From Leptotrichia sp. OH3620_COT-345 (GTDB lineage: Bacteria; Fusobacteriota; Fusobacteriia; Fusobacteriales; Leptotrichiaceae), in the NCBI RefSeq assembly GCF_003932895.1, contig NZ_RQYW01000013.1:1-62599 (forward strand): a stretch of DNA of 62,599 bases. The letters are read 5' to 3'. The notes below the pieces were generated by a model. That model worked only from the letters and a program-made list of their open reading frames with translations. It ran no database searches and had not been told where the DNA came from. This document shows positions 1-62,599 of the stretch, piece by piece; position 1 is the stretch's first letter, and every line of letters starts with the position of its first letter. The position numbers and the translations under genes are program-made.

Positions 1-42
1 AAACAGAAGAAAATATCAGTCTGTAAATATAAGGTGATAAAA

Positions 43-156
43 ATGAAATATATTAATATTATAGAGTCATTTTATCCTTCTTTAAGTAAACAGGAAAAGA
101 ATTTTTCCGTAAAATGCAGAGAGAATAACAATTCACTTAAAAATTATACAAAATAA
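43..156 (+). pseudogene. Possible N-terminal fragment of an RpiR-type regulator
   Basis: A 37-codon open frame begins with a segment (IIESFYPSLSKQEK) that resembles the start of the helix-turn-helix domain of MurR/RpiR sugar-phosphate regulators. The resemblance stops after about 20 residues and a TAA follows. No SIS domain is seen downstream. It lies just before a regulator-transporter-sulfatase unit, so it may be the remnant of an older local regulator. The match is from memory of the family motif and is short, so the identity is tentative. Confidence 0.35.
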
Positions 157-162
157 ATAGAG

Positions 163-282
163 CAGACTTGAAATCGGACTAATTTATTTAATGGACCAAA
201 TCCGTTAAATAATATTTTAGTCCGATTTTAAATAGGTTTTAGCATTTGAGTCAATGTTAAAAGAAAAGTTTTTTCAAGTCTG
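163..282. repeat. 120-bp inverted-repeat element with nested hairpin
   Basis: Perfect 11-bp terminal inverted repeats, CAGACTTGAAA at 163-173 and TTTCAAGTCTG at 272-282, enclose a second hairpin whose arms are AATCGGACTAA (172-182) and TTAGTCCGATT (217-227). The size and architecture resemble a miniature element or a complex terminator. No coding capacity is visible. No target-site duplication could be confirmed by eye. Confidence 0.5.
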
Positions 283-448
283 ATTTATAATATAATTCTG
301 AAAAATAAAATTTAGTATAACTAATTGTTACGTGATATTAATTTTATAATAAATTTTTTAATTAATAAAAATAAAACAGGAGTTATATAATATGAGAGAT
401 AAAAGGAAATATCATATAGTACAAGTCAGGAATGTTGTTGAATTTTTA

Positions 449-476
449 TTGACAACTTTTTTTTTGAAGTTATACT
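449..476 (+). promoter_or_regulatory. Promoter of the GntR-symporter-sulfatase unit
   Basis: A -35 hexamer TTGACA (449-454) and a -10 hexamer TATACT (471-476) are separated by 16 bases. The spacer holds an AACTT/AAGTT inverted repeat that could be the operator of the GntR regulator translated from 536. The start codon is about 55 bases downstream. Confidence 0.6.
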
Positions 477-535
477 TATTATGAAAAGAATTGATTTGTT
501 TTTTATTAAAGATATTTATATATACGGGGGAATTT

Positions 536-1273
536 ATGGAAATAAATATTGATTATGAAAGCAGTCATCCTATTTATATTCAGATAGTAAATGAAATAAA
601 AGCAAGAATAAAAGAAGGAGAAATAAAGCAGGGAGATAAGCTTAAATCGGAAATATATTATTCAAAAAAATATTATATAAGTAGAAATACTGTAAGAAAA
701 GCTTTGGAAATACTTGAAAAAGAAGGAATTATAAAAAAGGTTAAAGGAAAAGGGAGTTTTATCCGGTCGCCTAAAATTTATCAGAATAGATCCAAATTTA
801 GTAAATTTCATGATGATATGAGAATTCTCGGACTTACTCCCAATTCAAAAATATTAAGTGCAAAAAAAGAAATTCCAAATATAAACATAAAAGAGAAAAT
901 GAGACTGAAAAATGAGGAATATGTATACAGTATGACATGGATAAGATACGGAAGCGAAGAACCCTTAATATATGAAACAATACATTTAAATTATAAATTT
1001 GTAAACGGAATTGAAAAGTTTATTTTTGGCAGTATAAAACTGTATGATATTCTCGAAAAAAAATTCGGTATAAAACCTGAAAATGGAAAAGAATGGTTTT
1101 ATCCGTGTAAACTGTCAGAGACTGAAATGAAATATCTGCAAACAAAAACGGGAGATGTGGGAATGCATGTGGAACGGATTATGTTTTACGGCAAAGAAGT
1201 ACTGGAATACACCGAATCAATTGTCAGAGGTGACAGATTTATATATACTATAGACTTTTATAATGAAGAATAA
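536..1273 (+). CDS. GntR-family transcriptional regulator with UTRA ligand domain
   Basis: A 245-residue DNA-binding repressor. An N-terminal winged helix (about residues 8-75, with the GntR pattern of two helices, SRNTVRKAL recognition helix and a KGKGSF wing) is followed by a UTRA effector domain (about 95-240), the HutC/FarR subfamily layout. UTRA domains bind small ligands such as sugar phosphates, amino acids or their derivatives. I chose the start at 536 because GGGGGAA lies just upstream at 526-532; an ATG at 491 would add 15 unsupported residues. It is the first gene of a unit with a symporter and a sulfatase and probably controls them, including through the inverted repeat in its own promoter. 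The ligand is unknown. Confidence 0.85.
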
Positions 1274-1338
1274 AGAAATATATAAAAATGAGTAATTTTA
1301 ATTCAGATAAATTATATTATTTTTTGGGAGGAATGTTT

Positions 1339-3030
1339 ATGACATTAATTTCTTTTTTAATAGTTACGGGAATTATTGCTCTTATTTCATGGTGGAAAAC
1401 GAGAGATGATGATCTTTCCACTTCAAAAGGTTATTTTTTGGCGGGAAGAGGATTAAGCGGAGCCGTAATAGGATGTTCTATGGTTCTGACATCTTTGTCC
1501 ACAGAACAGATAATAGGACTCAATGCGGAATCTTACAAAGGAAATTTTTCAATAATAGCATGGACAGTTCAGTCAGTTATACCTTTATGCGTACTTGCAA
1601 AGGTTTTACTGCCTAAGTATATAAAAGAGGGGTATACTACAATACCTGAATTTTTTGAAAACAGATATGATAGAGCTACAAGACTTATAATGTCTACATT
1701 ATTTCTATTTTTTTATCTCTTTATAGCTATTCCCGTGGCACTTTATACGGGTGCTATTGCTTTTAACAAAGTATTCAATCTGGAAATAGTTTTCGGACTT
1801 ACTTATGCCCAGTCTATGTGGATTACGATATGGACAATAGGAATAGTAGGAGGAATTTATGCAATATTTGGAGGACTGAAGGCAGTAGCGGTATCAGATA
1901 CTTTGAATGCAATAATTTTAATAATAGGAGGTCTTTTAGTTCCTATATTTGGATTAAAATTTTTAGGAAATGGAAATGTTTTAAACGGAATATCAATAGT
2001 AACTACTCAGAATATTGAAAAGTTCAGTGCAATAGGAGGTCCAAAAGATGCCGTACCGTGGACGGCAATTTTCACAGGTATATTAATTGTAAATTTTTTT
2101 TATTGGACTACGAATCAGGCTATCGTTCAGAGAACTCTTGGAGCAAAAGATTTAAAATCAGGTCAAAAGGGTATACTTCTAGCTTCTATTTTCTTGTTGT
2201 TACTTCCTATAATGCTGAATTTGCCCGGATTGATTGCTTATCATATTGTTGGAGAAGGTTTGAAACCTATTGATATAGCATATCCTGAACTTGTAAATAA
2301 AGTACTTCCTTTGCCGTTAATCGGATTTTTTATAGCAGCACTATTTGGAGCTGTTCTCAGTACGTTCAATTCCTTTTTGAACTCGGCTGCAACTATATTC
2401 TGTAATGATTTACTTCCTATAATTTCTAAAAAGGAAAGGTCAGATAAAGAACTGATAATATTTGCAAAAAAAATTTCGACAGTTATGGCACTTTTTACAA
2501 TGGTAGTAGCCCCTTTTTTAATGTATGGAACTGAGGGGATATTTCTTTTTACAAGAAGATTTGCAGGTTTTTTTAATATACCTATAGTAGCACTATTTGT
2601 AGTAGGAATATTGAATAGGACAGTTTCAGGAAAAGCTGCCAGAATAACAGTTATATTGCATATTCTACTTTACTATTCCCTTGTATGGATATTTAAAGTG
2701 AAAGTAAATTTTGTCCATGTAATGGGGGCATTATTCGTATTTGATGTCATAGTAATGCTCATATTAGGGATATTTTTTAAAAGGAGTACACCTTATAATG
2801 AATCAAAAGAAAATAAATCAAATGTTGATTTGGCTGATTGGAAATATGTTGATTTGGTAATTATGATCGTAATATCAGGGCTATTCTACTTGTATGCCCT
2901 TCTTTCTCCAATAGGTTTGGCTTCAAAATCGGGAAAGCCTTTACTGGTAACAGGAATATTTTTAATAGTTGAAATTATAATGGTGGTATATTTTTTAAGA
3001 AACTATAGAAGAAAAAAAGAAAATTTGTAA
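1339..3030 (+). CDS. Sodium:solute symporter (SSS/SLC5 family)
   Basis: An inner-membrane cotransporter of about 563 residues with 13-14 hydrophobic segments. The N-terminal region carries the SSS pattern ([12 protein letters not shown] near residues 30-45, then a glycine/serine-rich helix) and a later TTNQAIVQR-type loop. Members import sugars, amino acids or related solutes with sodium. The start at 1339 follows GGGAGG (1326-1331) at good spacing; earlier ATGs at 1288 and 1333 lack this. It lies between the GntR regulator and a sulfatase, an arrangement reminiscent of enterobacterial yidK-yidJ, so it may import the desulfated product or the sulfated compound itself. The substrate cannot be read from sequence. 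Confidence 0.85.
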
Positions 3031-3052
3031 ACTGATTTTTAAGGAGAAAAAA

Positions 3053-4504
3053 ATGAATAATATAGTCTATATTTTATTAGATCAGGTAAGAAAGGATATG
3101 TTGGGAACTTACGGGCACAAAATAGTTAAAACTCCCAATATAGACAGACTTGCTGAAGAAGGAGTAAAGTTTCAGAATGCTTTTACACCTGCTTCGGTTT
3201 GCGGGCCTGCAAGGACTTCCCTGTTTACAGGACAGATGCCGTCAACTCACGGAATAATAAAAAATGGAGAAAAAGGAGGTATAGGAGAAATACTCCGCGA
3301 AGCTCCCAACATAATGGCGAATTTAAAAGATTACAATACTTATGTAGTTGGGAAATGGCATGTAGGGACAAGATCTGTACCTTCAGATTACGGAATAAAA
3401 GGACATGATTTTGACGGATACGGATATCCGGGAAGCGGAATTTATAAAAATCTTGTGTTTAATCAGCCGCCGACACGAGGAAACAGATATAAGGAATGGC
3501 TTGAAGAAAAAGGATATGAAATTCCTGAAGTAAGTAAAGCATACTTTGGAGACAATCCTCACTTGAGAGTACAGGAATTATGCGGTCTTCTATCCGGAAC
3601 AAGAAAGGAAACGATACCTTATTTTATAATAGATGAAGCTAAAAAATTTATAACAGAATCTCTTAACGATAGGAAACCGTTTTTTACATGGATTAATTTC
3701 TGGGGACCTCACACACCATGTATTGTTCCTGAACCTTATTATTCAATGTATAAACCTGAAGATGTAGTTTTGGATGAAAGCTTTTTTAGACCTCTTAAAG
3801 GAAAACCTAAGCATTACAGGACAATTTCAAAGATGTGGGGTATGTGGGAAGCAAGTGAAGAAAGATGGAAAGAAGTAATATCTAAATTTTGGGGATATAT
3901 AACTCTTATTGATGATGCTATAGGAGAGTTCTTTTCTTTTCTTAAAGAGAACGGGCTATATAATAATTCCTTCATAGTGGTAACGGCAGATCATGGAGAT
4001 GCTATGGGAGCACATAGAATGATAGAAAAAGGGGAATTTATGTTCGACACTACATATAATATTCCTATGATAGTAAAAGATCCTCGATCAGGTAGAAAAA
4101 ACGAAACAGATGATAATCTTGTATATTTACATGACCTTACATCTACTGCATATGATATTTCAGGAGAAAATATACCCGAACAGTTTCAGGGAGAATCTAT
4201 ATTGAATATAGTGAGAGAAAATTATAAGAATAATAGAAAAGGGCTGTTGTGTCAGCTGGCAGGACATTTTGTATATTTTGAACAAAGAATGTGGAGAAGA
4301 AAAGATTTTAAACTTGTATTTAATGCTTCGGATATTTGTGAGTTATATAATATCAAAGATGATCCTGAAGAAATGGAAAATCTTTTTTACAATGAAAAAT
4401 ACAAGGACATAAAAAAAGAAATGCTGACGGAATTGTATGGAGAAATGACTAAAATAAAAGATCCTATGGCTGATTGGCTTTACAGAATAATTTATGAAAT
4501 TTAG
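3053..4504 (+). CDS. Cys-type sulfatase
   Basis: A 483-residue sulfatase of the alkaline phosphatase fold. The active-site signature CGPAR puts Cys50 as the residue to be oxidised to formylglycine and Arg54 in the motif. Other family landmarks are GKWHVG (about 100-105) and a metal-binding ADHGD segment near residue 310. Cys-type enzymes need an anaerobic radical-SAM maturase, which is not in this window. No signal peptide is seen, so it should act in the cytoplasm on an imported sulfated compound. AAGGAG precedes the start; the gene is 22 bases behind the symporter. The substrate (glycan, choline or steroid sulfate) is unresolved. Confidence 0.88.
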   Translation: MNNIVYILLDQVRKDMLGTYGHKIVKTPNIDRLAEEGVKFQNAFTPASVCGPARTSLFTGQMPSTHGIIKNGEKGGIGEILREAPNIMANLKDYNTYVVGKWHVGTRSVPSDYGIKGHDFDGYGYPGSGIYKNLVFNQPPTRGNRYKEWLEEKGYEIPEVSKAYFGDNPHLRVQELCGLLSGTRKETIPYFIIDEAKKFITESLNDRKPFFTWINFWGPHTPCIVPEPYYSMYKPEDVVLDESFFRPLKGKPKHYRTISKMWGMWEASEERWKEVISKFWGYITLIDDAIGEFFSFLKENGLYNNSFIVVTADHGDAMGAHRMIEKGEFMFDTTYNIPMIVKDPRSGRKNETDDNLVYLHDLTSTAYDISGENIPEQFQGESILNIVRENYKNNRKGLLCQLAGHFVYFEQRMWRRKDFKLVFNASDICELYNIKDDPEEMENLFYNEKYKDIKKEMLTELYGEMTKIKDPMADWLYRIIYEI

Positions 4505-4621
4505 CTTAAAATCATTTTGAGTTTATAATCTGAAAATTAATTGTAAATTACTATTTTCATTAATTAAAAAAATAGTATTTACAGACTGATATATTTTTTC
4601 AGCTTATAAATTTAATTTTGC

Positions 4622-4667
4622 AAAAAAAGCTGTCTCAAAAAATAAAAAATGAGATTAGCTTTTTTTA
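4622..4667 (+). terminator. Terminator-like hairpin before the phage cluster
   Basis: Arms AAAAAGCT-TCTCA and TGAGA-AGCTTTTT pair around an A-rich loop and end in a run of seven T. It could terminate the sulfatase transcript and, by symmetry, transcripts from the right. Confidence 0.55.
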
Positions 4668-4734
4668 AATTAAATTTTTTCTTTATTTGTAGCTAATCTT
4701 TTTTGTAAATATATTAGAAACATTTATTTTAACA

Positions 4735-4762
4735 TGTTTTGTAATATAATAGTTACAAAACA
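4735..4762. promoter_or_regulatory. Candidate repressor operator (10-bp inverted repeat around TATAAT)
   Basis: Perfect arms TGTTTTGTAA (4735-4744) and TTACAAAACA (4753-4762) flank an 8-base centre containing TATAAT, a consensus -10 box. A dimeric repressor bound here would cover a promoter. The site lies upstream of the XRE repressor gene and shares its GTTACAAA half-site with other sites in the cluster. Confidence 0.5.
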
Positions 4763-4856
4763 AATTTAAAGAAAAGGTTAAATGTTTAACCTCAAAAATA
4801 ATTATATCAAAATTGTAACTTAAATATAACGATTTTTTTTAAAAAATCAAAAAAAT

Positions 4857-4872
4857 GTAACAACTTTGTTAC
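4857..4872. promoter_or_regulatory. Candidate operator GTAACAA/TTGTTAC
   Basis: A 16-base palindrome with 7-base arms sits 42 bases before the repressor start codon and next to an A/T-rich stretch (TATGATAAAAT) that could be its -10 region. It matches the GTTAC half-sites at 4735-4762 and 7204-7219, which suggests autoregulation. Confidence 0.45.
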
Positions 4873-4913
4873 TAAAATATGATAAAATACATTTAGAAAC
4901 GGGAGGAAAAAAT

Positions 4914-5324
4914 ATGAGTTTAGGAGAAGTTTTAAAGGAAAAGAGAGAGAGTAAAGGACTTTCATTAAGACAGGTAGAATATAAATTAAAATCCAAAAAC
5001 ATTCAGTACAGTCATACTAATATAAAAAGATTGGAAGATAATAAGTTTGACAAAGTTCCTATAAAAGTTCTTTCAGCATTAGCAGAATTATTTGTTTTAG
5101 ACAAAGTTACCTTATTTAACTTAGCAGGTGCGGCACTTGATGAGACGGATGAGCGGATTTCAAAATTAAATAAACGTGAACGTACACAGTTAGATGATGT
5201 AATGTCCAGTGCAAATCATTTTTTTAATGATGAAAGTATAAACGAGGAGGATAAGAAAAAGCTATACGACAGTTTACAGGAATTATATTTTGATGCAAAA
5301 TCAAAAAATAAAAGAAAAAAGTAG
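4914..5324 (+). CDS. XRE-family phage repressor
   Basis: A 136-residue protein with an N-terminal Cro/C1-type helix-turn-helix (about residues 4-65) and a charged helical tail. It lacks a LexA-like self-cleavage domain. The start at 4914 has GGGAGG at 4901-4906; an ATG at 4866 lies inside the upstream palindrome and is less likely. The next gene, 9 bases later, encodes an ImmA/IrrE protease, and such pairs work as repressor and repressor-cleaving protease in ICEBs1 and many prophages. It is therefore the probable master repressor of the tail cluster, acting at the GTTAC palindromes. Confidence 0.8.
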   Translation: MSLGEVLKEKRESKGLSLRQVEYKLKSKNIQYSHTNIKRLEDNKFDKVPIKVLSALAELFVLDKVTLFNLAGAALDETDERISKLNKRERTQLDDVMSSANHFFNDESINEEDKKKLYDSLQELYFDAKSKNKRKK

Positions 5325-5333
5325 GGATGTTGG

Positions 5334-5762
5334 ATGCGAAAAAAGAAAAATATAAAGCAAAGGGTCAAAAATCTGATTGAAAAATACAATACAAAAAATC
5401 CATATGAATTATGCAGAAAGTTAAACATTTATATAAAGTATATGGACTTGGGAAATATAAAAGGATATTTTAAAAAAGTACTTGGAAATAAATATATAGT
5501 AATTAATGAAAATCTAGATGATTATTCAAAAAAAGTGGTATTGTCTCACGAGTTGGGGCATGGAGTAATGCATTCAAGTAAAGATGTTTTATTAATGAAA
5601 GAAAATTTTTACAGATACACTCCTGAATTAGAAAATGAAGCTAATGAATTTGCAGCGGAACTATTATCCTACGATGCTCAGGAAATAAGTTATAATTTAA
5701 TTGAAAATTGTGATTTGGGACTTGAAGTAATGGAGGAAATAAGAAAATATAAAAGATTTTAA
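5334..5762 (+). CDS. ImmA/IrrE-type metallopeptidase
   Basis: A 142-residue zinc peptidase with HELGH at residues 72-76 and the downstream acidic segment ELENEANEFAAELL (about 95-108) that supplies the third ligand. In related mobile elements (ImmA of ICEBs1) this protein cleaves the neighbouring XRE repressor after a host signal and so induces the element. Gene order and the 9-base spacing behind the repressor support that role here. The SOS-type or cell-density trigger cannot be inferred. Confidence 0.82.
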   Translation: MRKKKNIKQRVKNLIEKYNTKNPYELCRKLNIYIKYMDLGNIKGYFKKVLGNKYIVINENLDDYSKKVVLSHELGHGVMHSSKDVLLMKENFYRYTPELENEANEFAAELLSYDAQEISYNLIENCDLGLEVMEEIRKYKRF

Positions 5763-5957
5763 AGGATAACAAATTACAATAAAAATAAATTATTAAGTAT
5801 TATAATAATGAGAGTTTTTAAAATCTGTGATTTCAAAATGGTTTTATCATGTAATTAGTAAAATAAAAACCTTAAAGTTGAAAATAGAACCAAATTATAA
5901 TTTTACTTTTTAAAACTAAGATATAACAAATTATAAAAAATAAAAGGAGTGATTGAA

Positions 5958-6548
5958 TTGAAAAAGATATTGATGATTTTATCGTTATTGTTTTTAGTTG
6001 TGAGTTGTGGAACTCCGAAAGTTCAGAAAGAGTTTGAAATTGTACTTAAAGCGTTACAAAGCGGAGATGTGGAAAAAATAAAAAAGCTGAACTCTAATTC
6101 GGAATTTATGAATAGTGATGAGGATTCAAAAATATTTTTAAATGGATATAAAAAAATGACTTACAAAATAAAAAGTACTAAAGTTAAAGGAGATATAGCA
6201 ACAATAAATCTGGACTTGAAAGCTCCTGATTTAACAGTATATTTTTCAGAATATGTACAGGAAATTATGGGATTGGCTTTCGCCAATTTCGGAAAAAGTA
6301 ATCAAGAAATAAAAGGTATTCAAGATAAGTTTACTCTAGATTTCTTTGAAAAAAAATTAAACTCGAAAGACTTAAAATACAACGAAGAAAATGTAGATGT
6401 CGTTTTAAAGAAAAATGGAAAAGAATGGGAAGTTGATACTGAAAATGAAAAAAACAAACCGTTTTTTGAAATAATAAGTTTCGGGTTTACTAAAATACTG
6501 GAAAATTTTGGAGAAAATATGATTCAGGATGAAGAAACGGTTAAATAG
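5958..6548 (+). CDS. Lipoprotein of unknown function (DUF5105-like)
   Basis: A 196-residue predicted lipoprotein: a hydrophobic signal ends in LVVSC with Cys17 as the lipidation site. The mature part begins with a helical segment that resembles the start of small secreted lipoproteins (roughly FEIVLKALQSGDVEKI) and continues as alternating strands. I chose the TTG at 5958 because GGAG (5946-5949) is then 8-9 bases away; the GTG at 5949 overlaps the ribosome site. It sits between the repressor pair and the broken antirepressor, and may be a lysogenic-conversion or surface-exclusion gene. Function is unknown. Confidence 0.6.
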   Translation: MKKILMILSLLFLVVSCGTPKVQKEFEIVLKALQSGDVEKIKKLNSNSEFMNSDEDSKIFLNGYKKMTYKIKSTKVKGDIATINLDLKAPDLTVYFSEYVQEIMGLAFANFGKSNQEIKGIQDKFTLDFFEKKLNSKDLKYNEENVDVVLKKNGKEWEVDTENEKNKPFFEIISFGFTKILENFGENMIQDEETVK

Positions 6549-6702
6549 CCTAAGAAAAACTAAAAAACAGTAGTTATGGAATTAGCGAAAAATTTACAGT
6601 TTTAAAAAAGGAAATTTTAAAAAATCAAGTAATATTGATTATATTTATTATGAACTTGATTTAGAAAATAATAGTTTTATGTATTGACTATATTCAAATT
6701 AG

Positions 6703-6813
6703 ATGTTAAGAGTTGATGGTAGCAGATTTCAAATGTTTCCGGACAGTAATCGGGATTTTTTGTCAGTTTTACATTCCATAGAAGGCGAAATAAATTGTAA
6801 AAGTATAAATTAG
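6703..6813 (+). CDS. Small open frame, unknown
   Basis: Thirty-six codons from ATG 6703 to TAG 6811-6813 with a mixed, protein-like composition (several D, F, S, one C). There is no clear ribosome site and the preceding in-frame codons include TAG, so it may be the tail of a decayed gene. Its stop overlaps the left arm of the inverted repeat at 6809-6856. Confidence 0.2.
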   Translation: MLRVDGSRFQMFPDSNRDFLSVLHSIEGEINCKSIN

Positions 6814-6981
6814 GGAACTGAAATAACTAAGAAAAAATTTTATGATGTTCCCTAATGTGGTAAAATTAGAAAATTTAATACTAAATAGCAACAGAAAAAA
6901 ACAGGAAAAATTGAAAATAAACTTAAAATAATAGGAAAAATAAGGGATTAAAGAAAATCTTCTATTTTTTTAAAAAAATAT

Positions 6982-7000
6982 GTTACAAAAAAGTTACAAA
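6982..7000. promoter_or_regulatory. Direct repeat of GTTACAAA, one helical turn apart
   Basis: GTTACAAA occurs at 6982-6989 and 6993-7000, start to start 11 bases. The half-site equals that in the palindromes near the repressor, so this may be another binding site of the XRE repressor or a related factor. Confidence 0.35.
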
Positions 7001-7081
7001 TGTGTTATATTAAATTGAGATGATAAAAATGGAAACAAAATAAAAAATATTATTTACTTAAATAGTTACAGTATAAATGAA

Positions 7082-7186
7082 ATGATAGTAAAATTAGATT
7101 ATAGCAGTCATAGAAAATTGAAAAAAATAATAAGTAAAAATAAGAAAAATAGATGTGAGGAAGTTTTAAGCTTTTTAAAACAATGA
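7082..7186 (+). CDS. Small basic open frame, unknown
   Basis: Thirty-four codons from ATG 7082 to TGA 7184-7186, rich in lysine. No ribosome site is obvious. It could be a small phage regulator or chance. Confidence 0.2.
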   Translation: MIVKLDYSSHRKLKKIISKNKKNRCEEVLSFLKQ

Positions 7187-7203
7187 TTTTTTACACCTTT
7201 AAA

Positions 7204-7219
7204 GTAACTTTTTAGTTAC
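7204..7219. promoter_or_regulatory. Candidate operator GTAAC-N6-GTTAC
   Basis: An inverted pair of GTAAC and GTTAC half-sites lies about 300 bases before the antirepressor remnant. It resembles the palindromes flanking the repressor gene start. Confidence 0.35.
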
Positions 7220-7520
7220 AAAAAATGTTTGTATTAAATAAAATTAAGAAATAATATATTTGTTTAACGTTAAAAAAATATTATTTGAAGAAATTTATTT
7301 AAAATTTGAATTATTAGGAAATTAAAAAATAAGTATTTGTAAGTATTTAATGAAGAATAACTAAAATATCTACTATCCGTAAAAAACTATTGTGTGAGAT
7401 ATTAGGAAAAATCAGATTCATAAAAAATATATTGATGAATAAAAATAAATTTGAAAAATAAAATTGGGAAAATCGAAAAATACAGTTTAAAAAATAATAT
7501 TGTTCAAGAAAGGATTTAAA

Positions 7521-7934
7521 ATGAATGAATTAAAGAATTTTAAAAATGGGAAAATTGAAAAAATGTTTGTCGATTACCAAAAAATCAAAAAACGACTGAC
7601 AGAACAGAAACATAAAGTTAACTTTTATAATGATGTTATGGAAAGTACATTGGTAACGGATGTAGGAACAGTATCAAAATTACTTAATTTTAAAGGAGTA
7701 GGGAGAAATACGTTATTTAAAATTTTGAGAAAAAAGAGACTATTATAACAGAATAATATACCTTATCAGAAATATATAGATAACGGATATTTCAGAGTCG
7801 CTGAAAGTAAATGGAATGACTGCACGACCGGAAACATAAAAATTTCACTCAAAACAGTAGTTTATCAGAAAGGGATCGAACATATTTCGAGATTGTTGAA
7901 AAAACTTGGATATGAAAAAATTGATACAGTATGA
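7521..7934 (+). pseudogene. Phage antirepressor (KilAC domain) split by an in-frame TAA
   Basis: The first half, from ATG 7521 (possible ATG at 7500) to TAA 7746-7748, has the DVGTVSKLLNFKGVGRNTLFKIL pattern of the KilAC antirepressor C-terminal domain (positions about 7665-7735). Past the stop the same frame continues for about 61 codons with PYQKYIDNGYF and KTVVYQKGIEHI, exactly the second half of that domain, ending at TGA 7932-7934. A single nonsense change therefore separates two halves of one domain. The usual N-terminal Rha, BRO or ORF6N domain is missing. Intact homologues bind or relieve the phage repressor; this copy is likely inactive unless the stop is read through. Confidence 0.7.
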
Positions 7935-8083
7935 TAATAAAGTATATTAAAATACAACAGAAATTGTTAAATTTAATAATGAAATATAAAAAAATAGAGA
8001 ATAGAGTAAATTTTCGGAAATATATGATAAAAAATATTGGAAAGGTCAAATGTATAGAGTCTTTTCCGTTTAAAGGAGAATAA
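7931..8083 (+). CDS. Small basic protein coupled to com-like gene
   Basis: A 50-residue lysine-rich frame whose ATG overlaps the antirepressor stop (ATGA at 7931-7934), a hallmark of translational coupling. Its last codons contain the ribosome site AAAGGAG (8073-8079) for the next gene. I do not recognise a family. It could be genuine or a fortuitous frame in a compact phage operon. Confidence 0.4.
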   Translation: MIIKYIKIQQKLLNLIMKYKKIENRVNFRKYMIKNIGKVKCIESFPFKGE

Positions 8084-8086
8084 AAG

Positions 8087-8245
8087 ATGGAAATACAGGA
8101 AATAAGATGTAAATTTTGTAAAAAGAAAAAAATGGAAGTGGAGATAATAGGCGGAAGATTTAACTATAATTTTATATGCCCAAGATGTAAAAATAGAAAT
8201 GTAGGCACAATAATTGATAAAACCGAAAAAAAAGACAATGTATGA
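8087..8245 (+). CDS. Com-like zinc-ribbon protein
   Basis: A 52-residue protein with two CxxC knuckles, CKFC near residues 8-11 and CPRC near 31-34, spaced as in Com of phage Mu and its relatives. Com binds mRNA and switches on translation of the mom DNA-modification gene in Mu; relatives occur in many Mu-like and fusobacterial prophages. AAAGGAG lies 8 bases before the ATG. No mom-like gene is seen in the window, so its target, if any, is unknown. Confidence 0.65.
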   Translation: MEIQEIRCKFCKKKKMEVEIIGGRFNYNFICPRCKNRNVGTIIDKTEKKDNV

Positions 8246-9077
8246 AAAAAATAAATATAAATTTTAAGTTGTTAAATTTTTATTGTATTATTAATTTGTT
8301 ATTTTTAATAAATAGAAATTAAAATAATAAATTATTTAAAGGATTATATTCTTATAAAAAAAGTGATAAATATTAAATTATCAAAAATATAAAATTAAAT
8401 ATTTTGAAACTATAACATATAGGTAAGTATAAGTTAATTATACTTTTTATTCAGAGCATCCCGAGCGGATCTGTTACGTAGTAATACGTAGCGGTTCGCT
8501 TTTTCTTTATTTTCAATATTTGAAAAGTATGAAATAAATTTCGGCTTAAAAGAATATAAGTTTTATAAAAAATTTAAATAATTCTACAGTTATGAAAAAT
8601 AACGGTTAGATTTATAAAAAAATTAGAAAAGTAATATTGAATAATAATTTAAATACGGGACATATCAGATACAGATATTTAATAAAAAAGTAAAATGTCC
8701 AGAAAATTGGAGAGTAGATTATTTCATAAGCTAGAAAATATAAGTTAATGTTTTTATTGTTTATACAAAAATAGTAAAAAATCTGAGATTTATAATTTGA
8801 TATATTTTATGAACTGATACTTTAAGGACGATTAATTTATTAGTAAAACCTAAAAATCGATAAAAATATATTGGAGGTATTATTGGTTTAAGCTGTAAAA
8901 CTTCCATGAGAAAGGAGGCGAAATGATACGAAGTATAATGAAAATACCTTGACGGAAATGAGAATAATATTTTGGTTATTGATTGTTCGGCAACTCTTTT
9001 AACATCAAAATATACTAATGATGTAAAAATGATAAATAAAAACATCACATATTTAAATTTTTAAGTTAGGAGGATTT
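8246..9077. other. 830-bp gene-poor stretch at the expected head-module position
   Basis: No intact gene of size is visible. It contains a strong hairpin terminator (8464-8508). A plus-strand coding-like run of about 38 codons ends at TAA 9062-9064, but its upstream frame is closed by stops, so it reads as the tail of a broken phage gene. Antisense open frames here look like chance. In complete phages of this type the terminase, portal and capsid genes would lie between the regulatory genes and the tail genes. Confidence 0.5.
8464..8508 (+). terminator. Strong intrinsic terminator
   Basis: Arms 8464-8480 and 8485-8500 pair over 16 base pairs with one bulge and G-U pairs, closed by a GTAA loop and followed by TTTTTCTTT. 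It separates the regulatory block from the tail genes, and would need antitermination or a downstream promoter for tail expression. Confidence 0.7.
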
Positions 9078-9236
9078 ATGAAAATAGAAGTTAAAGAACC
9101 GATAACTCTGATTTTATTTCAAACCGGAGAAACAGTAAAGTATGATGAAATAGGAATGTTTGAAATAGAAAATATAGATTTGAGAATGGAAAGGATAATT
9201 GCTCAGAGTAACGGAAAAATTAAAATTTTTGTTTAG
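9078..9236 (+). CDS. Small phage protein, unknown
   Basis: A 52-residue protein with strong ribosome site TTAGGAGG (9066-9073). It has a mixed beta-type composition and no cysteines. It is the first well-translated frame of the tail block. I do not recognise the family; small head-tail or tail accessory proteins occur at this position in related clusters. Confidence 0.5.
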   Translation: MKIEVKEPITLILFQTGETVKYDEIGMFEIENIDLRMERIIAQSNGKIKIFV

Positions 9237-9370
9237 ACGGATTCAGTGATCAGAGTTTAAAATAAGAAAAAGAATGGAAAAATTGAAAAATGAAAAACAG
9301 GAATCAAAATTTTTCAGGATATAAATTATAGTTATCAGTTATATTTTACAGTACTGATAGAAAGGCGGAT

Positions 9371-10285
9371 ATGGAAAAGGAAAATACAATTTTATATTCA
9401 AAGGAAAAAGAATATAAGTTTTTTAAATTAATGGCTGCTGATAATGTTTCAGGAATAATTATGAAAAATTTTAAAGAATATAAAGTAAAGGTCCGTATAA
9501 GTAATCGACTGGATATCTTACAGGAAATAAAATCGGAGAATACACAGATAGTGAAAAAATTTAAAGGAAAGATAAAAATTCCTTTGACGGCAGTTAATAT
9601 TAATAATAATGAAGAAACTATAACGGTAAGTAATGGAGATCTGCTTGAAATGGACGGGAAAAAATACGAAATTATCGACTATTATGAAATAAACGAAGAA
9701 ACAGAACATTACGGTATATTTTACTTAACAGGTTATTTTAAAAATATCGGATTTGACAAGTATAGGACAGAATTGAACAATCTTTTTTATACTTTATTCA
9801 ACAGATTGAATATTGAAGCAGTTATTTATTCAGCATTTTTTCAAAATGAATATTTTAAAAATTGTAACAGATCATTTTTAACTTATGATATTGTCCAAGT
9901 AGGTAAAATGAATGATTTTACAAGTTTTGCCGATGTTTTAGAAAATAAAGATAATTATGAAAGTGAAGTAAGAATAAAAAGAAATTACAGAGTAACGATT
10001 AACTATTATTTAAAGCCCAATGATATTGATCTGGACCTTGTTTTAAGTAAAAACATAATATTTGAACACATATTGAAAAGGACTTCATTCCGTTTTGAGC
10101 ATATAAAAGATTTTGAAATACAGAATTTAGATCTATTATCTGAAAATGAAGTTATAGTAAATGACAAAATTTTAAATAAAAAAGTATATAATTTAGAATT
10201 TAAAGCAGATACAATATATAACTTTAAAAATGATTATATTGAAAGAATAAATTTAACAGGAAAATTAAAAAATAAGGAGGACTAA
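9371..10285 (+). CDS. Tail completion / neck terminator-like protein
   Basis: A 304-residue phage protein. The C-terminal half (about 140-290) has the look of neck or tail-terminator proteins: a helical start, then a segment with a YDIVQVGKMND turn and strand pairs ending in YRVTINYYL. The N-terminal part (about 40-115) resembles a small beta-barrel connector domain around a GDLLEMDGKKYEI loop. AAAGGCGG precedes the ATG. It ends one base before the sheath gene starts, the usual place of tail-completion genes. A fusion of connector and terminator functions is an inference. Confidence 0.5.
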   Translation: MEKENTILYSKEKEYKFFKLMAADNVSGIIMKNFKEYKVKVRISNRLDILQEIKSENTQIVKKFKGKIKIPLTAVNINNNEETITVSNGDLLEMDGKKYEIIDYYEINEETEHYGIFYLTGYFKNIGFDKYRTELNNLFYTLFNRLNIEAVIYSAFFQNEYFKNCNRSFLTYDIVQVGKMNDFTSFADVLENKDNYESEVRIKRNYRVTINYYLKPNDIDLDLVLSKNIIFEHILKRTSFRFEHIKDFEIQNLDLLSENEVIVNDKILNKKVYNLEFKADTIYNFKNDYIERINLTGKLKNKED

Positions 10286-10286
10286 A

Positions 10287-11354
10287 ATGTCAAGAAATGC
10301 AATAGTGAGTATTCAGGCAATAAATGCGGCTTTATCTTTAACAATAAGGGATTTTTCAAGCGTCTTGTTCGTTGTGAAAGGGAAAGCGATTAATGAAAAT
10401 AATTTACCGAAAGCAATAACAAGTGTAGCGGAATTTAAAGAGCTGGGTTATGATGATGATGCGAAGGAAACCGCATTGGTAAAAGATTATTTCGGAGCAA
10501 ATCCAAAACCTGATTACATATGGGTATATGGAGAAAATACATCAGAAGTAACGTATACAAAAATATTGGAAGGGCTGGATGTAAGATTCCGTGGAAAATG
10601 GTTTTATACATTGGCAGCTGTAAGTGAAGAAGGAGAAGTTAAAGAAATTATTGATTTTCTTAAAGGAACATCAGTGAACTATGTAGCTTTGTTGCAAGGA
10701 GCTCAAAACTTTACAACAGAAGTGAATTTAAAAATAGCAAAGGAAAATCCGACTAATTTAGCGTTTTATGTTGCTACGGACAAGAAAGAAGGTCAGGTAA
10801 GTAATTTAGTGGCAACTGTAAAAGATTTCTTTCCAGGTTCGGTTCCTTTTGCTGCAATAAAATTAAACGGATTGACAGGTTCGACATTTAGTGAAAGTGA
10901 AAAACTTAAACTTGTAGGAATTCAAAGAACATCAGATACAGGAGTAAATCTTGTAACAGAAGAAGATCAGATGGTTATTCCTTATTATGGAAAAGCAATG
11001 GACGGAACTACATGGTTTGATTATTCCGTTGCAACTATAGCAATAGATGAGTATATGAGAGTATATATGACAAAGTATATAGTTGAAAAAAATACCTTAG
11101 GAGAAAAAATACCTGCTAATGACTTCGGTAAATCTCTTTTAGTTTCTAAAGGAATTGAAATACTTAAAGAATTTGCGGATAGAGGAATAATTTATAACAA
11201 AGAAGATTTACTTATGAGCGGAGAAAAAGCATTTGAAGTTAAAATAGTATCGCTTAATAACAGAGAAGCTGAAATAGAATATAAATGTTGGTTCCAAGGA
11301 GCAATTATTAAATCTAAAGTAGCTGTAAAATTAAATTCGGAAAAAGGAAATTAG
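10287..11354 (+). CDS. Contractile tail sheath protein
   Basis: A 355-residue sheath subunit. It resembles the DUF3383-like sheath group, with an N-terminal strand-rich arm, a central domain containing a Rossmann-like stretch (roughly 60-190) and a C-terminal arm that interlinks subunits. The ribosome site GGAGG lies just before the ATG. The next gene encodes a tube-like protein, the fixed sheath-tube order of myophages and R-type tailocins. Contraction of this sheath drives the tube into the target cell. Confidence 0.78.
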   Translation: MSRNAIVSIQAINAALSLTIRDFSSVLFVVKGKAINENNLPKAITSVAEFKELGYDDDAKETALVKDYFGANPKPDYIWVYGENTSEVTYTKILEGLDVRFRGKWFYTLAAVSEEGEVKEIIDFLKGTSVNYVALLQGAQNFTTEVNLKIAKENPTNLAFYVATDKKEGQVSNLVATVKDFFPGSVPFAAIKLNGLTGSTFSESEKLKLVGIQRTSDTGVNLVTEEDQMVIPYYGKAMDGTTWFDYSVATIAIDEYMRVYMTKYIVEKNTLGEKIPANDFGKSLLVSKGIEILKEFADRGIIYNKEDLLMSGEKAFEVKIVSLNNREAEIEYKCWFQGAIIKSKVAVKLNSEKGN

Positions 11355-11366
11355 GAGGGAATATAA

Positions 11367-11789
11367 ATGGCTTATTTAAGAAAAGGATATGTAAAAATTA
11401 CTGCTAACGGCAGGGAACTTATAATAGATGAACTTGATGAAGATGCAATAAGTATTGAAGCACTGGGAGATAAAACTACTCGTAGAAGTACGACAAGAGG
11501 TAAGGGGATATATTCAATTATGGGAGATGTTCCATATAAGTTGACATTTACGATACCTTCTACTTCTAAAGCTATGAAAAGAGTTTTATCGTATTTAGAA
11601 TTTTTAAAAAGTAATGACTATCCGTCGTTAAATTTTGAAACACATGAAAAAATTGACGGTGAAGAAGTTATTACTTACTATGAGGATGGAAATGTTATGA
11701 CAGAACTATCTGCAGAAGGAATGTTGACAGCAGATGCCCCTAAAAATACATTTGCAATAGCAGGAACAAGAACGGAAAAGAAAATATAA
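11367..11789 (+). CDS. Tail tube protein
   Basis: A 140-residue protein of the size and beta-rich layout of contractile tail tubes, starting with a short strand that ends in ANGREL and carrying a long loop near residues 40-60. It follows the sheath by 12 bases and has its own GGAGGG ribosome site. It would polymerise into the inner tube around the tape measure. Confidence 0.75.
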   Translation: MAYLRKGYVKITANGRELIIDELDEDAISIEALGDKTTRRSTTRGKGIYSIMGDVPYKLTFTIPSTSKAMKRVLSYLEFLKSNDYPSLNFETHEKIDGEEVITYYEDGNVMTELSAEGMLTADAPKNTFAIAGTRTEKKI

Positions 11790-11807
11790 ATATAAAGGAG
11801 ATGAAAC

Positions 11808-12215
11808 ATGGATAAAAAAAATAACAAAAGCGAGTTTATACAATTGGAAGCGGGAAAAGAACCTTTTGCCAAGTCTTTTAAAGGAGAAAGGAAGTTTTTC
11901 GGATTACCTAATAAAACATATATTCTTTATTTAGAAGGACTGGGAAATGATGGAGAAAAAAGTATTGTATCAATTCAGCTGATTACTCCTCTCGCAAGAA
12001 AGCTGACAGGGTTTATATCCAAAGTTTCAGGTTTGTTAAATGGAGATACTCTTACAATAGGAGACGGACAGGAAATAAATGATCTTATAGATATAACTCA
12101 GGAACTATTTCAGATTTCGAGTACGGAAATAGATAAACTGACATTCGACGGTCTGTTCCATTTAATAGGATTTGCTGCTGAGATTTCAGTGTCTCCCAGT
12201 TTTTCTAAAAAGTGA
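11808..12215 (+). CDS. Tail assembly chaperone, short form (gpG-like)
   Basis: A 135-residue helical protein between tube and tape measure, the position of tail assembly chaperones in nearly all long-tailed phages. AAAGGAG precedes the ATG. The frame ends at TGA 12213-12215 directly after T5 and A5 runs. The continuing frame downstream lacks its own good start, so this is read as the short product of a frameshift pair. It coats the tape measure during assembly and is absent from the finished tail. Confidence 0.7.
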   Translation: MDKKNNKSEFIQLEAGKEPFAKSFKGERKFFGLPNKTYILYLEGLGNDGEKSIVSIQLITPLARKLTGFISKVSGLLNGDTLTIGDGQEINDLIDITQELFQISSTEIDKLTFDGLFHLIGFAAEISVSPSFSKK

Positions 12216-12393
12216 TGGATATATAAATTACAATAAACATTTTTCGGAAATGGATTATAGGAGTTATGCATCACATTTAATAGGGTTTGAGTTCGGCTTA
12301 AACCCTTATGAAATTGAAGACAATTGGAGTGAGTTTCAGATTGCTCAGACAACGGCATTTTTAAGAGAGCATTTGAAAAATAGGTTAAGGTAG
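11808..12393 (+). CDS. Tail assembly chaperone, frameshifted long form (gpGT-like)
   Basis: The second frame (visible from about 12195 to TAG-AGG junction, stop 12391-12393) encodes a segment with YASHLIGFEFGLNPYEIEDN, typical of the T part of these chaperones. Going from the first to the second frame needs a +1 or -2 shift. At TCT AAA AAG TGA the tRNA-Lys could re-pair AAA one base forward, or step back two bases from AAG to AAA while the ribosome waits at TGA. Mu uses a -2 shift at the same gene. An internal TTG at 12172 has its AGGA too close, so independent initiation is unlikely. Confidence 0.6.
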
Positions 12394-12403
12394 GAGTTTT
12401 AAT

Positions 12404-14644
12404 ATGGCGGAAAATCAGAATATAAAGGCAAAAATTGGTTTCGAAGCTGATTTTAAAGAGTTGGAGAGATTGCTCGGCACAGTAAAAAGGACAATAGAAA
12501 AAAGATTGAAAACCGATATCAAAGTTAATGTTGAGCTTAATCCTAAAGGGTATAAAGACATTCATAAGTTAAAAAAAGAAATATCCAAGAAAGTAAAAGT
12601 TCCTGTTCAATTTGAACAAAAGGGAAAAATTCCGAAAATTGTGTCGGATAATTTTATTCAAAAAGCATTCGGAGGAAAGATTAAAAAAGGTATAAAGAAA
12701 ACATCAAAAGTATCTTCTGATTCCGGACAGGAAGATTCAGGAAATGAAAAGCAGGGAAAATTTGAAAAGGTAGGAAAATTTGCAAAGAAAATATCGCAAG
12801 CCGTACCGACTGATTTTACCAAAGAAATACTCAGTATAGGAGGGAAATTTCAGGAATTAAAAACAATGCTGAGTAATTCCCTCGGAGAAGATGCGGAAGC
12901 TTCGGGTTTGATGAACATTATAAAGAAAACTGCAAGAGAAGCCAACCTCGGAATGGGTGAAACAGGATCGGCATTCAATGAACTTATAAATAACGGATTA
13001 AAGCCGACTAAAGAGGAAATGCTTCAATTTAACAATATGGCAAAAGCTCAGAAAAAGGATTTGGGACAATGGATAGGAGCAGTCACGGATGCAGTTAAAG
13101 GAGAAAATGAAGGACTGAAACAATTCGGAGTAACTGCTAAAGATGCAGGAGACTCGTGGATATACACATTTAGCGGAGTATCGACCAAAGTAAAGAAAAA
13201 TGAGCAGGATATATATAATTATATGGCAGGTTTAGGGCGTCTGCCCGGAGTAGTAGGAGCAGCCGAAAAATCATCCGGAGATTTTAACAGTATAATGAAA
13301 AGTATTTCCGATACGATAACAAATATAAAAATAACTTTTTTTGAAAAAATAGAAAAGTATTTATCTCCTGTTTTAAATGTTGTGCAGAATCTTCTGGAAT
13401 CTTTTCAGAAATGGGCGGAAGAAAATTCCGAACTGACGGGTATTATAGGAATGGTTATTGCTGTTTTGGGAGGACTTTCAATGGCGGCATCAGTAATTGC
13501 TCCGATATTAACGGCAATAAGTGTTCCGGTGCTTGTGTTAATAGCAAAAATAGCAATATTAACTGCCATAATAATAGATTTATGGAACGGGCTTACAACA
13601 GGAAACAGTTACATATTTTCAATAATTGACGGATTTCTGGAATGGATTGGAGTAAGTGTATCGGTGCAGGATATTCTGAATGGAATAACGGAAGGTTTCA
13701 ATGGATTAATGATCTTTGTTTCCGAAGAAGTTGTTCCGATACTTTTAGAAGTATGGAATTTTCTGTGTGAAGGAATAATGCTTACCATAGGAACAGTACA
13801 GGAATATATTTCAGTAATTGTAGATATTATTGTAGCATTATTTACCGGAAATATTCCGAGAGCGGCGGAAGGATTTGAACAGCTGAAAAATATGGTTTTA
13901 AATATTTTTGATACTATAATGTCCGCTTCGGCAAGGGCAGTTGCATATATACTAAATCTGTTTGCAGACGGAATAGATAAAATAGGAGATATGTTTTTGA
14001 AATTGCCTTTCGGAATGGGGGATTTAGTAGGAGGTATTGCAAAAGAAGAAGCAAAGCGGGTAAGAGAAAAAAGTAAAAATACTGAAGGTTATGCCGATAA
14101 CTTAGATAATAATAAGGAAAAGAGAAAAAAAGAAATAAGAGGGTATTCTGAAGCAGGAAATACAGGAAAGGAAAGAAAGGAATTTCCAAATAATAAAAAT
14201 GAAAAAGATAAAAAGACGGATCCTTATAAAAATATGAAAAAAAATATCGGCGGTAATTCGGTAAGTAACAGAAGTGCTCCTCCTAAAAAAGATACAAGAA
14301 GTAAAGGAAGAGAAAAAGACGCTAAGGCTAAAGAAGAAAATAAAATAATAGTATCGGCGATAGAAAATTTACAGGATATTCTCAAAAAAACCGGATACGA
14401 TATAACTTCTGAAATAAAAAGAGCAAACTTGTTTGAAGCAAAAAGGACTGCAATACTGGAAAGTCAGAAAAAAATGGGAATTATGGAAATGTTCAGAGAT
14501 ATAAAAGACAGATATATTCAAAACAAGACTACAAATAATCTGGAAATAATACTTAACGGGAATAAAATTTCTGATAACGGGATAAATGAAAATACACGGA
14601 TAAGAGATTTATATCAAATACAAAATGCTAAGAAAGGCGGGTAA
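12404..14644 (+). CDS. Tail tape measure protein
   Basis: A 746-residue protein, the longest of the cluster. It begins with a charged coiled-coil stretch (1-130), has a glycine/alanine-rich TP901-like centre (about 130-300), hydrophobic segments near 345-400 and 450-490, then a highly charged, low-complexity region (540-640) and a helical C-terminus. It sets tail length; at the usual ~1.5 angstrom per residue the tail would be about 110 nm (inference). It lies directly after the frameshifted chaperone, as expected. Confidence 0.8.
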   Translation: MAENQNIKAKIGFEADFKELERLLGTVKRTIEKRLKTDIKVNVELNPKGYKDIHKLKKEISKKVKVPVQFEQKGKIPKIVSDNFIQKAFGGKIKKGIKKTSKVSSDSGQEDSGNEKQGKFEKVGKFAKKISQAVPTDFTKEILSIGGKFQELKTMLSNSLGEDAEASGLMNIIKKTAREANLGMGETGSAFNELINNGLKPTKEEMLQFNNMAKAQKKDLGQWIGAVTDAVKGENEGLKQFGVTAKDAGDSWIYTFSGVSTKVKKNEQDIYNYMAGLGRLPGVVGAAEKSSGDFNSIMKSISDTITNIKITFFEKIEKYLSPVLNVVQNLLESFQKWAEENSELTGIIGMVIAVLGGLSMAASVIAPILTAISVPVLVLIAKIAILTAIIIDLWNGLTTGNSYIFSIIDGFLEWIGVSVSVQDILNGITEGFNGLMIFVSEEVVPILLEVWNFLCEGIMLTIGTVQEYISVIVDIIVALFTGNIPRAAEGFEQLKNMVLNIFDTIMSASARAVAYILNLFADGIDKIGDMFLKLPFGMGDLVGGIAKEEAKRVREKSKNTEGYADNLDNNKEKRKKEIRGYSEAGNTGKERKEFPNNKNEKDKKTDPYKNMKKNIGGNSVSNRSAPPKKDTRSKGREKDAKAKEENKIIVSAIENLQDILKKTGYDITSEIKRANLFEAKRTAILESQKKMGIMEMFRDIKDRYIQNKTTNNLEIILNGNKISDNGINENTRIRDLYQIQNAKKGG

Positions 14645-14645
14645 T

Positions 14646-15143
14646 ATGTTTTTTAAATATGACGGATTTTTTGGAATTTTACCATTTAAATCCATATCAA
14701 ACAATATAAATTTACAAAAAGAAATAACTTCAAGAAAAACCTATTTAGGATATGAGGACAATGATCACCGTTATTTTAAAGCAAAGGAAATAAATCTTAC
14801 AATAGTTTTGGAAGGTAGGCTTAAAAAACTTCATCTTACTGCTTTGGAAAGTATGTGGAAAAATAATGATAAACAGGTATTGATACTTCTTAAGCATAAT
14901 CAAATATTTAGGAATATGGTAATAAAAAATATTTCAAATACTCAGGAATATGATACTGAAAAAGATAATATCATTGAACTGAATGTATCTTTTCAAGAAA
15001 TGAGATATGGAATTCCTGAAGGAAATATTTATGAAGATATAAAGAATATAACAAGTTCAGACGGAATGTTTACACAGGTTGTAGGAAAAGTAAAAGAAAA
15101 GCTGAATACGGTAGTTAATTTATACAGCAGGGCTATAAAGTAG
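14646..15143 (+). CDS. Tail/baseplate-associated protein
   Basis: A 165-residue protein following the tape measure by one base. I chose ATG 14646 because AAGGCGGG (14634-14641 area) is correctly spaced; ATG 14625 would overlap the tape measure. It is strand-rich with a ILPFKSIS start and an E-L-N-V-SFQEM end. In related myophage clusters this slot holds a LysM or DUF6046-type protein linking tape measure and hub. Precise family is uncertain. Confidence 0.5.
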   Translation: MFFKYDGFFGILPFKSISNNINLQKEITSRKTYLGYEDNDHRYFKAKEINLTIVLEGRLKKLHLTALESMWKNNDKQVLILLKHNQIFRNMVIKNISNTQEYDTEKDNIIELNVSFQEMRYGIPEGNIYEDIKNITSSDGMFTQVVGKVKEKLNTVVNLYSRAIK

Positions 15144-15151
15144 GTGTTAGA

Positions 15152-15574
15152 ATGAAAATACAGTATAAAGAAAATGAAATAAAAAATATGATATTAAATA
15201 ATAATTTTGTTGAAATACCTTTTGACACAGAAAATATAAAAAGGAAAACAATAAAAATAGAAGCTATTGTATTTGAAAGAAAAATAAAGTTTGAGCTGAT
15301 GTATATAAACAAAAAATATGATTATCTGTTTGATGATATTGAAAATGTCGTACTTCAAATATTTAATGTGGATAATGAGCTTTTATCCACAGGAAAGCTC
15401 CGGTTAAGACAGGACTTGTTATACACTGTAAAACAAATCACGAATGACTACGATGATCTTGTTATGCTGTTAATTCCTAAAAATAAAGCTATTATGAAAG
15501 ATAAGGCTTTTAAACTTAAAAATTTAGACGGCTATGGCTTCTTTTTGTTCAAAGAGGTAAGAGAAAATGGATAA
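15152..15574 (+). CDS. Phage tail protein of unknown function
   Basis: A 140-residue lysine- and isoleucine-rich protein with alternating strand pattern and no cysteine. It lies 8 bases after its upstream neighbour and overlaps the hub gene by 8 bases, so it is translated as part of the baseplate block. It may be a hub-connector such as those found between tape-measure-linked and gpD-like proteins. No family motif recognised. Confidence 0.5.
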   Translation: MKIQYKENEIKNMILNNNFVEIPFDTENIKRKTIKIEAIVFERKIKFELMYINKKYDYLFDDIENVVLQIFNVDNELLSTGKLRLRQDLLYTVKQITNDYDDLVMLLIPKNKAIMKDKAFKLKNLDGYGFFLFKEVRENG

Positions 15575-16496
15575 ATTCAGATATATTGAAATAAAATTGA
15601 TACTTGATAATAACGAACTTGTTTATAACAATGATAATTTTAATATTGATTTCAGTCTTGAAACTGACAGGAGCAGTCAGTCAAATGTATTGGAACTTAA
15701 TTTGTATAATATAAAAGAAAGAGAAAATGGAATAGATTCACTGGAATATGAATTTATGAAATTGAAACCGCGTATTGAGTTGTATGCAGGGTATAGGGAA
15801 AAAAAAGAAATCAAAGTGAAGGATCTTGTATTTAGCGGACAACTTGCAACAATAAAAAATGATTATGCCGATTTGGACATAAAATATTCCCTTGTATGTT
15901 TTCAAGAGAGGGATATTCTGGTAATGCAGACTTTAAATGTAAGCTATCCTAAGGGAAATAAACCTTCTTTTATTATTAAAGATTTAGTTGAAAAAGTAGG
16001 AAGTAAAGAAGAAGTTAAACTTGGGATTGGGAAAATAGAACCGTTTAAAGATTTACCTTATCAGTCAAATTTTTCAAAGTCAAATACAAGTTTACAAAAA
16101 ATATTTGAAGCTCTTGCAAAAGATACAATGAGTATATTTTATATAGAAAACGGATTACTTTATTTTTTACCTAAACATTCTTTTGTAAAAGAAAAAATAA
16201 AATTAAAACAGATGGATTTACTTGACTTAAAAGCAGATGATAACGGTTATAATGTTAAGCTTGGATTCAGAAATTTCAAAATAAATACTCAGGTATATAT
16301 TGAAGGTCTGGAAAAGGATTTTGTAATAGATAAGATAAAACACAACTGCAACGGAGAAGACGGAGATTTTGTGACAGAACTGAAAATACTGGATATGGAT
16401 ATATTCGGTCAGAATATGCTCAAAGAATTAGAAGAAATTAAGAAAAAATCTGAAGAAAAAGTGAAGGAACCGGAGGAAAAAGAAAATAATAAATAA
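15567..16496 (+). CDS. Baseplate hub protein (gpD / gp27-like)
   Basis: A 309-residue protein with the layout of late control gene D hubs: an N-terminal beta-barrel (about 1-110, with a RIELYAGYRE turn), a central domain with SKSNTSLQKIFEALAKDT (roughly 165-200) and a C-terminal beta-barrel ending in a charged helix. Hubs form the ring that carries the spike. It overlaps the preceding gene by 8 bases and precedes the spike gene by 12. Confidence 0.65.
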   Translation: MDKFRYIEIKLILDNNELVYNNDNFNIDFSLETDRSSQSNVLELNLYNIKERENGIDSLEYEFMKLKPRIELYAGYREKKEIKVKDLVFSGQLATIKNDYADLDIKYSLVCFQERDILVMQTLNVSYPKGNKPSFIIKDLVEKVGSKEEVKLGIGKIEPFKDLPYQSNFSKSNTSLQKIFEALAKDTMSIFYIENGLLYFLPKHSFVKEKIKLKQMDLLDLKADDNGYNVKLGFRNFKINTQVYIEGLEKDFVIDKIKHNCNGEDGDFVTELKILDMDIFGQNMLKELEEIKKKSEEKVKEPEEKENNK

Positions 16497-16508
16497 GGAG
16501 AAAAAATA

Positions 16509-17135
16509 ATGGCATTTTCAGAAATCGAAAAACATAACAGAACACTTATAAATGAAGAATTAAACGATATTCATACTTTATGGATAGGAAAGTTATATGA
16601 TGTTGATAATTCTAAAAGGAAAGCAAGTGTAAAGTTTTTACAGAAAGCAATAAGAACATTAAAAAATGATTTTTTTCAGACTTCTCCCGAGGATATAACG
16701 GATGTTCCTTTATTACCCGTGTTTTCAAGTTTGAATTTTGAAATATATGTTCCATATAATAACGGAGATAAAGTATTGATATGTATTCTTGAAAGACCGT
16801 ATACAGAAGCATTTCATAATGATGAAATACAGGAGCAGCAGTTATTCGGAAGAATGGATATGGGATATTCGATAGTTTTAAAGGCTATACCGAAAAATAT
16901 GTTGTCAGAAGAACAGTCTGAATATGAAAATATAGTTATAAGAAATAATGAAACAAAAGTAGTTATAAAAAACGGAAGTGTAAATATTACAGGAAATACT
17001 ACTGTAAACGGTGAGTTGACAGTAAACGGTAATATGACGGTGAACGGGAAACTGAAAGTGAAGTCAATAGAAACAGATGATATTGAAACAAAAAGCGGAA
17101 TTTCCAAAGGCGGAGTAGAATATATACATCCGTAA
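16509..17135 (+). CDS. Baseplate spike protein (Gp138/gpV-like)
   Basis: A 208-residue membrane-piercing spike. The N-terminal 110 residues resemble the Gp138 OB-fold domain, with a VPYNNGDKVLICILERP strand pair. Residues about 155-190 form repeated TVNG/KLTV units expected to build a triple-stranded beta-helix needle. The chain ends in HP. AAGGAG precedes the ATG. It caps the tube and would be driven through the target's outer membrane. Confidence 0.7.
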   Translation: MAFSEIEKHNRTLINEELNDIHTLWIGKLYDVDNSKRKASVKFLQKAIRTLKNDFFQTSPEDITDVPLLPVFSSLNFEIYVPYNNGDKVLICILERPYTEAFHNDEIQEQQLFGRMDMGYSIVLKAIPKNMLSEEQSEYENIVIRNNETKVVIKNGSVNITGNTTVNGELTVNGNMTVNGKLKVKSIETDDIETKSGISKGGVEYIHP

Positions 17136-17214
17136 AAAATTTAAGAGGACAATGACAGATGAATAATAACTGTGATAGAAATATAAGGAATTACTTAACT
17201 TTTTATATTTTATA

Positions 17215-17229
17215 GTTTACAATGTAAAC
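17215..17229. promoter_or_regulatory. Operator of the antitoxin-toxin cassette
   Basis: A perfect palindrome of GTTTACA and TGTAAAC around one central base overlaps a likely -10 box (TACAAT, 17218-17223) 17 bases after TTAACT. RelB-type antitoxins usually autorepress at such a site. The antitoxin start follows 20 bases later. Confidence 0.55.
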
Positions 17230-17249
17230 ATATAAAGGAGAGTAATATT

Positions 17250-17474
17250 ATGCCGGTAATTTCCATAAGATTTAATGATGAAGAAGAAAGAATAATAAAA
17301 AAAATTATAGAAAACAAAGGCTCTACTGTATCTCAATATACTAAAGGTTTAATATTTGAACAAATAGAAAATGAATATGATTTAGAAATTGTAAAAGAAT
17401 ATTTGAAAGCAAAAGAAGAAGGAATACTTGAGTTAGTATCCTATAAAGAGGCAGTGAAAGAATTAGGATTATAA
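17250..17474 (+). CDS. RelB/DinJ-type antitoxin
   Basis: A 74-residue protein with an N-terminal ribbon-helix-helix (PVISIRFNDEEERII then a helix to about residue 45) and a C-terminal toxin-binding helix, as in the DUF6290/RelB group. AAAGGAG precedes the ATG. Downstream, two bases after the stop, lies the matching RelE toxin gene, which is broken. The cassette has its own operator and terminator and interrupts the baseplate gene order between spike and gp25-like gene, so it is an inserted cargo unit. Confidence 0.75.
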   Translation: MPVISIRFNDEEERIIKKIIENKGSTVSQYTKGLIFEQIENEYDLEIVKEYLKAKEEGILELVSYKEAVKELGL

Positions 17475-17476
17475 TA

Positions 17477-17744
17477 ATGAAAAAATATACGATAAAATTT
17501 GAAAAATCTTTTCTAAAAATATTAAAAAATTAGACAAACAGACTTTACTAATAGTAACCGGCTATATTGATAATAATTTAAAAAATACAGATAATCCGAG
17601 AAGAAAAGGAAAAGCCTTAACAGGGATTTTAAAGGTCTTTGGAGATACAGGATAATAGATTATAGATTGATAGCGGGTATTCAAGATGATGAATTGATTA
17701 TAGTAGCTATTGATTTAGACCATGGAAACAAAATATACAAGTAA
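17477..17744 (+). pseudogene. RelE/ParE-superfamily toxin, two frameshifts
   Basis: Read through two one-base deletions, the sequence gives a full RelE-like toxin: it starts MKKYTIKFEKSF, continues KKLDKQTLLIVTGYI and ends with WRYRIIDYRLIAGI then LDHGNKIYK. The first shift lies near 17515-17530 (in-frame TAG follows at 17531-17533); the second near 17622-17630 (TAA at 17653-17655). The catalytic-region residues WRYR and the H of DHGNK are preserved in the broken reading. The intact antitoxin upstream is thus an orphan, and the ribosome-dependent RNase is presumably not made. Confidence 0.78.
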
Positions 17745-17751
17745 TAATTTT

Positions 17752-17785
17752 AATCACAGTTATTGATTTAGCTGTGATTTTTTAT
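17752..17785 (+). terminator. Terminator of the toxin-antitoxin cassette
   Basis: Arms AATCACAG (17752-17759) and CTGTGATT (17772-17779) enclose a 12-base loop and are followed by a T run. It lies 8 bases after the toxin stop. Confidence 0.65.
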
Positions 17786-17804
17786 TAGTCGACGGAGGCA
17801 TAAA

Positions 17805-18173
17805 ATGTTTAAAATGGAAAATGGAGATTTGAAAATAGTAAATAATGATCTTCAAGTTATTTCAGAAAAAGCAAGAATATTGCAAGAAATAGAAGAAAAG
17901 ATAAAGCTTATAAAAGGAACTTATAATTTAAGGGAAGAATTAGGTATTCCATGGATGGAATATAACGGGAAGCTCAATAGTACTGAAAGGGACAATATAA
18001 TAATCACTTTTATGTATGAAAAGGTTTCCGGATACAAAGGAATAGATGTAAGCAGTATTTTCATAGAAAAAGTGAAAAAAGAAAACAGGGAGGCAAGTTT
18101 CAATATAGAATTTGTCTATTTGGGTGAAAAAGTAAATCAAGAAATAGAGGGAGGTGCATTTAATGGGATTTAA
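17805..18173 (+). CDS. Baseplate wedge protein (gp25/gpW-like)
   Basis: A 122-residue protein with the size and pattern of the gp25/W family: a short N-terminal strand pair, a helix with ARILQEIEEKIKLIKGTY, the loop LREELGIPWMEY and a C-terminal strand with a FNIEFVYLGEK end. It nucleates sheath assembly at the baseplate. GGAGG precedes it, and its end overlaps the J-like gene by 11 bases. Confidence 0.7.
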   Translation: MFKMENGDLKIVNNDLQVISEKARILQEIEEKIKLIKGTYNLREELGIPWMEYNGKLNSTERDNIIITFMYEKVSGYKGIDVSSIFIEKVKKENREASFNIEFVYLGEKVNQEIEGGAFNGI

Positions 18174-19320
18174 GACAGATAAAAACGGACTTATATTTCC
18201 TGTATTTACAGATTTTAAAGATGAAATGGAAAAGGAAGGGAAAATACAGTTTGGAGATGATTTTACCATTGATCCTGAAACATCTTTAGGTCAATTTTTG
18301 GAAGTTATTTCATATATGCTTGAAAATACAAGTAAACAGTTACAGAATGTGTATTTCTTATTCTGGCTGTTTAATAAAAATGGTGCTTTGCTGTCAGAAT
18401 ATGCGAGCAATTACGGTATAGAAAGAATACAGGGGAAATATTCTTACGGAAATCTTAATATTGAAGGAACTCCCGGGCACATAGTTACAAAAGGGTTCCA
18501 GGTGCGTTCTAAAAAGGGGCTTTTATACAAAACCGTTTCAAATGTTCTTATTAATTCGGCAGGAAAGGCAAAAGTTCAGATAAAAGCTCTGGAGTTCGGA
18601 GAAGAATATAACACAGAAGAAAATACTATTTTAGAAAAAGCGACAGGAGATGAAAATGTAACTCGTATATACAACTCCGAAGCTATTACAGGAGGAACTT
18701 TTTTAGAAAGCGATGAAGATTTAAGAGAGAGGATACTGAATTTATCTCATTCAAAGGGAGGTTCAGATATAAATGGGATAAAAGCTGCATTACTTAAACT
18801 TTCTCAAGTGGAGGATTGTGACATAAAGGAAAATTATACAGATACGAGAAATGAAACTTTAAAATTAGAACCGGGACATATAAGAATAATAGTTAAAGGT
18901 TTAATTGATGAAGAGGTAGCTTATTCAGTTTTAAATACCATTTCTCCCGGAATTGTAACTGACGGAAATGTGGAAATGAGAGTAGTAACGGATTCCAATC
19001 AGAGCAGGATAATAAAATTTAAGCAGGCAGTAAAAGTAGAATATGCTGTAAGGGTCAGAAATATAAGGAATATATCCGAACAGAATAGAATAACAAGAGA
19101 AGAAATAATAAACAATATATTTAAGGAAGCAGGAAATTTTAAACTCGGGCAATATGTAAATTATGAAAAAATTCAAGCAGCAGTATATAAAATATCAAAT
19201 CAATTGGAAGCTGATGTAGAAATAAAAAAAATAAACGGAAACTGGGGAAAATCGGATTTAGATATTGAACATGATGAATACAGCTTTTTAAGTATGAATA
19301 ATATAGAGGTGATACTGTAA
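18163..19320 (+). CDS. Baseplate wedge protein J-like
   Basis: A 385-residue wedge component of the gpJ/gp47 family. It begins with the conserved opening of a short GF(K)TDKNG segment and a helix through LEVISYMLENTS, has a beta-domain with GTPGHIVTKGFQV (about 95-120), the SDEDLRERIL signature (near 185) and a C-terminal domain with EPGHIRIIVKG. I chose ATG 18163 because GGGAGG (18149-18154) is correctly spaced; a GTG at 18154 overlaps it. It ends with a TAATG overlap with the next gene. Confidence 0.75.
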   Translation: MGFKTDKNGLIFPVFTDFKDEMEKEGKIQFGDDFTIDPETSLGQFLEVISYMLENTSKQLQNVYFLFWLFNKNGALLSEYASNYGIERIQGKYSYGNLNIEGTPGHIVTKGFQVRSKKGLLYKTVSNVLINSAGKAKVQIKALEFGEEYNTEENTILEKATGDENVTRIYNSEAITGGTFLESDEDLRERILNLSHSKGGSDINGIKAALLKLSQVEDCDIKENYTDTRNETLKLEPGHIRIIVKGLIDEEVAYSVLNTISPGIVTDGNVEMRVVTDSNQSRIIKFKQAVKVEYAVRVRNIRNISEQNRITREEIINNIFKEAGNFKLGQYVNYEKIQAAVYKISNQLEADVEIKKINGNWGKSDLDIEHDEYSFLSMNNIEVIL

Positions 19321-19919
19321 TGAAAGCTGATAATTTTTTGAGCTTATGCGGGAATATAATTGATAGGAAAGAGCCGAGTAATAAGAAAATATTTAATATG
19401 ATTTCCAAAGGTTTTGAATTATACAACAAATACTATGAAAAAACTCTATTTTCAGATGTTATAGACAGATTAATTGAAAATGAGCTTGATTTATTCGGTT
19501 CCCAGTTTAATCTCTACAGAAGCGGGAGAACGGATGAAGAATACAAAAAATATCTGAAATTATCTTTTTTATTGAGATTGGGAAGAACAGATTTTAATTT
19601 TATAGTAAATGCCGTTTCCATTTTCTTTGATATTGAAAAGCAGAAAATAAAAATATTTGACCATAATTCAGATAAAGATATTAAGGCGAGACATATTAAA
19701 TTAAGAATATTGCAGAAGGTGGATATGCAGGAAATAATTCCTTTTTTAATAAAAATAAAAGCGGCAGGGATAATAGTCGATTGTTGGGAAATGTTGGACG
19801 GAAATTTTTTGGTCGACTGTAAAGGTGTAAGAAAGAAATATATAGTTAAAAGTGATGTTAATTATGAATATGACAGACATGAATATAATCTTGATGAAAT
19901 GTTAGAACTTAATGATTAA
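19320..19919 (+). CDS. Baseplate/tail protein I-like
   Basis: A 199-residue protein that follows the J-like gene with a one-base stop-start overlap, the P2 J-I order. It is helical in the first 90 residues with a YRSGRTDEEYKKYLKL segment typical of DUF2612/gpI-type proteins (an entry point for fibres), then strands. It would form the tip of the wedge and anchor the fibre. Confidence 0.62.
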   Translation: MKADNFLSLCGNIIDRKEPSNKKIFNMISKGFELYNKYYEKTLFSDVIDRLIENELDLFGSQFNLYRSGRTDEEYKKYLKLSFLLRLGRTDFNFIVNAVSIFFDIEKQKIKIFDHNSDKDIKARHIKLRILQKVDMQEIIPFLIKIKAAGIIVDCWEMLDGNFLVDCKGVRKKYIVKSDVNYEYDRHEYNLDEMLELND

Positions 19920-19933
19920 AGGAGGTTAAGAAG

Positions 19934-21010
19934 ATGCCAATTATAAAAAAGTTTAAACAAGGAGTATACGAACACTCTAACCTATTTAAAATAAAAAATC
20001 CGACTGTTAATGTCGGAGATAATGAAGTAAAGGAAATAACACCTTTCAGAGGGGTAATACAACAACAAGGAGATGTTATAACAGCAGAAGAACATAATGA
20101 AATACAAAAGAACGGTACAGTTTTTGTTACCGTAGAATATTCAGAAAATTATGGGAGTGGTGTAGACGGATATGTAATTAAAAATTTTATTAACGAGCAA
20201 GGTTTATTTGAAGGGTTAAAACTAAAATTTAAAATACCTCGAACAAATATTTATGAAAATCCTGTAATTGTTTTAGGAACTCAAACTTATAATTTAAAGA
20301 TAGTAAGTGGAAATTCCTTAATTAATGTTCGAAAAGGTGAATTAAATATAAATGAAATAGTTAACATCATTTATTGTAATGGATCGTTTATATTGGAAAA
20401 TCAAATTGCTTCTGAAAATTCAAGAGGAATAACAAAATATGGAACGGAATCAGGAACAGCATTAGAAGGAAAAAGACTTACTGAAATAATGGGATTAGAA
20501 TTTGGGGGAAATATTCAAGATATAGGAACAAAAATAACCGGAAAATTTTATTATGATAAATCTATAAAACATTACTTTGAGTGTACAAATAATAATGATT
20601 TAACCTATGTAGATGTTACTAAATTTAAACCAATTTCTAATAAACCAATTTCAGATAGATTAGAAAATTTATCTAGTTTTAAACGTGAAGAAATAGTATT
20701 AACAAGCACAGATGGACAAATAGCAAAATTTAACTTTGTAGCTTCTGGAAATGTTAGGATTGTTTGGGTCATAAATATAGGAATTAAGAATCAATACCAA
20801 ACTACTTTCCCAAATTTACCTGAATGGTTTTGTAAAAATGCGGAAACAACATGGTCAGTTTTGGGTAATGGAACTGGAGGAATCGGTATGGATACGGCTG
20901 AATTTTATCTTGACATTGAAAATAGGAGTATAAAAATTTTTCCACAACTTACAAATACTAATATTATTCATCAACTTACGGGACAATGCATAACCGTGGC
21001 AAGAATTTAA
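19934..21010 (+). CDS. Tail fibre / receptor-binding protein
   Basis: A 358-residue protein directly after the I-like gene, starting with an anchor-type N-terminus (IIKKFKQGVYEHSN). The middle (about 150-190) carries a helix with EGKRLTEIMGLEFGG, and the C-terminal 120 residues form a strand-rich tip (WVINIGIKNQ, GNGTGGIGMDTAEF). The tip would bind a surface receptor and decide the target range. No enzymatic motif seen. Size is short for a fibre, more like the small fibres of fusobacterial prophages. Confidence 0.65.
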   Translation: MPIIKKFKQGVYEHSNLFKIKNPTVNVGDNEVKEITPFRGVIQQQGDVITAEEHNEIQKNGTVFVTVEYSENYGSGVDGYVIKNFINEQGLFEGLKLKFKIPRTNIYENPVIVLGTQTYNLKIVSGNSLINVRKGELNINEIVNIIYCNGSFILENQIASENSRGITKYGTESGTALEGKRLTEIMGLEFGGNIQDIGTKITGKFYYDKSIKHYFECTNNNDLTYVDVTKFKPISNKPISDRLENLSSFKREEIVLTSTDGQIAKFNFVASGNVRIVWVINIGIKNQYQTTFPNLPEWFCKNAETTWSVLGNGTGGIGMDTAEFYLDIENRSIKIFPQLTNTNIIHQLTGQCITVARI

Positions 21011-21029
21011 TAAAAATTAGGAGGTAAAA

Positions 21030-21734
21030 ATGCAAGTAATACACATATACAATAGAAGTAATTTAGAACTTATAGCTAAACCTATTACAACAAGTACAGA
21101 AGATTTTAAAAGTAATTCAGAACGGTTTTATCCGGACTGGAACAGTGAAACAATGGTGTTTTCTGAAATAGAATATCTAAACCCAAAAATAGAAAATGGA
21201 AAACTAAGAGAAATGACAAAAGATGAGTTGTACAAAGTTGGAAAATATAATCTCGCTAAAAACGAATTAATAGAGAATGGGAAAATAAAGAGTGTAGAAT
21301 TGTCAGAATACGAATATATAGAGAATAACAAAATAAAACTTAACAGAGAGAAAAAAACAGAGAATATTTTAAAAGAACTGACAAATTTAAAAATCGAGTA
21401 TTCTGAAAAGGAATTTATTTTTAAAGAAAAATATTTACAAAAAAATAGAGAATTGGATAAAAATAATCTGGGAAATATAGTTACAATGCTACTTGTAAGT
21501 AAATAGCAGCATTTTAAGGATTGGAAATTTAAGGATAAGGATGGAAATGATGTATATGTGGATTTAACTATACAGGAAATGTTACAAATGGCTGATATTA
21601 TGCAAAAACAGACAACAAAAGCAATGAAAATAGAAAGTAGTCTGATTAAGAAAATAGAAACATTGAGTGATCAAGAGTTAAAGGGATTTCAGGTAAAAGA
21701 GGAATATGAAAATATGTGGAATAAGGCTGATTAG
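21030..21734 (+). pseudogene. Tail fibre assembly-type protein (DUF4376) with in-frame TAG
   Basis: The first 158 codons (to TAG 21504-21506) hold a fibre-assembly-like N-terminus with a helical tail. The frame continues after TAG for 75 codons with KFKDKDGNDVYVDLT and a helix MADIMQKQTTKAM, the well-known C-terminal DUF4376 block, ending at TAG 21732-21734. One nonsense change, probably CAG to TAG, thus divides a single gene. The truncated form might still fold as a chaperone for the fibre. The end overlaps a convergent acyltransferase gene by 4 bases. Confidence 0.65.
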
Positions 21735-21745
21735 CCAGCCTTATT
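21720..21745. terminator. Bidirectional hairpin at the convergent gene ends
   Basis: Arms AATAAGGCTG (21720-21729) and CAGCCTTATT (21736-21745) enclose a 6-base loop containing both stop codons of the convergent fibre-assembly and acyltransferase genes. It could terminate transcripts from both sides. Confidence 0.6.
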
Positions 21746-22738
21746 CAAATACTTTTCATACAGAAATTTATAACCTTTATTTTCAATAAAAGTCTTTGTA
21801 ATGTTTGAAAATGTGAATACTATGACAAAAAACACACTAAAATGATAATAACTGTCAATTTCATGGATATATTTTCTGTATATATGATAAATAGGAACGT
21901 GCAGAATATATACAGAAAAACTTAAATTTCCGAGATAAACAAAAAATTTATTGGCTAGGATTTTATTTGTTATACCGTTGTCTAAATATAAGAATGCTAT
22001 CAAAGGAACAAATGATAATGATATCAATGTTGAAAAATAAGGTACTATGTCATTATACTGAACAAATAATATTAAAAATAAAAAATATAAAACTGTAAAA
22101 GCAGAGTAACATTTTTTTCCATTTATATCTTTCAATTTATAAAATAGGAGCATTCCCATTACAAATGACGAAATGTGCATCAAAGGAAAATAATTAATAA
22201 GGTGATAAATATATGTATTTTCAGTGTATTCATTAAAAACTGAATAAGTATAATAAGTATACATGGTTATAAATACAGTAAATATTGTAAAATATTTTGA
22301 ATATTTTTTTAAAAAAATTAAAAAATAAGGAAATATTAATATTAAAAAAGCTAATACAGAAAGATACCATGCGGAATAATTATAATTTTGATCTGTAGCT
22401 TTTCCAAAAATTAAACTTTGTATCATTAAAATACTGTATATCAATTTTTCTTTATATTTTAAAGAATAAATAAAAAGAAGTAGTAAAGAAAACATATACA
22501 AAGGATAGAATTTAAAAAATCTTGTCAGATAAAAGTGTTCAATATTAATTTCTTTATTTAAATAAGAATAGGAAAGCATAAATCCGGATAAAACAAAGAA
22601 AAAATAAACCCATATTGTACCATTTTGAAAAAGAATCGGTATTTTAGAATAAAAATCTGTATTTTTAGCAGTATGAAAAGTTAAAACACTAAATGCTCCT
22701 ACAAATCTAAAAAATTCAAATTGATTATATTTTTTCAT
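21731..22738 (-). CDS. Membrane acyltransferase (acyltransferase-3 family)
   Basis: A 335-residue protein with about 10 hydrophobic segments and the family N-terminus of FEFFRFVGAFSVLTFHT (about residues 7-23, with the conserved R and H) and FFFVLSGFMLS (about 45-56). Such enzymes O-acetylate lipopolysaccharide or other surface glycans. It is the only gene reversed in the tail cluster and sits between fibre and lysis genes, a common place for serotype-conversion genes. It could alter the receptor and protect the producer from its own tails. Possible transfer origin from another phage is an inference. Confidence 0.8.
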   Translation of the reverse strand: MKKYNQFEFFRFVGAFSVLTFHTAKNTDFYSKIPILFQNGTIWVYFFFVLSGFMLSYSYLNKEINIEHFYLTRFFKFYPLYMFSLLLLFIYSLKYKEKLIYSILMIQSLIFGKATDQNYNYSAWYLSVLAFLILIFPYFLIFLKKYSKYFTIFTVFITMYTYYTYSVFNEYTENTYIYHLINYFPLMHISSFVMGMLLFYKLKDINGKKCYSAFTVLYFLFLILFVQYNDIVPYFSTLISLSFVPLIAFLYLDNGITNKILANKFFVYLGNLSFSVYILHVPIYHIYRKYIHEIDSYYHFSVFFVIVFTFSNITKTFIENKGYKFLYEKYLNKAG

Positions 22739-22793
22739 AAAAACTCCTTAAAATTTTTTATTATTATAGCATAAAAAAGGAAAGGGAACAAAA

Positions 22794-23279
22794 ATGTTAA
22801 AAAAGAATATTTTATATATAAGTTTTCACAGACCGAGAAATTTAATAGGATATTTAATAGCAGGTTGGACTCTTGGAAAGTACAGTCATACCGAATTTAT
22901 TTACAACGGGAATGTATATTTGGCTAATCCGGGAGGAATAAGAAAACAGCCTTTAAAAATTAAAAAAAATTATGATATTTTTAAACTACATGAACATATA
23001 GAAATTGAGGATATACTTGAATTTTTTGGGAAAAATGAAGGAAAAGGGTATGACTATCTTGCAATTTTAGGAAGTCAGTTTCTGTATTTTTTAGGATTGG
23101 AAGATAAAGAAAAATATTTCTGTAGTGAATTTTGCCTTGCAGCAATAGATTACGCATTACAGTATACATTAACATATAAAGGCAAAGGTCTTGAGAAAAG
23201 ATATCACAAATTTAATCCTGAAAGGCTGTATAAATATTTAAAATTTATGGAACTTATAAAAGAAAAGGAGGTGATATAA
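22794..23279 (+). CDS. Permuted-papain (YiiX/YebB-like) cell-wall protein
   Basis: A 161-residue protein of the permuted NlpC/P60 or YiiX fold: His32 in GKYSHTEF, a GKGYDYL stretch (83-89) and Cys110 in YFCSEFC form the expected catalytic order. Relatives in phages lie next to the endolysin and may cleave peptidoglycan peptides or lipid-linked thioesters. AAAGG precedes the ATG and its stop overlaps the start of the endolysin gene (TAATGG). A periplasmic role would need the holin-like genes downstream because no signal peptide is seen. Confidence 0.65.
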   Translation: MLKKNILYISFHRPRNLIGYLIAGWTLGKYSHTEFIYNGNVYLANPGGIRKQPLKIKKNYDIFKLHEHIEIEDILEFFGKNEGKGYDYLAILGSQFLYFLGLEDKEKYFCSEFCLAAIDYALQYTLTYKGKGLEKRYHKFNPERLYKYLKFMELIKEKEVI

Positions 23280-23707
23280 TGGCATTTGTATTAAGTAAAA
23301 AGAGTTTGGAAAGACTGGAAGGAGTACATCCTAAACTAAAAACAGTTATTACACTCGGGATAACTGACAGCCCATACGATTTTATGGTTGTACAGGGAGT
23401 AAGAACGGCAGCGTATCAGAATAGTTTGTATCAGCAAGGGAGAACAAAACCCGGAGCGAAAGTAACCAACTGTGACGGATATAAAATTAAGTCCAATCAC
23501 CAAGTTAAGCGGGACGGTTACGGTCATGCTGTTGATTTTGCGATTTATGCTCCTGAATTACCCGGTAAAATTGATTGGAATACAGTAAGTAAGTATAAAG
23601 AAGTGGCAGAGCATTTAAAGTCTGTAGCAAAAGAAAACGGAGTAAAAATTGAATGGGGCGGAGATTGGAAAAGATTTAAAGATTATCCGCATATTGAGTT
23701 AAAATAA
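23279..23707 (+). CDS. M15-family endolysin (L-alanoyl-D-glutamate peptidase type)
   Basis: A 142-residue peptidase resembling T5 endolysin. Zinc ligands are His74 (SNHQ), Asp86 (GHAVDF) and His138 (PHIEL), the DD-carboxypeptidase-like M15 signature. GGAGGTG lies 6 bases before the ATG. It would cleave stem peptides and open the wall for particle release. It is in the lysis group after the reversed acyltransferase. Confidence 0.85.
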   Translation: MAFVLSKKSLERLEGVHPKLKTVITLGITDSPYDFMVVQGVRTAAYQNSLYQQGRTKPGAKVTNCDGYKIKSNHQVKRDGYGHAVDFAIYAPELPGKIDWNTVSKYKEVAEHLKSVAKENGVKIEWGGDWKRFKDYPHIELK

Positions 23708-23844
23708 GATCTGAATATTTTAAAAATAAAAAATTTGAATTTAAAAAATAGAGTTTCAGATTATACTAAAAAATGATAAAAAAATAAAAGAGATAGAAAA
23801 TATTTAAAATATTTTAAAAATAAAAAACAAAGGAATGATTTAAT

Positions 23845-24162
23845 ATGAATATGGCATTAAAAATAATATTATTAGGAAAGATTAAAGAATTTATAAGAAA
23901 AAGAATACTTGAAGAGGAAATAATAAAAGGATCCAAAAAGGGGCTTGAAAAATTAGAGGCCGTAATGGATAATTTTTGGGAAAACATCAGAAAATTTATT
24001 GAAAAATCTAAAAAAGTGGATAATAAATATATTCCGGACAGTATTGAATTTGCAACAGAAGAATTGATACTCTAAACAATAGAAGTAATTAAAAATGAAA
24101 TAAATATAAAAAAATTTATTGAAGAAATATTGGGGGAAGAAAAAATAGAGATAGGTATTTAG
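23845..24162 (+). pseudogene. Phage lysis-region protein with in-frame TAA
   Basis: ATG 23845 opens a frame that stops at TAA 24073-24075 after 76 codons, then continues in the same frame as 28 more codons (EVIKNEINIKKFIEEILG) to TAG 24160-24162. The product is helical and charged, with a possible amphipathic N-terminus (ALKIILLGKIKEF). Its role is unknown; it precedes a membrane-anchored protein. The 76-residue form may still be functional. The single stop is parallel to those in three other genes of the cluster. Confidence 0.4.
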
Positions 24163-24175
24163 GGAGGTTAGAATC

Positions 24176-24730
24176 TTGGGAGTTAGAGAGTTATTAATTT
24201 ATATAGAAAATCACGGCATAAGCTTGATTTTTATGTCCGGAATAGGGATAGCGGCATGGAAATATGCTATCCCTTTCTTTAAAGAGTTGACCAGAATGCT
24301 TGTCGAGCTACGAAAATTTTTTGAAGATTTTAACAGAGATATTGTTTCGGGGAAGGGATTACAGCTTTTACTTATTTTGAAATGTCAGGAAATAAGATGG
24401 AGTATTGAAAAGAAATATATAGAATATATTTTAAAGAACAGCATTAAAAAAAACTGGGATAGTATTATTTCGGAGTTAAATGGATATACTACACAAAAGC
24501 TGATTAACTTTGATGAAGATCTTCACGATATTATTGATAAAATAGTTTTTAAAACAATAAGAACTATGTTCAAAGCGGCAATAGAAAGATCGAAGATGCA
24601 TTTATATGATGTATTGATGGAACTGAAAAATGACGAAACAAATCATGAAAATGCTCAAAGAGCTGTAAAAATACATATGCAGAATTTTCAAAATGAATTG
24701 ATACTTGAAATAAAAAGTTTATTTGATTAA
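24176..24730 (+). CDS. Membrane-anchored phage protein, holin-like position
   Basis: A 184-residue protein with TTG start at 24176 chosen because AGGGAGG (24161-24167) is 8 bases away. One hydrophobic segment (about 13-32, ISLIFMSGIGIAAW) is followed by a long helical cytoplasmic or periplasmic part. It lies after the endolysin and could be a holin, spanin-like or regulatory lysis protein; no family motif is visible. Confidence is in the gene rather than its function. Confidence 0.5.
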   Translation: MGVRELLIYIENHGISLIFMSGIGIAAWKYAIPFFKELTRMLVELRKFFEDFNRDIVSGKGLQLLLILKCQEIRWSIEKKYIEYILKNSIKKNWDSIISELNGYTTQKLINFDEDLHDIIDKIVFKTIRTMFKAAIERSKMHLYDVLMELKNDETNHENAQRAVKIHMQNFQNELILEIKSLFD

Positions 24731-24746
24731 AAGGTAGCTTATCAAT

Positions 24747-24881
24747 ATGATTAAAAAAAAATTTAAGTTAATTCAGGTTCTTTCTGTTTAGATAGGTGCT
24801 ATTTCAGTATTTCTATTATTTGAAATAATCTGGTTATTTTTGATTACAGATAATTATGTCATAGTGAGAAAAATAAAGTAA
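24747..24881 (+). pseudogene. 44-codon transmembrane peptide with in-frame TAG
   Basis: A frame from ATG 24747 to TAA 24879-24881 is interrupted by TAG at 24789-24791 and otherwise encodes a typical single membrane helix (VFLLFEIIWLFLI) with a basic end. It is likely the remnant of a small holin or Rz-like gene closing the lysis operon. It has a weak ribosome site (AAGGTAG). Confidence 0.4.
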
Positions 24882-24913
24882 TAATTTGTCTGTATTGTTT
24901 TTATAAAATTACT

Positions 24914-24972
24914 AAAAATAATAATTTATAAATTGTAAAAATATGCTTTTTGAGTTTATAAATTATTTTTAT
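24914..24972 (+). terminator. Terminator at the end of the tail cluster
   Basis: Arms AATAATTTATAAA (24919-24931) and TTTATAAATTATT (24955-24967) are followed by TTTTATT. It closes the lysis genes. Confidence 0.55.
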
Positions 24973-25193
24973 TCAATAGAAATTTTTACATATATCTCTA
25001 ATTTTTGAAAAATTACTTATATTTACTTATGTATAAAATTTCTTTAACTACTCATATTTAATTTACTGCTATTTTTTTTCATCTTATATTTTTGACTGAA
25101 AAGCTGAAGTATTTTTTACTTGAAAAGTTTTTAAAAATAAACATTAAATATTATGGATTACTTTGTAATTTATATTTTAGGAATAATAAAAAA

Positions 25194-25386
25194 AACTGTC
25201 TTATAAGTCAAAATCAACTTTTAAGTTACAACATATACTAAGTCGACACCGGATAAAAAAGTAAAAACTAAGTTTTTCTATCTGATATTTACACGGCTCA
25301 AATACTGTACAACTCGAATAAAAAGATTTCATGACAGTAACGGCACTAGTTAGTTATTAAAGTTTTTTATGACTTATAAGACAGTT
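25194..25386. mobile_element. 193-bp MITE-like element
   Basis: Near-perfect terminal inverted repeats begin AACTGTCTTATAAGTCA on the left (from 25194) and read the same on the opposite strand at the right end (to 25386); similarity extends to about 25 bases. The interior (GACACCGG, CACGGC) is more GC-rich than its surroundings and holds no gene. It resembles a non-autonomous element mobilised by a transposase elsewhere. Confidence 0.6.
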
Positions 25387-25551
25387 ATATTTTAATATAA
25401 AAATTTTTCTTTTACTGTGTTAGTGTCAGAAATATTAATTAAGAATATTTCTGAATGTTCAAAAAATTATTTTATCTGTATTTTTTATATTTGTATTTCT
25501 CATATGTTGTATTTTAGCGAATACTAATGATATTGTGATCCAATATAAAAA

Positions 25552-26937
25552 CTATTTTTTATGAGAAACCTGTTTATAAACAAACAACAATGCAGGAAGA
25601 ATTATATAACCTATTATCATTGCTGAAATTGCATACCAGTTAGCAACCATTTCTCCGACAGAATTTTTTATCGAGAATTGTGCAGGCCAGTTAAATTTTG
25701 CTAATAAAAATACTGTTAAAATTATTGAAATCACCGGAAAAATTACATCAGTTAAATAATTTTTCTTTGCATCTAACACTTTTTCTTTATTTTTTCCATA
25801 ATAGAAAGAAATAACTCCTAATGGAACAATAATGAATTGTATAAATCTTGAAATAGAACTTATTATCATTATTCCCATCATATTATAGTTAAATGCCATA
25901 GGAATAATTATTGCTAATGCTGCAGTCAATAAAAATGCTCTTATAGGAAGTCCTTTTTCAGTTCTTTTATCGAAAAACTTAGGAACTTGATTTTCTCTCG
26001 CCATTGCTTCAAAAATTCTCGGAGTATGAAATGAAGCGGCTACATTTATTCCAAACATGGAAATTAGTGCTCCATATATTATAATGTTTGAAATAATTTT
26101 ATTTTCAAATACTGAGGCCAGAATAACAACTTCTTTAGATGTAACCATAGCTACAGGATTTATAAACATTGAAACTAAAACTATTCCGAAGTATATTGCA
26201 GCAATAATTCCTATAGCCAAAGGTATAGCACGTGGAAGATTTTTTTCAGGATTTTCCATATCACTTGCTCCACTAGCAATACTTTCAAAACCTGTAAAAG
26301 CATAGAAAGCAGCTATAACGGCAGTAACAAAACCTGTAGTTGTCAAAGTCGGAATTAATTTTTCTCCTGCTTCGTTTGTTAACACATCCAATTCGGATAT
26401 ATGATTTTGTCCTGTTTTTATAAGAATAAAAATTCCTGCAATAATTGTAATACTTAGAGCAAGTAATTTTCCTATTGTAGAAAGATCACTTATAAATGTC
26501 AATGTTTTTGTACCTATTATGTTTATAATAAGAAGGATAGTCATTAAAATAAGAAAACCTATAGTTATATTTTGCAAGTTTTCACTATCAATACTAAAAA
26601 TGGATAATGTTGTTTTTACTACTCCTGTAGCCATAACTCCCCATGCAAGACTTGCAGATACGAATCTTGTAATTCCTATATACAATCCGACATTCTCACC
26701 AAATGCAGCTTTAGAATAGGCATATCCGGCTCCATTCTTTACAACATATTTAGCTGCCGAAGAAAAAGTTATTGCCATTACAGAAGTAAATATTGCAGCA
26801 CACAGGTATATCCAAGGAGCTAAAGTTCCTGTTGATTTTGCCACACTTCCCGGAGATAAAAATATTCCTGTTCCTATAATTGAGTTTATTGTTAATAATA
26901 CTATTGACCAAAATTTCATTTTTTTATTTTCTTCCAT
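25552..26937 (-). CDS. APC-family amino-acid permease
   Basis: A 461-residue permease with 12 hydrophobic segments and the APC opening motif (LLTINSIIGTGIFLSPG, about 14-30), including the GTG-F loop that binds the amino group. It overlaps the start of its upstream neighbour by 14 bases, so it is translated after the C26 hydrolase. This points to import or exchange of amino acids or gamma-glutamyl compounds. Substrate cannot be assigned; families with C26 partners include PuuP-type putrescine and glutamate/GABA carriers. Confidence 0.82.
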   Translation of the reverse strand: MEENKKMKFWSIVLLTINSIIGTGIFLSPGSVAKSTGTLAPWIYLCAAIFTSVMAITFSSAAKYVVKNGAGYAYSKAAFGENVGLYIGITRFVSASLAWGVMATGVVKTTLSIFSIDSENLQNITIGFLILMTILLIINIIGTKTLTFISDLSTIGKLLALSITIIAGIFILIKTGQNHISELDVLTNEAGEKLIPTLTTTGFVTAVIAAFYAFTGFESIASGASDMENPEKNLPRAIPLAIGIIAAIYFGIVLVSMFINPVAMVTSKEVVILASVFENKIISNIIIYGALISMFGINVAASFHTPRIFEAMARENQVPKFFDKRTEKGLPIRAFLLTAALAIIIPMAFNYNMMGIMIISSISRFIQFIIVPLGVISFYYGKNKEKVLDAKKNYLTDVIFPVISIILTVFLLAKFNWPAQFSIKNSVGEMVANWYAISAMIIGYIILPALLFVYKQVSHKK

Positions 26938-27685
26938 CGTTTTTTTCCTTTCTTTCCTTTGCTTTGTCTATAAATACTGAAAATAATCTATTCATGTCAT
27001 CATGAACTTTAAACAGCATTTCAGGATGCCATTGCACTCCCACAAGAAACGGATAGTTTTTACATTCAATGGCTTCTATTACTCCGTCCTTTGCTTGAGC
27101 AGTTATTTTATAATTTTCTGCTACTTTTTTTAAAGTTTGGTGATGAAAAGAGTTTACTCTTATTTCTTCAGTACCGAATATTTCATATAAATGGGAATTT
27201 TCTGATATTTTTACACTGTGAGTCTTTAGTTCGGGACTGTGCCCTTGAGAATGCTTATACACAGGAACAGAGTCGATATACGAAAGATCCTGATATAATG
27301 TACCGCCTTCATAAGTATTTATAATTTGTAACCCTCTACATATCCCCAAAATCGGGATACCTTTTTTCTTTGACTCGGATAAAAGCAAATAGTCAAACTT
27401 ATCCCTTTCAGGGAATATTTCTCCGAGTCTTTGCTGAGGCTCTTCACCATAATTACATGGAGTAACATCATGTCCTCCTGATAAAATAAGAGCATCAATG
27501 TAGCTTATAAGTTGTTCTGTTATTTCTTTGTCCTCGTTGAAAGGGATAATTATCGGTAATCCTCCGTTTTTTATTACGGCATCCACATAATCTTTATTTA
27601 CATAAGCTCTTTTGTATCCGGGAAACATGCCGCCCTGATCAGTTATTACACTTGAAGATATACCGATAATCGGTTTTTTTTCCAT
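26924..27685 (-). CDS. C26-family gamma-glutamyl hydrolase (PuuD-like)
   Basis: A 253-residue class I glutamine-amidotransferase-like hydrolase. The nucleophile Cys lies in GICRG (about residue 115), with the catalytic His in QWHPE near 220 and the PuuD-type GGHDV loop (about 70-75). These enzymes cleave gamma-glutamyl bonds, such as gamma-glutamyl-GABA or poly-gamma-glutamates of folates. It overlaps the permease gene. A close paralogue is encoded at 31145-31882. No signal peptide; it acts in the cytoplasm. Confidence 0.85.
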   Translation of the reverse strand: MEKKPIIGISSSVITDQGGMFPGYKRAYVNKDYVDAVIKNGGLPIIIPFNEDKEITEQLISYIDALILSGGHDVTPCNYGEEPQQRLGEIFPERDKFDYLLLSESKKKGIPILGICRGLQIINTYEGGTLYQDLSYIDSVPVYKHSQGHSPELKTHSVKISENSHLYEIFGTEEIRVNSFHHQTLKKVAENYKITAQAKDGVIEAIECKNYPFLVGVQWHPEMLFKVHDDMNRLFSVFIDKAKERKEKNDGRK

Positions 27686-27739
27686 AATTAATCACTCCAT
27701 AAAATTTATTGTATATTTAAGTTTATTATTTAAGAAAAA

Positions 27740-27796
27740 GGGTAAAAAATAACTGATAAAAGTTGTATTACTTTTAATTTATCGGATTTTTTACCC
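27740..27796 (-). terminator. Hairpin terminator after the AbgT gene
   Basis: Arms GGGTAAAAAAT-GATAAA and TTTATC-ATTTTTTACCC (27740-27760 and 27778-27796) form a long stem with only a small bulge. On the minus strand it follows the AbgT stop by about 20 bases and separates it from the C26-permease pair. Confidence 0.6.
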
Positions 27797-27816
27797 TGTA
27801 ATGTATTTTTTATATT

Positions 27817-29370
27817 TTACATAATTTTGAAAAATACACCCGGTCCGATAGGCAATCCTGTAAGGTACCATAATATAAGCATTAATGTCCATCCTATCAG
27901 GAATGAAAGTGAATATGGGAGCATTATTGAAATCAAATTTCCGACACCCGCATCTTCATCATATTTATTCATATATGCAACAATCAGAGGAAAATAACTC
28001 ATAAGAGGCATAATAATATTTGTTGAAGAATCCCCTATTCTGTATGCAAGTTGAGTCGCCTCAGGAGATATGCCGAGATTGTACATCATAGGAATAAATA
28101 TTGGAGCCATTATAGCCCATTTTGCAGAAGCGGAAGCTATAAAAAGATTTATAAATGCACATAAAAATATGAAAGTAATAACAAGAGGTAATCCTGTGAA
28201 TCCTATATTTTTTAGGAAAATAGCCCCTTTTACTGAAATTATAAATCCTAATTTTGAATGGTTAAAGTAACTTATAAACTGAGCTGCAAAAAATACTATT
28301 ACAAGGAAAAGTGACATACTTTCCATGGATTTATTCATCCCTTTAACAATATCCTTACCATTTTTTATACTTTTTGTTATTTTTCCGTAAACTACACCCG
28401 GAATAAAGAAGAAAAACAGTATTGTAGGAACAATTCCACTATGCAAATATTGAGTTAATGTATAAGTGGAAGTTTTAGGGTCAAGTGTTTTCAAAATAGC
28501 ATTTTTCGGGAAAATAAGAAATGCCATTACAATTATGAATAATAAAAGGGAAATCCCTGCCCAGAACAATCCTTTGTTTTCATTTTCCGTCAATTCGGAA
28601 TATTCAAATTCATTTTTGTCATTTTTATATTTACCTAATTTAGGTTCTACAATTTTTTCTGTAACAAAAGTTCCTATTGCAGTCAATAAAACAGTTGAAA
28701 CTGCAAGAAAGAACCAGTTAGATGTCGGACTCACGGAGTGCTCTATTCCTGAAGCTTTAAGTGCTTCATTAGTAAGTCCTGCAAGCTGGGCATCGATAGG
28801 ACCTATTAACAGATTTGCTGAAAATCCGGCGGAAACTCCTGCAAATGCAGCTGCAATACCCGCAAAAGGGTGTCTTTTCAATCCCATGAATATAATTCCC
28901 CCTAAAGGAATTACTACAAGATATCCCGAATCAGCTGCAATATTTGAAATAATTCCTACAAATACAACTGCTGCCGTTATATATTTTCCCGGTACCGACA
29001 TAACAATTTTCTTTAAAAAAGCATCAATCAATCCTGAATACTCGGCAACTCCAACACCGATTATTGCAACTAAAGCCACTCCCAGTGGAGCAAAGCCTGT
29101 GAAATTTTTAACCATTGAAGTTATCATATATACAAATCCCTCACGATTCATAAGAGAAACAGGAGTTACAGTTACATCTTTTCCGGCTTTTGCATCAAAA
29201 TAAGAAACTGAAATACCCATTCTATGTACAATTTCTGAAGCGAAAATTACAATTACCGCTAAAATAACGAAAATAAATACAGAATGAGGAAGTTTATTTC
29301 CTATTTTTTCAATCAAGTTAAAAAAAGACGAAGAATTTTTTTCTTTTGTGTTTCTTAAATTACTTTCCAT
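27817..29370 (-). CDS. AbgT-family transporter
   Basis: A 517-residue membrane protein with about 11 hydrophobic segments and AbgT landmarks: the KIGNKLPHSVFIF opening, NIAADSGYLVVIPLG in the first half and a PLMSYFPLIVAY hairpin near the end. E. coli AbgT imports p-aminobenzoyl-glutamate; other relatives export sulfonamides. I chose ATG 29370 behind GGAGGAAAAT (29380-29371); TTG 29388 lies upstream without a good site. It is cotranscribed with the PLP enzyme upstream (45-base gap) and lies near two gamma-glutamyl hydrolases. Confidence 0.83.
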   Translation of the reverse strand: MESNLRNTKEKNSSSFFNLIEKIGNKLPHSVFIFVILAVIVIFASEIVHRMGISVSYFDAKAGKDVTVTPVSLMNREGFVYMITSMVKNFTGFAPLGVALVAIIGVGVAEYSGLIDAFLKKIVMSVPGKYITAAVVFVGIISNIAADSGYLVVIPLGGIIFMGLKRHPFAGIAAAFAGVSAGFSANLLIGPIDAQLAGLTNEALKASGIEHSVSPTSNWFFLAVSTVLLTAIGTFVTEKIVEPKLGKYKNDKNEFEYSELTENENKGLFWAGISLLLFIIVMAFLIFPKNAILKTLDPKTSTYTLTQYLHSGIVPTILFFFFIPGVVYGKITKSIKNGKDIVKGMNKSMESMSLFLVIVFFAAQFISYFNHSKLGFIISVKGAIFLKNIGFTGLPLVITFIFLCAFINLFIASASAKWAIMAPIFIPMMYNLGISPEATQLAYRIGDSSTNIIMPLMSYFPLIVAYMNKYDEDAGVGNLISIMLPYSLSFLIGWTLMLILWYLTGLPIGPGVFFKIM

Positions 29371-29414
29371 ATTTTCCTCCATAATCAACTTTATTTTTTA
29401 TAAATTTTTGAATA

Positions 29415-30557
29415 TTATTCTATTATTTTTAATGCATCTTCAATATCATTTATTAAATCTTCATAATCTTCTATTCCTACGGATAACCTTACTAGTCCGG
29501 AAGTTATCCCCATTTTTAAACGTTCTTCTTCAGGAATACATGCATGAGACATTTTTACGGGATAAGAGAGTATAGATTCCACTCCTCCTAAGCTAACAGC
29601 AACAATAGGATATTTTATATGTTTAAAAAACTGTTTTACAGCTTCACAGCAGCCTAAATCAAAAGATAATACAGCTCCTCCGCTGGAAGATTGTTTTTTA
29701 TTAATTTCATATCCCTCATGGGATTTGAGTCCGGGATAGTAAACTTTATGGACTTTTGGATGTTTTTCAAGACGCTCGGCTATTTTCAGTGCTGTTTCCG
29801 AACTTTTGTTCATTCTTATTTCCATTGTTTTCATTCCCCGCATAAGGAGCCAGCATTCTTCCACTCCCGGTAATGCACCTAAAATAATTTGCTGTTTTTT
29901 AAGTTCTTGATATATAGTTTCACTGTCAGTGACAATCATTCCCAGAACTACATCACTATGACCGTTCAAAAATTTTGTTGCACTGTGAATGACAATATCC
30001 ACACCTAATGAAATAGGATTCTGATATTGAGGAGTCATAAAAGTATTATCTATTATTGTTATTATACCATGCTCTTTTGCAATATCTACAACAGCTTTTA
30101 TGTCCGTAATTTTTAACAGAGGATTTGAAGGTGTTTCCAAATAAAAAGCTTTTGTATTTCTTTTTATAGCTTTTTTCCATTCGTTGATGTCAGTCTCATC
30201 AATAAATGTCACTTCAATTCCGAAACGGGGGAAAATTTCAGTAGCAAGTTGAAATGCTCCTCCATAGACATCTTTACACATTACAATGTGATCTCCCGTG
30301 GAAAATGACAGCAAAACAGCAGTTATTGCAGCCATTCCGGAAGAAAAAGACAATCCATATTTTCCTTTTTCAAGACTTGCAATAGCTTCTTCAAGAGCCT
30401 CTCTTGTGGGATTGCCAAATCTGGAATAAGTATATTTCTGGTCATTATCTATATCACTTTGATGAAATGTAGATGCCTGACATATGGATATAGAAGATGC
30501 TCCTGTAGACTTATCAATCATATTATATCCATGTAAAACTTTAGTTCCGAATTTCAT
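29415..30557 (-). CDS. PLP-dependent trans-sulfuration enzyme (cystathionine lyase/synthase or methionine gamma-lyase)
   Basis: A 380-residue Cys/Met-metabolism PLP enzyme. Landmarks are YSRFGNPT (about 44-51), SSGMAAI (72-78), DNTFMTPQ (169-176) and the PLP lysine in SATKFLNGH (near 200). The family includes cystathionine gamma-synthase, cystathionine beta- and gamma-lyases and methionine gamma-lyase; sequence alone does not separate them here. In oral anaerobes such enzymes release hydrogen sulfide or methanethiol. It leads a minus-strand unit with AbgT. Confidence 0.82.
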   Translation of the reverse strand: MKFGTKVLHGYNMIDKSTGASSISICQASTFHQSDIDNDQKYTYSRFGNPTREALEEAIASLEKGKYGLSFSSGMAAITAVLLSFSTGDHIVMCKDVYGGAFQLATEIFPRFGIEVTFIDETDINEWKKAIKRNTKAFYLETPSNPLLKITDIKAVVDIAKEHGIITIIDNTFMTPQYQNPISLGVDIVIHSATKFLNGHSDVVLGMIVTDSETIYQELKKQQIILGALPGVEECWLLMRGMKTMEIRMNKSSETALKIAERLEKHPKVHKVYYPGLKSHEGYEINKKQSSSGGAVLSFDLGCCEAVKQFFKHIKYPIVAVSLGGVESILSYPVKMSHACIPEEERLKMGITSGLVRLSVGIEDYEDLINDIEDALKIIE

Positions 30558-30902
30558 AATTATCTCTCTTTCTTTTAGGATTATTTTATTATTTTTAGAT
30601 TATTATTACTTCTTAATATATTATTTCATTTTTTACCTCCAATAATATTCAAACTTTTTCTTACTCTATATTTTAATATATTTTTTCATATAGTCAATAG
30701 TTTTTTATAATTTTTTTTTGCATTAATAATATTTTATTTTCAAAAGAGTCTAAAATGCTTGGTTTTTAAACTTAAAATTTTTTTCATAAGGAGCATTGTC
30801 CTTTCGTATGCTTTAGCTAAAACTATAAAAATTTTAAAAGCTAAGAAATAATCATTATGCTTGACAAATCAAAAAAATCAGTTTGTTCAGACAGCTGCTT
30901 TT

Positions 30903-30986
30903 TTGAACAGTATAAATTCATATGTTTTCAGAAAATTTTTGAATATCGGATGAAATTTAGAATAAAATTATAAAATAATTTTAAAC
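30903..30986 (+). repeat. Diverged intergenic repeat, family A, copy 1
   Basis: Starts TTGAACAGTATAAATTCA and ends AATAATTTTAAAC. It aligns over about 84 bases with 47666-47749, with roughly two thirds to three quarters identity by eye. No coding capacity. Confidence 0.45.
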
Positions 30987-31071
30987 AAAAATATAGAAAA
31001 ATTATATTTGACAATATGAATATGGATGTTAAAAAATAAAAATCAAATCTTAATATTTAAATTATTTTCAT

Positions 31072-31118
31072 AAAAAAAGACCGTTTCAATATATAAATAC
31101 TTGAAAAGGTCTTTTTTT
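31072..31118 (-). terminator. Terminator of the second C26 gene
   Basis: Arms AAAAAAAGACC-TTTCAA (31072-31089) and TTGAAA-GGTCTTTTTTT (31101-31118) form a near-perfect stem with A/T tails on both sides, so it could act in both directions. It lies 27 bases past the stop of the minus-strand gene. Confidence 0.75.
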
Positions 31119-31144
31119 AAAATTATAATTTCTGCAATTTTATA

Positions 31145-31882
31145 TTATTTTCCAAATTTTACTCTATTTATAAATTTTTCAAACAGAATTACCGAATTTT
31201 TATCTGTATGAATCATTGATTCAGGATGCCATTGAATTCCTACAATAAATCTGTTTTCTGAAATACTTTCCAGAGCTTCAATAGCTCCGTCTTTACTACG
31301 CGCAGTCACTTTAAAATTATCTGCCACTTTGTTTACAACTTGGTGATGAAAACTGTTTACAAGCCCTTCGTTTCCGAAAATTTCTCCAAGAAAACTTTCC
31401 TTTTTTACATCAATGGTGTGAGTGGGTCTATCCCATTTTGATAATTGAGAGTGTTTTATATAAAAATCACTATTATAAGAAAGATCTTGATACAGGCTTC
31501 CTCCAAAAGCGACATTTATTACTTGGTGTCCCCTACATATACCTAAAACGGGTTTTTTAAGTTCTACAGCCGTTTTTAAAAGAAGTATGTCGAAATTATC
31601 CCTATCTAAAAAAGTTTCGCCTATATTTTGCTTGGGCTCTTCTCCAAAAAGCTGAGGAAATACATCGTGTCCCCCTGATAGAATTAATCCGTCTACAACT
31701 TTCATCTGTTCTTTTGTAACTTCAGCATTTGTATTGAACGGTATAATAAAGGGGATTCCGCCCGCTTTTATTACAGATTCCACATAAGCATGATTTACAT
31801 AGGCACGAGGATATCCTGCAAATACTCCGTCGGTTGTTGTTAAAATATTTCCGGATATTCCGATAATGGGTTTTCTCTCCAT
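31145..31882 (-). CDS. Second C26-family gamma-glutamyl hydrolase
   Basis: A 245-residue paralogue of the protein at 26924-27685 with the same landmarks: PIIGISGN start, LSGGHDV (about 68-74), nucleophile in GICRGHQ (about 113-119) and QWHPES (about 218-223). It is a single-gene unit, divergent from the chorismate mutase gene. The shared GFP-like AYVNHAYVES segment shows duplication or common acquisition of the two copies. Activity on gamma-glutamyl amides or folate polyglutamates is inferred from the family. Confidence 0.85.
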   Translation of the reverse strand: MERKPIIGISGNILTTTDGVFAGYPRAYVNHAYVESVIKAGGIPFIIPFNTNAEVTKEQMKVVDGLILSGGHDVFPQLFGEEPKQNIGETFLDRDNFDILLLKTAVELKKPVLGICRGHQVINVAFGGSLYQDLSYNSDFYIKHSQLSKWDRPTHTIDVKKESFLGEIFGNEGLVNSFHHQVVNKVADNFKVTARSKDGAIEALESISENRFIVGIQWHPESMIHTDKNSVILFEKFINRVKFGK

Positions 31883-32030
31883 GATATACTCTCCTTGTAT
31901 AAGTTTTAAAAATAATTATAGGTGTATTTAATCATAATTTTGCTTTATAGTCAAATATTGTTTATAAATATAGAAAATTATGATATAATTTATAAAATAA
32001 AAATTTAAAATAAAATAAGAGGAAAATATT

Positions 32031-32351
32031 ATGAACAATAAAAAAATAACATATGATGAAATCAAGGAAAAACTGGATTTGAATGAAATAAGGGGAAGAA
32101 TAGACAGAATTGACAGAGAACTTGTAAAGATGTTGGAAAATCGTCTTAAAATAGTAAAAGAAGTAGCAATATATAAAAAAATGAATAATATGAAAATATT
32201 TGACAGTAAAAGAGAAGAAGAGGTTATAGAAAAAAACTTAAAAAATATTTCTGATGAAAATATAAAATATTATATAAATATTCTGTTAAATAATATTATG
32301 AATGTAAGTAAGGAATATCAGAAGGCGGAAATTGAAAAAGATAATCAATAA
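32031..32351 (+). CDS. Chorismate mutase (AroQ class, monofunctional)
   Basis: A 106-residue all-helical mutase of the AroH-independent AroQ fold. The first helix carries the pattern LNEIRGRIDRIDRELVKMLENRLKIV (about 17-42) with the active-site Arg and the KK of the next helix. It converts chorismate to prephenate for Phe/Tyr synthesis. GAGG lies just upstream. It begins a plus-strand run holding aroE, aroK and aroQ. Confidence 0.85.
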   Translation: MNNKKITYDEIKEKLDLNEIRGRIDRIDRELVKMLENRLKIVKEVAIYKKMNNMKIFDSKREEEVIEKNLKNISDENIKYYINILLNNIMNVSKEYQKAEIEKDNQ

Positions 32352-32375
32352 ATTTAATTTATAAGGAATAAAAAA

Positions 32376-33119
32376 ATGAGACTCGACAGATTTTTGGCAA
32401 ATTCAGGAGTAGGAACAAGAAAAGAAGTAAAGGAAATTTTGAAAAAAAGAAAAATAAAAGTAAACGGGAGTATAATAATTGACGGAAGTATTCATATTGA
32501 TGAAAATGGAGATGTTGTAGAAAGTAATGAAAAACGGATACTTTACAAACCTTTTGTTTATATAATGATGAATAAACCTGACGGAGTAATTTCAGCAACT
32601 GAAGATAAAGAGCATAAGACAGTGACGAAACTTCTGGAAGATAAATACAGAACTTACAGTTTATTTCCTGTAGGCAGATTGGATATTGATACTGAGGGAT
32701 TGCTTATCCTTACCAATGACGGAATATTGGCTCATAATCTCCTGTCCCCTGTTAAACATGTTGAGAAAAAATATTATGTAGAATTGAAAAAACCTGTATC
32801 TTCTCTTGAAATAGAAAAACTGGAAAATGGTATAGAACTGGAAAATGGAACGATAACAAAAAGTGCAAAAGTGGAGGTAGTAAAAAACGGAGATACTGTA
32901 CATGGAGACTTTACACGAGAGAAATTTCCGAATAAAGTATATATTACAATTACAGAAGGGAAATATCATCAAGTCAAGAGAATGTTCAAGGCGATAAATA
33001 ATAAAGTCCTCTATCTTAAAAGAGTGAAAATGGGAAAATTGGAACTGGATAAAACATTGAAAATAGGGGAATACAGAGAGTTAACGGAAAAAGAAATTGA
33101 AATTTTAAAAAAACAGTAG
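32376..33119 (+). CDS. Pseudouridine synthase, RsuA/RluB type
   Basis: A 247-residue enzyme: an S4 RNA-binding domain (1-60) and a catalytic domain with the motif GRLDIDTEGLL (about 102-112), whose Asp is catalytic. RsuA modifies 16S rRNA U516, RluB 23S rRNA; the length and lack of a C-terminal extension fit RsuA better, but I cannot separate them reliably. It is 24 bases behind the chorismate mutase gene. Confidence 0.85.
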   Translation: MRLDRFLANSGVGTRKEVKEILKKRKIKVNGSIIIDGSIHIDENGDVVESNEKRILYKPFVYIMMNKPDGVISATEDKEHKTVTKLLEDKYRTYSLFPVGRLDIDTEGLLILTNDGILAHNLLSPVKHVEKKYYVELKKPVSSLEIEKLENGIELENGTITKSAKVEVVKNGDTVHGDFTREKFPNKVYITITEGKYHQVKRMFKAINNKVLYLKRVKMGKLELDKTLKIGEYRELTEKEIEILKKQ

Positions 33120-33177
33120 AATAAATAACTAAAAATAAAATGGGAGATTTTAAAAATTTAGAAACGGAAGGAGAAGT

Positions 33178-33993
33178 ATGGAAAAATTCGGACTTTTAGG
33201 TGAAAAATTGGGACATAGCTTTTCAAAGGAAATACATAAAATATTCTTTAAAATTACGGGGAAAAATGCCAAATATGATTTAATTGAAAAAAAATATAAT
33301 GAAATAGAGGAATTGCTGGATAAAGTAAGAGAGGGTGAATATAAAGGGATAAATATAACAATTCCTTATAAAATTGAAATAATGCAGTATTTAGATGAAA
33401 TTTCTCCCGAAGCCAAAAAAATAGGAGCTGTAAATACTGTAACAGTAAAAAATAATAAACTTACAGGAGAAAATACCGATTATTTTGGTTTTGCCAAAAC
33501 ATTAGAGAAAAACCGGATAGAAGTTAAAGACAAAAAAATCTTGATTTTAGGAACAGGTGGAGCGGCAAAGTCAGTATACAGTTTATTATCGGATAGAGAA
33601 GCTGAACACATATATGTTGCAACAATTTTGGAAAATGATATATTTAAAATAAGGAAATATGACAGACTCCTTAATTATTCAGAAATAAGAAATATAAGAA
33701 GTGTGGATCTTGTAGTGAACTGCACTCCTGTAGGAATGTATCCGACAATTAATATGTCTCCTCTTGAGGGGGATAATCTCATCGGAACGGAATATCTTAT
33801 AGATCTTATATATAATCCTGAAGAAACGGTATTAATGAAAAAATACAAAGAAAAAGGCGTTAAAAGTGCAAATGGTCTTATGATGCTTGTTTCACAGGCA
33901 ATAAAATCTCAGGAAATATGGAATAATGAAACTTATGATGAAAAAATTTCGGAAGAAATTTATGATAGACTTGCAAAAAAATTATATAAATAA
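33178..33993 (+). CDS. aroE: Shikimate dehydrogenase
   Basis: A 271-residue NADPH enzyme that reduces 3-dehydroshikimate. It shows the substrate-binding start GHSFSKEIH (about 12-20), the catalytic Lys in NITIPYK (about 60-66), the Asp of NTDYFGF (about 99-105) and the NADP loop GTGGAAKSV (about 124-132). GGAAGGAG precedes the ATG. It is an early gene of a shikimate group with aroK and aroQ downstream. Confidence 0.9.
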   Translation: MEKFGLLGEKLGHSFSKEIHKIFFKITGKNAKYDLIEKKYNEIEELLDKVREGEYKGINITIPYKIEIMQYLDEISPEAKKIGAVNTVTVKNNKLTGENTDYFGFAKTLEKNRIEVKDKKILILGTGGAAKSVYSLLSDREAEHIYVATILENDIFKIRKYDRLLNYSEIRNIRSVDLVVNCTPVGMYPTINMSPLEGDNLIGTEYLIDLIYNPEETVLMKKYKEKGVKSANGLMMLVSQAIKSQEIWNNETYDEKISEEIYDRLAKKLYK

Positions 33994-34012
33994 GAGACGG
34001 AAAGGAAATATA

Positions 34013-34876
34013 ATGACAAAGAAAATAATAATGGCAATATTTGCAATATTAATTTCAAATATAGGGCTTGCAATTACAAATGAAGAAATTATTTCACAAG
34101 GTGCAGCTATCCAGAAAGCGATTTTTGATAAGCATTTTAACAAGACACCGAGCGGAACTTCAAGAAAAGACTCAAATTTACTTAATTCAGTTTTTCCTGA
34201 AATAATAACAAATTTGGATAAAATAAACAGAAATATTTATGACAGGGAATTTAACAAGCTGGCTTCTGCAAAGGAAAACAGTAGAAAATCTCTATTTAGG
34301 AAAATGTATGTTCAGTTTAATGAATACATAGTTGAAAATTCAAAATTTTCGAGAAGTATTTTTTCAAATTTTCTACAGGAAAAGGATGATTTACAGGCAT
34401 ATCTGTATACAAATATTTATCTGTCCATTGAAGCGTTTAATCTGAATATGAATACTTATCTTGAAGGGCAGAAAAATTCTGAAACAATAGAACCGAATAT
34501 AAAAACTGTAATTGATTATCTTTATTATAACGGAGATGAGAAATCAAAAGAAGATTATCAGAAAATGTCAAACGGAGAAATAGCTGAAATTGTTGATAAA
34601 GAATATATAAAATTATACGAAGCTCTGGAAAAAAGAATTTCTGAAGGAAATCATGTAGAAAAGAAAATGGGAAACAATGCCAGAACAAGTCTGAAAAAAA
34701 TGGAAAAATTTTACAGACAGTATGATAAAAGCTTTGAAGAATATATAGACGGATCAGGATTGAAAAAAGAAGATAAGGAAAAAATAAAGAAATTAGTAAA
34801 ATTTGAAAACATAGCAAGTTTAAAATTTATGACAAAGTCATTGGAAAAATTGGAGGGAGAAGAAAGTGGTCAATAG
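34013..34876 (+). CDS. Exported protein of unknown function
   Basis: A 287-residue protein with a signal peptide (KKIIMAIFAILISNIGLA, cleavage near residue 20) and an otherwise helical, highly charged mature part. The ATG at 34013 is preferred because GGAAAGG sits 8 bases upstream; the open frame upstream overlaps aroE. No domain recognised. The stop overlaps the next gene (34866), so the two products are probably coupled. They separate aroE from aroK and may not belong to the pathway. Confidence 0.65.
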   Translation: MTKKIIMAIFAILISNIGLAITNEEIISQGAAIQKAIFDKHFNKTPSGTSRKDSNLLNSVFPEIITNLDKINRNIYDREFNKLASAKENSRKSLFRKMYVQFNEYIVENSKFSRSIFSNFLQEKDDLQAYLYTNIYLSIEAFNLNMNTYLEGQKNSETIEPNIKTVIDYLYYNGDEKSKEDYQKMSNGEIAEIVDKEYIKLYEALEKRISEGNHVEKKMGNNARTSLKKMEKFYRQYDKSFEEYIDGSGLKKEDKEKIKKLVKFENIASLKFMTKSLEKLEGEESGQ

Positions 34877-35564
34877 CGAAATATATGATGAAATGGATGA
34901 TTTTTGTGCGGAAGTACTTAGTCCTGAAGGACTTTTAAAATATATGGGCATAAAAAAGGAATATTTTCTTGAGCCTGAAAAAACAACGAAAGAATATTTT
35001 GGAAATAGTAAATATAAAGAAGAAATAAAAACATTTGGAGACTTCTTTTATTACTATTTGGCAGAAAATGAAAATTGTTATTTATATACTTTTCTGGAAA
35101 AAGGGTTTACAAAAAGTATGAAAAAGCTTTTAGAAAGCCATAATATTGATCATAAAACACTGGACATAGACTGGCTCGGTATGGAAACAAAAGAAAAAAA
35201 GTATAAAGAATCTTTATTTGATATATTATATGCAATGATAAATTATGAACTTAAAAAATATGGACTTACAATGTTCGGACTTAATATAGGCTTTAATTCC
35301 GCCCTTTATTTTATCGTATCAGAAGATGCTTACAAAAGGATAAATAAAGATGCTGAATTATATACAATATTTGACGCCGAATATCTTGAAACAATATACA
35401 ATGAAATATTTGAAGTAAAAAGAGATTTAGGAGTAAAAGACCTTCAAGTAGGAGATTTTATAGAAAAAGACGGAAAAGAATATCATTCACTATTTCTTAA
35501 AAATAATGTGGTCATAAAAAACATAGATGAAGATAATGAGAATGAAGTAGTACTGATACTCTAA
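34866..35564 (+). CDS. Cytoplasmic protein of unknown function
   Basis: A 232-residue acidic protein with GTG start behind GGAGGGAG (34854-34861). It is predominantly helical, with many paired acidic residues and no signal peptide. No catalytic motif recognised. It overlaps the upstream exported protein by 11 bases and may be its partner, for example in an envelope or stress process. Family assignment is left open. Confidence 0.6.
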   Translation: MVNSEIYDEMDDFCAEVLSPEGLLKYMGIKKEYFLEPEKTTKEYFGNSKYKEEIKTFGDFFYYYLAENENCYLYTFLEKGFTKSMKKLLESHNIDHKTLDIDWLGMETKEKKYKESLFDILYAMINYELKKYGLTMFGLNIGFNSALYFIVSEDAYKRINKDAELYTIFDAEYLETIYNEIFEVKRDLGVKDLQVGDFIEKDGKEYHSLFLKNNVVIKNIDEDNENEVVLIL

Positions 35565-35625
35565 ATTTTAAAGAATGTAGTTTAGAAAAACGGAAAATAA
35601 AAAAAGTAGGAGAAAAAGTAAAATA

Positions 35626-35814
35626 ATGTTTAATTTTGAAAGTGGAGATATAAATATGATGTTAAGCCTTTTAAATATGAAATTAAGAGATGAATTTTCA
35701 GATTTGGATAAGCTTATAGGTTATTATTCATTAAATAAAGAAATTATATTGAAGAGAATGGAAAAAGAAGGATACTTTTATAACGAGGAAGTAAATCAGT
35801 TTAGAAAAATTTAA
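35626..35814 (+). CDS. DUF4250 small protein
   Basis: A 62-residue protein that fits the DUF4250 pattern: an opening NMMLSLLNMKLRDEFSDLDKL (about 10-30) and a C-terminal GYFYNEEVNQF. The family is common in clostridia and fusobacteria; its function is unknown. GGAG lies upstream. It sits between the unknown pair and aroK. Confidence 0.75.
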   Translation: MFNFESGDINMMLSLLNMKLRDEFSDLDKLIGYYSLNKEIILKRMEKEGYFYNEEVNQFRKI

Positions 35815-35837
35815 CTTATTTTTTTGAAGGGAACTAA

Positions 35838-36338
35838 ATGAAAAATATCGTATTAATAGGGATGCCTGCAAGTGGAAAAAGCACTATAGGAAAAATGCTG
35901 TCAAAAAAAATAAAATATGAACATTACGACATTGACAGGTATCTCGAAATGAAAGAAAATAAAAAAATCAGTACCATTTTTTCTGAGGAGGGGGAAAAGT
36001 ATTTCCGTGATTTGGAAACAAAGTACATAAAAGAATTATCCGAAAGAAAAGGAATAATAATATCTACCGGAGGTGGAGCAGTCAAGAGAGCAGAAAATAT
36101 GGAAGAACTGAAAAAAAACGGTATAATAATTTTTTTAAGTAGGAAAATCGAAGATATTGCAAAGGAAAACCATAAATATAGACCCCTTTTACAAAATATA
36201 GAAAATATCAATAAGTTATACAAGGAAAGAATAGAACTGTATAATATGTACGCTGACATTACAATTGAAAATAATAAAACACTTTATAAAATTACTGACA
36301 GAATAACAGAAATTCTTAAAAGAAAAAATATTATATAA
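35838..36338 (+). CDS. aroK: Shikimate kinase
   Basis: A 166-residue kinase with P-loop GMPASGKST (8-16), the shikimate-binding DIDR (about 34-37), the Arg-bearing RDLE, GGGAV (about 78-82) and the lid YRPLL near 119. It phosphorylates shikimate with ATP. AAGGGA precedes the ATG; aroQ follows 10 bases later. Confidence 0.9.
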   Translation: MKNIVLIGMPASGKSTIGKMLSKKIKYEHYDIDRYLEMKENKKISTIFSEEGEKYFRDLETKYIKELSERKGIIISTGGGAVKRAENMEELKKNGIIIFLSRKIEDIAKENHKYRPLLQNIENINKLYKERIELYNMYADITIENNKTLYKITDRITEILKRKNII

Positions 36339-36348
36339 AGGAGTTTCA

Positions 36349-36789
36349 ATGGTAGAAAAAATAACGGTAATAAACGGTCCTAATCTGAATTTTCTGGGAA
36401 TAAGAGAATTAGGGATTTATGGAAATGAAACTTATAAAGATTTATGTGAATATATAAAAAATTATTGTGAAAAAAAAAATATAGAAGTACAAATTTTCCA
36501 GTCAAATTCTGAAGGAGAAATAATAAATTTTCTTCAGAATGCTTATTATGAAAATGTAAAAGGGATTGTAATAAATCCGGGTGCATACACTCATTACAGT
36601 TATGCAATTTTTGATGCTATAAAATCGATAATCCTTCCTACAGTTGAAGTACATTTAAGTAACATACATGAACGTGAGGATTTTAGGAAAGTGTCCGTTA
36701 CTGCACCTGCATGCGTAAAACAGATATACGGGAAAGGAAAAGACGGTTATATTGAAGCAATAGACTTCCTGACAGAAAACAAATATTGA
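36349..36789 (+). CDS. aroQ: 3-dehydroquinate dehydratase, type II
   Basis: A 146-residue enzyme of the dodecameric type II class. GPNLNFLGIREL (about 8-19), the catalytic Tyr of GIYG (about 22-25), NPGAYTHYS (about 75-83) and the His in EVHLSNIHERE (about 99-109) are present. It dehydrates 3-dehydroquinate to 3-dehydroshikimate. AAAGGAG precedes the ATG. Confidence 0.9.
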   Translation: MVEKITVINGPNLNFLGIRELGIYGNETYKDLCEYIKNYCEKKNIEVQIFQSNSEGEIINFLQNAYYENVKGIVINPGAYTHYSYAIFDAIKSIILPTVEVHLSNIHEREDFRKVSVTAPACVKQIYGKGKDGYIEAIDFLTENKY

Positions 36790-36817
36790 AAATACAGTAA
36801 TGAAAGTAGGTTATAAT

Positions 36818-37267
36818 ATGGAATTTAAGGATAGCAAAAGTGTAGACATATGTCGGATTGCTTTGAAAATGGCTATTTCTTCAAGAGAGGAAGAAAAACA
36901 GTTTATAAAAGAATACAGAGCAGAAAAAATAAAAGTGGCAGCTGTAGATGTGGGAGGAGGAATGCCCAACTCAAGGTTTAAATTTATTGAAAGTGCATTA
37001 ATGGCAGCTAAAAGAAACAATATTATACAGGATAAACATATTCATGATGGAGCTGTTATAGGAGCTGTGAGAGAAGCAATGAGCCAGATAGAAACTAATA
37101 TAAATGGGTTAAGTGTAGGAGGTAAAATCGGTCTGGCAAGACATGGAGAACATTTGGGAGTAGCGATATTTCTAAGTGTCGGAATACTTCATTTTAACGA
37201 AGTGATAACATCGGTAGCTCACAGGTCGATAGCTGTGCTACCTGAAGAAAGAGATTTTATTGAGTAA
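36818..37267 (+). CDS. HutP-family RNA-binding regulator
   Basis: A 149-residue protein matching HutP: DICRIALKMAISSREEE near the start and the C-terminal signature GGKIGLARHGEHLGVAIFLSVG (about 100-121) with the metal-binding His residues. B. subtilis HutP, with L-histidine and a divalent metal, binds mRNA and prevents termination in the hut operon. No hut genes occur in this window, so its target is unknown; it is placed in a shikimate/HAD gene string. The ATG at 36818 is preferred to 36800 because AGTAGG is well spaced. Confidence 0.75.
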   Translation: MEFKDSKSVDICRIALKMAISSREEEKQFIKEYRAEKIKVAAVDVGGGMPNSRFKFIESALMAAKRNNIIQDKHIHDGAVIGAVREAMSQIETNINGLSVGGKIGLARHGEHLGVAIFLSVGILHFNEVITSVAHRSIAVLPEERDFIE

Positions 37268-37276
37268 GGAGAAGCG

Positions 37277-37951
37277 ATGAGTAAAAAACTTTTTGAAAAA
37301 TTGGATTTATTTGTATTTGATATGGATGGGCTGCTTTTCGATACGGAAACAATATACGTAAATTATGGGAAAAAGCTTGCTGAAAGTAAAGGATATATTA
37401 TAAATGACAGTATTGTTGAAAAGACTACAGGAATGACTAATGAAGCTACAAAAGCTGTGTATCTTGAAGAATTTGGAAAAGATTTTCCTTATGATGAACT
37501 AAGTTCGGAAATTTACAAATACATTATAGAACAAGGGAAAAAATGTAAAGTCCCTCTTATGAAAGGTGTTGAGGAATTTCTTGCATATTTATACAGTAAC
37601 GGGAAGAAGATGGTGCTTGCTACTTCAGCCGATAGACTGATGGCAGATACACTTATAGAAAATAAAGGGTTAAAAAAATATTTCAGTTTTATTGTGACAT
37701 CAAATGATGTGAAAAAAGGAAAACCTGACCCTGAAGTATTTCTGACTGTAGCTCAAAAAGCGGGAGTTTCTCCTGAAAAAGCAGTGGTTTTTGAAGATTC
37801 TTTGAACGGGATCAAAGCTGCACATTCAGCAGGAATGTTTGCTGTTATGATTCCTGATAAAATACAGCCTACGGAAGAAATAACGAAAATGTTACATTGT
37901 AAGCTGGACAGTCTTTTAAAGGCAATAGAATATTTTGAAAAAGAAGTATAA
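37277..37951 (+). CDS. HAD-superfamily phosphatase/phosphoglucomutase-like
   Basis: A 224-residue HAD hydrolase with nucleophile motif DMDGLLFDTE (about 15-24), motif II TSADR (about 116-120), KPDPEVF (about 151-157) and FEDSLNGIKA (about 173-182). The C1 cap resembles the beta-phosphoglucomutase subgroup. It probably dephosphorylates a sugar phosphate. AAGGAG precedes the ATG, 9 bases after the hutP-like gene, so it is in the same unit. Confidence 0.85.
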   Translation: MSKKLFEKLDLFVFDMDGLLFDTETIYVNYGKKLAESKGYIINDSIVEKTTGMTNEATKAVYLEEFGKDFPYDELSSEIYKYIIEQGKKCKVPLMKGVEEFLAYLYSNGKKMVLATSADRLMADTLIENKGLKKYFSFIVTSNDVKKGKPDPEVFLTVAQKAGVSPEKAVVFEDSLNGIKAAHSAGMFAVMIPDKIQPTEEITKMLHCKLDSLLKAIEYFEKEV

Positions 37952-37989
37952 TAAATTTATTTTACATTCAGGAAAATATGGAGGATAAA

Positions 37990-38949
37990 ATGTCAAATAA
38001 TGTATTTAGAATACTTTCTCTTGACGGTGGAGGCGCCAGAGGTTTATTTATTGCAAGTACATTAAGAAAAATAGAAGAAAAATATGAGATAAAATTTCAC
38101 GAATACTTTGATTTAATAGTAGGTACAAGTACAGGATCGATAATTGCTTCAGCTCTTGCTTTGGGAGTGAATATAAAAATAATTGAAAAAATGTACATAG
38201 AAGAAATGGAAAAAATATTTAAGAAAGATATTCTGAAAAATGGAATTATTCAAAGTAAATATGATAATAAATATTTAAGAGAACTCCTCGAAACAGCTTT
38301 TAAAAATAAAACTTTTGAAAATGCTGAAACCGAATTGATGATAACTACTACAAATATTGTAAACGGAGAAGCGGTAATACTGACAAACAGAAATTGTTAT
38401 GATATAAAATTGATAGATGCAATATTGTCTTCATGTGCCGCACCGATATTTTTCGATCCGCTGAAAATAGATGAAGAAAGGATATTTGCAGACGGAGGAT
38501 TATGGGCAAACAATCCTTCTCTTACTGCTATTTCTGAAGTTTTGTCAGATACGGAACACAAAAAGGAACTGAAGGATATAAAAATACTGTCAATAGGAAC
38601 CGGAGAAGAGAGAATGATAAATAAATTTGATGCTAAACAATGGGGTTGGGGAATTGCCAATTGGGCAAATCCTTTAATAAAAATTATTTTTCAGTTAGGG
38701 TCAAAAAGTGTCCATAATGTGGTAAATAAATTATTATCGGAAGAAAACTACATACGGCTTGATTATGAAACAAACAGTATTCTTGAAATTGATGTGGCGG
38801 ATAAAGATACAGATGAAAAAGCTAAAAATACAATAGAAGAAAATAAAGAAAAATTGGGGAAATTTTTTAGTGATAAAGAAAGAAATAAGGAAATTGTAAA
38901 AAAACAGAATTTTTTTCATAAAATTTTCAAAAAGAAAAAAAAGAAATAA
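37990..38949 (+). CDS. Patatin-like phospholipase
   Basis: A 319-residue patatin: oxyanion loop DGGGARG (about 11-17), nucleophile Ser in GTSTGS (about 47-52) and catalytic Asp in DGG (about 165-167). The C-terminus ends in a strongly basic tail (KIFKKKKKK), which could bring it to acidic membranes. The ATG 37990 follows ATGGAGGATAAA with a proper site; the in-frame ATG at 37978 overlaps it. It resembles both housekeeping lipases and CapV-type defence effectors, but no nucleotide cyclase gene is near. Likely a cytoplasmic acyl hydrolase. Confidence 0.82.
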   Translation: MSNNVFRILSLDGGGARGLFIASTLRKIEEKYEIKFHEYFDLIVGTSTGSIIASALALGVNIKIIEKMYIEEMEKIFKKDILKNGIIQSKYDNKYLRELLETAFKNKTFENAETELMITTTNIVNGEAVILTNRNCYDIKLIDAILSSCAAPIFFDPLKIDEERIFADGGLWANNPSLTAISEVLSDTEHKKELKDIKILSIGTGEERMINKFDAKQWGWGIANWANPLIKIIFQLGSKSVHNVVNKLLSEENYIRLDYETNSILEIDVADKDTDEKAKNTIEENKEKLGKFFSDKERNKEIVKKQNFFHKIFKKKKKK

Positions 38950-39029
38950 AATTATTTTTAGTAAAGGTGTTTTCTTTTTTTAAAAGTGAGGTATACTTAT
39001 AATGTAGAGACTAAATGGGAGGTAATTTT

Positions 39030-40283
39030 ATGGAAATTTTAGCAATGATTTTAGCAGGAGGGAGAGGTTCAAGACTGGATATTTTGTCTGAAAAAAGAGT
39101 TAAGCCGAGTGTTCCTTTTGCTGGAAAATTCAGAATTATTGATTTTGCATTAAGTAACTGTTCAAATTCCGGAATTTATGATGTCGCATTATTGACACAA
39201 TACTTGCCCCTTTCTTTAAATGAACATATAGGCTCAGGAAAGCCGTGGGATTTTGACAGAAGAGATTCAAGTATTACGATGTTGCAGCCTCATGAAAAAC
39301 CGGGGGGGAATGCTTGGTATCTGGGGACTGCCGATGCCATAAGACAGAATGTCGAATTTATAAAAGGTAAAAATCCGAAATATGTACTTATTTTATCGGG
39401 TGATCATATTTATAAAATGAACTATAATTGGATGCTGGAAGACCATAAAAGAAGCAATGCGGAACTTACAATTGCAGTTCAGGAAGTGCCGTTGGAAGAA
39501 GCGGGAAGATTTGGAATATTTGAAGTTGATGAAAGTAAAAAAATATTAAATTTTGAGGAAAAACCGAAAGATCCTAAGAGTAATCTGGCTTCAATGGGTA
39601 TATATATATTTAATACCGATGTATTGCTCGAATATCTTAAAAAGCTTGAAAATGAAGATTTGGATTTCGGAAAACATGTTATTCCGTCAATGATAGAAGA
39701 AGAAAGAAAAGTTTTTGTTCACACATACGATAGTTACTGGATGGATGTAGGAACTTATGATTCCTATTTGGATGCAAATCTTGATTTAATAAAAAAATCT
39801 GAAGAAGTAGGAATAAACCTTTATGATCAGGAATGGAAAATCTATACGAGAAGTGAAGATCTGGCTCCTGTCAGAATAGGAGTTACAGGAAGTGTACTGA
39901 ATTCTCTTATATGTGATGGTTGTAAAATAGAAGGAAGAGTGGAAAATTCAGTACTTGGGCCGGGGGTTACAATAAGAAAGGGAAGTACAATAAAAAATAG
40001 TATAATTTTTTCAGGGAGCTATATTGATGAAAATACTCATTTAGATACGATAATACTTGATAAAAGGGTATATGTAGGTAAAAATTCCCTTTTAGGTCAT
40101 GGAGATGACTATACTCCGAATAAAGCAAAACCTGATTTACTAACAAAAGGAATAAGTGTTATAGGAAAACGTGCCCATCTTCCTGATGGCTCGGTTATCG
40201 GAAGAAATGTAAGAATTTTCGGTGGTGTTACGTTAAATGATATTAATAAAATTGTCAATAGTGGAGAGACACTGGAAAAATAG
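39030..40283 (+). CDS. glgC: Glucose-1-phosphate adenylyltransferase
   Basis: A 417-residue enzyme that makes ADP-glucose for glycogen. It begins LAMILAGGRGSRL (the nucleotide loop, about 4-16), with KPSVPFAGKFRI (about 25-36), the catalytic-region SGDHIYKMNY and a C-terminal left-handed beta-helix. The start at 39030 lies behind GGGAGG (39016-39021); the upstream ATG in the track is part of that site. glgA follows 12 bases later. Confidence 0.92.
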   Translation: MEILAMILAGGRGSRLDILSEKRVKPSVPFAGKFRIIDFALSNCSNSGIYDVALLTQYLPLSLNEHIGSGKPWDFDRRDSSITMLQPHEKPGGNAWYLGTADAIRQNVEFIKGKNPKYVLILSGDHIYKMNYNWMLEDHKRSNAELTIAVQEVPLEEAGRFGIFEVDESKKILNFEEKPKDPKSNLASMGIYIFNTDVLLEYLKKLENEDLDFGKHVIPSMIEEERKVFVHTYDSYWMDVGTYDSYLDANLDLIKKSEEVGINLYDQEWKIYTRSEDLAPVRIGVTGSVLNSLICDGCKIEGRVENSVLGPGVTIRKGSTIKNSIIFSGSYIDENTHLDTIILDKRVYVGKNSLLGHGDDYTPNKAKPDLLTKGISVIGKRAHLPDGSVIGRNVRIFGGVTLNDINKIVNSGETLEK

Positions 40284-40295
40284 GAGGAAACCATT

Positions 40296-41681
40296 TTGAA
40301 AATAGTATATTTGGCATCAGAGGTATTTCCGTTTTTTAAAACAGGAGGTCTGGCGGATGTAATGTATGCTTTGCCTAAGAAAATACAGGAATTGGGACAT
40401 GAGGTTTCAGTAATAATGCCGAAGTATGATAAAATACCTTTAAAATATCTTGAAAAACTTGAATGGGTGGCAAGATTGGAAAGCCACGGAGATATATTTA
40501 ATTTAGTGAAATATCCCGATAGTAAAATAAATTTTTATTTTATTGAAAATCAAGCATTGTATGAAAGAGGACGTGTTTACGGTGATAGTGATGAAGATGT
40601 TCAATATGCGATGTTTTCGGAGCTGGCACTTAGATTTTTAAAGGAAATAGATTTGCAGCCTGATATTTTACATTGTAATGATTGGCAGACGGGGCCCGTG
40701 CCGTATTTTTTAAATGTGAGATATAATAATGACCCTTTTTACTGGGATATGAGAACAGTCTATACTATACATAATTTAATGTATCAAGGGAGATTTTCAA
40801 AATATTCTTTTGAAAGAATGGGTTACTTTATTGAAGGTCAGGATTTGAATTTTATGGAAATAGGTATAGCATTTTCAGATATCACAAATACTGTCAGCCC
40901 TACTTATGCTGAAGAAATAAAATATCCATATTTTAGTGAAGGATTGGAAAAAATAACAAATAATAAACAAATTCACGGTGTATTAAACGGTATTGATACG
41001 GATTATTTTAATCCCGAAACTAATGAAGATATTATTCATTTCAGTAAAAATGCCTTGAAAAAGAAAAAAGAAAACAAATATTTATTACAGGAAAAACTCG
41101 GTCTTCCAAAGTCTGATAATATGCTCATATCAATGGTAACAAGACTTGTAGAAGGAAAAGGACTTGACTTGGTCTCTCTTGTACTGGAGAATCTTTTACG
41201 GTATGATGCGGTTCAGATAGTAATCCTAGGAAGCGGAGATAAATTTTATGAAGATTATTACAATTATCTGACTGAAAAATATCCTGACAAGTTTAAAGTG
41301 TATTTAGGGTATAATCCTAATCTTGCAAATGAAATATATGCGGGAAGTGATGCTTTTCTAATGCCGTCAAGATATGAACCTTGCGGTTTAAGTCAGATGA
41401 TAGCAATGAGATTCGGTACAATACCTATTGTAAGAGAAACAGGAGGGCTTAAAGATACTGTGCAGCCTTATAACATATATAGTGATGAAGGCAACGGATT
41501 TTCCTTTACAAACTTTAATGCCGATGATATGCTTTTTACAATAAAAGTAGCTGAAGGTATATATTATGATAAACCTGAAATATGGGAAAAACTTGTAAAA
41601 AGAAATATGGATTTGGATTTTTCATGGGATAAATCTGCAAAAGAATATTTGGAATTGTATAAATTAGTAAAAAGTTGGTAA
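40296..41681 (+). CDS. glgA: Glycogen synthase
   Basis: A 461-residue GT5 enzyme that extends alpha-1,4-glucan from ADP-glucose. It shows the ADP-glucose motif KTGGLADV (about 15-22), the ILGSGDKFY strand and C-terminal SRYEPCGLSQ (about 363-372). The TTG start at 40296 has TAGGAGGA at 40281-40288. It forms a pair with glgC; other glycogen genes are not in the window. Confidence 0.92.
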   Translation: MKIVYLASEVFPFFKTGGLADVMYALPKKIQELGHEVSVIMPKYDKIPLKYLEKLEWVARLESHGDIFNLVKYPDSKINFYFIENQALYERGRVYGDSDEDVQYAMFSELALRFLKEIDLQPDILHCNDWQTGPVPYFLNVRYNNDPFYWDMRTVYTIHNLMYQGRFSKYSFERMGYFIEGQDLNFMEIGIAFSDITNTVSPTYAEEIKYPYFSEGLEKITNNKQIHGVLNGIDTDYFNPETNEDIIHFSKNALKKKKENKYLLQEKLGLPKSDNMLISMVTRLVEGKGLDLVSLVLENLLRYDAVQIVILGSGDKFYEDYYNYLTEKYPDKFKVYLGYNPNLANEIYAGSDAFLMPSRYEPCGLSQMIAMRFGTIPIVRETGGLKDTVQPYNIYSDEGNGFSFTNFNADDMLFTIKVAEGIYYDKPEIWEKLVKRNMDLDFSWDKSAKEYLELYKLVKSW

Positions 41682-41692
41682 AATAATAAGAT

Positions 41693-41724
41693 AAAAAGAC
41701 ACTTGAAATTTCAAGTGTCTTTTT
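41693..41724 (+). terminator. Terminator of the glgCA unit
   Basis: A perfect 16+16 base palindrome, AAAAAGACACTTGAAA followed by its complement ending in CTTTTT, 11 bases after the glgA stop. Flanking A and T runs make it functional on both strands. Confidence 0.85.
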
Positions 41725-41920
41725 ATGTGGATTTTATTGAGGCTCTCTGTCAAGAGTGGGGGTGAAAAAAGTTTGGTAATATTAAGAAATTCTAAGTTGT
41801 ATCAACTTTTTAAGGTTATCAAACTTTTTTATCTCATAAGATATTCTTTTTATTACTTTTATTTTTATACATATGCATTATTTATATTTATTCATAAATA
41901 CCACAGTTACAAAAAGAGTA

Positions 41921-41962
41921 TTTACAAATTTAAAAAAAAATAGTATACTTAGTATATTATAT
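41921..41962 (+). promoter_or_regulatory. marR promoter with TATAC/GTATA operator
   Basis: TTTACA (41921-41926) and TATACT (41944-41949) are 17 bases apart. An inverted repeat TATAC-TTA-GTATA overlaps the -10 box at 41944-41956. A MarR dimer bound here would block its own promoter and the following MATE gene. Confidence 0.5.
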
Positions 41963-41975
41963 AGGAGGTATATAA

Positions 41976-42389
41976 ATGTATTCTATAAAAGATCTAATTT
42001 CCTTTAAGTTAAAAAAACTTCACAGGAAAGTAATAAAAACATCGACGGAGGAGCTTCAAAAGTTAAACTTGACATATGGAAACTACATGGCAATGTGTTG
42101 TATTTATGAAAATCCGGGAATTACTCAAGTAAAACTATCGGAAATCAGCCAAAAAGATAAAAATGTTGTAAGTAGGATAATTGATAATCTTCAGGAAAAA
42201 GAGTATGTAAAACGTGAACCGGATAAAAATGACAGAAGAGTATACATGCTTTATTTAACCGAAGAAGGAAAAAAGATTATAAAAAAGTATTGGGATACTA
42301 TTTTAAAAGAAGAGAAAAAAATTCTGGAGAAATTGTCAGAAGAAGAGCAGAATATATTTTTTGAAATATTAAATAAATTATTAAAATAG
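41976..42389 (+). CDS. MarR-family transcriptional regulator
   Basis: A 137-residue winged-helix regulator. It has the helical dimer segments at each end and the DNA-binding core with VKLSEISQKDKNVVSRIIDNLQEKEYVKRE (split over about 48-85) and the wing DKNDRRVY. AGGAGG precedes the ATG. A MATE efflux gene follows 11 bases later, so it is likely a ligand-relieved repressor of that pump. Confidence 0.85.
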   Translation: MYSIKDLISFKLKKLHRKVIKTSTEELQKLNLTYGNYMAMCCIYENPGITQVKLSEISQKDKNVVSRIIDNLQEKEYVKREPDKNDRRVYMLYLTEEGKKIIKKYWDTILKEEKKILEKLSEEEQNIFFEILNKLLK

Positions 42390-42400
42390 AGGAGAAAAAA

Positions 42401-43768
42401 GTGGAAAAAATTTATAAAGAGGAAAATCCTTTAGGATGTAAGCCGGTTACTCAATTACTTAGAACTTTAGCAATTCCGGCAGTAGTAGCAAATTTGGTCA
42501 ACGCATTATATAATATTGTAGACCAGATATTTATAGGGCAGGGAGTGGGATATTTAGGAAATGCGGCTACGAATATAGCTTTTCCTATTGTTACAATATG
42601 TCTGGCAATAGGTTTGATGATAGGGATAGGTTCAGCTTCCAATTTTAATCTTGAACTCGGTAGAGGAAATCCCGATAAGGCAAAATATACTGCAGGAACT
42701 GCAGCAGGCTCTCTTATGATTATAGGAATTTTATTTTGCATATTTATACTGACATTTTTAAAGCCTATGATGATTTCGTTCGGAGCGACTGAAAAAATTC
42801 TTGATTATGCCATGAAATACACCGGAATTACTTCGTTTGGAGTACCTTTTCTTATTTTTTCCATAGGAATGAATCCTCTTGTGAGAGCTGATAGAAGTCC
42901 TAAATATTCCATGATTGCTATTATTGCAGGTGCTGTTTTAAATACTGTTTTGGATCCGATATTTATGTTTGTGTTTAATATGGGAATAGCAGGAGCTGCG
43001 TGGGCTACAGTATTAAGTCAAATTGTTTCGGCAATTTTGCTTTTTTTGTATTTTCCGAGATTTAAGTCCATAAAACTTGAGCTAAAAGATCTTATTCCTC
43101 GTTTTAATATAATAAGGACTATAATATCTTTAGGCATTTCTTCTTTCATATTTCAATTTTCAACAATGCTTGTACAGATAACAACAAATAATTTGTTGAA
43201 AATATATGGAAGTCAATCTATATATGGAAGTGATATTCCGATTGCAGTTGCAGGGATAGTTGCCAAAATAAATATAATTTTCATAGCTGCTGTAATAGGA
43301 ATTGTACAGGGGGCACAACCCATATTCGGATATAATTATGGAGCTAAAAATTATAAAAGGGTAAGAGAAACAATGAGGACACTTCTTACAGTTATAGTTA
43401 TAATGTCTTTCATAATATTTATTATTTTTCAGAGTTTTCCTGTTCAGATAATCTCATTATTCGGTTCAGGAAGTAAATTGTATTTTAAGTTCGGCATAAA
43501 ATATATGAGAGTATTTCTTTTATTTATATTTATTAACGGAGTACAAATTTCAGCCGGAACGTTTTTTCCTGCAATAGGGAAACCTGCAAAAGGAGTTATA
43601 ATATCTTTTACTAAACAAATAGCAATTTTATTACCTTTGTTATTTCTGTTACCGCGCTTTATAGGAGTGGAAGGTATAATTTATGCAACTCCTATTACAG
43701 ATTTTATTTCATTTATTATTGCAGTATTTTTCCTTATAAATGAATTTAAAAATATGCCGAAAAATTAG
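42401..43768 (+). CDS. MATE-family efflux transporter
   Basis: A 455-residue antiporter with 12 hydrophobic segments in two halves and MATE landmarks NIVDQIFIGQGVGYLG (about 31-46) and the repeat half GIVQGAQPIFGYNYGA (about 306-321). It exports cationic drugs or metabolites using sodium or protons. The GTG start has GAGGAG 8 bases upstream. It shares an operon with the MarR regulator. Confidence 0.88.
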   Translation: MEKIYKEENPLGCKPVTQLLRTLAIPAVVANLVNALYNIVDQIFIGQGVGYLGNAATNIAFPIVTICLAIGLMIGIGSASNFNLELGRGNPDKAKYTAGTAAGSLMIIGILFCIFILTFLKPMMISFGATEKILDYAMKYTGITSFGVPFLIFSIGMNPLVRADRSPKYSMIAIIAGAVLNTVLDPIFMFVFNMGIAGAAWATVLSQIVSAILLFLYFPRFKSIKLELKDLIPRFNIIRTIISLGISSFIFQFSTMLVQITTNNLLKIYGSQSIYGSDIPIAVAGIVAKINIIFIAAVIGIVQGAQPIFGYNYGAKNYKRVRETMRTLLTVIVIMSFIIFIIFQSFPVQIISLFGSGSKLYFKFGIKYMRVFLLFIFINGVQISAGTFFPAIGKPAKGVIISFTKQIAILLPLLFLLPRFIGVEGIIYATPITDFISFIIAVFFLINEFKNMPKN

Positions 43769-43816
43769 GCTGATTGAAAATAAAAATGACATGGAATAGT
43801 AAGAAATAAAATAAAG

Positions 43817-43971
43817 AAAAAGGACTGTTTAACAAAACTGAAAATTTTATATTCTGTTATAAATAAATATCATATTTTGTTATTTATAAAGGTTTTTAAA
43901 CGATCCTTTATAATTAAGACGGATAATATTTATAACAAAGCACTATTTTCAGTTTACATACAGTCCTTTTT
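43817..43971. mobile_element. 155-bp MITE-like inverted-repeat element
   Basis: Ends AAAAAGGACTGT (from 43817) and ACAGTCCTTTTT (to 43971), with a second block AACTGAAAA/TTTTCAGTT inside, give imperfect 26-base terminal inverted repeats. No gene is inside. It sits between convergent genes and, when transcribed, would fold into a long hairpin that could act as terminator. Confidence 0.5.
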
Positions 43972-43997
43972 CAATATATAAAATATAAAAAGGATTA

Positions 43998-45425
43998 TTA
44001 TTTTACTAACAAGAGATTTTCTTGCTCTTTCATCATTTTAAAAGCTTCCTTCCCATTTTTCAGAGCAAGTTCTGTAGCAAATTTTTCAGCTTCTTTTGCT
44101 GACATTTTAGATATTTTTTTATCCAGTTCAGCTTGTTCGGAAATTTTTCTATCTTCATAATTTTTAATTTTATTTAAAAACTTATTTTGTATTTCAGCAG
44201 AAGATTTATCAAGTCTGTCATTTACGTTATCTGCTACCCAGTAAAAAGAATTTTCATTATATTTTGTACTTGTGTCATGGTATGAAGTGTCGGTAGCATT
44301 TATATTTCCATAATAAGGGACATAAGGAGAAAATTTAGGTGCTGCCATGGAAAGCCACATAATTCCTCCTACTTTATCGGATAAATTCTTTTTTATTTGG
44401 AAAATGTGAGATTCCATAGTATTTATATTTCCTATCGGATATTTATATCCTTCTTTTCCTTTGTCTTCTTTAGATAATTCAGCTTTAAAGCCCATATTTT
44501 CAAAACGATTTCTGAATGTTCTCATAACATCTTGAAGTGATATTTTTTTGTTTGTTGACTGGAAAAAATCATATCTTTCATCAGTATAAGTAATTTTTGC
44601 TTCAGGATTTAGTGACAATATTCCTGAATAAGTACGTGAACGGTTTCTGTCATCAAATTCAGGGGCATAAGATTTTGCCAAATGAATTTTTCCATTTTCA
44701 GAAACATATGTTCCTGCTTTTTTCGCGATAGTTTCAATATTTTCTGATGCTATTACATTTTTCTTATCTTTTAAATCTACAGTACCTAAGTAAAATGTAT
44801 TAGGGAAAACGGAAAATTTGTCATCAGGATATTTTATTGCGACAAATTGGTGTCCTGAATAAATTTCTATATACCATACTTCATTTTTATCTGCAATTAC
44901 AAGAGTATTTCCTTCTGCAGCACCTTTTGTTTTAATAATATTACCCAAGTGCATAACTCCTTCTCTCGCAGTTTTTACATAAGGAAGGACGACAGAAGTC
45001 AATGCGGATTCTGCAAGTCCGTCTTTTACATAAGGGTCAATTTCCTGTATTTTTTTATTTGCCTTTGCTGAAACGGTAGCATCTACGATAACACCATATT
45101 CATTAAATCCTGCTTCATCAAATACTCCTTCTTTTGGAGTAACATCAGGAATGGCTGTATATTTAAAACTTTCAGAAGGAAGGATATAAGTAAATCCGTT
45201 TGTCTCATCTTTAAATACATCACCCGGTTTGTTTTTCTTTCTGTTATGAACAACAAAAGTTTTATTATGATCAGGTTCCAAATCTTCATTTCTACCAAAA
45301 ATAAAACTTCCGTCAGTTGTAAGTTTTTTACCTACTATAATTGCAGTACATGCAAAAATGTAATTTGTGATTTGAGTCATTAAAGTAAGTACTGTAAGAA
45401 ACAGAAACATTTTTTTTCTTTTCAT
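43998..45425 (-). CDS. C69-family dipeptidase/acylase, exported
   Basis: A 475-residue N-terminal nucleophile hydrolase. A signal peptide (1-25, FLTVLTLMTQITNYIFA) ends before Cys26 of CTAIIVGK, the usual catalytic N-terminal Cys. FGRNEDLEPDH (about 44-54) and the EGNTLVIADKNEVWYIE segment are also typical. Members cleave dipeptides or short amides. ATG 45425 is behind GAGGAGAAC; an upstream start would add 27 residues in a poor context. Because a lipobox-like FAC occurs at the site, lipidation instead of a free Cys cannot be excluded. Confidence 0.8.
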   Translation of the reverse strand: MKRKKMFLFLTVLTLMTQITNYIFACTAIIVGKKLTTDGSFIFGRNEDLEPDHNKTFVVHNRKKNKPGDVFKDETNGFTYILPSESFKYTAIPDVTPKEGVFDEAGFNEYGVIVDATVSAKANKKIQEIDPYVKDGLAESALTSVVLPYVKTAREGVMHLGNIIKTKGAAEGNTLVIADKNEVWYIEIYSGHQFVAIKYPDDKFSVFPNTFYLGTVDLKDKKNVIASENIETIAKKAGTYVSENGKIHLAKSYAPEFDDRNRSRTYSGILSLNPEAKITYTDERYDFFQSTNKKISLQDVMRTFRNRFENMGFKAELSKEDKGKEGYKYPIGNINTMESHIFQIKKNLSDKVGGIMWLSMAAPKFSPYVPYYGNINATDTSYHDTSTKYNENSFYWVADNVNDRLDKSSAEIQNKFLNKIKNYEDRKISEQAELDKKISKMSAKEAEKFATELALKNGKEAFKMMKEQENLLLVK

Positions 45426-45651
45426 TTTTTGTTCTCCTCTCTTAAAATAAATTATTTCACTAAAAGTATAATTTGAAAAAAATATTAGTCGGGAAATTTT
45501 TCCCATATTTTTTTGTATATTTAATATATTTAAAAATTAATAGATTTTTAATATTTTTTTCTTATTTGAAAAAATGGGATAAATATAGTAAAATAATAAT
45601 GAATTTATTTGATAGATGGAAAATAAAAAATAAGAACCGGAGAGGATTTTT

Positions 45652-46185
45652 ATGTTTAAATATAAAGTTGATATATTAATTTCAAAGGAAGAGATAGCAA
45701 AAAAAGTAAAAGATTTGGCATGTGAAATAGATAATGATTTTCAAGGAAAGGAAGTCCTTTTGATAGGTCTGCTGAGAGGTTCACTAATATTTTTAAGTGA
45801 TCTTGTAAGAGAACTTCAGACAGAAGCAACTCTTGATTTTATGGTTGTATCAAGTTATGGAAACAGTATGGAAAGTTCAAGAGATGTAAGAATAATAAAA
45901 GATTTAGAAGAAGATATAAAAGAAAGAAATGTGATTATAGTTGAAGATATAATTGATACAGGAAATACCTTGAAAAAAGTCTATGAAATGCTCATGACAA
46001 GAGAGCCTGAAACTATAAAAATATGTACTTTACTTGATAAGCCTGAAAGACGGGAAGTAGAGATAAATGTTGATTATGTCGGATTTCAGATACCGGATGA
46101 ATTTGTTGTGGGATACGGAATAGATTTTGCTCAAAAACATAGAACATTACCTTACATAGGTATTGTAAAAAAAGAGGAGGAGTAA
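45652..46185 (+). CDS. hpt: Hypoxanthine phosphoribosyltransferase
   Basis: A 177-residue purine salvage enzyme. It shows the PRPP-binding motif IIVEDIIDTGNTL (about 97-109), RGSLIF near 43 and the purine-binding VGYGIDF. It makes IMP/GMP from hypoxanthine/guanine and PRPP. A promoter with TTGAAA and TAAAAT 17 bases apart lies at 45566-45594. It forms a pair with purA, 3 bases apart. Confidence 0.9.
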   Translation: MFKYKVDILISKEEIAKKVKDLACEIDNDFQGKEVLLIGLLRGSLIFLSDLVRELQTEATLDFMVVSSYGNSMESSRDVRIIKDLEEDIKERNVIIVEDIIDTGNTLKKVYEMLMTREPETIKICTLLDKPERREVEINVDYVGFQIPDEFVVGYGIDFAQKHRTLPYIGIVKKEEE

Positions 46186-46188
46186 TAA

Positions 46189-47487
<1,299 letters not shown>

Positions 47488-47665
47488 AAAAAGTTAAATT
47501 AAAAAATAATTCAATTCAAATTTTATATGAAATCAAAAATGCCTATTTGCTGTATTGGTTTTTTATGAAGATTTTATACTCCTACTAGACTGCAAATTTT
47601 TTAGCTCTTAAAAATACTTGTTATGTTTGAAAAAAAGCTATCCAACATTGTAAATTTAGTATTTC

Positions 47666-47749
47666 TTGAACAGTATAATTTCACATTTTTTCGGAAAATT
47701 TTGAATGTCAGAGAAAATATTGAAATAAAATTAAGAATATGATTTAAAC
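47666..47749 (+). repeat. Diverged intergenic repeat, family A, copy 2
   Basis: Partner of 30903-30986: it starts TTGAACAGTATAATTTCA and ends GATTTAAAC. Many substitutions but few gaps are needed for alignment by eye. Confidence 0.45.
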
Positions 47750-47841
47750 TGTAGTTGTAATAGAAATATATAATCAAAATAGAAGCAAAATTCAACATTC
47801 AAATTATTCAATTAAAAAATATGGGAACAGGCTTAAAGAAA

Positions 47842-47943
47842 AATCAATGTTTGAGTGGAACAAGTTTGTGATTTTTTAGTGAATGAAGTATTTTCGAGTA
47901 TTAAATAATTTGAGTTGGAAACTTTTTTATAAAAAAACTGGAT
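47842..47943 (+). repeat. Intergenic repeat, family B, copy 1
   Basis: AATCAATGTTTGAGTGGAAC then GATTTTTTAGTGAATGAAG and an AATAATTTGAGTTGG block. It aligns with 62187-62287 on the same strand and with 52195-52272 on the opposite strand. Confidence 0.45.
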
Positions 47944-48003
47944 AAATCCTTAATCTTGAAATTCAAAGTAAAAATAAAATAAATTTAAGAGGGAGTGAGT
48001 TGT

Positions 48004-49437
48004 TTGGAAAAATATTCAAATCCTTTAGCAGAAAGATATTCCAGTAAGGAAATGTTGTACAATTTTTCTCCTGAAAATAAATTCAGAATATGGAGAAAGC
48101 TCTGGATTATACTTGCTGAAGCCGAGAAAGAGCTTGGCCTTGATTTTATTACTGAGGAACAAATTGAAGAGCTGAAAAAATTTAAAGATGATGTTGATTT
48201 TGAAATGGCGGCACAATTTGAAAAAAAATTAAGACACGATGTAATGTCTCATGTGCATACTTATGGGGAACAGGCAAAAAATGCCAGAAAAATAATTCAC
48301 TTAGGAGCAACAAGTGCTTATGTGGGAGATAATACAGATTTAATTCAGATAAAAGAAGGTCTTTTAATTATAAGAAAAAGATTGCTTGCATTAATTCAAA
48401 AAATGAAAGAATTTGCATTGAAATATAAATCTCTTCCGACTTTAGGATTCACCCATTTTCAACCGGCGCAGTTAACAACAGTAGGGAAGAGGGCAACTTT
48501 ATGGTTGCATTCCCTTTTAATGGATTTTGAAGAACTTGAATTTAGGATTGAAATGTTGCGTTACAGAGGTGTAAAAGGAACAACAGGAACTCAGGCAAGT
48601 TTTAAAGAACTTTTTGATGGAAATTTTAAAAAAGTCAAAAAACTTGATAGTCTTGTTACTGAAAAGGCAGGATTTAAAATAAAACAAAGCGTTTCCGGAC
48701 AGACTTATGACAGAAAAACGGATGCTCAGATATTAAATCTGCTTTCCGATATTGCACAGTCGTCTCATAAATTTAGTAATGATTTTCGATTACTTCAGCA
48801 TTTGAAAGAGTTGGAAGAACCTTTTGAAAGAAATCAGATAGGTTCAAGTGCAATGGCATATAAAAGAAATCCGATGAGAAGTGAGAGGATATCATCTCTT
48901 GCAAAATTTGTAATGTCACTTTCTATGAATGGTGCATTGGTTTATTCAACACAATGGTTTGAAAGAACTCTTGACGATTCGGCAAATAAGAGACTTTCAA
49001 TTCCTCAAGCATTTTTAGCTGTAGATGCTATCCTTATAATATGGCTTAATATAATGGATGGAGTGGTAGTTTATCCTAAAGTTATAGAATCCAATATACA
49101 AAAAGAACTTCCATTTATGGCAACTGAAAATATTATTATGGAATCTGTAAAAAAAGGTATGGACAGACAGGAGGTTCATGAAATAATAAGAGAACTTTCT
49201 ATGGAGGAAACTAAGGAAATAAAAACAAACGGAAAATCAAATAATTTAATCCAAAGAATTATAAAAGACGGCAGGCTCGGATTGAAAATTGAAGATATAG
49301 AAAATATTTTAATTTCAGAAAATTATATAGGTTTTGCAGACAAACAGACAGAGGACTTTATAAATGAAGAAATAAATCCTTTGATTGAAAAATATAAAAA
49401 TGAAATTGATAATGAAAGATTGGAATTAAAAGTTTAA
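48004..49437 (+). CDS. purB: Adenylosuccinate lyase
   Basis: A 477-residue member of the fumarase/aspartase superfamily. GSSAMAYKRNPMRSE (about 279-293) is the superfamily signature with the catalytic Ser loop, and HLGATSAYVGDN and THFQPAQLTTVGKR (about 153-166) carry active-site His residues. I chose TTG 48004 because GGGAG (47991-47995) is then 8 bases away; GTG 47995 overlaps the site. It acts twice in purine synthesis, making AICAR and AMP. Confidence 0.92.
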   Translation: MEKYSNPLAERYSSKEMLYNFSPENKFRIWRKLWIILAEAEKELGLDFITEEQIEELKKFKDDVDFEMAAQFEKKLRHDVMSHVHTYGEQAKNARKIIHLGATSAYVGDNTDLIQIKEGLLIIRKRLLALIQKMKEFALKYKSLPTLGFTHFQPAQLTTVGKRATLWLHSLLMDFEELEFRIEMLRYRGVKGTTGTQASFKELFDGNFKKVKKLDSLVTEKAGFKIKQSVSGQTYDRKTDAQILNLLSDIAQSSHKFSNDFRLLQHLKELEEPFERNQIGSSAMAYKRNPMRSERISSLAKFVMSLSMNGALVYSTQWFERTLDDSANKRLSIPQAFLAVDAILIIWLNIMDGVVVYPKVIESNIQKELPFMATENIIMESVKKGMDRQEVHEIIRELSMEETKEIKTNGKSNNLIQRIIKDGRLGLKIEDIENILISENYIGFADKQTEDFINEEINPLIEKYKNEIDNERLELKV

Positions 49438-49599
49438 AAATAAACTTTATATCTAAATTTTTTTAATATTTTTATATTATGAAAGAAACATAAAAACGGA
49501 AAGAATAGAAAAGCGGTTAAAAATTGTAAAAACTAAAAATCATTATTAGAAATTTTTAACAGAAAAAATTGGAAACTGCTTTTGAATAACAAAAAATTA

Positions 49600-49628
49600 T
49601 TGACATATATTTTAAAATAGTGTAATAT
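49600..49628 (+). promoter_or_regulatory. tRNA-Gly promoter
   Basis: TTGACA (49600-49605) and TAATAT (49623-49628) are separated by 17 bases, 20 bases upstream of the tRNA. Confidence 0.6.
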
Positions 49629-49647
49629 TTCTTTGTAGCAGAATATT

Positions 49648-49723
49648 GCGGGAATAGCTCAGTTGGTAGAGCGCAACCTTGCCAAGGTTGAGGTCGCGAG
49701 TTCGAGCCTCGTTTTCCGCTCCA
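49648..49723 (+). tRNA. tRNA-Gly (GCC)
   Basis: A 76-nt cloverleaf with encoded CCA. The acceptor stem GCGGGAA pairs with TTTCCGC (one G-U), the D arm has AGTTGGTAGAG, the anticodon loop reads CTTGCCAAG with anticodon GCC, and the T arm GCGAG-TTCGAGC-CTCGT closes properly. No sign of an integrated element next to it. Confidence 0.95.
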
Positions 49724-50078
49724 AAGATAAACGCAAAGTCATAATATAAAATAAAAAACTGTTTTGGTAAATTGTAAGTACTTTAAAACAGTTTTTTAAT
49801 TTTACATATTAAAAAATTTAGACGATTATAGAATTACTATATATTTATTGATAATTAGAAATAGAATCAATATTTTTCCAATTTTTTTCTCTGTGCTAAT
49901 AACTATAACATTTACTGATATTTTAAGATATATTATATGTTTTTACTCAACAACTGCTGAAGTATAAGAAAATATTCTGAAAAATAGTTTAAACACATCA
50001 TAATTCTTTAAAAAAGTTTCATTAAACATACACTTTATATTATTATAATAAATGTTATATTCCATTTTTCCTGAATTT
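49724..50078. other. 355-bp region after tRNA-Gly
   Basis: It holds a terminator (49756-49798) and A/T-rich DNA before the convergent end of the flavodoxin-like gene; no gene or repeat recognised. Confidence 0.5.
49756..49798 (+). terminator. Terminator after tRNA-Gly
   Basis: Arms AAAAAACTGTTTT and AAAACAGTTTTTT enclose a 17-base loop, about 30 bases after the tRNA. Confidence 0.75.
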
Positions 50079-50702
50079 CTATTTTTTGAATAATTCGTAT
50101 ATTTTTAAATTGTTTTTCTTTGCTTTTATAATCCATGAAAACGTTCCCTGTCCCCAATATAAAATTTTTAACCAATTCGGATTTATATAAATATTTTTAT
50201 CACTTTTTAAAGATAAAATGTTATGAGAGAGTATATTCAGAGCGTTTCCTAAGTTTTTGAGAGGACCGTGTCCCAGTGGAATTTTTGTAGTATATGTCAA
50301 TAATTCTCCCGCTCCTATACCTATACCTTGCCCCCATTTTGCATTGACTTTTTCACACCAGTTTCTTATTTGAGAAATTGCTATATGATTTTGCTTTCCT
50401 TCAAAAAATCCATTATTAACTATACAATAAACTTTTGTATTTGAATTTACAATCTTTTCTTTTTCAAATTCTGTAAGTAATTTTAAAAGATTAGAAGGAA
50501 TACCGTCAACATATAAAGGAAAGGAAAATATTAAAACATCACTGCTATTAATTTCGTTTTTAGTTTTATCATTTAATTTAAAAGAAATTGAATAATATTT
50601 TTTTATTTCATTTTCTTTGAGTAATGAAGAAAAATAATTTATCAACATTTCAGAATGACCTTTAATTCCTTTAGGGCTTCCGTTTATTATACTTATTTTC
50701 AT
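50079..50702 (-). CDS. Flavodoxin-fold NAD(P)H oxidoreductase
   Basis: A 207-residue FMN-dependent reductase: the N-terminal strand and phosphate loop ISIINGSPKGIKGHSE (about 3-18) and FSFPLYVDGIPS (about 60-71) fit the flavodoxin-like NADPH-dependent family. It lies 2 bases after the next upstream gene and in one unit with a TetR regulator. The substrate, a quinone, nitro compound or electrophile, is unknown. Confidence 0.72.
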   Translation of the reverse strand: MKISIINGSPKGIKGHSEMLINYFSSLLKENEIKKYYSISFKLNDKTKNEINSSDVLIFSFPLYVDGIPSNLLKLLTEFEKEKIVNSNTKVYCIVNNGFFEGKQNHIAISQIRNWCEKVNAKWGQGIGIGAGELLTYTTKIPLGHGPLKNLGNALNILSHNILSLKSDKNIYINPNWLKILYWGQGTFSWIIKAKKNNLKIYELFKK

Positions 50703-50704
50703 AT

Positions 50705-51253
50705 TTAATTCTCTCTTTCACTTTTTTCGAAAAAAGAAATATTGAAATTTTTAATGTCTAAATTAACAACATTGGCTTCTACCATTTTTTCAGCAGTTTC
50801 CTTTTCTTTTTCCGTAAGATTTTCTCCATAAAAATAAACATTTAAATTAAATTTTGTTTTATATCTTGTTGAATGATGCATTTCTCTATTTTTAAATTTA
50901 AAAAATGGAAGTAAATAGGGAATACTTCTATCTAATACGTTTTTTACAAAAGGACTGTATGAACCGTAACAGCATTTACTTATAATTGTAATCTTTTCTG
51001 CTTTCGAATATATTTTTCCTAAATTTTCATAATTATCTTTAATTTTACATTTTCCGGGAATTTTAATCCAACATTCAAAACAACCGGTACAACTTTTGAT
51101 TTTATTGTCATCATAAATTACATATATTTTTTTATTTGTTGTTATTTCAATTTCTTGACTTTCCGATACATTTATGGAGTTTCTTTTTTTTATAACATTT
51201 TCATATGTTTCTTGAAATGTTTTTTTATTCAGATCAGTTATAATTACTTCCAT
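50705..51253 (-). CDS. Flavodoxin-family protein with Cys cluster
   Basis: A 182-residue protein with the CTGCFECW...GKC motif (about 55-69) seen in multimeric flavodoxin WrbA-like or iron-sulfur flavoprotein relatives (NADPH-FMN reductase with CxxC). The region around KCCYGSYSPFVKNVLDR resembles their FMN-binding edge. The typical N-terminal GSPR loop is absent or altered (DLNKKT), so FMN binding is less certain. It is sandwiched between the TetR gene and another flavodoxin gene. Confidence 0.62.
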   Translation of the reverse strand: MEVIITDLNKKTFQETYENVIKKRNSINVSESQEIEITTNKKIYVIYDDNKIKSCTGCFECWIKIPGKCKIKDNYENLGKIYSKAEKITIISKCCYGSYSPFVKNVLDRSIPYLLPFFKFKNREMHHSTRYKTKFNLNVYFYGENLTEKEKETAEKMVEANVVNLDIKNFNISFFEKSEREN

Positions 51254-51280
51254 ATTTTCCCTCCGATTTAAATAATGACT

Positions 51281-51874
51281 TTATTTATAGTATGTTATGA
51301 AGCTTGATTTTATTATTTCTTCTATTTTTTCTTCCCAATCTTCAGGACATTCTTTATTACGCATAATTATTATTGTTGTAAGTCCTTGAACTAATGCCCA
51401 CATTGCTATGATTTTATTTTCCATAATTTTTTTTGGCATATTTATTTTTTCAAATACTTTAATCGCCTCTCTTTTTAAAATATTCAAAGCATTTTCATTC
51501 TCTTTTTCGGTAATTTCCAATGAAAAATTTATTTTTGTATTTTTTTTTGAGATTATAAAATGATAATATGCAGGATTTTTATAAAAAAACATTATGTACG
51601 TTTTACCTAATTTTACAAGCAAATCGTCATTATTTTTATATTTTTCAACCGTTATTTCTAGTTTTGCAGCTAATATGTCCCAAATATAACTGCTCATTGC
51701 TTCAAGAAGATCACTTTTCTTTTTAAAATATGTGTAAGGAGCTGCAGCACTTACTCCACATATTTCAGCAAGTTTTCTTAAAGACAGTTTTTCTTCCCCT
51801 ATGCTATTTATTGTGTTGATTCCTTCTTTAATGAGTTCATTTTTCAAATTTCCATGGTGATAATTTTTTTTCAT
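51281..51874 (-). CDS. TetR-family regulator
   Basis: A 197-residue repressor with an N-terminal helix-turn-helix (about 10-58, with KLAEICGVSAAAPYTYFKKK as recognition region) and an all-helical ligand domain like the WHG or TetR_C_33 group. It is the first gene of a unit with two flavodoxin-fold genes and probably controls them in response to a toxic small molecule. A palindrome upstream (51899-51923) may be its operator. Confidence 0.83.
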   Translation of the reverse strand: MKKNYHHGNLKNELIKEGINTINSIGEEKLSLRKLAEICGVSAAAPYTYFKKKSDLLEAMSSYIWDILAAKLEITVEKYKNNDDLLVKLGKTYIMFFYKNPAYYHFIISKKNTKINFSLEITEKENENALNILKREAIKVFEKINMPKKIMENKIIAMWALVQGLTTIIIMRNKECPEDWEEKIEEIIKSSFITYYK

Positions 51875-51898
51875 ATTAAATACTTCCTTTACATTTTG

Positions 51899-51923
51899 AT
51901 AATCTAATCACTGTTAAGATTAT
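51899..51923. promoter_or_regulatory. Candidate TetR operator
   Basis: Inverted repeat ATAATCT (51899-51905) and AGATTAT (51917-51923) with an 11-base centre, 25 bases before the TetR start. A second arm pair CACTG/CAGTG lies just upstream. Confidence 0.45.
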
Positions 51924-52469
51924 ATAATAAAATATTAGCAGTGTCAAGTTTATTTAAAAAAATAAATAAATGCCTAAAATAAGGCATTTAATAAATATAA
52001 ATATGATTTATTTAATTTTTTTTGTGAAGGTTTAATATTTTGTTATTAAAAACTGTCTCAAAAGATATTAAAATACATCAAAATCATAAATTTTGAATGT
52101 GTTTAATATTTATAAAATTCAGTAAAGTAGTAATTTTAATTTTTAAAAATATATATTATTTATGTTTTTAAGTTATTTTTGAATTTCAATATAGCTCTCA
52201 AAAAATTTTCGATTAAAAGCACTTCATTTACTGAAAAATCACGAACTTACTTCACTTAGATATTGATTTTTCTGACGTTTTTTTCTATCTTTTTTTCATT
52301 AAAATAATTTGAATATAGGCTTTTTACTTATAACCAGGCTTCTTTTATTTTACAGTTTAACTACATTTTTATTCCTTTAATTTTTTTCAACATTTAAATT
52401 TTAAATTGAAGTTTTTTCAGTGATAGTAAAATTAAATGTTAAAATATTTACAAAATGGCTGAGAGAATA
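51924..52469. other. 550-bp intergenic region with repeat B copy
   Basis: No gene is visible. It contains repeat B copy 2 on the minus strand (52195-52272) and a lone AACTGTCTCAAAA end-like motif near 52063 similar to that at 4630. It separates the TetR unit from the metH remnant. Confidence 0.5.
52195..52272 (-). repeat. Intergenic repeat, family B, copy 2
   Basis: On the minus strand it reads CAATATCTAAGTGAAGTAAG then TGATTTTTCAGTAAATGAAG, matching the family B blocks at 47842 and 62187. Confidence 0.45.
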
Positions 52470-54510
52470 CTATAGTACTTTTTGTTTTACATTTAATTTC
52501 TCAAGGATAGCTTTATCTTTAATGAGAAGCATATCTCTTCTAGATTGAAGATATTGCTTGAATTCTTCAAATTTTTCAGGGACAATCATTTTATTTAAAT
52601 TTGCAAGGGCAGTCATTGCATCTTTTGAATAAATGACGATGTTATTCTTGTATGACGGTTCTATTTTATTTACTGTAAATTTTTCAGTAAGGGCAGTTCC
52701 TCCAACAAATATAGGTATTTTAATTCCTGCCTCTCTTAAAGCTGCCACTGTATTGACCATTTCTGCCTCAGATTTTACAAGAAGTCCCAAAAGACCTAGA
52801 AAATCAGCTTTTTCATTTGTAACAGCTTCTCTTATTTTCTCAGCAGGGGTATTGATTCCTAAATCAACAACATCATATCCGTTATTTCCTATTATAATTC
52901 CTAGAAGATTTTTCCCTATATCATGTACGTCACCTTTAACAGTTGCCATTATAACTTTACCTTTAGTGGAAGATTCAGATTTTTTCATAAACTGTTCCAA
53001 ATAGGAAACTGATGCTTTCATAACTTCGACACTTTGAATGAATTCAGCTACAATTAAGCCATTATTATTGAAAAGTCTTCCCACCTCGTCCGTTCCTGTC
53101 ATTAAAGGTCCGTTTATAATATTCGGCGGAATACTGTTTTAGTAATATGTCAAGTAACTTCGTCAGTTCTTTTTTACTTCCTTCAACTACAAGATTTGCA
53201 ACTTTTTCTTCAGGAGTCATATTTCCTGTATCGTTTTTTTTCCGGAATCCTTTCTTTTCTATGTAAAATACAACAAAATCAGCTACAGTATTATCATTAG
53301 TGTTAAAAAGCAGTGCGTTTGAAAGATTTTTCTCCTCATCGGATATTTCTGTAAGAGGGATGTGTTTTTCAGTATTTATTATAGCAAAATCCAATCCTGC
53401 TTCATAAGCTTTCTGCATATAATAACTGTTTAAAACTTCACGTCCTGCAACGGGAAGTCCGAATGAGACGTTACTTACTCCGAGTACGGTTTTTACATTG
53501 AGCATTTCTTTTCTTATTTCTCTTATTGCTTCAATTGTAGCTATTGCAGAACCTATATATTTTTGATCACCTGTAGCTACAGGAAATACAAGTGTATCGA
53601 AAATTATATCTTTTTTATCAATACCATATTTTTTTGTAAGCAGTTCGTAACTTCTTTTTGCCACTCTTATTTTTTTTTAAGAGAAACTGACATTCCTTCT
53701 TCATTTGGAAGGCCTGCATTGGGATAAACTGAAATATATATGTCTGATATATCATTCAGTATTTTCAGGAACTGTATCATAAATTCAGGTCCTGTTGCAC
53801 AGTTTAAGCCTATTGAAAGAGGTTTCATATGACTTACTGCATAGTAAAAGGTATCCGCTGTCTGTCCTGCAAGAGTAGTTCCTGTACTTTCAATAGTAAA
53901 GGAAAGCATCAGAGGAACTTTATAATATTTGCCCATTGCTTTTTGAAGACCCAGATAAGCAGCTTTTAAGTTTCTAGTATCCTGTATTGTTTCAAAAGGA
54001 TGATATCGGCATTTCCTGCAAGAAGAGCTGAAATATGTGTAATAAGTATGTACAAGCTGGCTGAAAGTCACCCATCCTGTAACGTTTATGGATTTATTTG
54101 AAGGTCCTAAGGCTCCGGCTAAATTACATATAGATTTCTTTTTTCATCAGGATTTTCCGATTTGTATTTCTCAATAGCTTTATGTACAAGCTCGGCTGTG
54201 GATTTATTTCAAAAACTTTGTCTTCCAACTCATAATCTCTTAAAACTATATCCAAGGCACCGAATGTATTTGTTTCAATAATATCACTTCCGGCTTGCAG
54301 ATACATTTTATGGATATTTTTTATTATTTCAGGCTTAGTCAGTATAAGATAATCATTACAGCCTTCATATTTTTCTCCGCCAAAGTCAACAGCAGTTAGA
54401 TTTTCTTTCTAAATCATAGTACCTATAGTCTTGTCAAGAAGAATAATTTTTTTATTAGGATCTTCTTTAAGGCGAGTAAATGATTTTTTGTAATTTATAT
54501 TTTCCGACAT
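52470..54510 (-). pseudogene. metH: Methionine synthase (cobalamin type), heavily decayed
   Basis: Read across frames on the minus strand, the remnant runs from ATG 54510 through the homocysteine domain (GTMI, DIIETNTFGALDI), part of the pterin domain (DIIFDTLVFPVATGD) to the cap and B12-binding domain (MTGTDEVGRLFNN, DVHDIGKNL with its cobalt-ligand His). Lesions: TAG at 54409-54411 (a CAG codon in homologues), frameshifts near 54210, 54125, about 54025 and 54003 (these two compensate), 53680 and 53100, and loss of the zinc motif GGCCGTT with the start of the pterin domain. The last 210 codons remain open. The activation domain was probably already absent. It cannot make methionine from homocysteine. 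Confidence 0.9.
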
Positions 54511-54742
54511 TCAGTTTTCCTCCTTAAACTCTCCATAAATCGGATATTATCGGTTTATAAACATTTTTATTATTGTATCGTAAATTCAATTATATGTATA
54601 TGCAAAAGATAAGGTTTAATTATAGATAATATCTGTTTTTTTATATATTATATATATAAAAGATACATTGATAAAAAATACTGTAAATACTGAAAAAAAA
54701 TAAAAATTAAAATTTTTTAAATTTTTTCAAAGGATAAATATA

Positions 54743-54771
54743 TTGAATTTTTTTTAAATAACAGGTATACT
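54743..54771 (+). promoter_or_regulatory. Promoter of the nrd operon
   Basis: TTGAAT (54743-54748) and TATACT (54766-54771) lie 17 bases apart, about 100 bases before nrdH. The NrdR-like box lies just downstream of the expected start. Confidence 0.5.
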
Positions 54772-54801
54772 ACTACATATTATAAAGACTAAAAATAAAA
54801 A

Positions 54802-54817
54802 ATACTATATATTGTGT
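54802..54817. promoter_or_regulatory. NrdR-like box
   Basis: ATACTATATATTGTGT matches 14 of 16 positions of the NrdR palindrome (ACACTATATATAGTGT form). NrdR represses ribonucleotide reductase genes when dATP is high. NrdR usually needs two boxes one or more helical turns apart; the second is not clear. Confidence 0.55.
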
Positions 54818-54873
54818 TTTAGTGTGAAAAATTAAATTTGCCGGGACACAGTTAAAGAAAGGAATAATTAACA

Positions 54874-55113
54874 ATGAGAAAATTAATAAAATTTGAAAAA
54901 GAGGACTGTAATCCTTGTGCTATGGTATCAGATTTACTGGATAAAAGCGGAGTAGAATACGAAAAAGTAAATCCTTTTAACAACCCTGAATTAGCAATGA
55001 AATATAAAGTCAGAACAGTACCTACAACGATACTTATTAAAAATGATGAAGAAATTAAAAGGACAATTGGATTTAACCCTGAAGAATTAAAAGAAATAAT
55101 AACAATGATATAA
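54874..55113 (+). CDS. NrdH-like redoxin
   Basis: A 79-residue thioredoxin-fold protein with active site CNPC (12-15) and the cis-Pro of VRTVPTT (about 47-53). As first gene of the nrd unit it should reduce NrdE. The CNPC motif lies between that of NrdH (CVQC-type) and thioredoxin (CGPC), so either role is possible. AAAGGA precedes the ATG. Confidence 0.78.
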   Translation: MRKLIKFEKEDCNPCAMVSDLLDKSGVEYEKVNPFNNPELAMKYKVRTVPTTILIKNDEEIKRTIGFNPEELKEIITMI

Positions 55114-55138
55114 ATTAATATATATGAAAAATGAGTTC

Positions 55139-55177
55139 AAAAATGCTCCTAAATTTAAAAAGGGAGTATTTATTTTT
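55139..55177 (+). terminator. Hairpin between nrdH-like gene and nrdI
   Basis: Arms AAATGCTCC and GGGAGTATTT with a following TTTTT. It may attenuate transcription so that the redoxin gene is expressed more than the reductase. Confidence 0.5.
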
Positions 55178-55231
55178 ACGGTAAATAACGGATAAAATAA
55201 AATTATCCTTAATAAATAAGGAGTTATAACT

Positions 55232-55606
55232 ATGTTTATATATTATGATTCAAAAACGGGAAATGTCCAGAGATTTATAGATAAACTTAAAAAAGAAAGA
55301 CCGAAGTGGAGTTTCATAAAAATAAATGAAACTATGGAAGTAGAAAATTCAGGGCATCTGATTACATTCACTACTAAATTTGGAGAAATTCCTGAAACAA
55401 CAGTAGAATTCTTAAAAAAAGAAAATAACAGAAACTTTATTAAATCAGTAAGTTCAAGCGGTAATATGAATTGGGGAACTTTATTCGGAGTTGCTGCAGA
55501 TAAAATATCAAGAGAATATAATATATCAATATTAATGAAATTTGAACTGTCAGGAACTCAGCCACAAGTTGAATATTTTATAAATTATGTAGAAAATGAT
55601 AACTAA
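55232..55606 (+). CDS. nrdI: NrdI flavodoxin
   Basis: A 124-residue NrdI: the FMN loop YYDSKTGNVQRFIDKL (about 4-19), GEIPETT (about 50-56) and the SSSGNMNWG segment (about 70-78) fit. Reduced NrdI delivers oxidant to the dimanganese centre of NrdF. AAGGAG precedes the ATG. Confidence 0.85.
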   Translation: MFIYYDSKTGNVQRFIDKLKKERPKWSFIKINETMEVENSGHLITFTTKFGEIPETTVEFLKKENNRNFIKSVSSSGNMNWGTLFGVAADKISREYNISILMKFELSGTQPQVEYFINYVENDN

Positions 55607-55642
55607 AAACAGTTTTTAAATATAGAAAGGGCAAGTAAAAAA

Positions 55643-57736
55643 ATGAAAAAAGCAAAAAAATGGATATATCTGAATAATGAAATAATGTTGAAAAAGGATG
55701 GAGAATTTCAACTTGAAAAGGACAAGGAAGCGGTTTATTCTTACTTTGTGGATTATGTAAATAAAAATACGGTATTCTTTCATAATTTGAAAGAAAAAAT
55801 GGATTATCTTATAGAAAATGAATATTATATAAATTTTTACGATATGTATAAATTTGAAGAAATAAAAAAAGTATTTTCATTAGTGTATGGTAAAAAGTTC
55901 AGATTTGCCTCTTTTATGAGTGCTTCTAAATTTTATCAGAGTTATGCATTAAGAGATGATTCGGGAGAAAAATTTCTTGAAAGATACGAGGACAGGATAG
56001 CAATAGTTTCTCTTTACTTGGCACAGGGAGATTTGGAAAAAGCACTGGAATATGCTGAAATGCTCATTAATCAGGAATATCAGCCTGCTACGCCTACTTT
56101 TCTGAATTCGGGTAAAAAACGTTCAGGAGAGCTTGTTTCGTGTTTTCTTGATGAAATGGGGGATAATTTAAGCGGAATAGGATATATATTTGATTCGGCA
56201 ATGAAACTTTCTTCTATCGGAGGAGGAGTTTCCATTAATCTTTCCAAAGTAAGAGCAAGGGGAGAATCTATAAAAGGAGTGGAAGGAAGAGCATCGGGAG
56301 TATTGCCTATTATGAAAATACTGGAAGATATATTTTCATATGCAAATCAGCTAGGACAGAGAGCAGGAGCAGGGGCAGTATATCTAAATGTGTTCCACTC
56401 GGATATTAATGAGTTTCTGGATTGTAAGAAAATAAATGTAGATGAAAAAATCAGAATAAAATCCCTTTCTATAGGAGTGATAGTTCCTGATAAATTTATG
56501 GAATTGGCAAGAGAGGATGAAATCTGCTATACATTCAATCCACATACTGTATTTCTTGAATATGGACAATATTTGGACGAAATGGATATGAATGAAATGT
56601 ATGAAAAATTAGTGGATAATCCAAATGTCAAAAAGAAAAAAATAAATGCAAGGGAACTTCTTGTTAAAATATCTCAGACACAGAAAGAAAGCGGATATCC
56701 TTATTTATTCTTTAAAGATAATGCGAATAAAGAACATGCACTGAAAGAAATCGGAAATGTAAAATTCTCGAATTTATGTACTGAAATAATGCAGTTGTCA
56801 GAAGTATCGGATATTCATCCTTACTTTGAAGAAGATGAAATAAGAAGAGGTATTTCGTGTAATTTAGGTTCTCTTAATATTGTTACCGTAATGGAAAATA
56901 AAAGAATAAAAGAAGCTACAAGAGCTGCGATAGATTCGCTGACAATGGTGTCGGATTTAACAAATATAGATATTGTGCCATCCATAAAAAAAGCCAACGA
57001 GGAACTGCACAGTGTAGGATTAGGAGCAATGAATCTGCACGGGTATTTTGCCAAAAATTTTATAATGTATGAAAGTAAAGAAGCTCTTGATTTCTGTAAT
57101 GTATTTTTTATGATTGTAAATTATTATTCCCTCGAAAGATCAATGGAAATAGCAAAGGAAAAAGGTGAAACTTTCAAAGATTTTGATAAGTCGGAATATG
57201 CAAACGGCAATTATTTCAATAAATATATTGAAAAAGAATATATGCCTCAAACTGAAAAAATAAAAGCATTATTTGAGGGAATACATATTCCTACTAAAGA
57301 AGATTGGGCAAAATTGAAGGAAGATGTTATGAAATACGGAGTGTATAATGCTTATAGAATGGCAATAGCACCTAATCAGTCTACTTCATATATAATGAAT
57401 TCCACAGCTTCAGTGATGCCTATAGTTGATACCATAGAGGTAAGGGAATACGGAGATAGCACGACATTTTATCCTATGCCTTACTTAACAAATGATAATT
57501 ATTTTTTCTATAAATCGGCATATGATATGGATCAGAAAAATATACTGAAACTGATTTCCGTAATTCAAAGACATGTAGATCAAGGGATATCAACTATATT
57601 ATTCAATAAAAGTACGGACACTACAAGAGATTTAGCAAGGCTTTATGTTTATGCTCATAGACTCGGATTAAAGTCCCTTTATTATACAAGAACGAGAAAA
57701 GCTACAATTGAAGAGTGCTTAAGCTGCTCGGTGTAG
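55643..57736 (+). CDS. nrdE: Class Ib ribonucleotide reductase, large subunit
   Basis: A 697-residue catalytic subunit. The active-site and allosteric-site landmarks include PATPTFLNSGK and ELVSCFLDEMGD (about 155-170), GGVSINLSKVRARG (about 194-207), NLCTEIMQLS (about 378-387) with a catalytic Cys, and SCNLGSLNI. The C-terminal CLSCSV provides the shuttle Cys pair reduced by the NrdH-like protein. It lacks an N-terminal ATP cone, as class Ib enzymes do. nrdF lies 506 bases downstream. Confidence 0.92.
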   Translation: MKKAKKWIYLNNEIMLKKDGEFQLEKDKEAVYSYFVDYVNKNTVFFHNLKEKMDYLIENEYYINFYDMYKFEEIKKVFSLVYGKKFRFASFMSASKFYQSYALRDDSGEKFLERYEDRIAIVSLYLAQGDLEKALEYAEMLINQEYQPATPTFLNSGKKRSGELVSCFLDEMGDNLSGIGYIFDSAMKLSSIGGGVSINLSKVRARGESIKGVEGRASGVLPIMKILEDIFSYANQLGQRAGAGAVYLNVFHSDINEFLDCKKINVDEKIRIKSLSIGVIVPDKFMELAREDEICYTFNPHTVFLEYGQYLDEMDMNEMYEKLVDNPNVKKKKINARELLVKISQTQKESGYPYLFFKDNANKEHALKEIGNVKFSNLCTEIMQLSEVSDIHPYFEEDEIRRGISCNLGSLNIVTVMENKRIKEATRAAIDSLTMVSDLTNIDIVPSIKKANEELHSVGLGAMNLHGYFAKNFIMYESKEALDFCNVFFMIVNYYSLERSMEIAKEKGETFKDFDKSEYANGNYFNKYIEKEYMPQTEKIKALFEGIHIPTKEDWAKLKEDVMKYGVYNAYRMAIAPNQSTSYIMNSTASVMPIVDTIEVREYGDSTTFYPMPYLTNDNYFFYKSAYDMDQKNILKLISVIQRHVDQGISTILFNKSTDTTRDLARLYVYAHRLGLKSLYYTRTRKATIEECLSCSV

Positions 57737-58242
57737 CTTCAGGATTTTTAGAAAATATTAGTTATAATTATAAAAAATTATAAATTTTTAGAAGTTTTAA
57801 AGTTGATCAAAGTTAATTTTTTATATAATTATTTTATCAGTGATTTATTTTAGTTTTGAAATAAATTAAAATATTCAGAAAATAATTGTTTATACTTAAA
57901 GGAAAGATTGATAAAAAAACTAAAATTAAGCACATATAAACTTTAATTTATAAAAAAGATAAACTATATTTGTATTATTATCATAAAGATAATCATTGTT
58001 CATTGAAATTAATTATTATTTAATTTATATTATCATTTTTTATAGAAATTTTAGTATATTATATTTATAAAAAATTTCTTGTGATTGACTGAAAAATTTT
58101 ATTTAATCAATAAAAGCTGATACTTTTGAAAAAAGGATTTTAGTGATAGTAATTTTAATGATAATAGAGATAAATAAGGCAAATGAAATCGGAGAATATT
58201 TAGAAAATAAAAATAAAATAATAAGATGAGAGGAAAATTGAA
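57737..58242. other. 506-bp gap between nrdE and nrdF
   Basis: The gap is very A/T-rich and unusual for a two-subunit operon. No gene is evident; a 23-codon frame (58159-58230) precedes nrdF and is probably chance. It may contain a separate nrdF promoter. Confidence 0.5.
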
Positions 58243-59244
58243 ATGAACAAAATATATGAAGCGGTGAACTGGAATACACCCGAAAATGATTACGTAGAAA
58301 TGTTCTGGGAACAGAATTTGAAGCAATTCTGGATTGATACTGAATACATTCCGTCAAAGGATATAGACAGTTGGCATTCCCTTGAGCCTGAAATGAAGTT
58401 GGCTTATTTACAGGTTTTAGGAGGACTTACACTTCTTGATACTTTACAAAGTCATACAGGAATGCCTAAAGTGATAGATCATATAGACTCGCTCCAATGT
58501 CGTTCGGTATTATCGTATATGTGTATGATGGAAACAATACATGCAAAATCATATTCTACAATATTTACAACGGTAGCGTCTACAAGGGAAATCAATGAAA
58601 CATTTAACTGGGTACAGGAAAATGAGCATTTGCAATATAAAGCTAAAAAAATTGATTATTACTATCAGAAAATGAATAATCCTGAAGCGACAAAAAGAGA
58701 AATATATATGGCTCTCTGTGCTTCAGTTTATTTGGAAACATATCTGTTTTATAGCGGATTTTTCTTGCCGTTATGGCTTGCAGGGCAAGGACAGATGGTT
58801 GCAAGCTGTGATATAATTAAGAAAATAATCGCTGATGAATCTATTCATGGAGTATTTGTAGGACTTCTTTCTCAGGAAATATATGCCACATTCAATGAAA
58901 AAGAGAAAGAAAGTGTAAGAAAAGAACTAAAAGATTTAATGTATGATTTATATGAAAATGAAGCGAGATATACTGATGAAGTATATGGAGATATAGGGCT
59001 TACAGCCGATGTCAAAGAGTATATCAGATATAATGCGAATAAGGCACTTATGAATTTAGGATTTGAAGAGGAATTTGAAGTAAAAGATGTAAATCCTATT
59101 GTATTGAATGGACTGAATGTGGAAACTACCCAACACGATTTTTTCTCCAAAAAATCTACAAATTATGAAAAAGCATTGGAAGTAGTTCATCTTCATGATA
59201 ATGATTTTGAATTTAAAAATAATGAAATTGATTTAGAAATATAA
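58243..59244 (+). CDS. nrdF: Class Ib ribonucleotide reductase, small subunit
   Basis: A 333-residue radical-bearing subunit. All six metal ligands are in place: Asp66, Glu97, His100, Glu165, Glu199 and His202, and Tyr104 in HAKSYS is the radical tyrosine. It is thus a standard dimanganese or diiron class Ib protein, not the metal-free class Ie. GAGG precedes the ATG. The end of the chain carries acidic residues for binding NrdE. Confidence 0.92.
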   Translation: MNKIYEAVNWNTPENDYVEMFWEQNLKQFWIDTEYIPSKDIDSWHSLEPEMKLAYLQVLGGLTLLDTLQSHTGMPKVIDHIDSLQCRSVLSYMCMMETIHAKSYSTIFTTVASTREINETFNWVQENEHLQYKAKKIDYYYQKMNNPEATKREIYMALCASVYLETYLFYSGFFLPLWLAGQGQMVASCDIIKKIIADESIHGVFVGLLSQEIYATFNEKEKESVRKELKDLMYDLYENEARYTDEVYGDIGLTADVKEYIRYNANKALMNLGFEEEFEVKDVNPIVLNGLNVETTQHDFFSKKSTNYEKALEVVHLHDNDFEFKNNEIDLEI

Positions 59245-59252
59245 TTTTGTAT

Positions 59253-59290
59253 AAAGTCAATATGCTATTTACATATTGACTTTATTTTTA
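59253..59290 (+). terminator. Terminator of nrdF
   Basis: Arms AAAGTCAATATG (59253-59264) and CATATTGACTTT (59272-59283) are followed by ATTTTTAT. Confidence 0.75.
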
Positions 59291-59455
59291 TATAATAAAG
59301 TAAAGAAATATAGGAAATCAGAAAGAAGATTGAAATAGCGGTGGTAATCAGTATAGTAAATTTCAGATTACGAGAAATATTTTAATAAAAATAATGATAT
59401 TACAAATATTGAATTATAACTAAAAATTAATAAAGTAACAAAGGAGGAAAATATT

Positions 59456-60391
59456 ATGAAAATAAAAAAATTATTATTAATGATTTTATTGTTGCCGGGA
59501 CTAATAATATCATGTGGAAAACAGGATAAAGAAAAAGAAAAACTCAATAAATATAATGAATATGTAAAATTTTATAATGATTTAAGAACAGGAAAAATGA
59601 GTAAGTTTTATAATACATATATAGAAAATTTTTCAGATAACGATTTAAATTTCAAAGAACCTAATGAAAAAGAGATTTCTTTAATTGTTACTTTAGGTAC
59701 AGAAATAAAATATTTCAGTAAAAGAACAGAAGAAATAGAAAAAATCATTAAAAAAAATCCTGAAATTAAAGAAGTGGAGGAATATTTGACAGTTTTTTTA
59801 AATACTTTGAAAAATGAGAAATCAGTAATGAATGAAATAGTAAATTATTATAAAAACGGTGAGTATAAAAAAGATAATTTTAAAAAAGGGAAGAAACTTC
59901 ATTTGAAATATAGCGAAAACACTAAAAAAAGTGAGGAAAAATATATTATTTTTAAAGAAAATATGGAAATATACATGAAAAATTATAAGGAAGAAAGCTT
60001 ACAGCTGTTGATGAATAAAGGTGAAAAATCTCAATATTATATGATTAAATTTATAAATGATACAGATAAATTTTTAGAGAAATTATATGAATCCGAGGAA
60101 GGAGAATTTCCTGAAGAAGATTTGGAAAATTTGAAAAAACTTAATATGAGTATGAAAGAAACTTATCAAAAATGGATAGAAATTGATAAAAAAAGTATAG
60201 AAAATGAAAAATATAATGTAGATGATTATATTAAATTTAGAGAAAATTCAAAGGAAATTAAGGATATGTCTGATAGTATAGTAAAACTGATAGAAGAAAA
60301 GTCGGATGAAATATACCCTCAAAGTCATAAGTTTAATGAAATGTATGAGAAATTTATTAATACTTATAATGAAACAATAAATAAGAAATAA
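59456..60391 (+). CDS. Lipoprotein, DUF3829-like
   Basis: A 311-residue lipoprotein: a signal of hydrophobic residues ends in LIISC (Cys20 region), followed by a long helical, very charged chain (KYNEYVKFYNDLRTGKMSKFYN at the start of the mature part). It resembles the DUF3829 group of small-signal lipoproteins, whose role is unknown. GGAGGAAA precedes the ATG. A broken paralogue follows. Confidence 0.6.
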   Translation: MKIKKLLLMILLLPGLIISCGKQDKEKEKLNKYNEYVKFYNDLRTGKMSKFYNTYIENFSDNDLNFKEPNEKEISLIVTLGTEIKYFSKRTEEIEKIIKKNPEIKEVEEYLTVFLNTLKNEKSVMNEIVNYYKNGEYKKDNFKKGKKLHLKYSENTKKSEEKYIIFKENMEIYMKNYKEESLQLLMNKGEKSQYYMIKFINDTDKFLEKLYESEEGEFPEEDLENLKKLNMSMKETYQKWIEIDKKSIENEKYNVDDYIKFRENSKEIKDMSDSIVKLIEEKSDEIYPQSHKFNEMYEKFINTYNETINKK

Positions 60392-60417
60392 TACTATTTA
60401 AAATTAAGGAGTAAATT

Positions 60418-61256
60418 ATGATTTTTAAAATTGAAAAGTTTATTTTGATATTACCGGTATTATTTTTGATAAATTGCAATCAAAGTGAACAACAGGAAAA
60501 AAATATCAGGAAAGTAAAAATATACAGGTAATCAATTATGGAGAAATTGTTGAAAAAGGGGAATAAATTAAATACGAAGAAGATAGGAGTATAAAAGAAA
60601 TTTCAATTGAAAATGTTAATCATAATTTACTTAAAGAAGCTGTTAAAACTCTTAAAGATAAAGAAAAATATCCTATTTACATAAAATTATTGGAAGGTTA
60701 TCAAAGTAAAGTATTTCCTGATGAATTTAAAAGAGAGTATAAGTTTTTATTTATAAATAAAAAAGGAGAGTATAAAAAAGATAATTTCGGAAAAGGTAAA
60801 ATTCTGAATAGTGAATATTTCAGTAAAGCTGAAATCACTGAAAACAAATTTAAAAAAATTAAACAGTTAAATCGTAACATGGAATACGAAATATTAAAAA
60901 ATGGGATAAAATATTTTGAAGAAGCGCAAAGAAAAACTATAGCAACTAATATATTAAAAATAAATATTCTTTTACAAATGTTAGAGTATAAATTTTTAGA
61001 AGATAAAATTTATACTGAGAAATCAGAAAAATTTGTAATAAAATCATCAAATAAAAATCAATATGTCAATGAATTAAAAAGTATACAAAAGGCGTTGAGA
61101 ATTACCTTGATGAAAGTAAAAACAGCAGAAAAAGAACAAGTAAATAAAGAAAATCCACACATTTTAAAATATGAGAATATTATAAAAGAAATACAAAAAT
61201 CTTCAAATATTTCGGCACTGGCAATGAAAAAAATAGAAGAAGATAAAAAAAAGTGA
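60418..61256 (+). pseudogene. Second DUF3829-like lipoprotein, broken
   Basis: A new lipoprotein signal (ATG 60418, LINC lipobox) is followed by a frameshift near 60520 and a TAA at 60564-60566, after which the frame runs to TGA 61254-61256 with the same helical charged pattern and shared GEYKKDNFGKGK segment as the intact gene at 59456. The two form a tandem duplication, of which this copy has lost its signal-to-body connection. An internal ATG at 60690 could still make a cytoplasmic fragment, but it would lack export. Confidence 0.65.
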
Positions 61257-61385
61257 AGCGAGTGAAGTAATATAAGTATATTTAAAACAAAACAATTTCA
61301 CAGTAATTGATATAAATGATTTGTTAGGATTTTATGAAAATTAATATTATGAATTGCATAATGATACTAAAAAAGGAAAAATAAA

Positions 61386-62102
61386 ATGAAAATAATAATA
61401 TCTCCGAGTAAAACAAAGAAAATATCTGATTTAAAAAATATAACGATATATGAAGAACCTTACTTTCCAAAGATCACTAATGAAATTGTAAGTGAGATAA
61501 AGAAAATGAATGTATCTGAAATAGAGAAAAAATTTAAATTGAAAAATGGACAGGCTGAAAAATTGTCAGAATTTTATAAAACATTTGAAAATCAACTTTG
61601 CGGACACGCTTTATCCACTTATACGGGAATAGCGTATAAATCTATAAATATAGAAAGTTTTGACAAAGAAGAACTGGAATTTGCTCAAAATAATCTGATT
61701 ATTTTATCGGCTTTATATGGAATACTTACTCCTTTTTCAAAACTGAAAGAATACAGATTGGATATGGTAAATTCGATATTTGAACAAAAATCTTTATATG
61801 AAATATGGAAAAAACCTTTAAGTGAATATTTCAAAAATGAAGAACAAATAATAAATTTAGCTTCAAAAGAATATTCTAAATTAGTTAATTCAAATAATGT
61901 ATATGATTTTGAATTTTATGATGAAAAGGATGGGAAATTAAAACAGATAAGTACAAATTCTAAAAAAATGAGAGGATTTACAGTAAATTATATTGTAAAA
62001 AATAAAATAATAAATGTCGAGAATCTTAAAAATATTAATCTAGGAGAGTATAAATACAATAAAGAAATGTCAGGGATTAGGAAGTACGTTTATATTAAAT
62101 AA
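61386..62102 (+). CDS. yaaA: YaaA-family peroxide-stress protein
   Basis: A 238-residue protein with YaaA landmarks: KIIISPSKTK at the start, ALSTYTGIAYKS (about 76-87), LSALYGILTPFSKLKEYRLDM (split over about 105-125) and a C-terminal GFTVNY. E. coli YaaA lowers free intracellular iron under hydrogen peroxide stress. AAAGGAAA precedes the ATG. Single gene; not in an operon with its neighbours. Confidence 0.88.
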   Translation: MKIIISPSKTKKISDLKNITIYEEPYFPKITNEIVSEIKKMNVSEIEKKFKLKNGQAEKLSEFYKTFENQLCGHALSTYTGIAYKSINIESFDKEELEFAQNNLIILSALYGILTPFSKLKEYRLDMVNSIFEQKSLYEIWKKPLSEYFKNEEQIINLASKEYSKLVNSNNVYDFEFYDEKDGKLKQISTNSKKMRGFTVNYIVKNKIINVENLKNINLGEYKYNKEMSGIRKYVYIK

Positions 62103-62599
62103 AAATATTTTATGAAGGCTCATTGTAGACCTTATATTCATACATATATGCTACTTATTGATTATAAAAAAACAAGAATGGATGTAAAAAATATTGTCCG
62201 AGTGAAGTGAGTTTGTTTTTTTATGAATAGAGTGTTTTTAAATGTTAAATAATTTAAGTTGGGAAATTTTTGTAAAAAAGATTGGAAAAAGCTTGTTAAA
62301 CTTTTGAAAAAAAGAAATTTTTTGCGACATAAAAAATGCTCAAAAAATTTGATTTATTATTCAAAAAATCTGACATATTTCAATTGAATAATTACAAAAT
62401 AGGAATAATTTAAAATTATTAATAAAAATTGTATAAAGAATATTTCTTTTATGGGGACAGTATATGTCCTCATGAAAGAAAATAATCAACTTTAAATAAT
62501 ACATATACATTTCAATATTCTCACAACCGATGTTGTCTAACCTTTTCGACAGTACTCAAAAATTTCAGATATTTTCTTTAAAAATATAGTTGAAAATTT
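62103..62599. other. 500-bp right edge with repeat B copy
   Basis: No gene is visible. It contains repeat B copy 3 (62187-62287) and a short hairpin ATGGGGACA/TGTCCTCAT (62451-62473) of unknown role. Confidence 0.5.
62187..62287 (+). repeat. Intergenic repeat, family B, copy 3
   Basis: AAAATATTGTCCGAGTGAAG followed by TTTTTATGAATAGAGTG and TTAAATAATTTAAGTTGGG aligns with 47842-47943 across about 100 bases by eye. Confidence 0.45.

What the first reader, a model, noticed from the sequence alone, without database searches (positions are those of the whole stretch)
12195..12260. Programmed frameshift (+1 or -2) in the tail assembly chaperone
The first chaperone frame stops at TGA 12213-12215, right after T5 and A5 runs, and the second frame continues the protein with no plausible start of its own. 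Reaching it needs +1 or -2. The Lys codons AAA-AAG before TGA allow slippage either one base forward or two bases back. Mu uses -2 at this gene, most phages -1, so direction is informative.
Basis: partly seen in the sequence, partly recalled or inferred. Interest (0 to 1): 0.6.

Follow-up and report, generated by a model that had tools for sequence, protein, structure and literature searches.

The report
Proline-codon +1 frameshift in tail chaperone
In a headless phage-tail gene cluster of a Leptotrichiaceae bacterium, and in related prophages, ribosomes very probably slip one base forward on a rare proline codon (CCC) to make the long form of the tail-building helper protein; the bacterium reads that codon with a single ill-fitting tRNA, which explains why the site is slippery.

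Summary
ORF1 (11808-12215) stops at TGA 12213-12215 after T5 (12200-12204) and A5 (12207-12211). The downstream frame (to 12393) has no credible start and is reached by +1 or -2. It is under coding selection: 9 of 11 substitutions to a 95%-identical homologue fall in third positions of that frame. The same break recurs in independent assemblies, so it is not a sequencing indel.

The proposed slip site is wrong. In one homologue (L007) frame 0 stops before the A-run, so AAA-AAG cannot be used there. The only shared site is CCC_AGN (CCC 12195-12197, fifteen bases before the TGA): tRNA-Pro slips +1 from CCC to CCA. AAAAGT is conserved because the new frame encodes [IL]KS[DN]G.

An in-frame CCC, rare here (about 1.6 per 1000 codons), lies in the overlap of 12 of 13 +1-type chaperone loci surveyed in Fusobacteriota, across five ORF1 groups. 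It is absent from five -1-type loci. Only tRNA-Pro(UGG) was found in ten host genomes.

Best explanation: programmed +1 frameshifting by peptidyl-tRNA-Pro(UGG), as at Listeria phage CCC sites, but with a sense A-site codon and no visible stimulator. The cluster has no head genes and looks like a tailocin. Bench proof is lacking.

The parts
11808..12215 (+). ORF1: short form of the tail assembly chaperone (135 aa, G-like), stop TGA 12213-12215
   Evidence: position between tube-like gene and tape measure; homologues in G001 (95%), G002 (47%), L007 (45%)
12195..12200 (+). Slip site CCC_AGT: P-site CCC (12195-12197) re-pairs +1 as CCA (12196-12198); next codon read is GTT 12199
   Evidence: Only slip-competent site shared by window, G001, G002 and L007; in-frame CCC in 12 of 13 +1-type Fusobacteriota loci
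12207..12215 (+). Conserved because the +1 frame encodes L-K-S-D-G
   Evidence: L007 frame 0 ends before it; frame-1 alignment [IL]KS[DN]G
12199..12393 (+). T-like second frame of the long form (64 residues after the shift, stop TAG 12391-12393); fused protein of 194 aa
   Evidence: homologous to second frames of G017 and of phage D6E
12404..14644 (+). Tape measure protein (746 aa)
   Evidence: PHROGs tape-measure matches, best 2.8e-27
11367..11789 (+). Probable tail tube protein (140 aa)
   Evidence: Between sheath and chaperone; weak PHROG match 0.0012
10287..11354 (+). Tail sheath protein
   Evidence: phrog_205, 3.4e-22

Best explanation
Programmed +1 ribosomal frameshifting. Ribosomes translating ORF1 reach the rare codon CCC (12195-12197). 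The only proline tRNA found in the host, anticodon UGG, pairs poorly with CCC. During or after translocation it can slide one base forward onto CCA, which it pairs with perfectly. Translation then continues at GTT 12199 and yields a minority 194-residue fusion (...EISVSP|VFLKSDGYINY...). Ribosomes that do not slip stop at TGA 12213 and give the 135-residue short form. By analogy with lambda gpG/gpGT, the two forms act in a set ratio to load tube subunits on the tape measure protein. Shown here: conserved anatomy, conserved CCC_A, coding of both frames, tRNA gene content. Inferred: the slippage itself, its efficiency, and the function.
For: Same +1 relation in window, G001, G002/L006 and L007. 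L007 has CCC_AGC as its only slip-competent codon, with no -2 option. Distant loci keep it: G017a GAT CCC AGC, G017b/c and G023b AAT CCC AGA, G025/G024 AAT CCC TTC, G048 ACT CCC TTT, G090 ATC CCC TCT. Chance of an in-frame CCC in the overlap, multiplied over five sequence-unrelated ORF1 groups, is about 4e-10, and five -1-type loci have none (the groups may share ancestry). CCC is 52 of 720 proline codons in these loci. Ten hosts show tRNA-Pro(UGG) only; the full tRNA set of complete G002 contains no GGG isoacceptor. The second frame shows coding constraint. Second frames of G017b/c and G090 contain no ATG. Literature: tRNA-Pro(UGG) is naturally prone to +1 shifts on CCC because pairing with CCC is weak (PMC4519876); Listeria phages use +1 at CCC (PMC5009743).
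Against: No protein or reporter data. No conserved downstream structure (z-scores between about -1.6 and +1.0) and no clear Shine-Dalgarno-like stimulator, so what raises the efficiency is unknown. One Fusobacteriota locus (G071) and phage D6E have TTT_C instead of CCC. In G048 and G090 other slip codons are also possible. Neither frame has a Pfam chaperone match, and the ORF1 structure model is poor (pLDDT 48), so the chaperone identity rests on gene order.
Confidence: 0.86

Rival explanations
1. Slippage on AAA-AAG before TGA, either +1 at AAA_A or -2 from AAG to AAA.
For: AAAAAGT(G/A)A is present in window, G001 and G002, and both re-pairings are possible there. Mu is known to use -2 at this gene (PMC5009743).
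Against: L007 stops in frame 0 before this run and has no slip option there. G017b/c, G023b and G025 lack the motif. The conserved run is explained by frame-1 coding of KS[DN]G, and frame-1 residues before it are conserved too.
Confidence: 0.05
2. The second frame is translated on its own by re-initiation or translational coupling, not by frameshifting.
For: A Met codon is conserved at the position of window 12250 in the four nearest homologues, close after the stop.
Against: No Shine-Dalgarno there. Conserved frame-1 residues and mostly synonymous changes begin immediately after the stop and before that Met. Second frames in G017b/c and G090 have no ATG.
Confidence: 0.05
3. Slip on TTT in the T5 run (TTT_TCT, +1).
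For: TTT_T is slip-competent in the window and G001; TTT_C is the only candidate in G071 and D6E.
Against: G002 and L007 have no TTT in the overlap, so it cannot be the shared site.
Confidence: 0.02
4. Sequencing or assembly indel, or a decayed pseudogene.
For: A headless cluster could be a relic.
Against: Same break in at least four separate assemblies, including a complete genome, with purifying selection on both frames.
Confidence: 0.01

Closest known systems
Lambda-type G/GT tail assembly chaperone frameshift (-1 in lambda, -2 in Mu, +1 in some phages; review PMC5009743)
   Same: Gene between tube and tape measure; short form plus frameshifted long form; second frame without its own start.
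   Different: +1 instead of -1; single-tRNA slip on CCC instead of a tandem slippery heptamer; no Pfam or PHROG chaperone match for ORF1.
Listeria phages PSA, A118 and A500: +1 at CCC_UGA (tsh), and PSA cps at CCC_UCC (PMC5009743)
   Same: +1 slip of tRNA-Pro on a rare CCC in a low-GC host.
   Different: Different genes (tail shaft protein, capsid); there the A-site holds a stop codon (tsh) or a pseudoknot follows (cps). Here the A-site codon is sense (AGN or TTN) and no structure is evident.
HSTV-2 archaeal myovirus chaperone, very likely +1 (PMC5009743)
   Same: +1 access to the second chaperone frame in a contractile-tail virus.
   Different: Archaeal host; its slip site was not compared here.
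Deep-sea thermophilic phage D6E (NC_019544)
   Same: Second frame homologous to this one (E 1.8e-6 with L007) and reached by +1.
   Different: Only slip candidate is TTT_C, not CCC; the frames lie in an unannotated gap of the record.

Membership tests
G/GT-type tail assembly chaperone with programmed frameshift | Two overlapping frames between the tube gene and the tape measure gene | tested here: met
   same order in G002, L007 and G017
G/GT-type tail assembly chaperone with programmed frameshift | Second frame coding and without its own start | tested here: met
G/GT-type tail assembly chaperone with programmed frameshift | Sequence or fold match to a known chaperone family | tested here: inconclusive
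   No Pfam/PHROG match for ORF1; low-confidence model; second frame homologous to that of D6E, itself unannotated
G/GT-type tail assembly chaperone with programmed frameshift | Both products made in a set ratio | not testable with these tools
   Needs proteomics or a reporter
+1 frameshifting at proline CCC (Listeria phage type) | In-frame CCC in the overlap as the conserved slip codon | tested here: met
+1 frameshifting at proline CCC (Listeria phage type) | Stop codon in the A-site, or a 3' pseudoknot | tested here: not met
   A-site codons are AGT, AGA, AGC, TTC, TTT, TCT; no consistent downstream nested structure (pseudoknots not modelled)
+1 frameshifting at proline CCC (Listeria phage type) | CCC rare and read by tRNA-Pro(UGG) | tested here: met
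   52 of 720 proline codons; only UGG found in ten hosts
Mu-type -2 frameshift | -2 re-pairing possible at a conserved site | tested here: not met
   No -2 candidate in L007
R-type tailocin (headless contractile tail cluster) | Sheath, tube, tape measure, baseplate and lysis genes present; terminase, portal and capsid absent | tested here: met
   the related G002 element does carry large ORFs in head-module positions
R-type tailocin (headless contractile tail cluster) | Kills related bacteria | not testable with these tools
   No experiment

The most novel reading that the evidence does not exclude
Fusobacteriota contractile phages and tailocins share a lineage-wide +1 recoding signal that consists essentially of one codon, CCC before a sense codon. 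It would work because these hosts lack tRNA-Pro(GGG), so ordinary decoding by tRNA-Pro(UGG), rather than a stop codon or RNA structure, sets the chaperone ratio.
Probability: 0.5. Interest if true: 0.6.

Novelty: new variant of a known kind. Interest (0 to 1): 0.5.

Why it matters
Direction and site of the tail-chaperone frameshift differ between phages, and the reason is unclear. Here comparison alone fixes the direction (+1) and one codon, corrects an attractive but wrong A-run site, and links the site to the host's tRNA set. That makes a clean test possible: add tRNA-Pro(GGG) and the long form should fall. It also adds a +1 signal with a sense A-site codon, a class that annotation tools often miss, and shows it kept in what looks like a headless tailocin.

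Tried and rejected
AAA-AAG (+1 or -2): excluded by L007. TTT: absent from the G002 and L007 overlaps. Independent start: excluded by the lack of ATG in G017b/c and G090 and by constraint right after the stop. Downstream RNA structure: nothing consistent. Homologues in the phages collection by DNA or by ORF1: none. First genome-contig scan with the ORF1 profile: nothing. The U34-modifying CmoB family was not found in the host, so the wobble modification is unknown. Papers on Fusobacterium phage chaperone frameshifts: none found.

Full report
What is there. Frame 0 of ORF1 runs from ATG 11808 to TGA 12213-12215. Its end reads TCT CCC AGT TTT TCT AAA AAG TGA, with T5 at 12200-12204 and A5 at 12207-12211. 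The frame reached by +1 or -2 is open from 12169 to TAG 12391-12393; the frame reached by -1 closes at once. Upstream lie a sheath gene (phrog_205, 3.4e-22) and a probable tube gene, downstream a tape measure gene. The layout is that of a tail-assembly chaperone pair.

Is the second frame real? Against a 95%-identical homologue (G001), 11 substitutions lie between the stop and the end of the second frame. Nine are at its third codon positions; changed codons are 9 synonymous to 2 non-synonymous, against 0:10 and 0:11 in the other frames. There is no substitution between CCC and the TGA. The same break appears in G001, in the complete genome G002 (also held as viral contig L006) and in viral contig L007, so it is not a sequencing error.

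Where is the slip? All four need +1 or -2. G002 ends GAT AAA AAG TAA, like the window. L007 reads AAT CCC AGC AGT GAA TCT TAA AAG TAA: frame 0 stops before the A-run. Base by base it aligns with G002 without a gap, so this is substitution, not an indel. Listing every codon in the overlaps that can re-pair after +1 or -2 leaves exactly one site in L007, CCC_AGC at +1, and no -2 site. CCC_AGN is also present in the window (12195-12200), G001 and G002. Fused proteins made by reading CCCA as Pro align as P-V-F-L-K-S-D-G / P-E-V-E-I-K-S-N-G / P-A-V-N-L-K-S-N-G. V, [LI], K, S and G are kept in frame 1, so the new frame is in use before the A-run, and the A-run is conserved for its coding.

Wider survey. 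Sheath searches over 98 Fusobacteriota genomes gave further contractile-tail loci. The distant G017a locus (about 27-30% sheath identity; ORF1 without detectable similarity; second frame E about 1e-8 to 1e-10) has GAT CCC AGC GAA GCT TAA. A second ORF1 group has AAT CCC AGA (G017b, G017c, G023b) or AAT CCC TTC (G025, and G024, whose copy is broken elsewhere). G048 has ACT CCC TTT and G090 ATC CCC TCT, though both also have other possible slip codons. G071 and phage D6E have TTT_C instead. CCC is 52 of 720 proline codons in these loci. The chance of finding it in the overlap is 0.4 to 4% per locus; multiplied over five groups it is about 4e-10, and five -1-type loci contain none. The groups may share deep ancestry, so this number is a guide and not a p-value.

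Mechanism. The window genome shows one tRNA-Pro, anticodon UGG, among 36 tRNA genes, but tRNA-Asn is missing from that list, so the assembly is incomplete. The complete G002 genome also has only UGG among 43, and a similarity search finds only UGG in eight further hosts. E. coli tRNA-Pro(UGG) pairs weakly with CCC and shifts forward readily (PMC4519876). A +1 step puts it on CCA, a perfect match. The long form would be ...EISVSP|VFLKSDGYINY..., 194 residues. No consistent nested downstream structure was found, and the A-site codon is sense, so the stimulator, if any, is unknown. The slip, its efficiency and the chaperone function are inferred.

Known or new. Use of +1, -1 or -2 in tail genes of different phages, and +1 at CCC_UGA or CCC_UCC in Listeria phages, are described (PMC5009743). 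This case shares the slipping tRNA but differs in gene, lineage and A-site codon. I class it as a new variant of a known kind.

Context. From the repressor-like gene at about 4866 to about 24730 the window carries regulators, tail, baseplate, fibre and endolysin genes, but the family scans and ORF list showed no terminase, portal, capsid or integrase; sulfatase and amino acid permease genes flank it. The G002 relative has large ORFs in head-module positions upstream of its tail genes (not scanned against families). The window cluster is therefore probably a tailocin, and it has kept the frameshift.

Noticed in passing
window 4866-24730: Regulator, antirepressor, tail, baseplate, fibre and endolysin genes without terminase, portal, capsid or integrase, between sulfatase and amino acid permease genes: probably an R-type tailocin. 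The related element in G002 (L005) has additional large ORFs upstream of its tail genes.
   Followed up: partly
L133 (G000:C11:6500-11700): A second contractile-tail locus in the same genome whose chaperone pair needs -1 in an A/G-rich overlap without CCC: opposite shift directions in one genome.
   Followed up: partly
L123 7433-7889 (phage D6E, NC_019544): Unannotated chaperone pair between tube and tape measure, reached by +1 with TTT_C as the only slip candidate.
   Followed up: partly
L135 (G024:C1:1416900-1422600): Chaperone ORF1 and second frame are each interrupted elsewhere, with several ORFs between tube and chaperone: a decayed or rearranged copy.
   Followed up: no
L088 (G002:C1:1998150-1998500): tRNA gene next to tRNA-Ile(GAT) for which ARAGORN gives a two-base anticodon 'gc' and no amino acid; perhaps a damaged second tRNA-Ala(TGC).
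   Followed up: no
G000 whole genome: No match to the CmoB family (PF08003), so the usual cmo5U34 route for tRNA-Pro(UGG) seems absent; the wobble modification in this host is unknown.
   Followed up: partly
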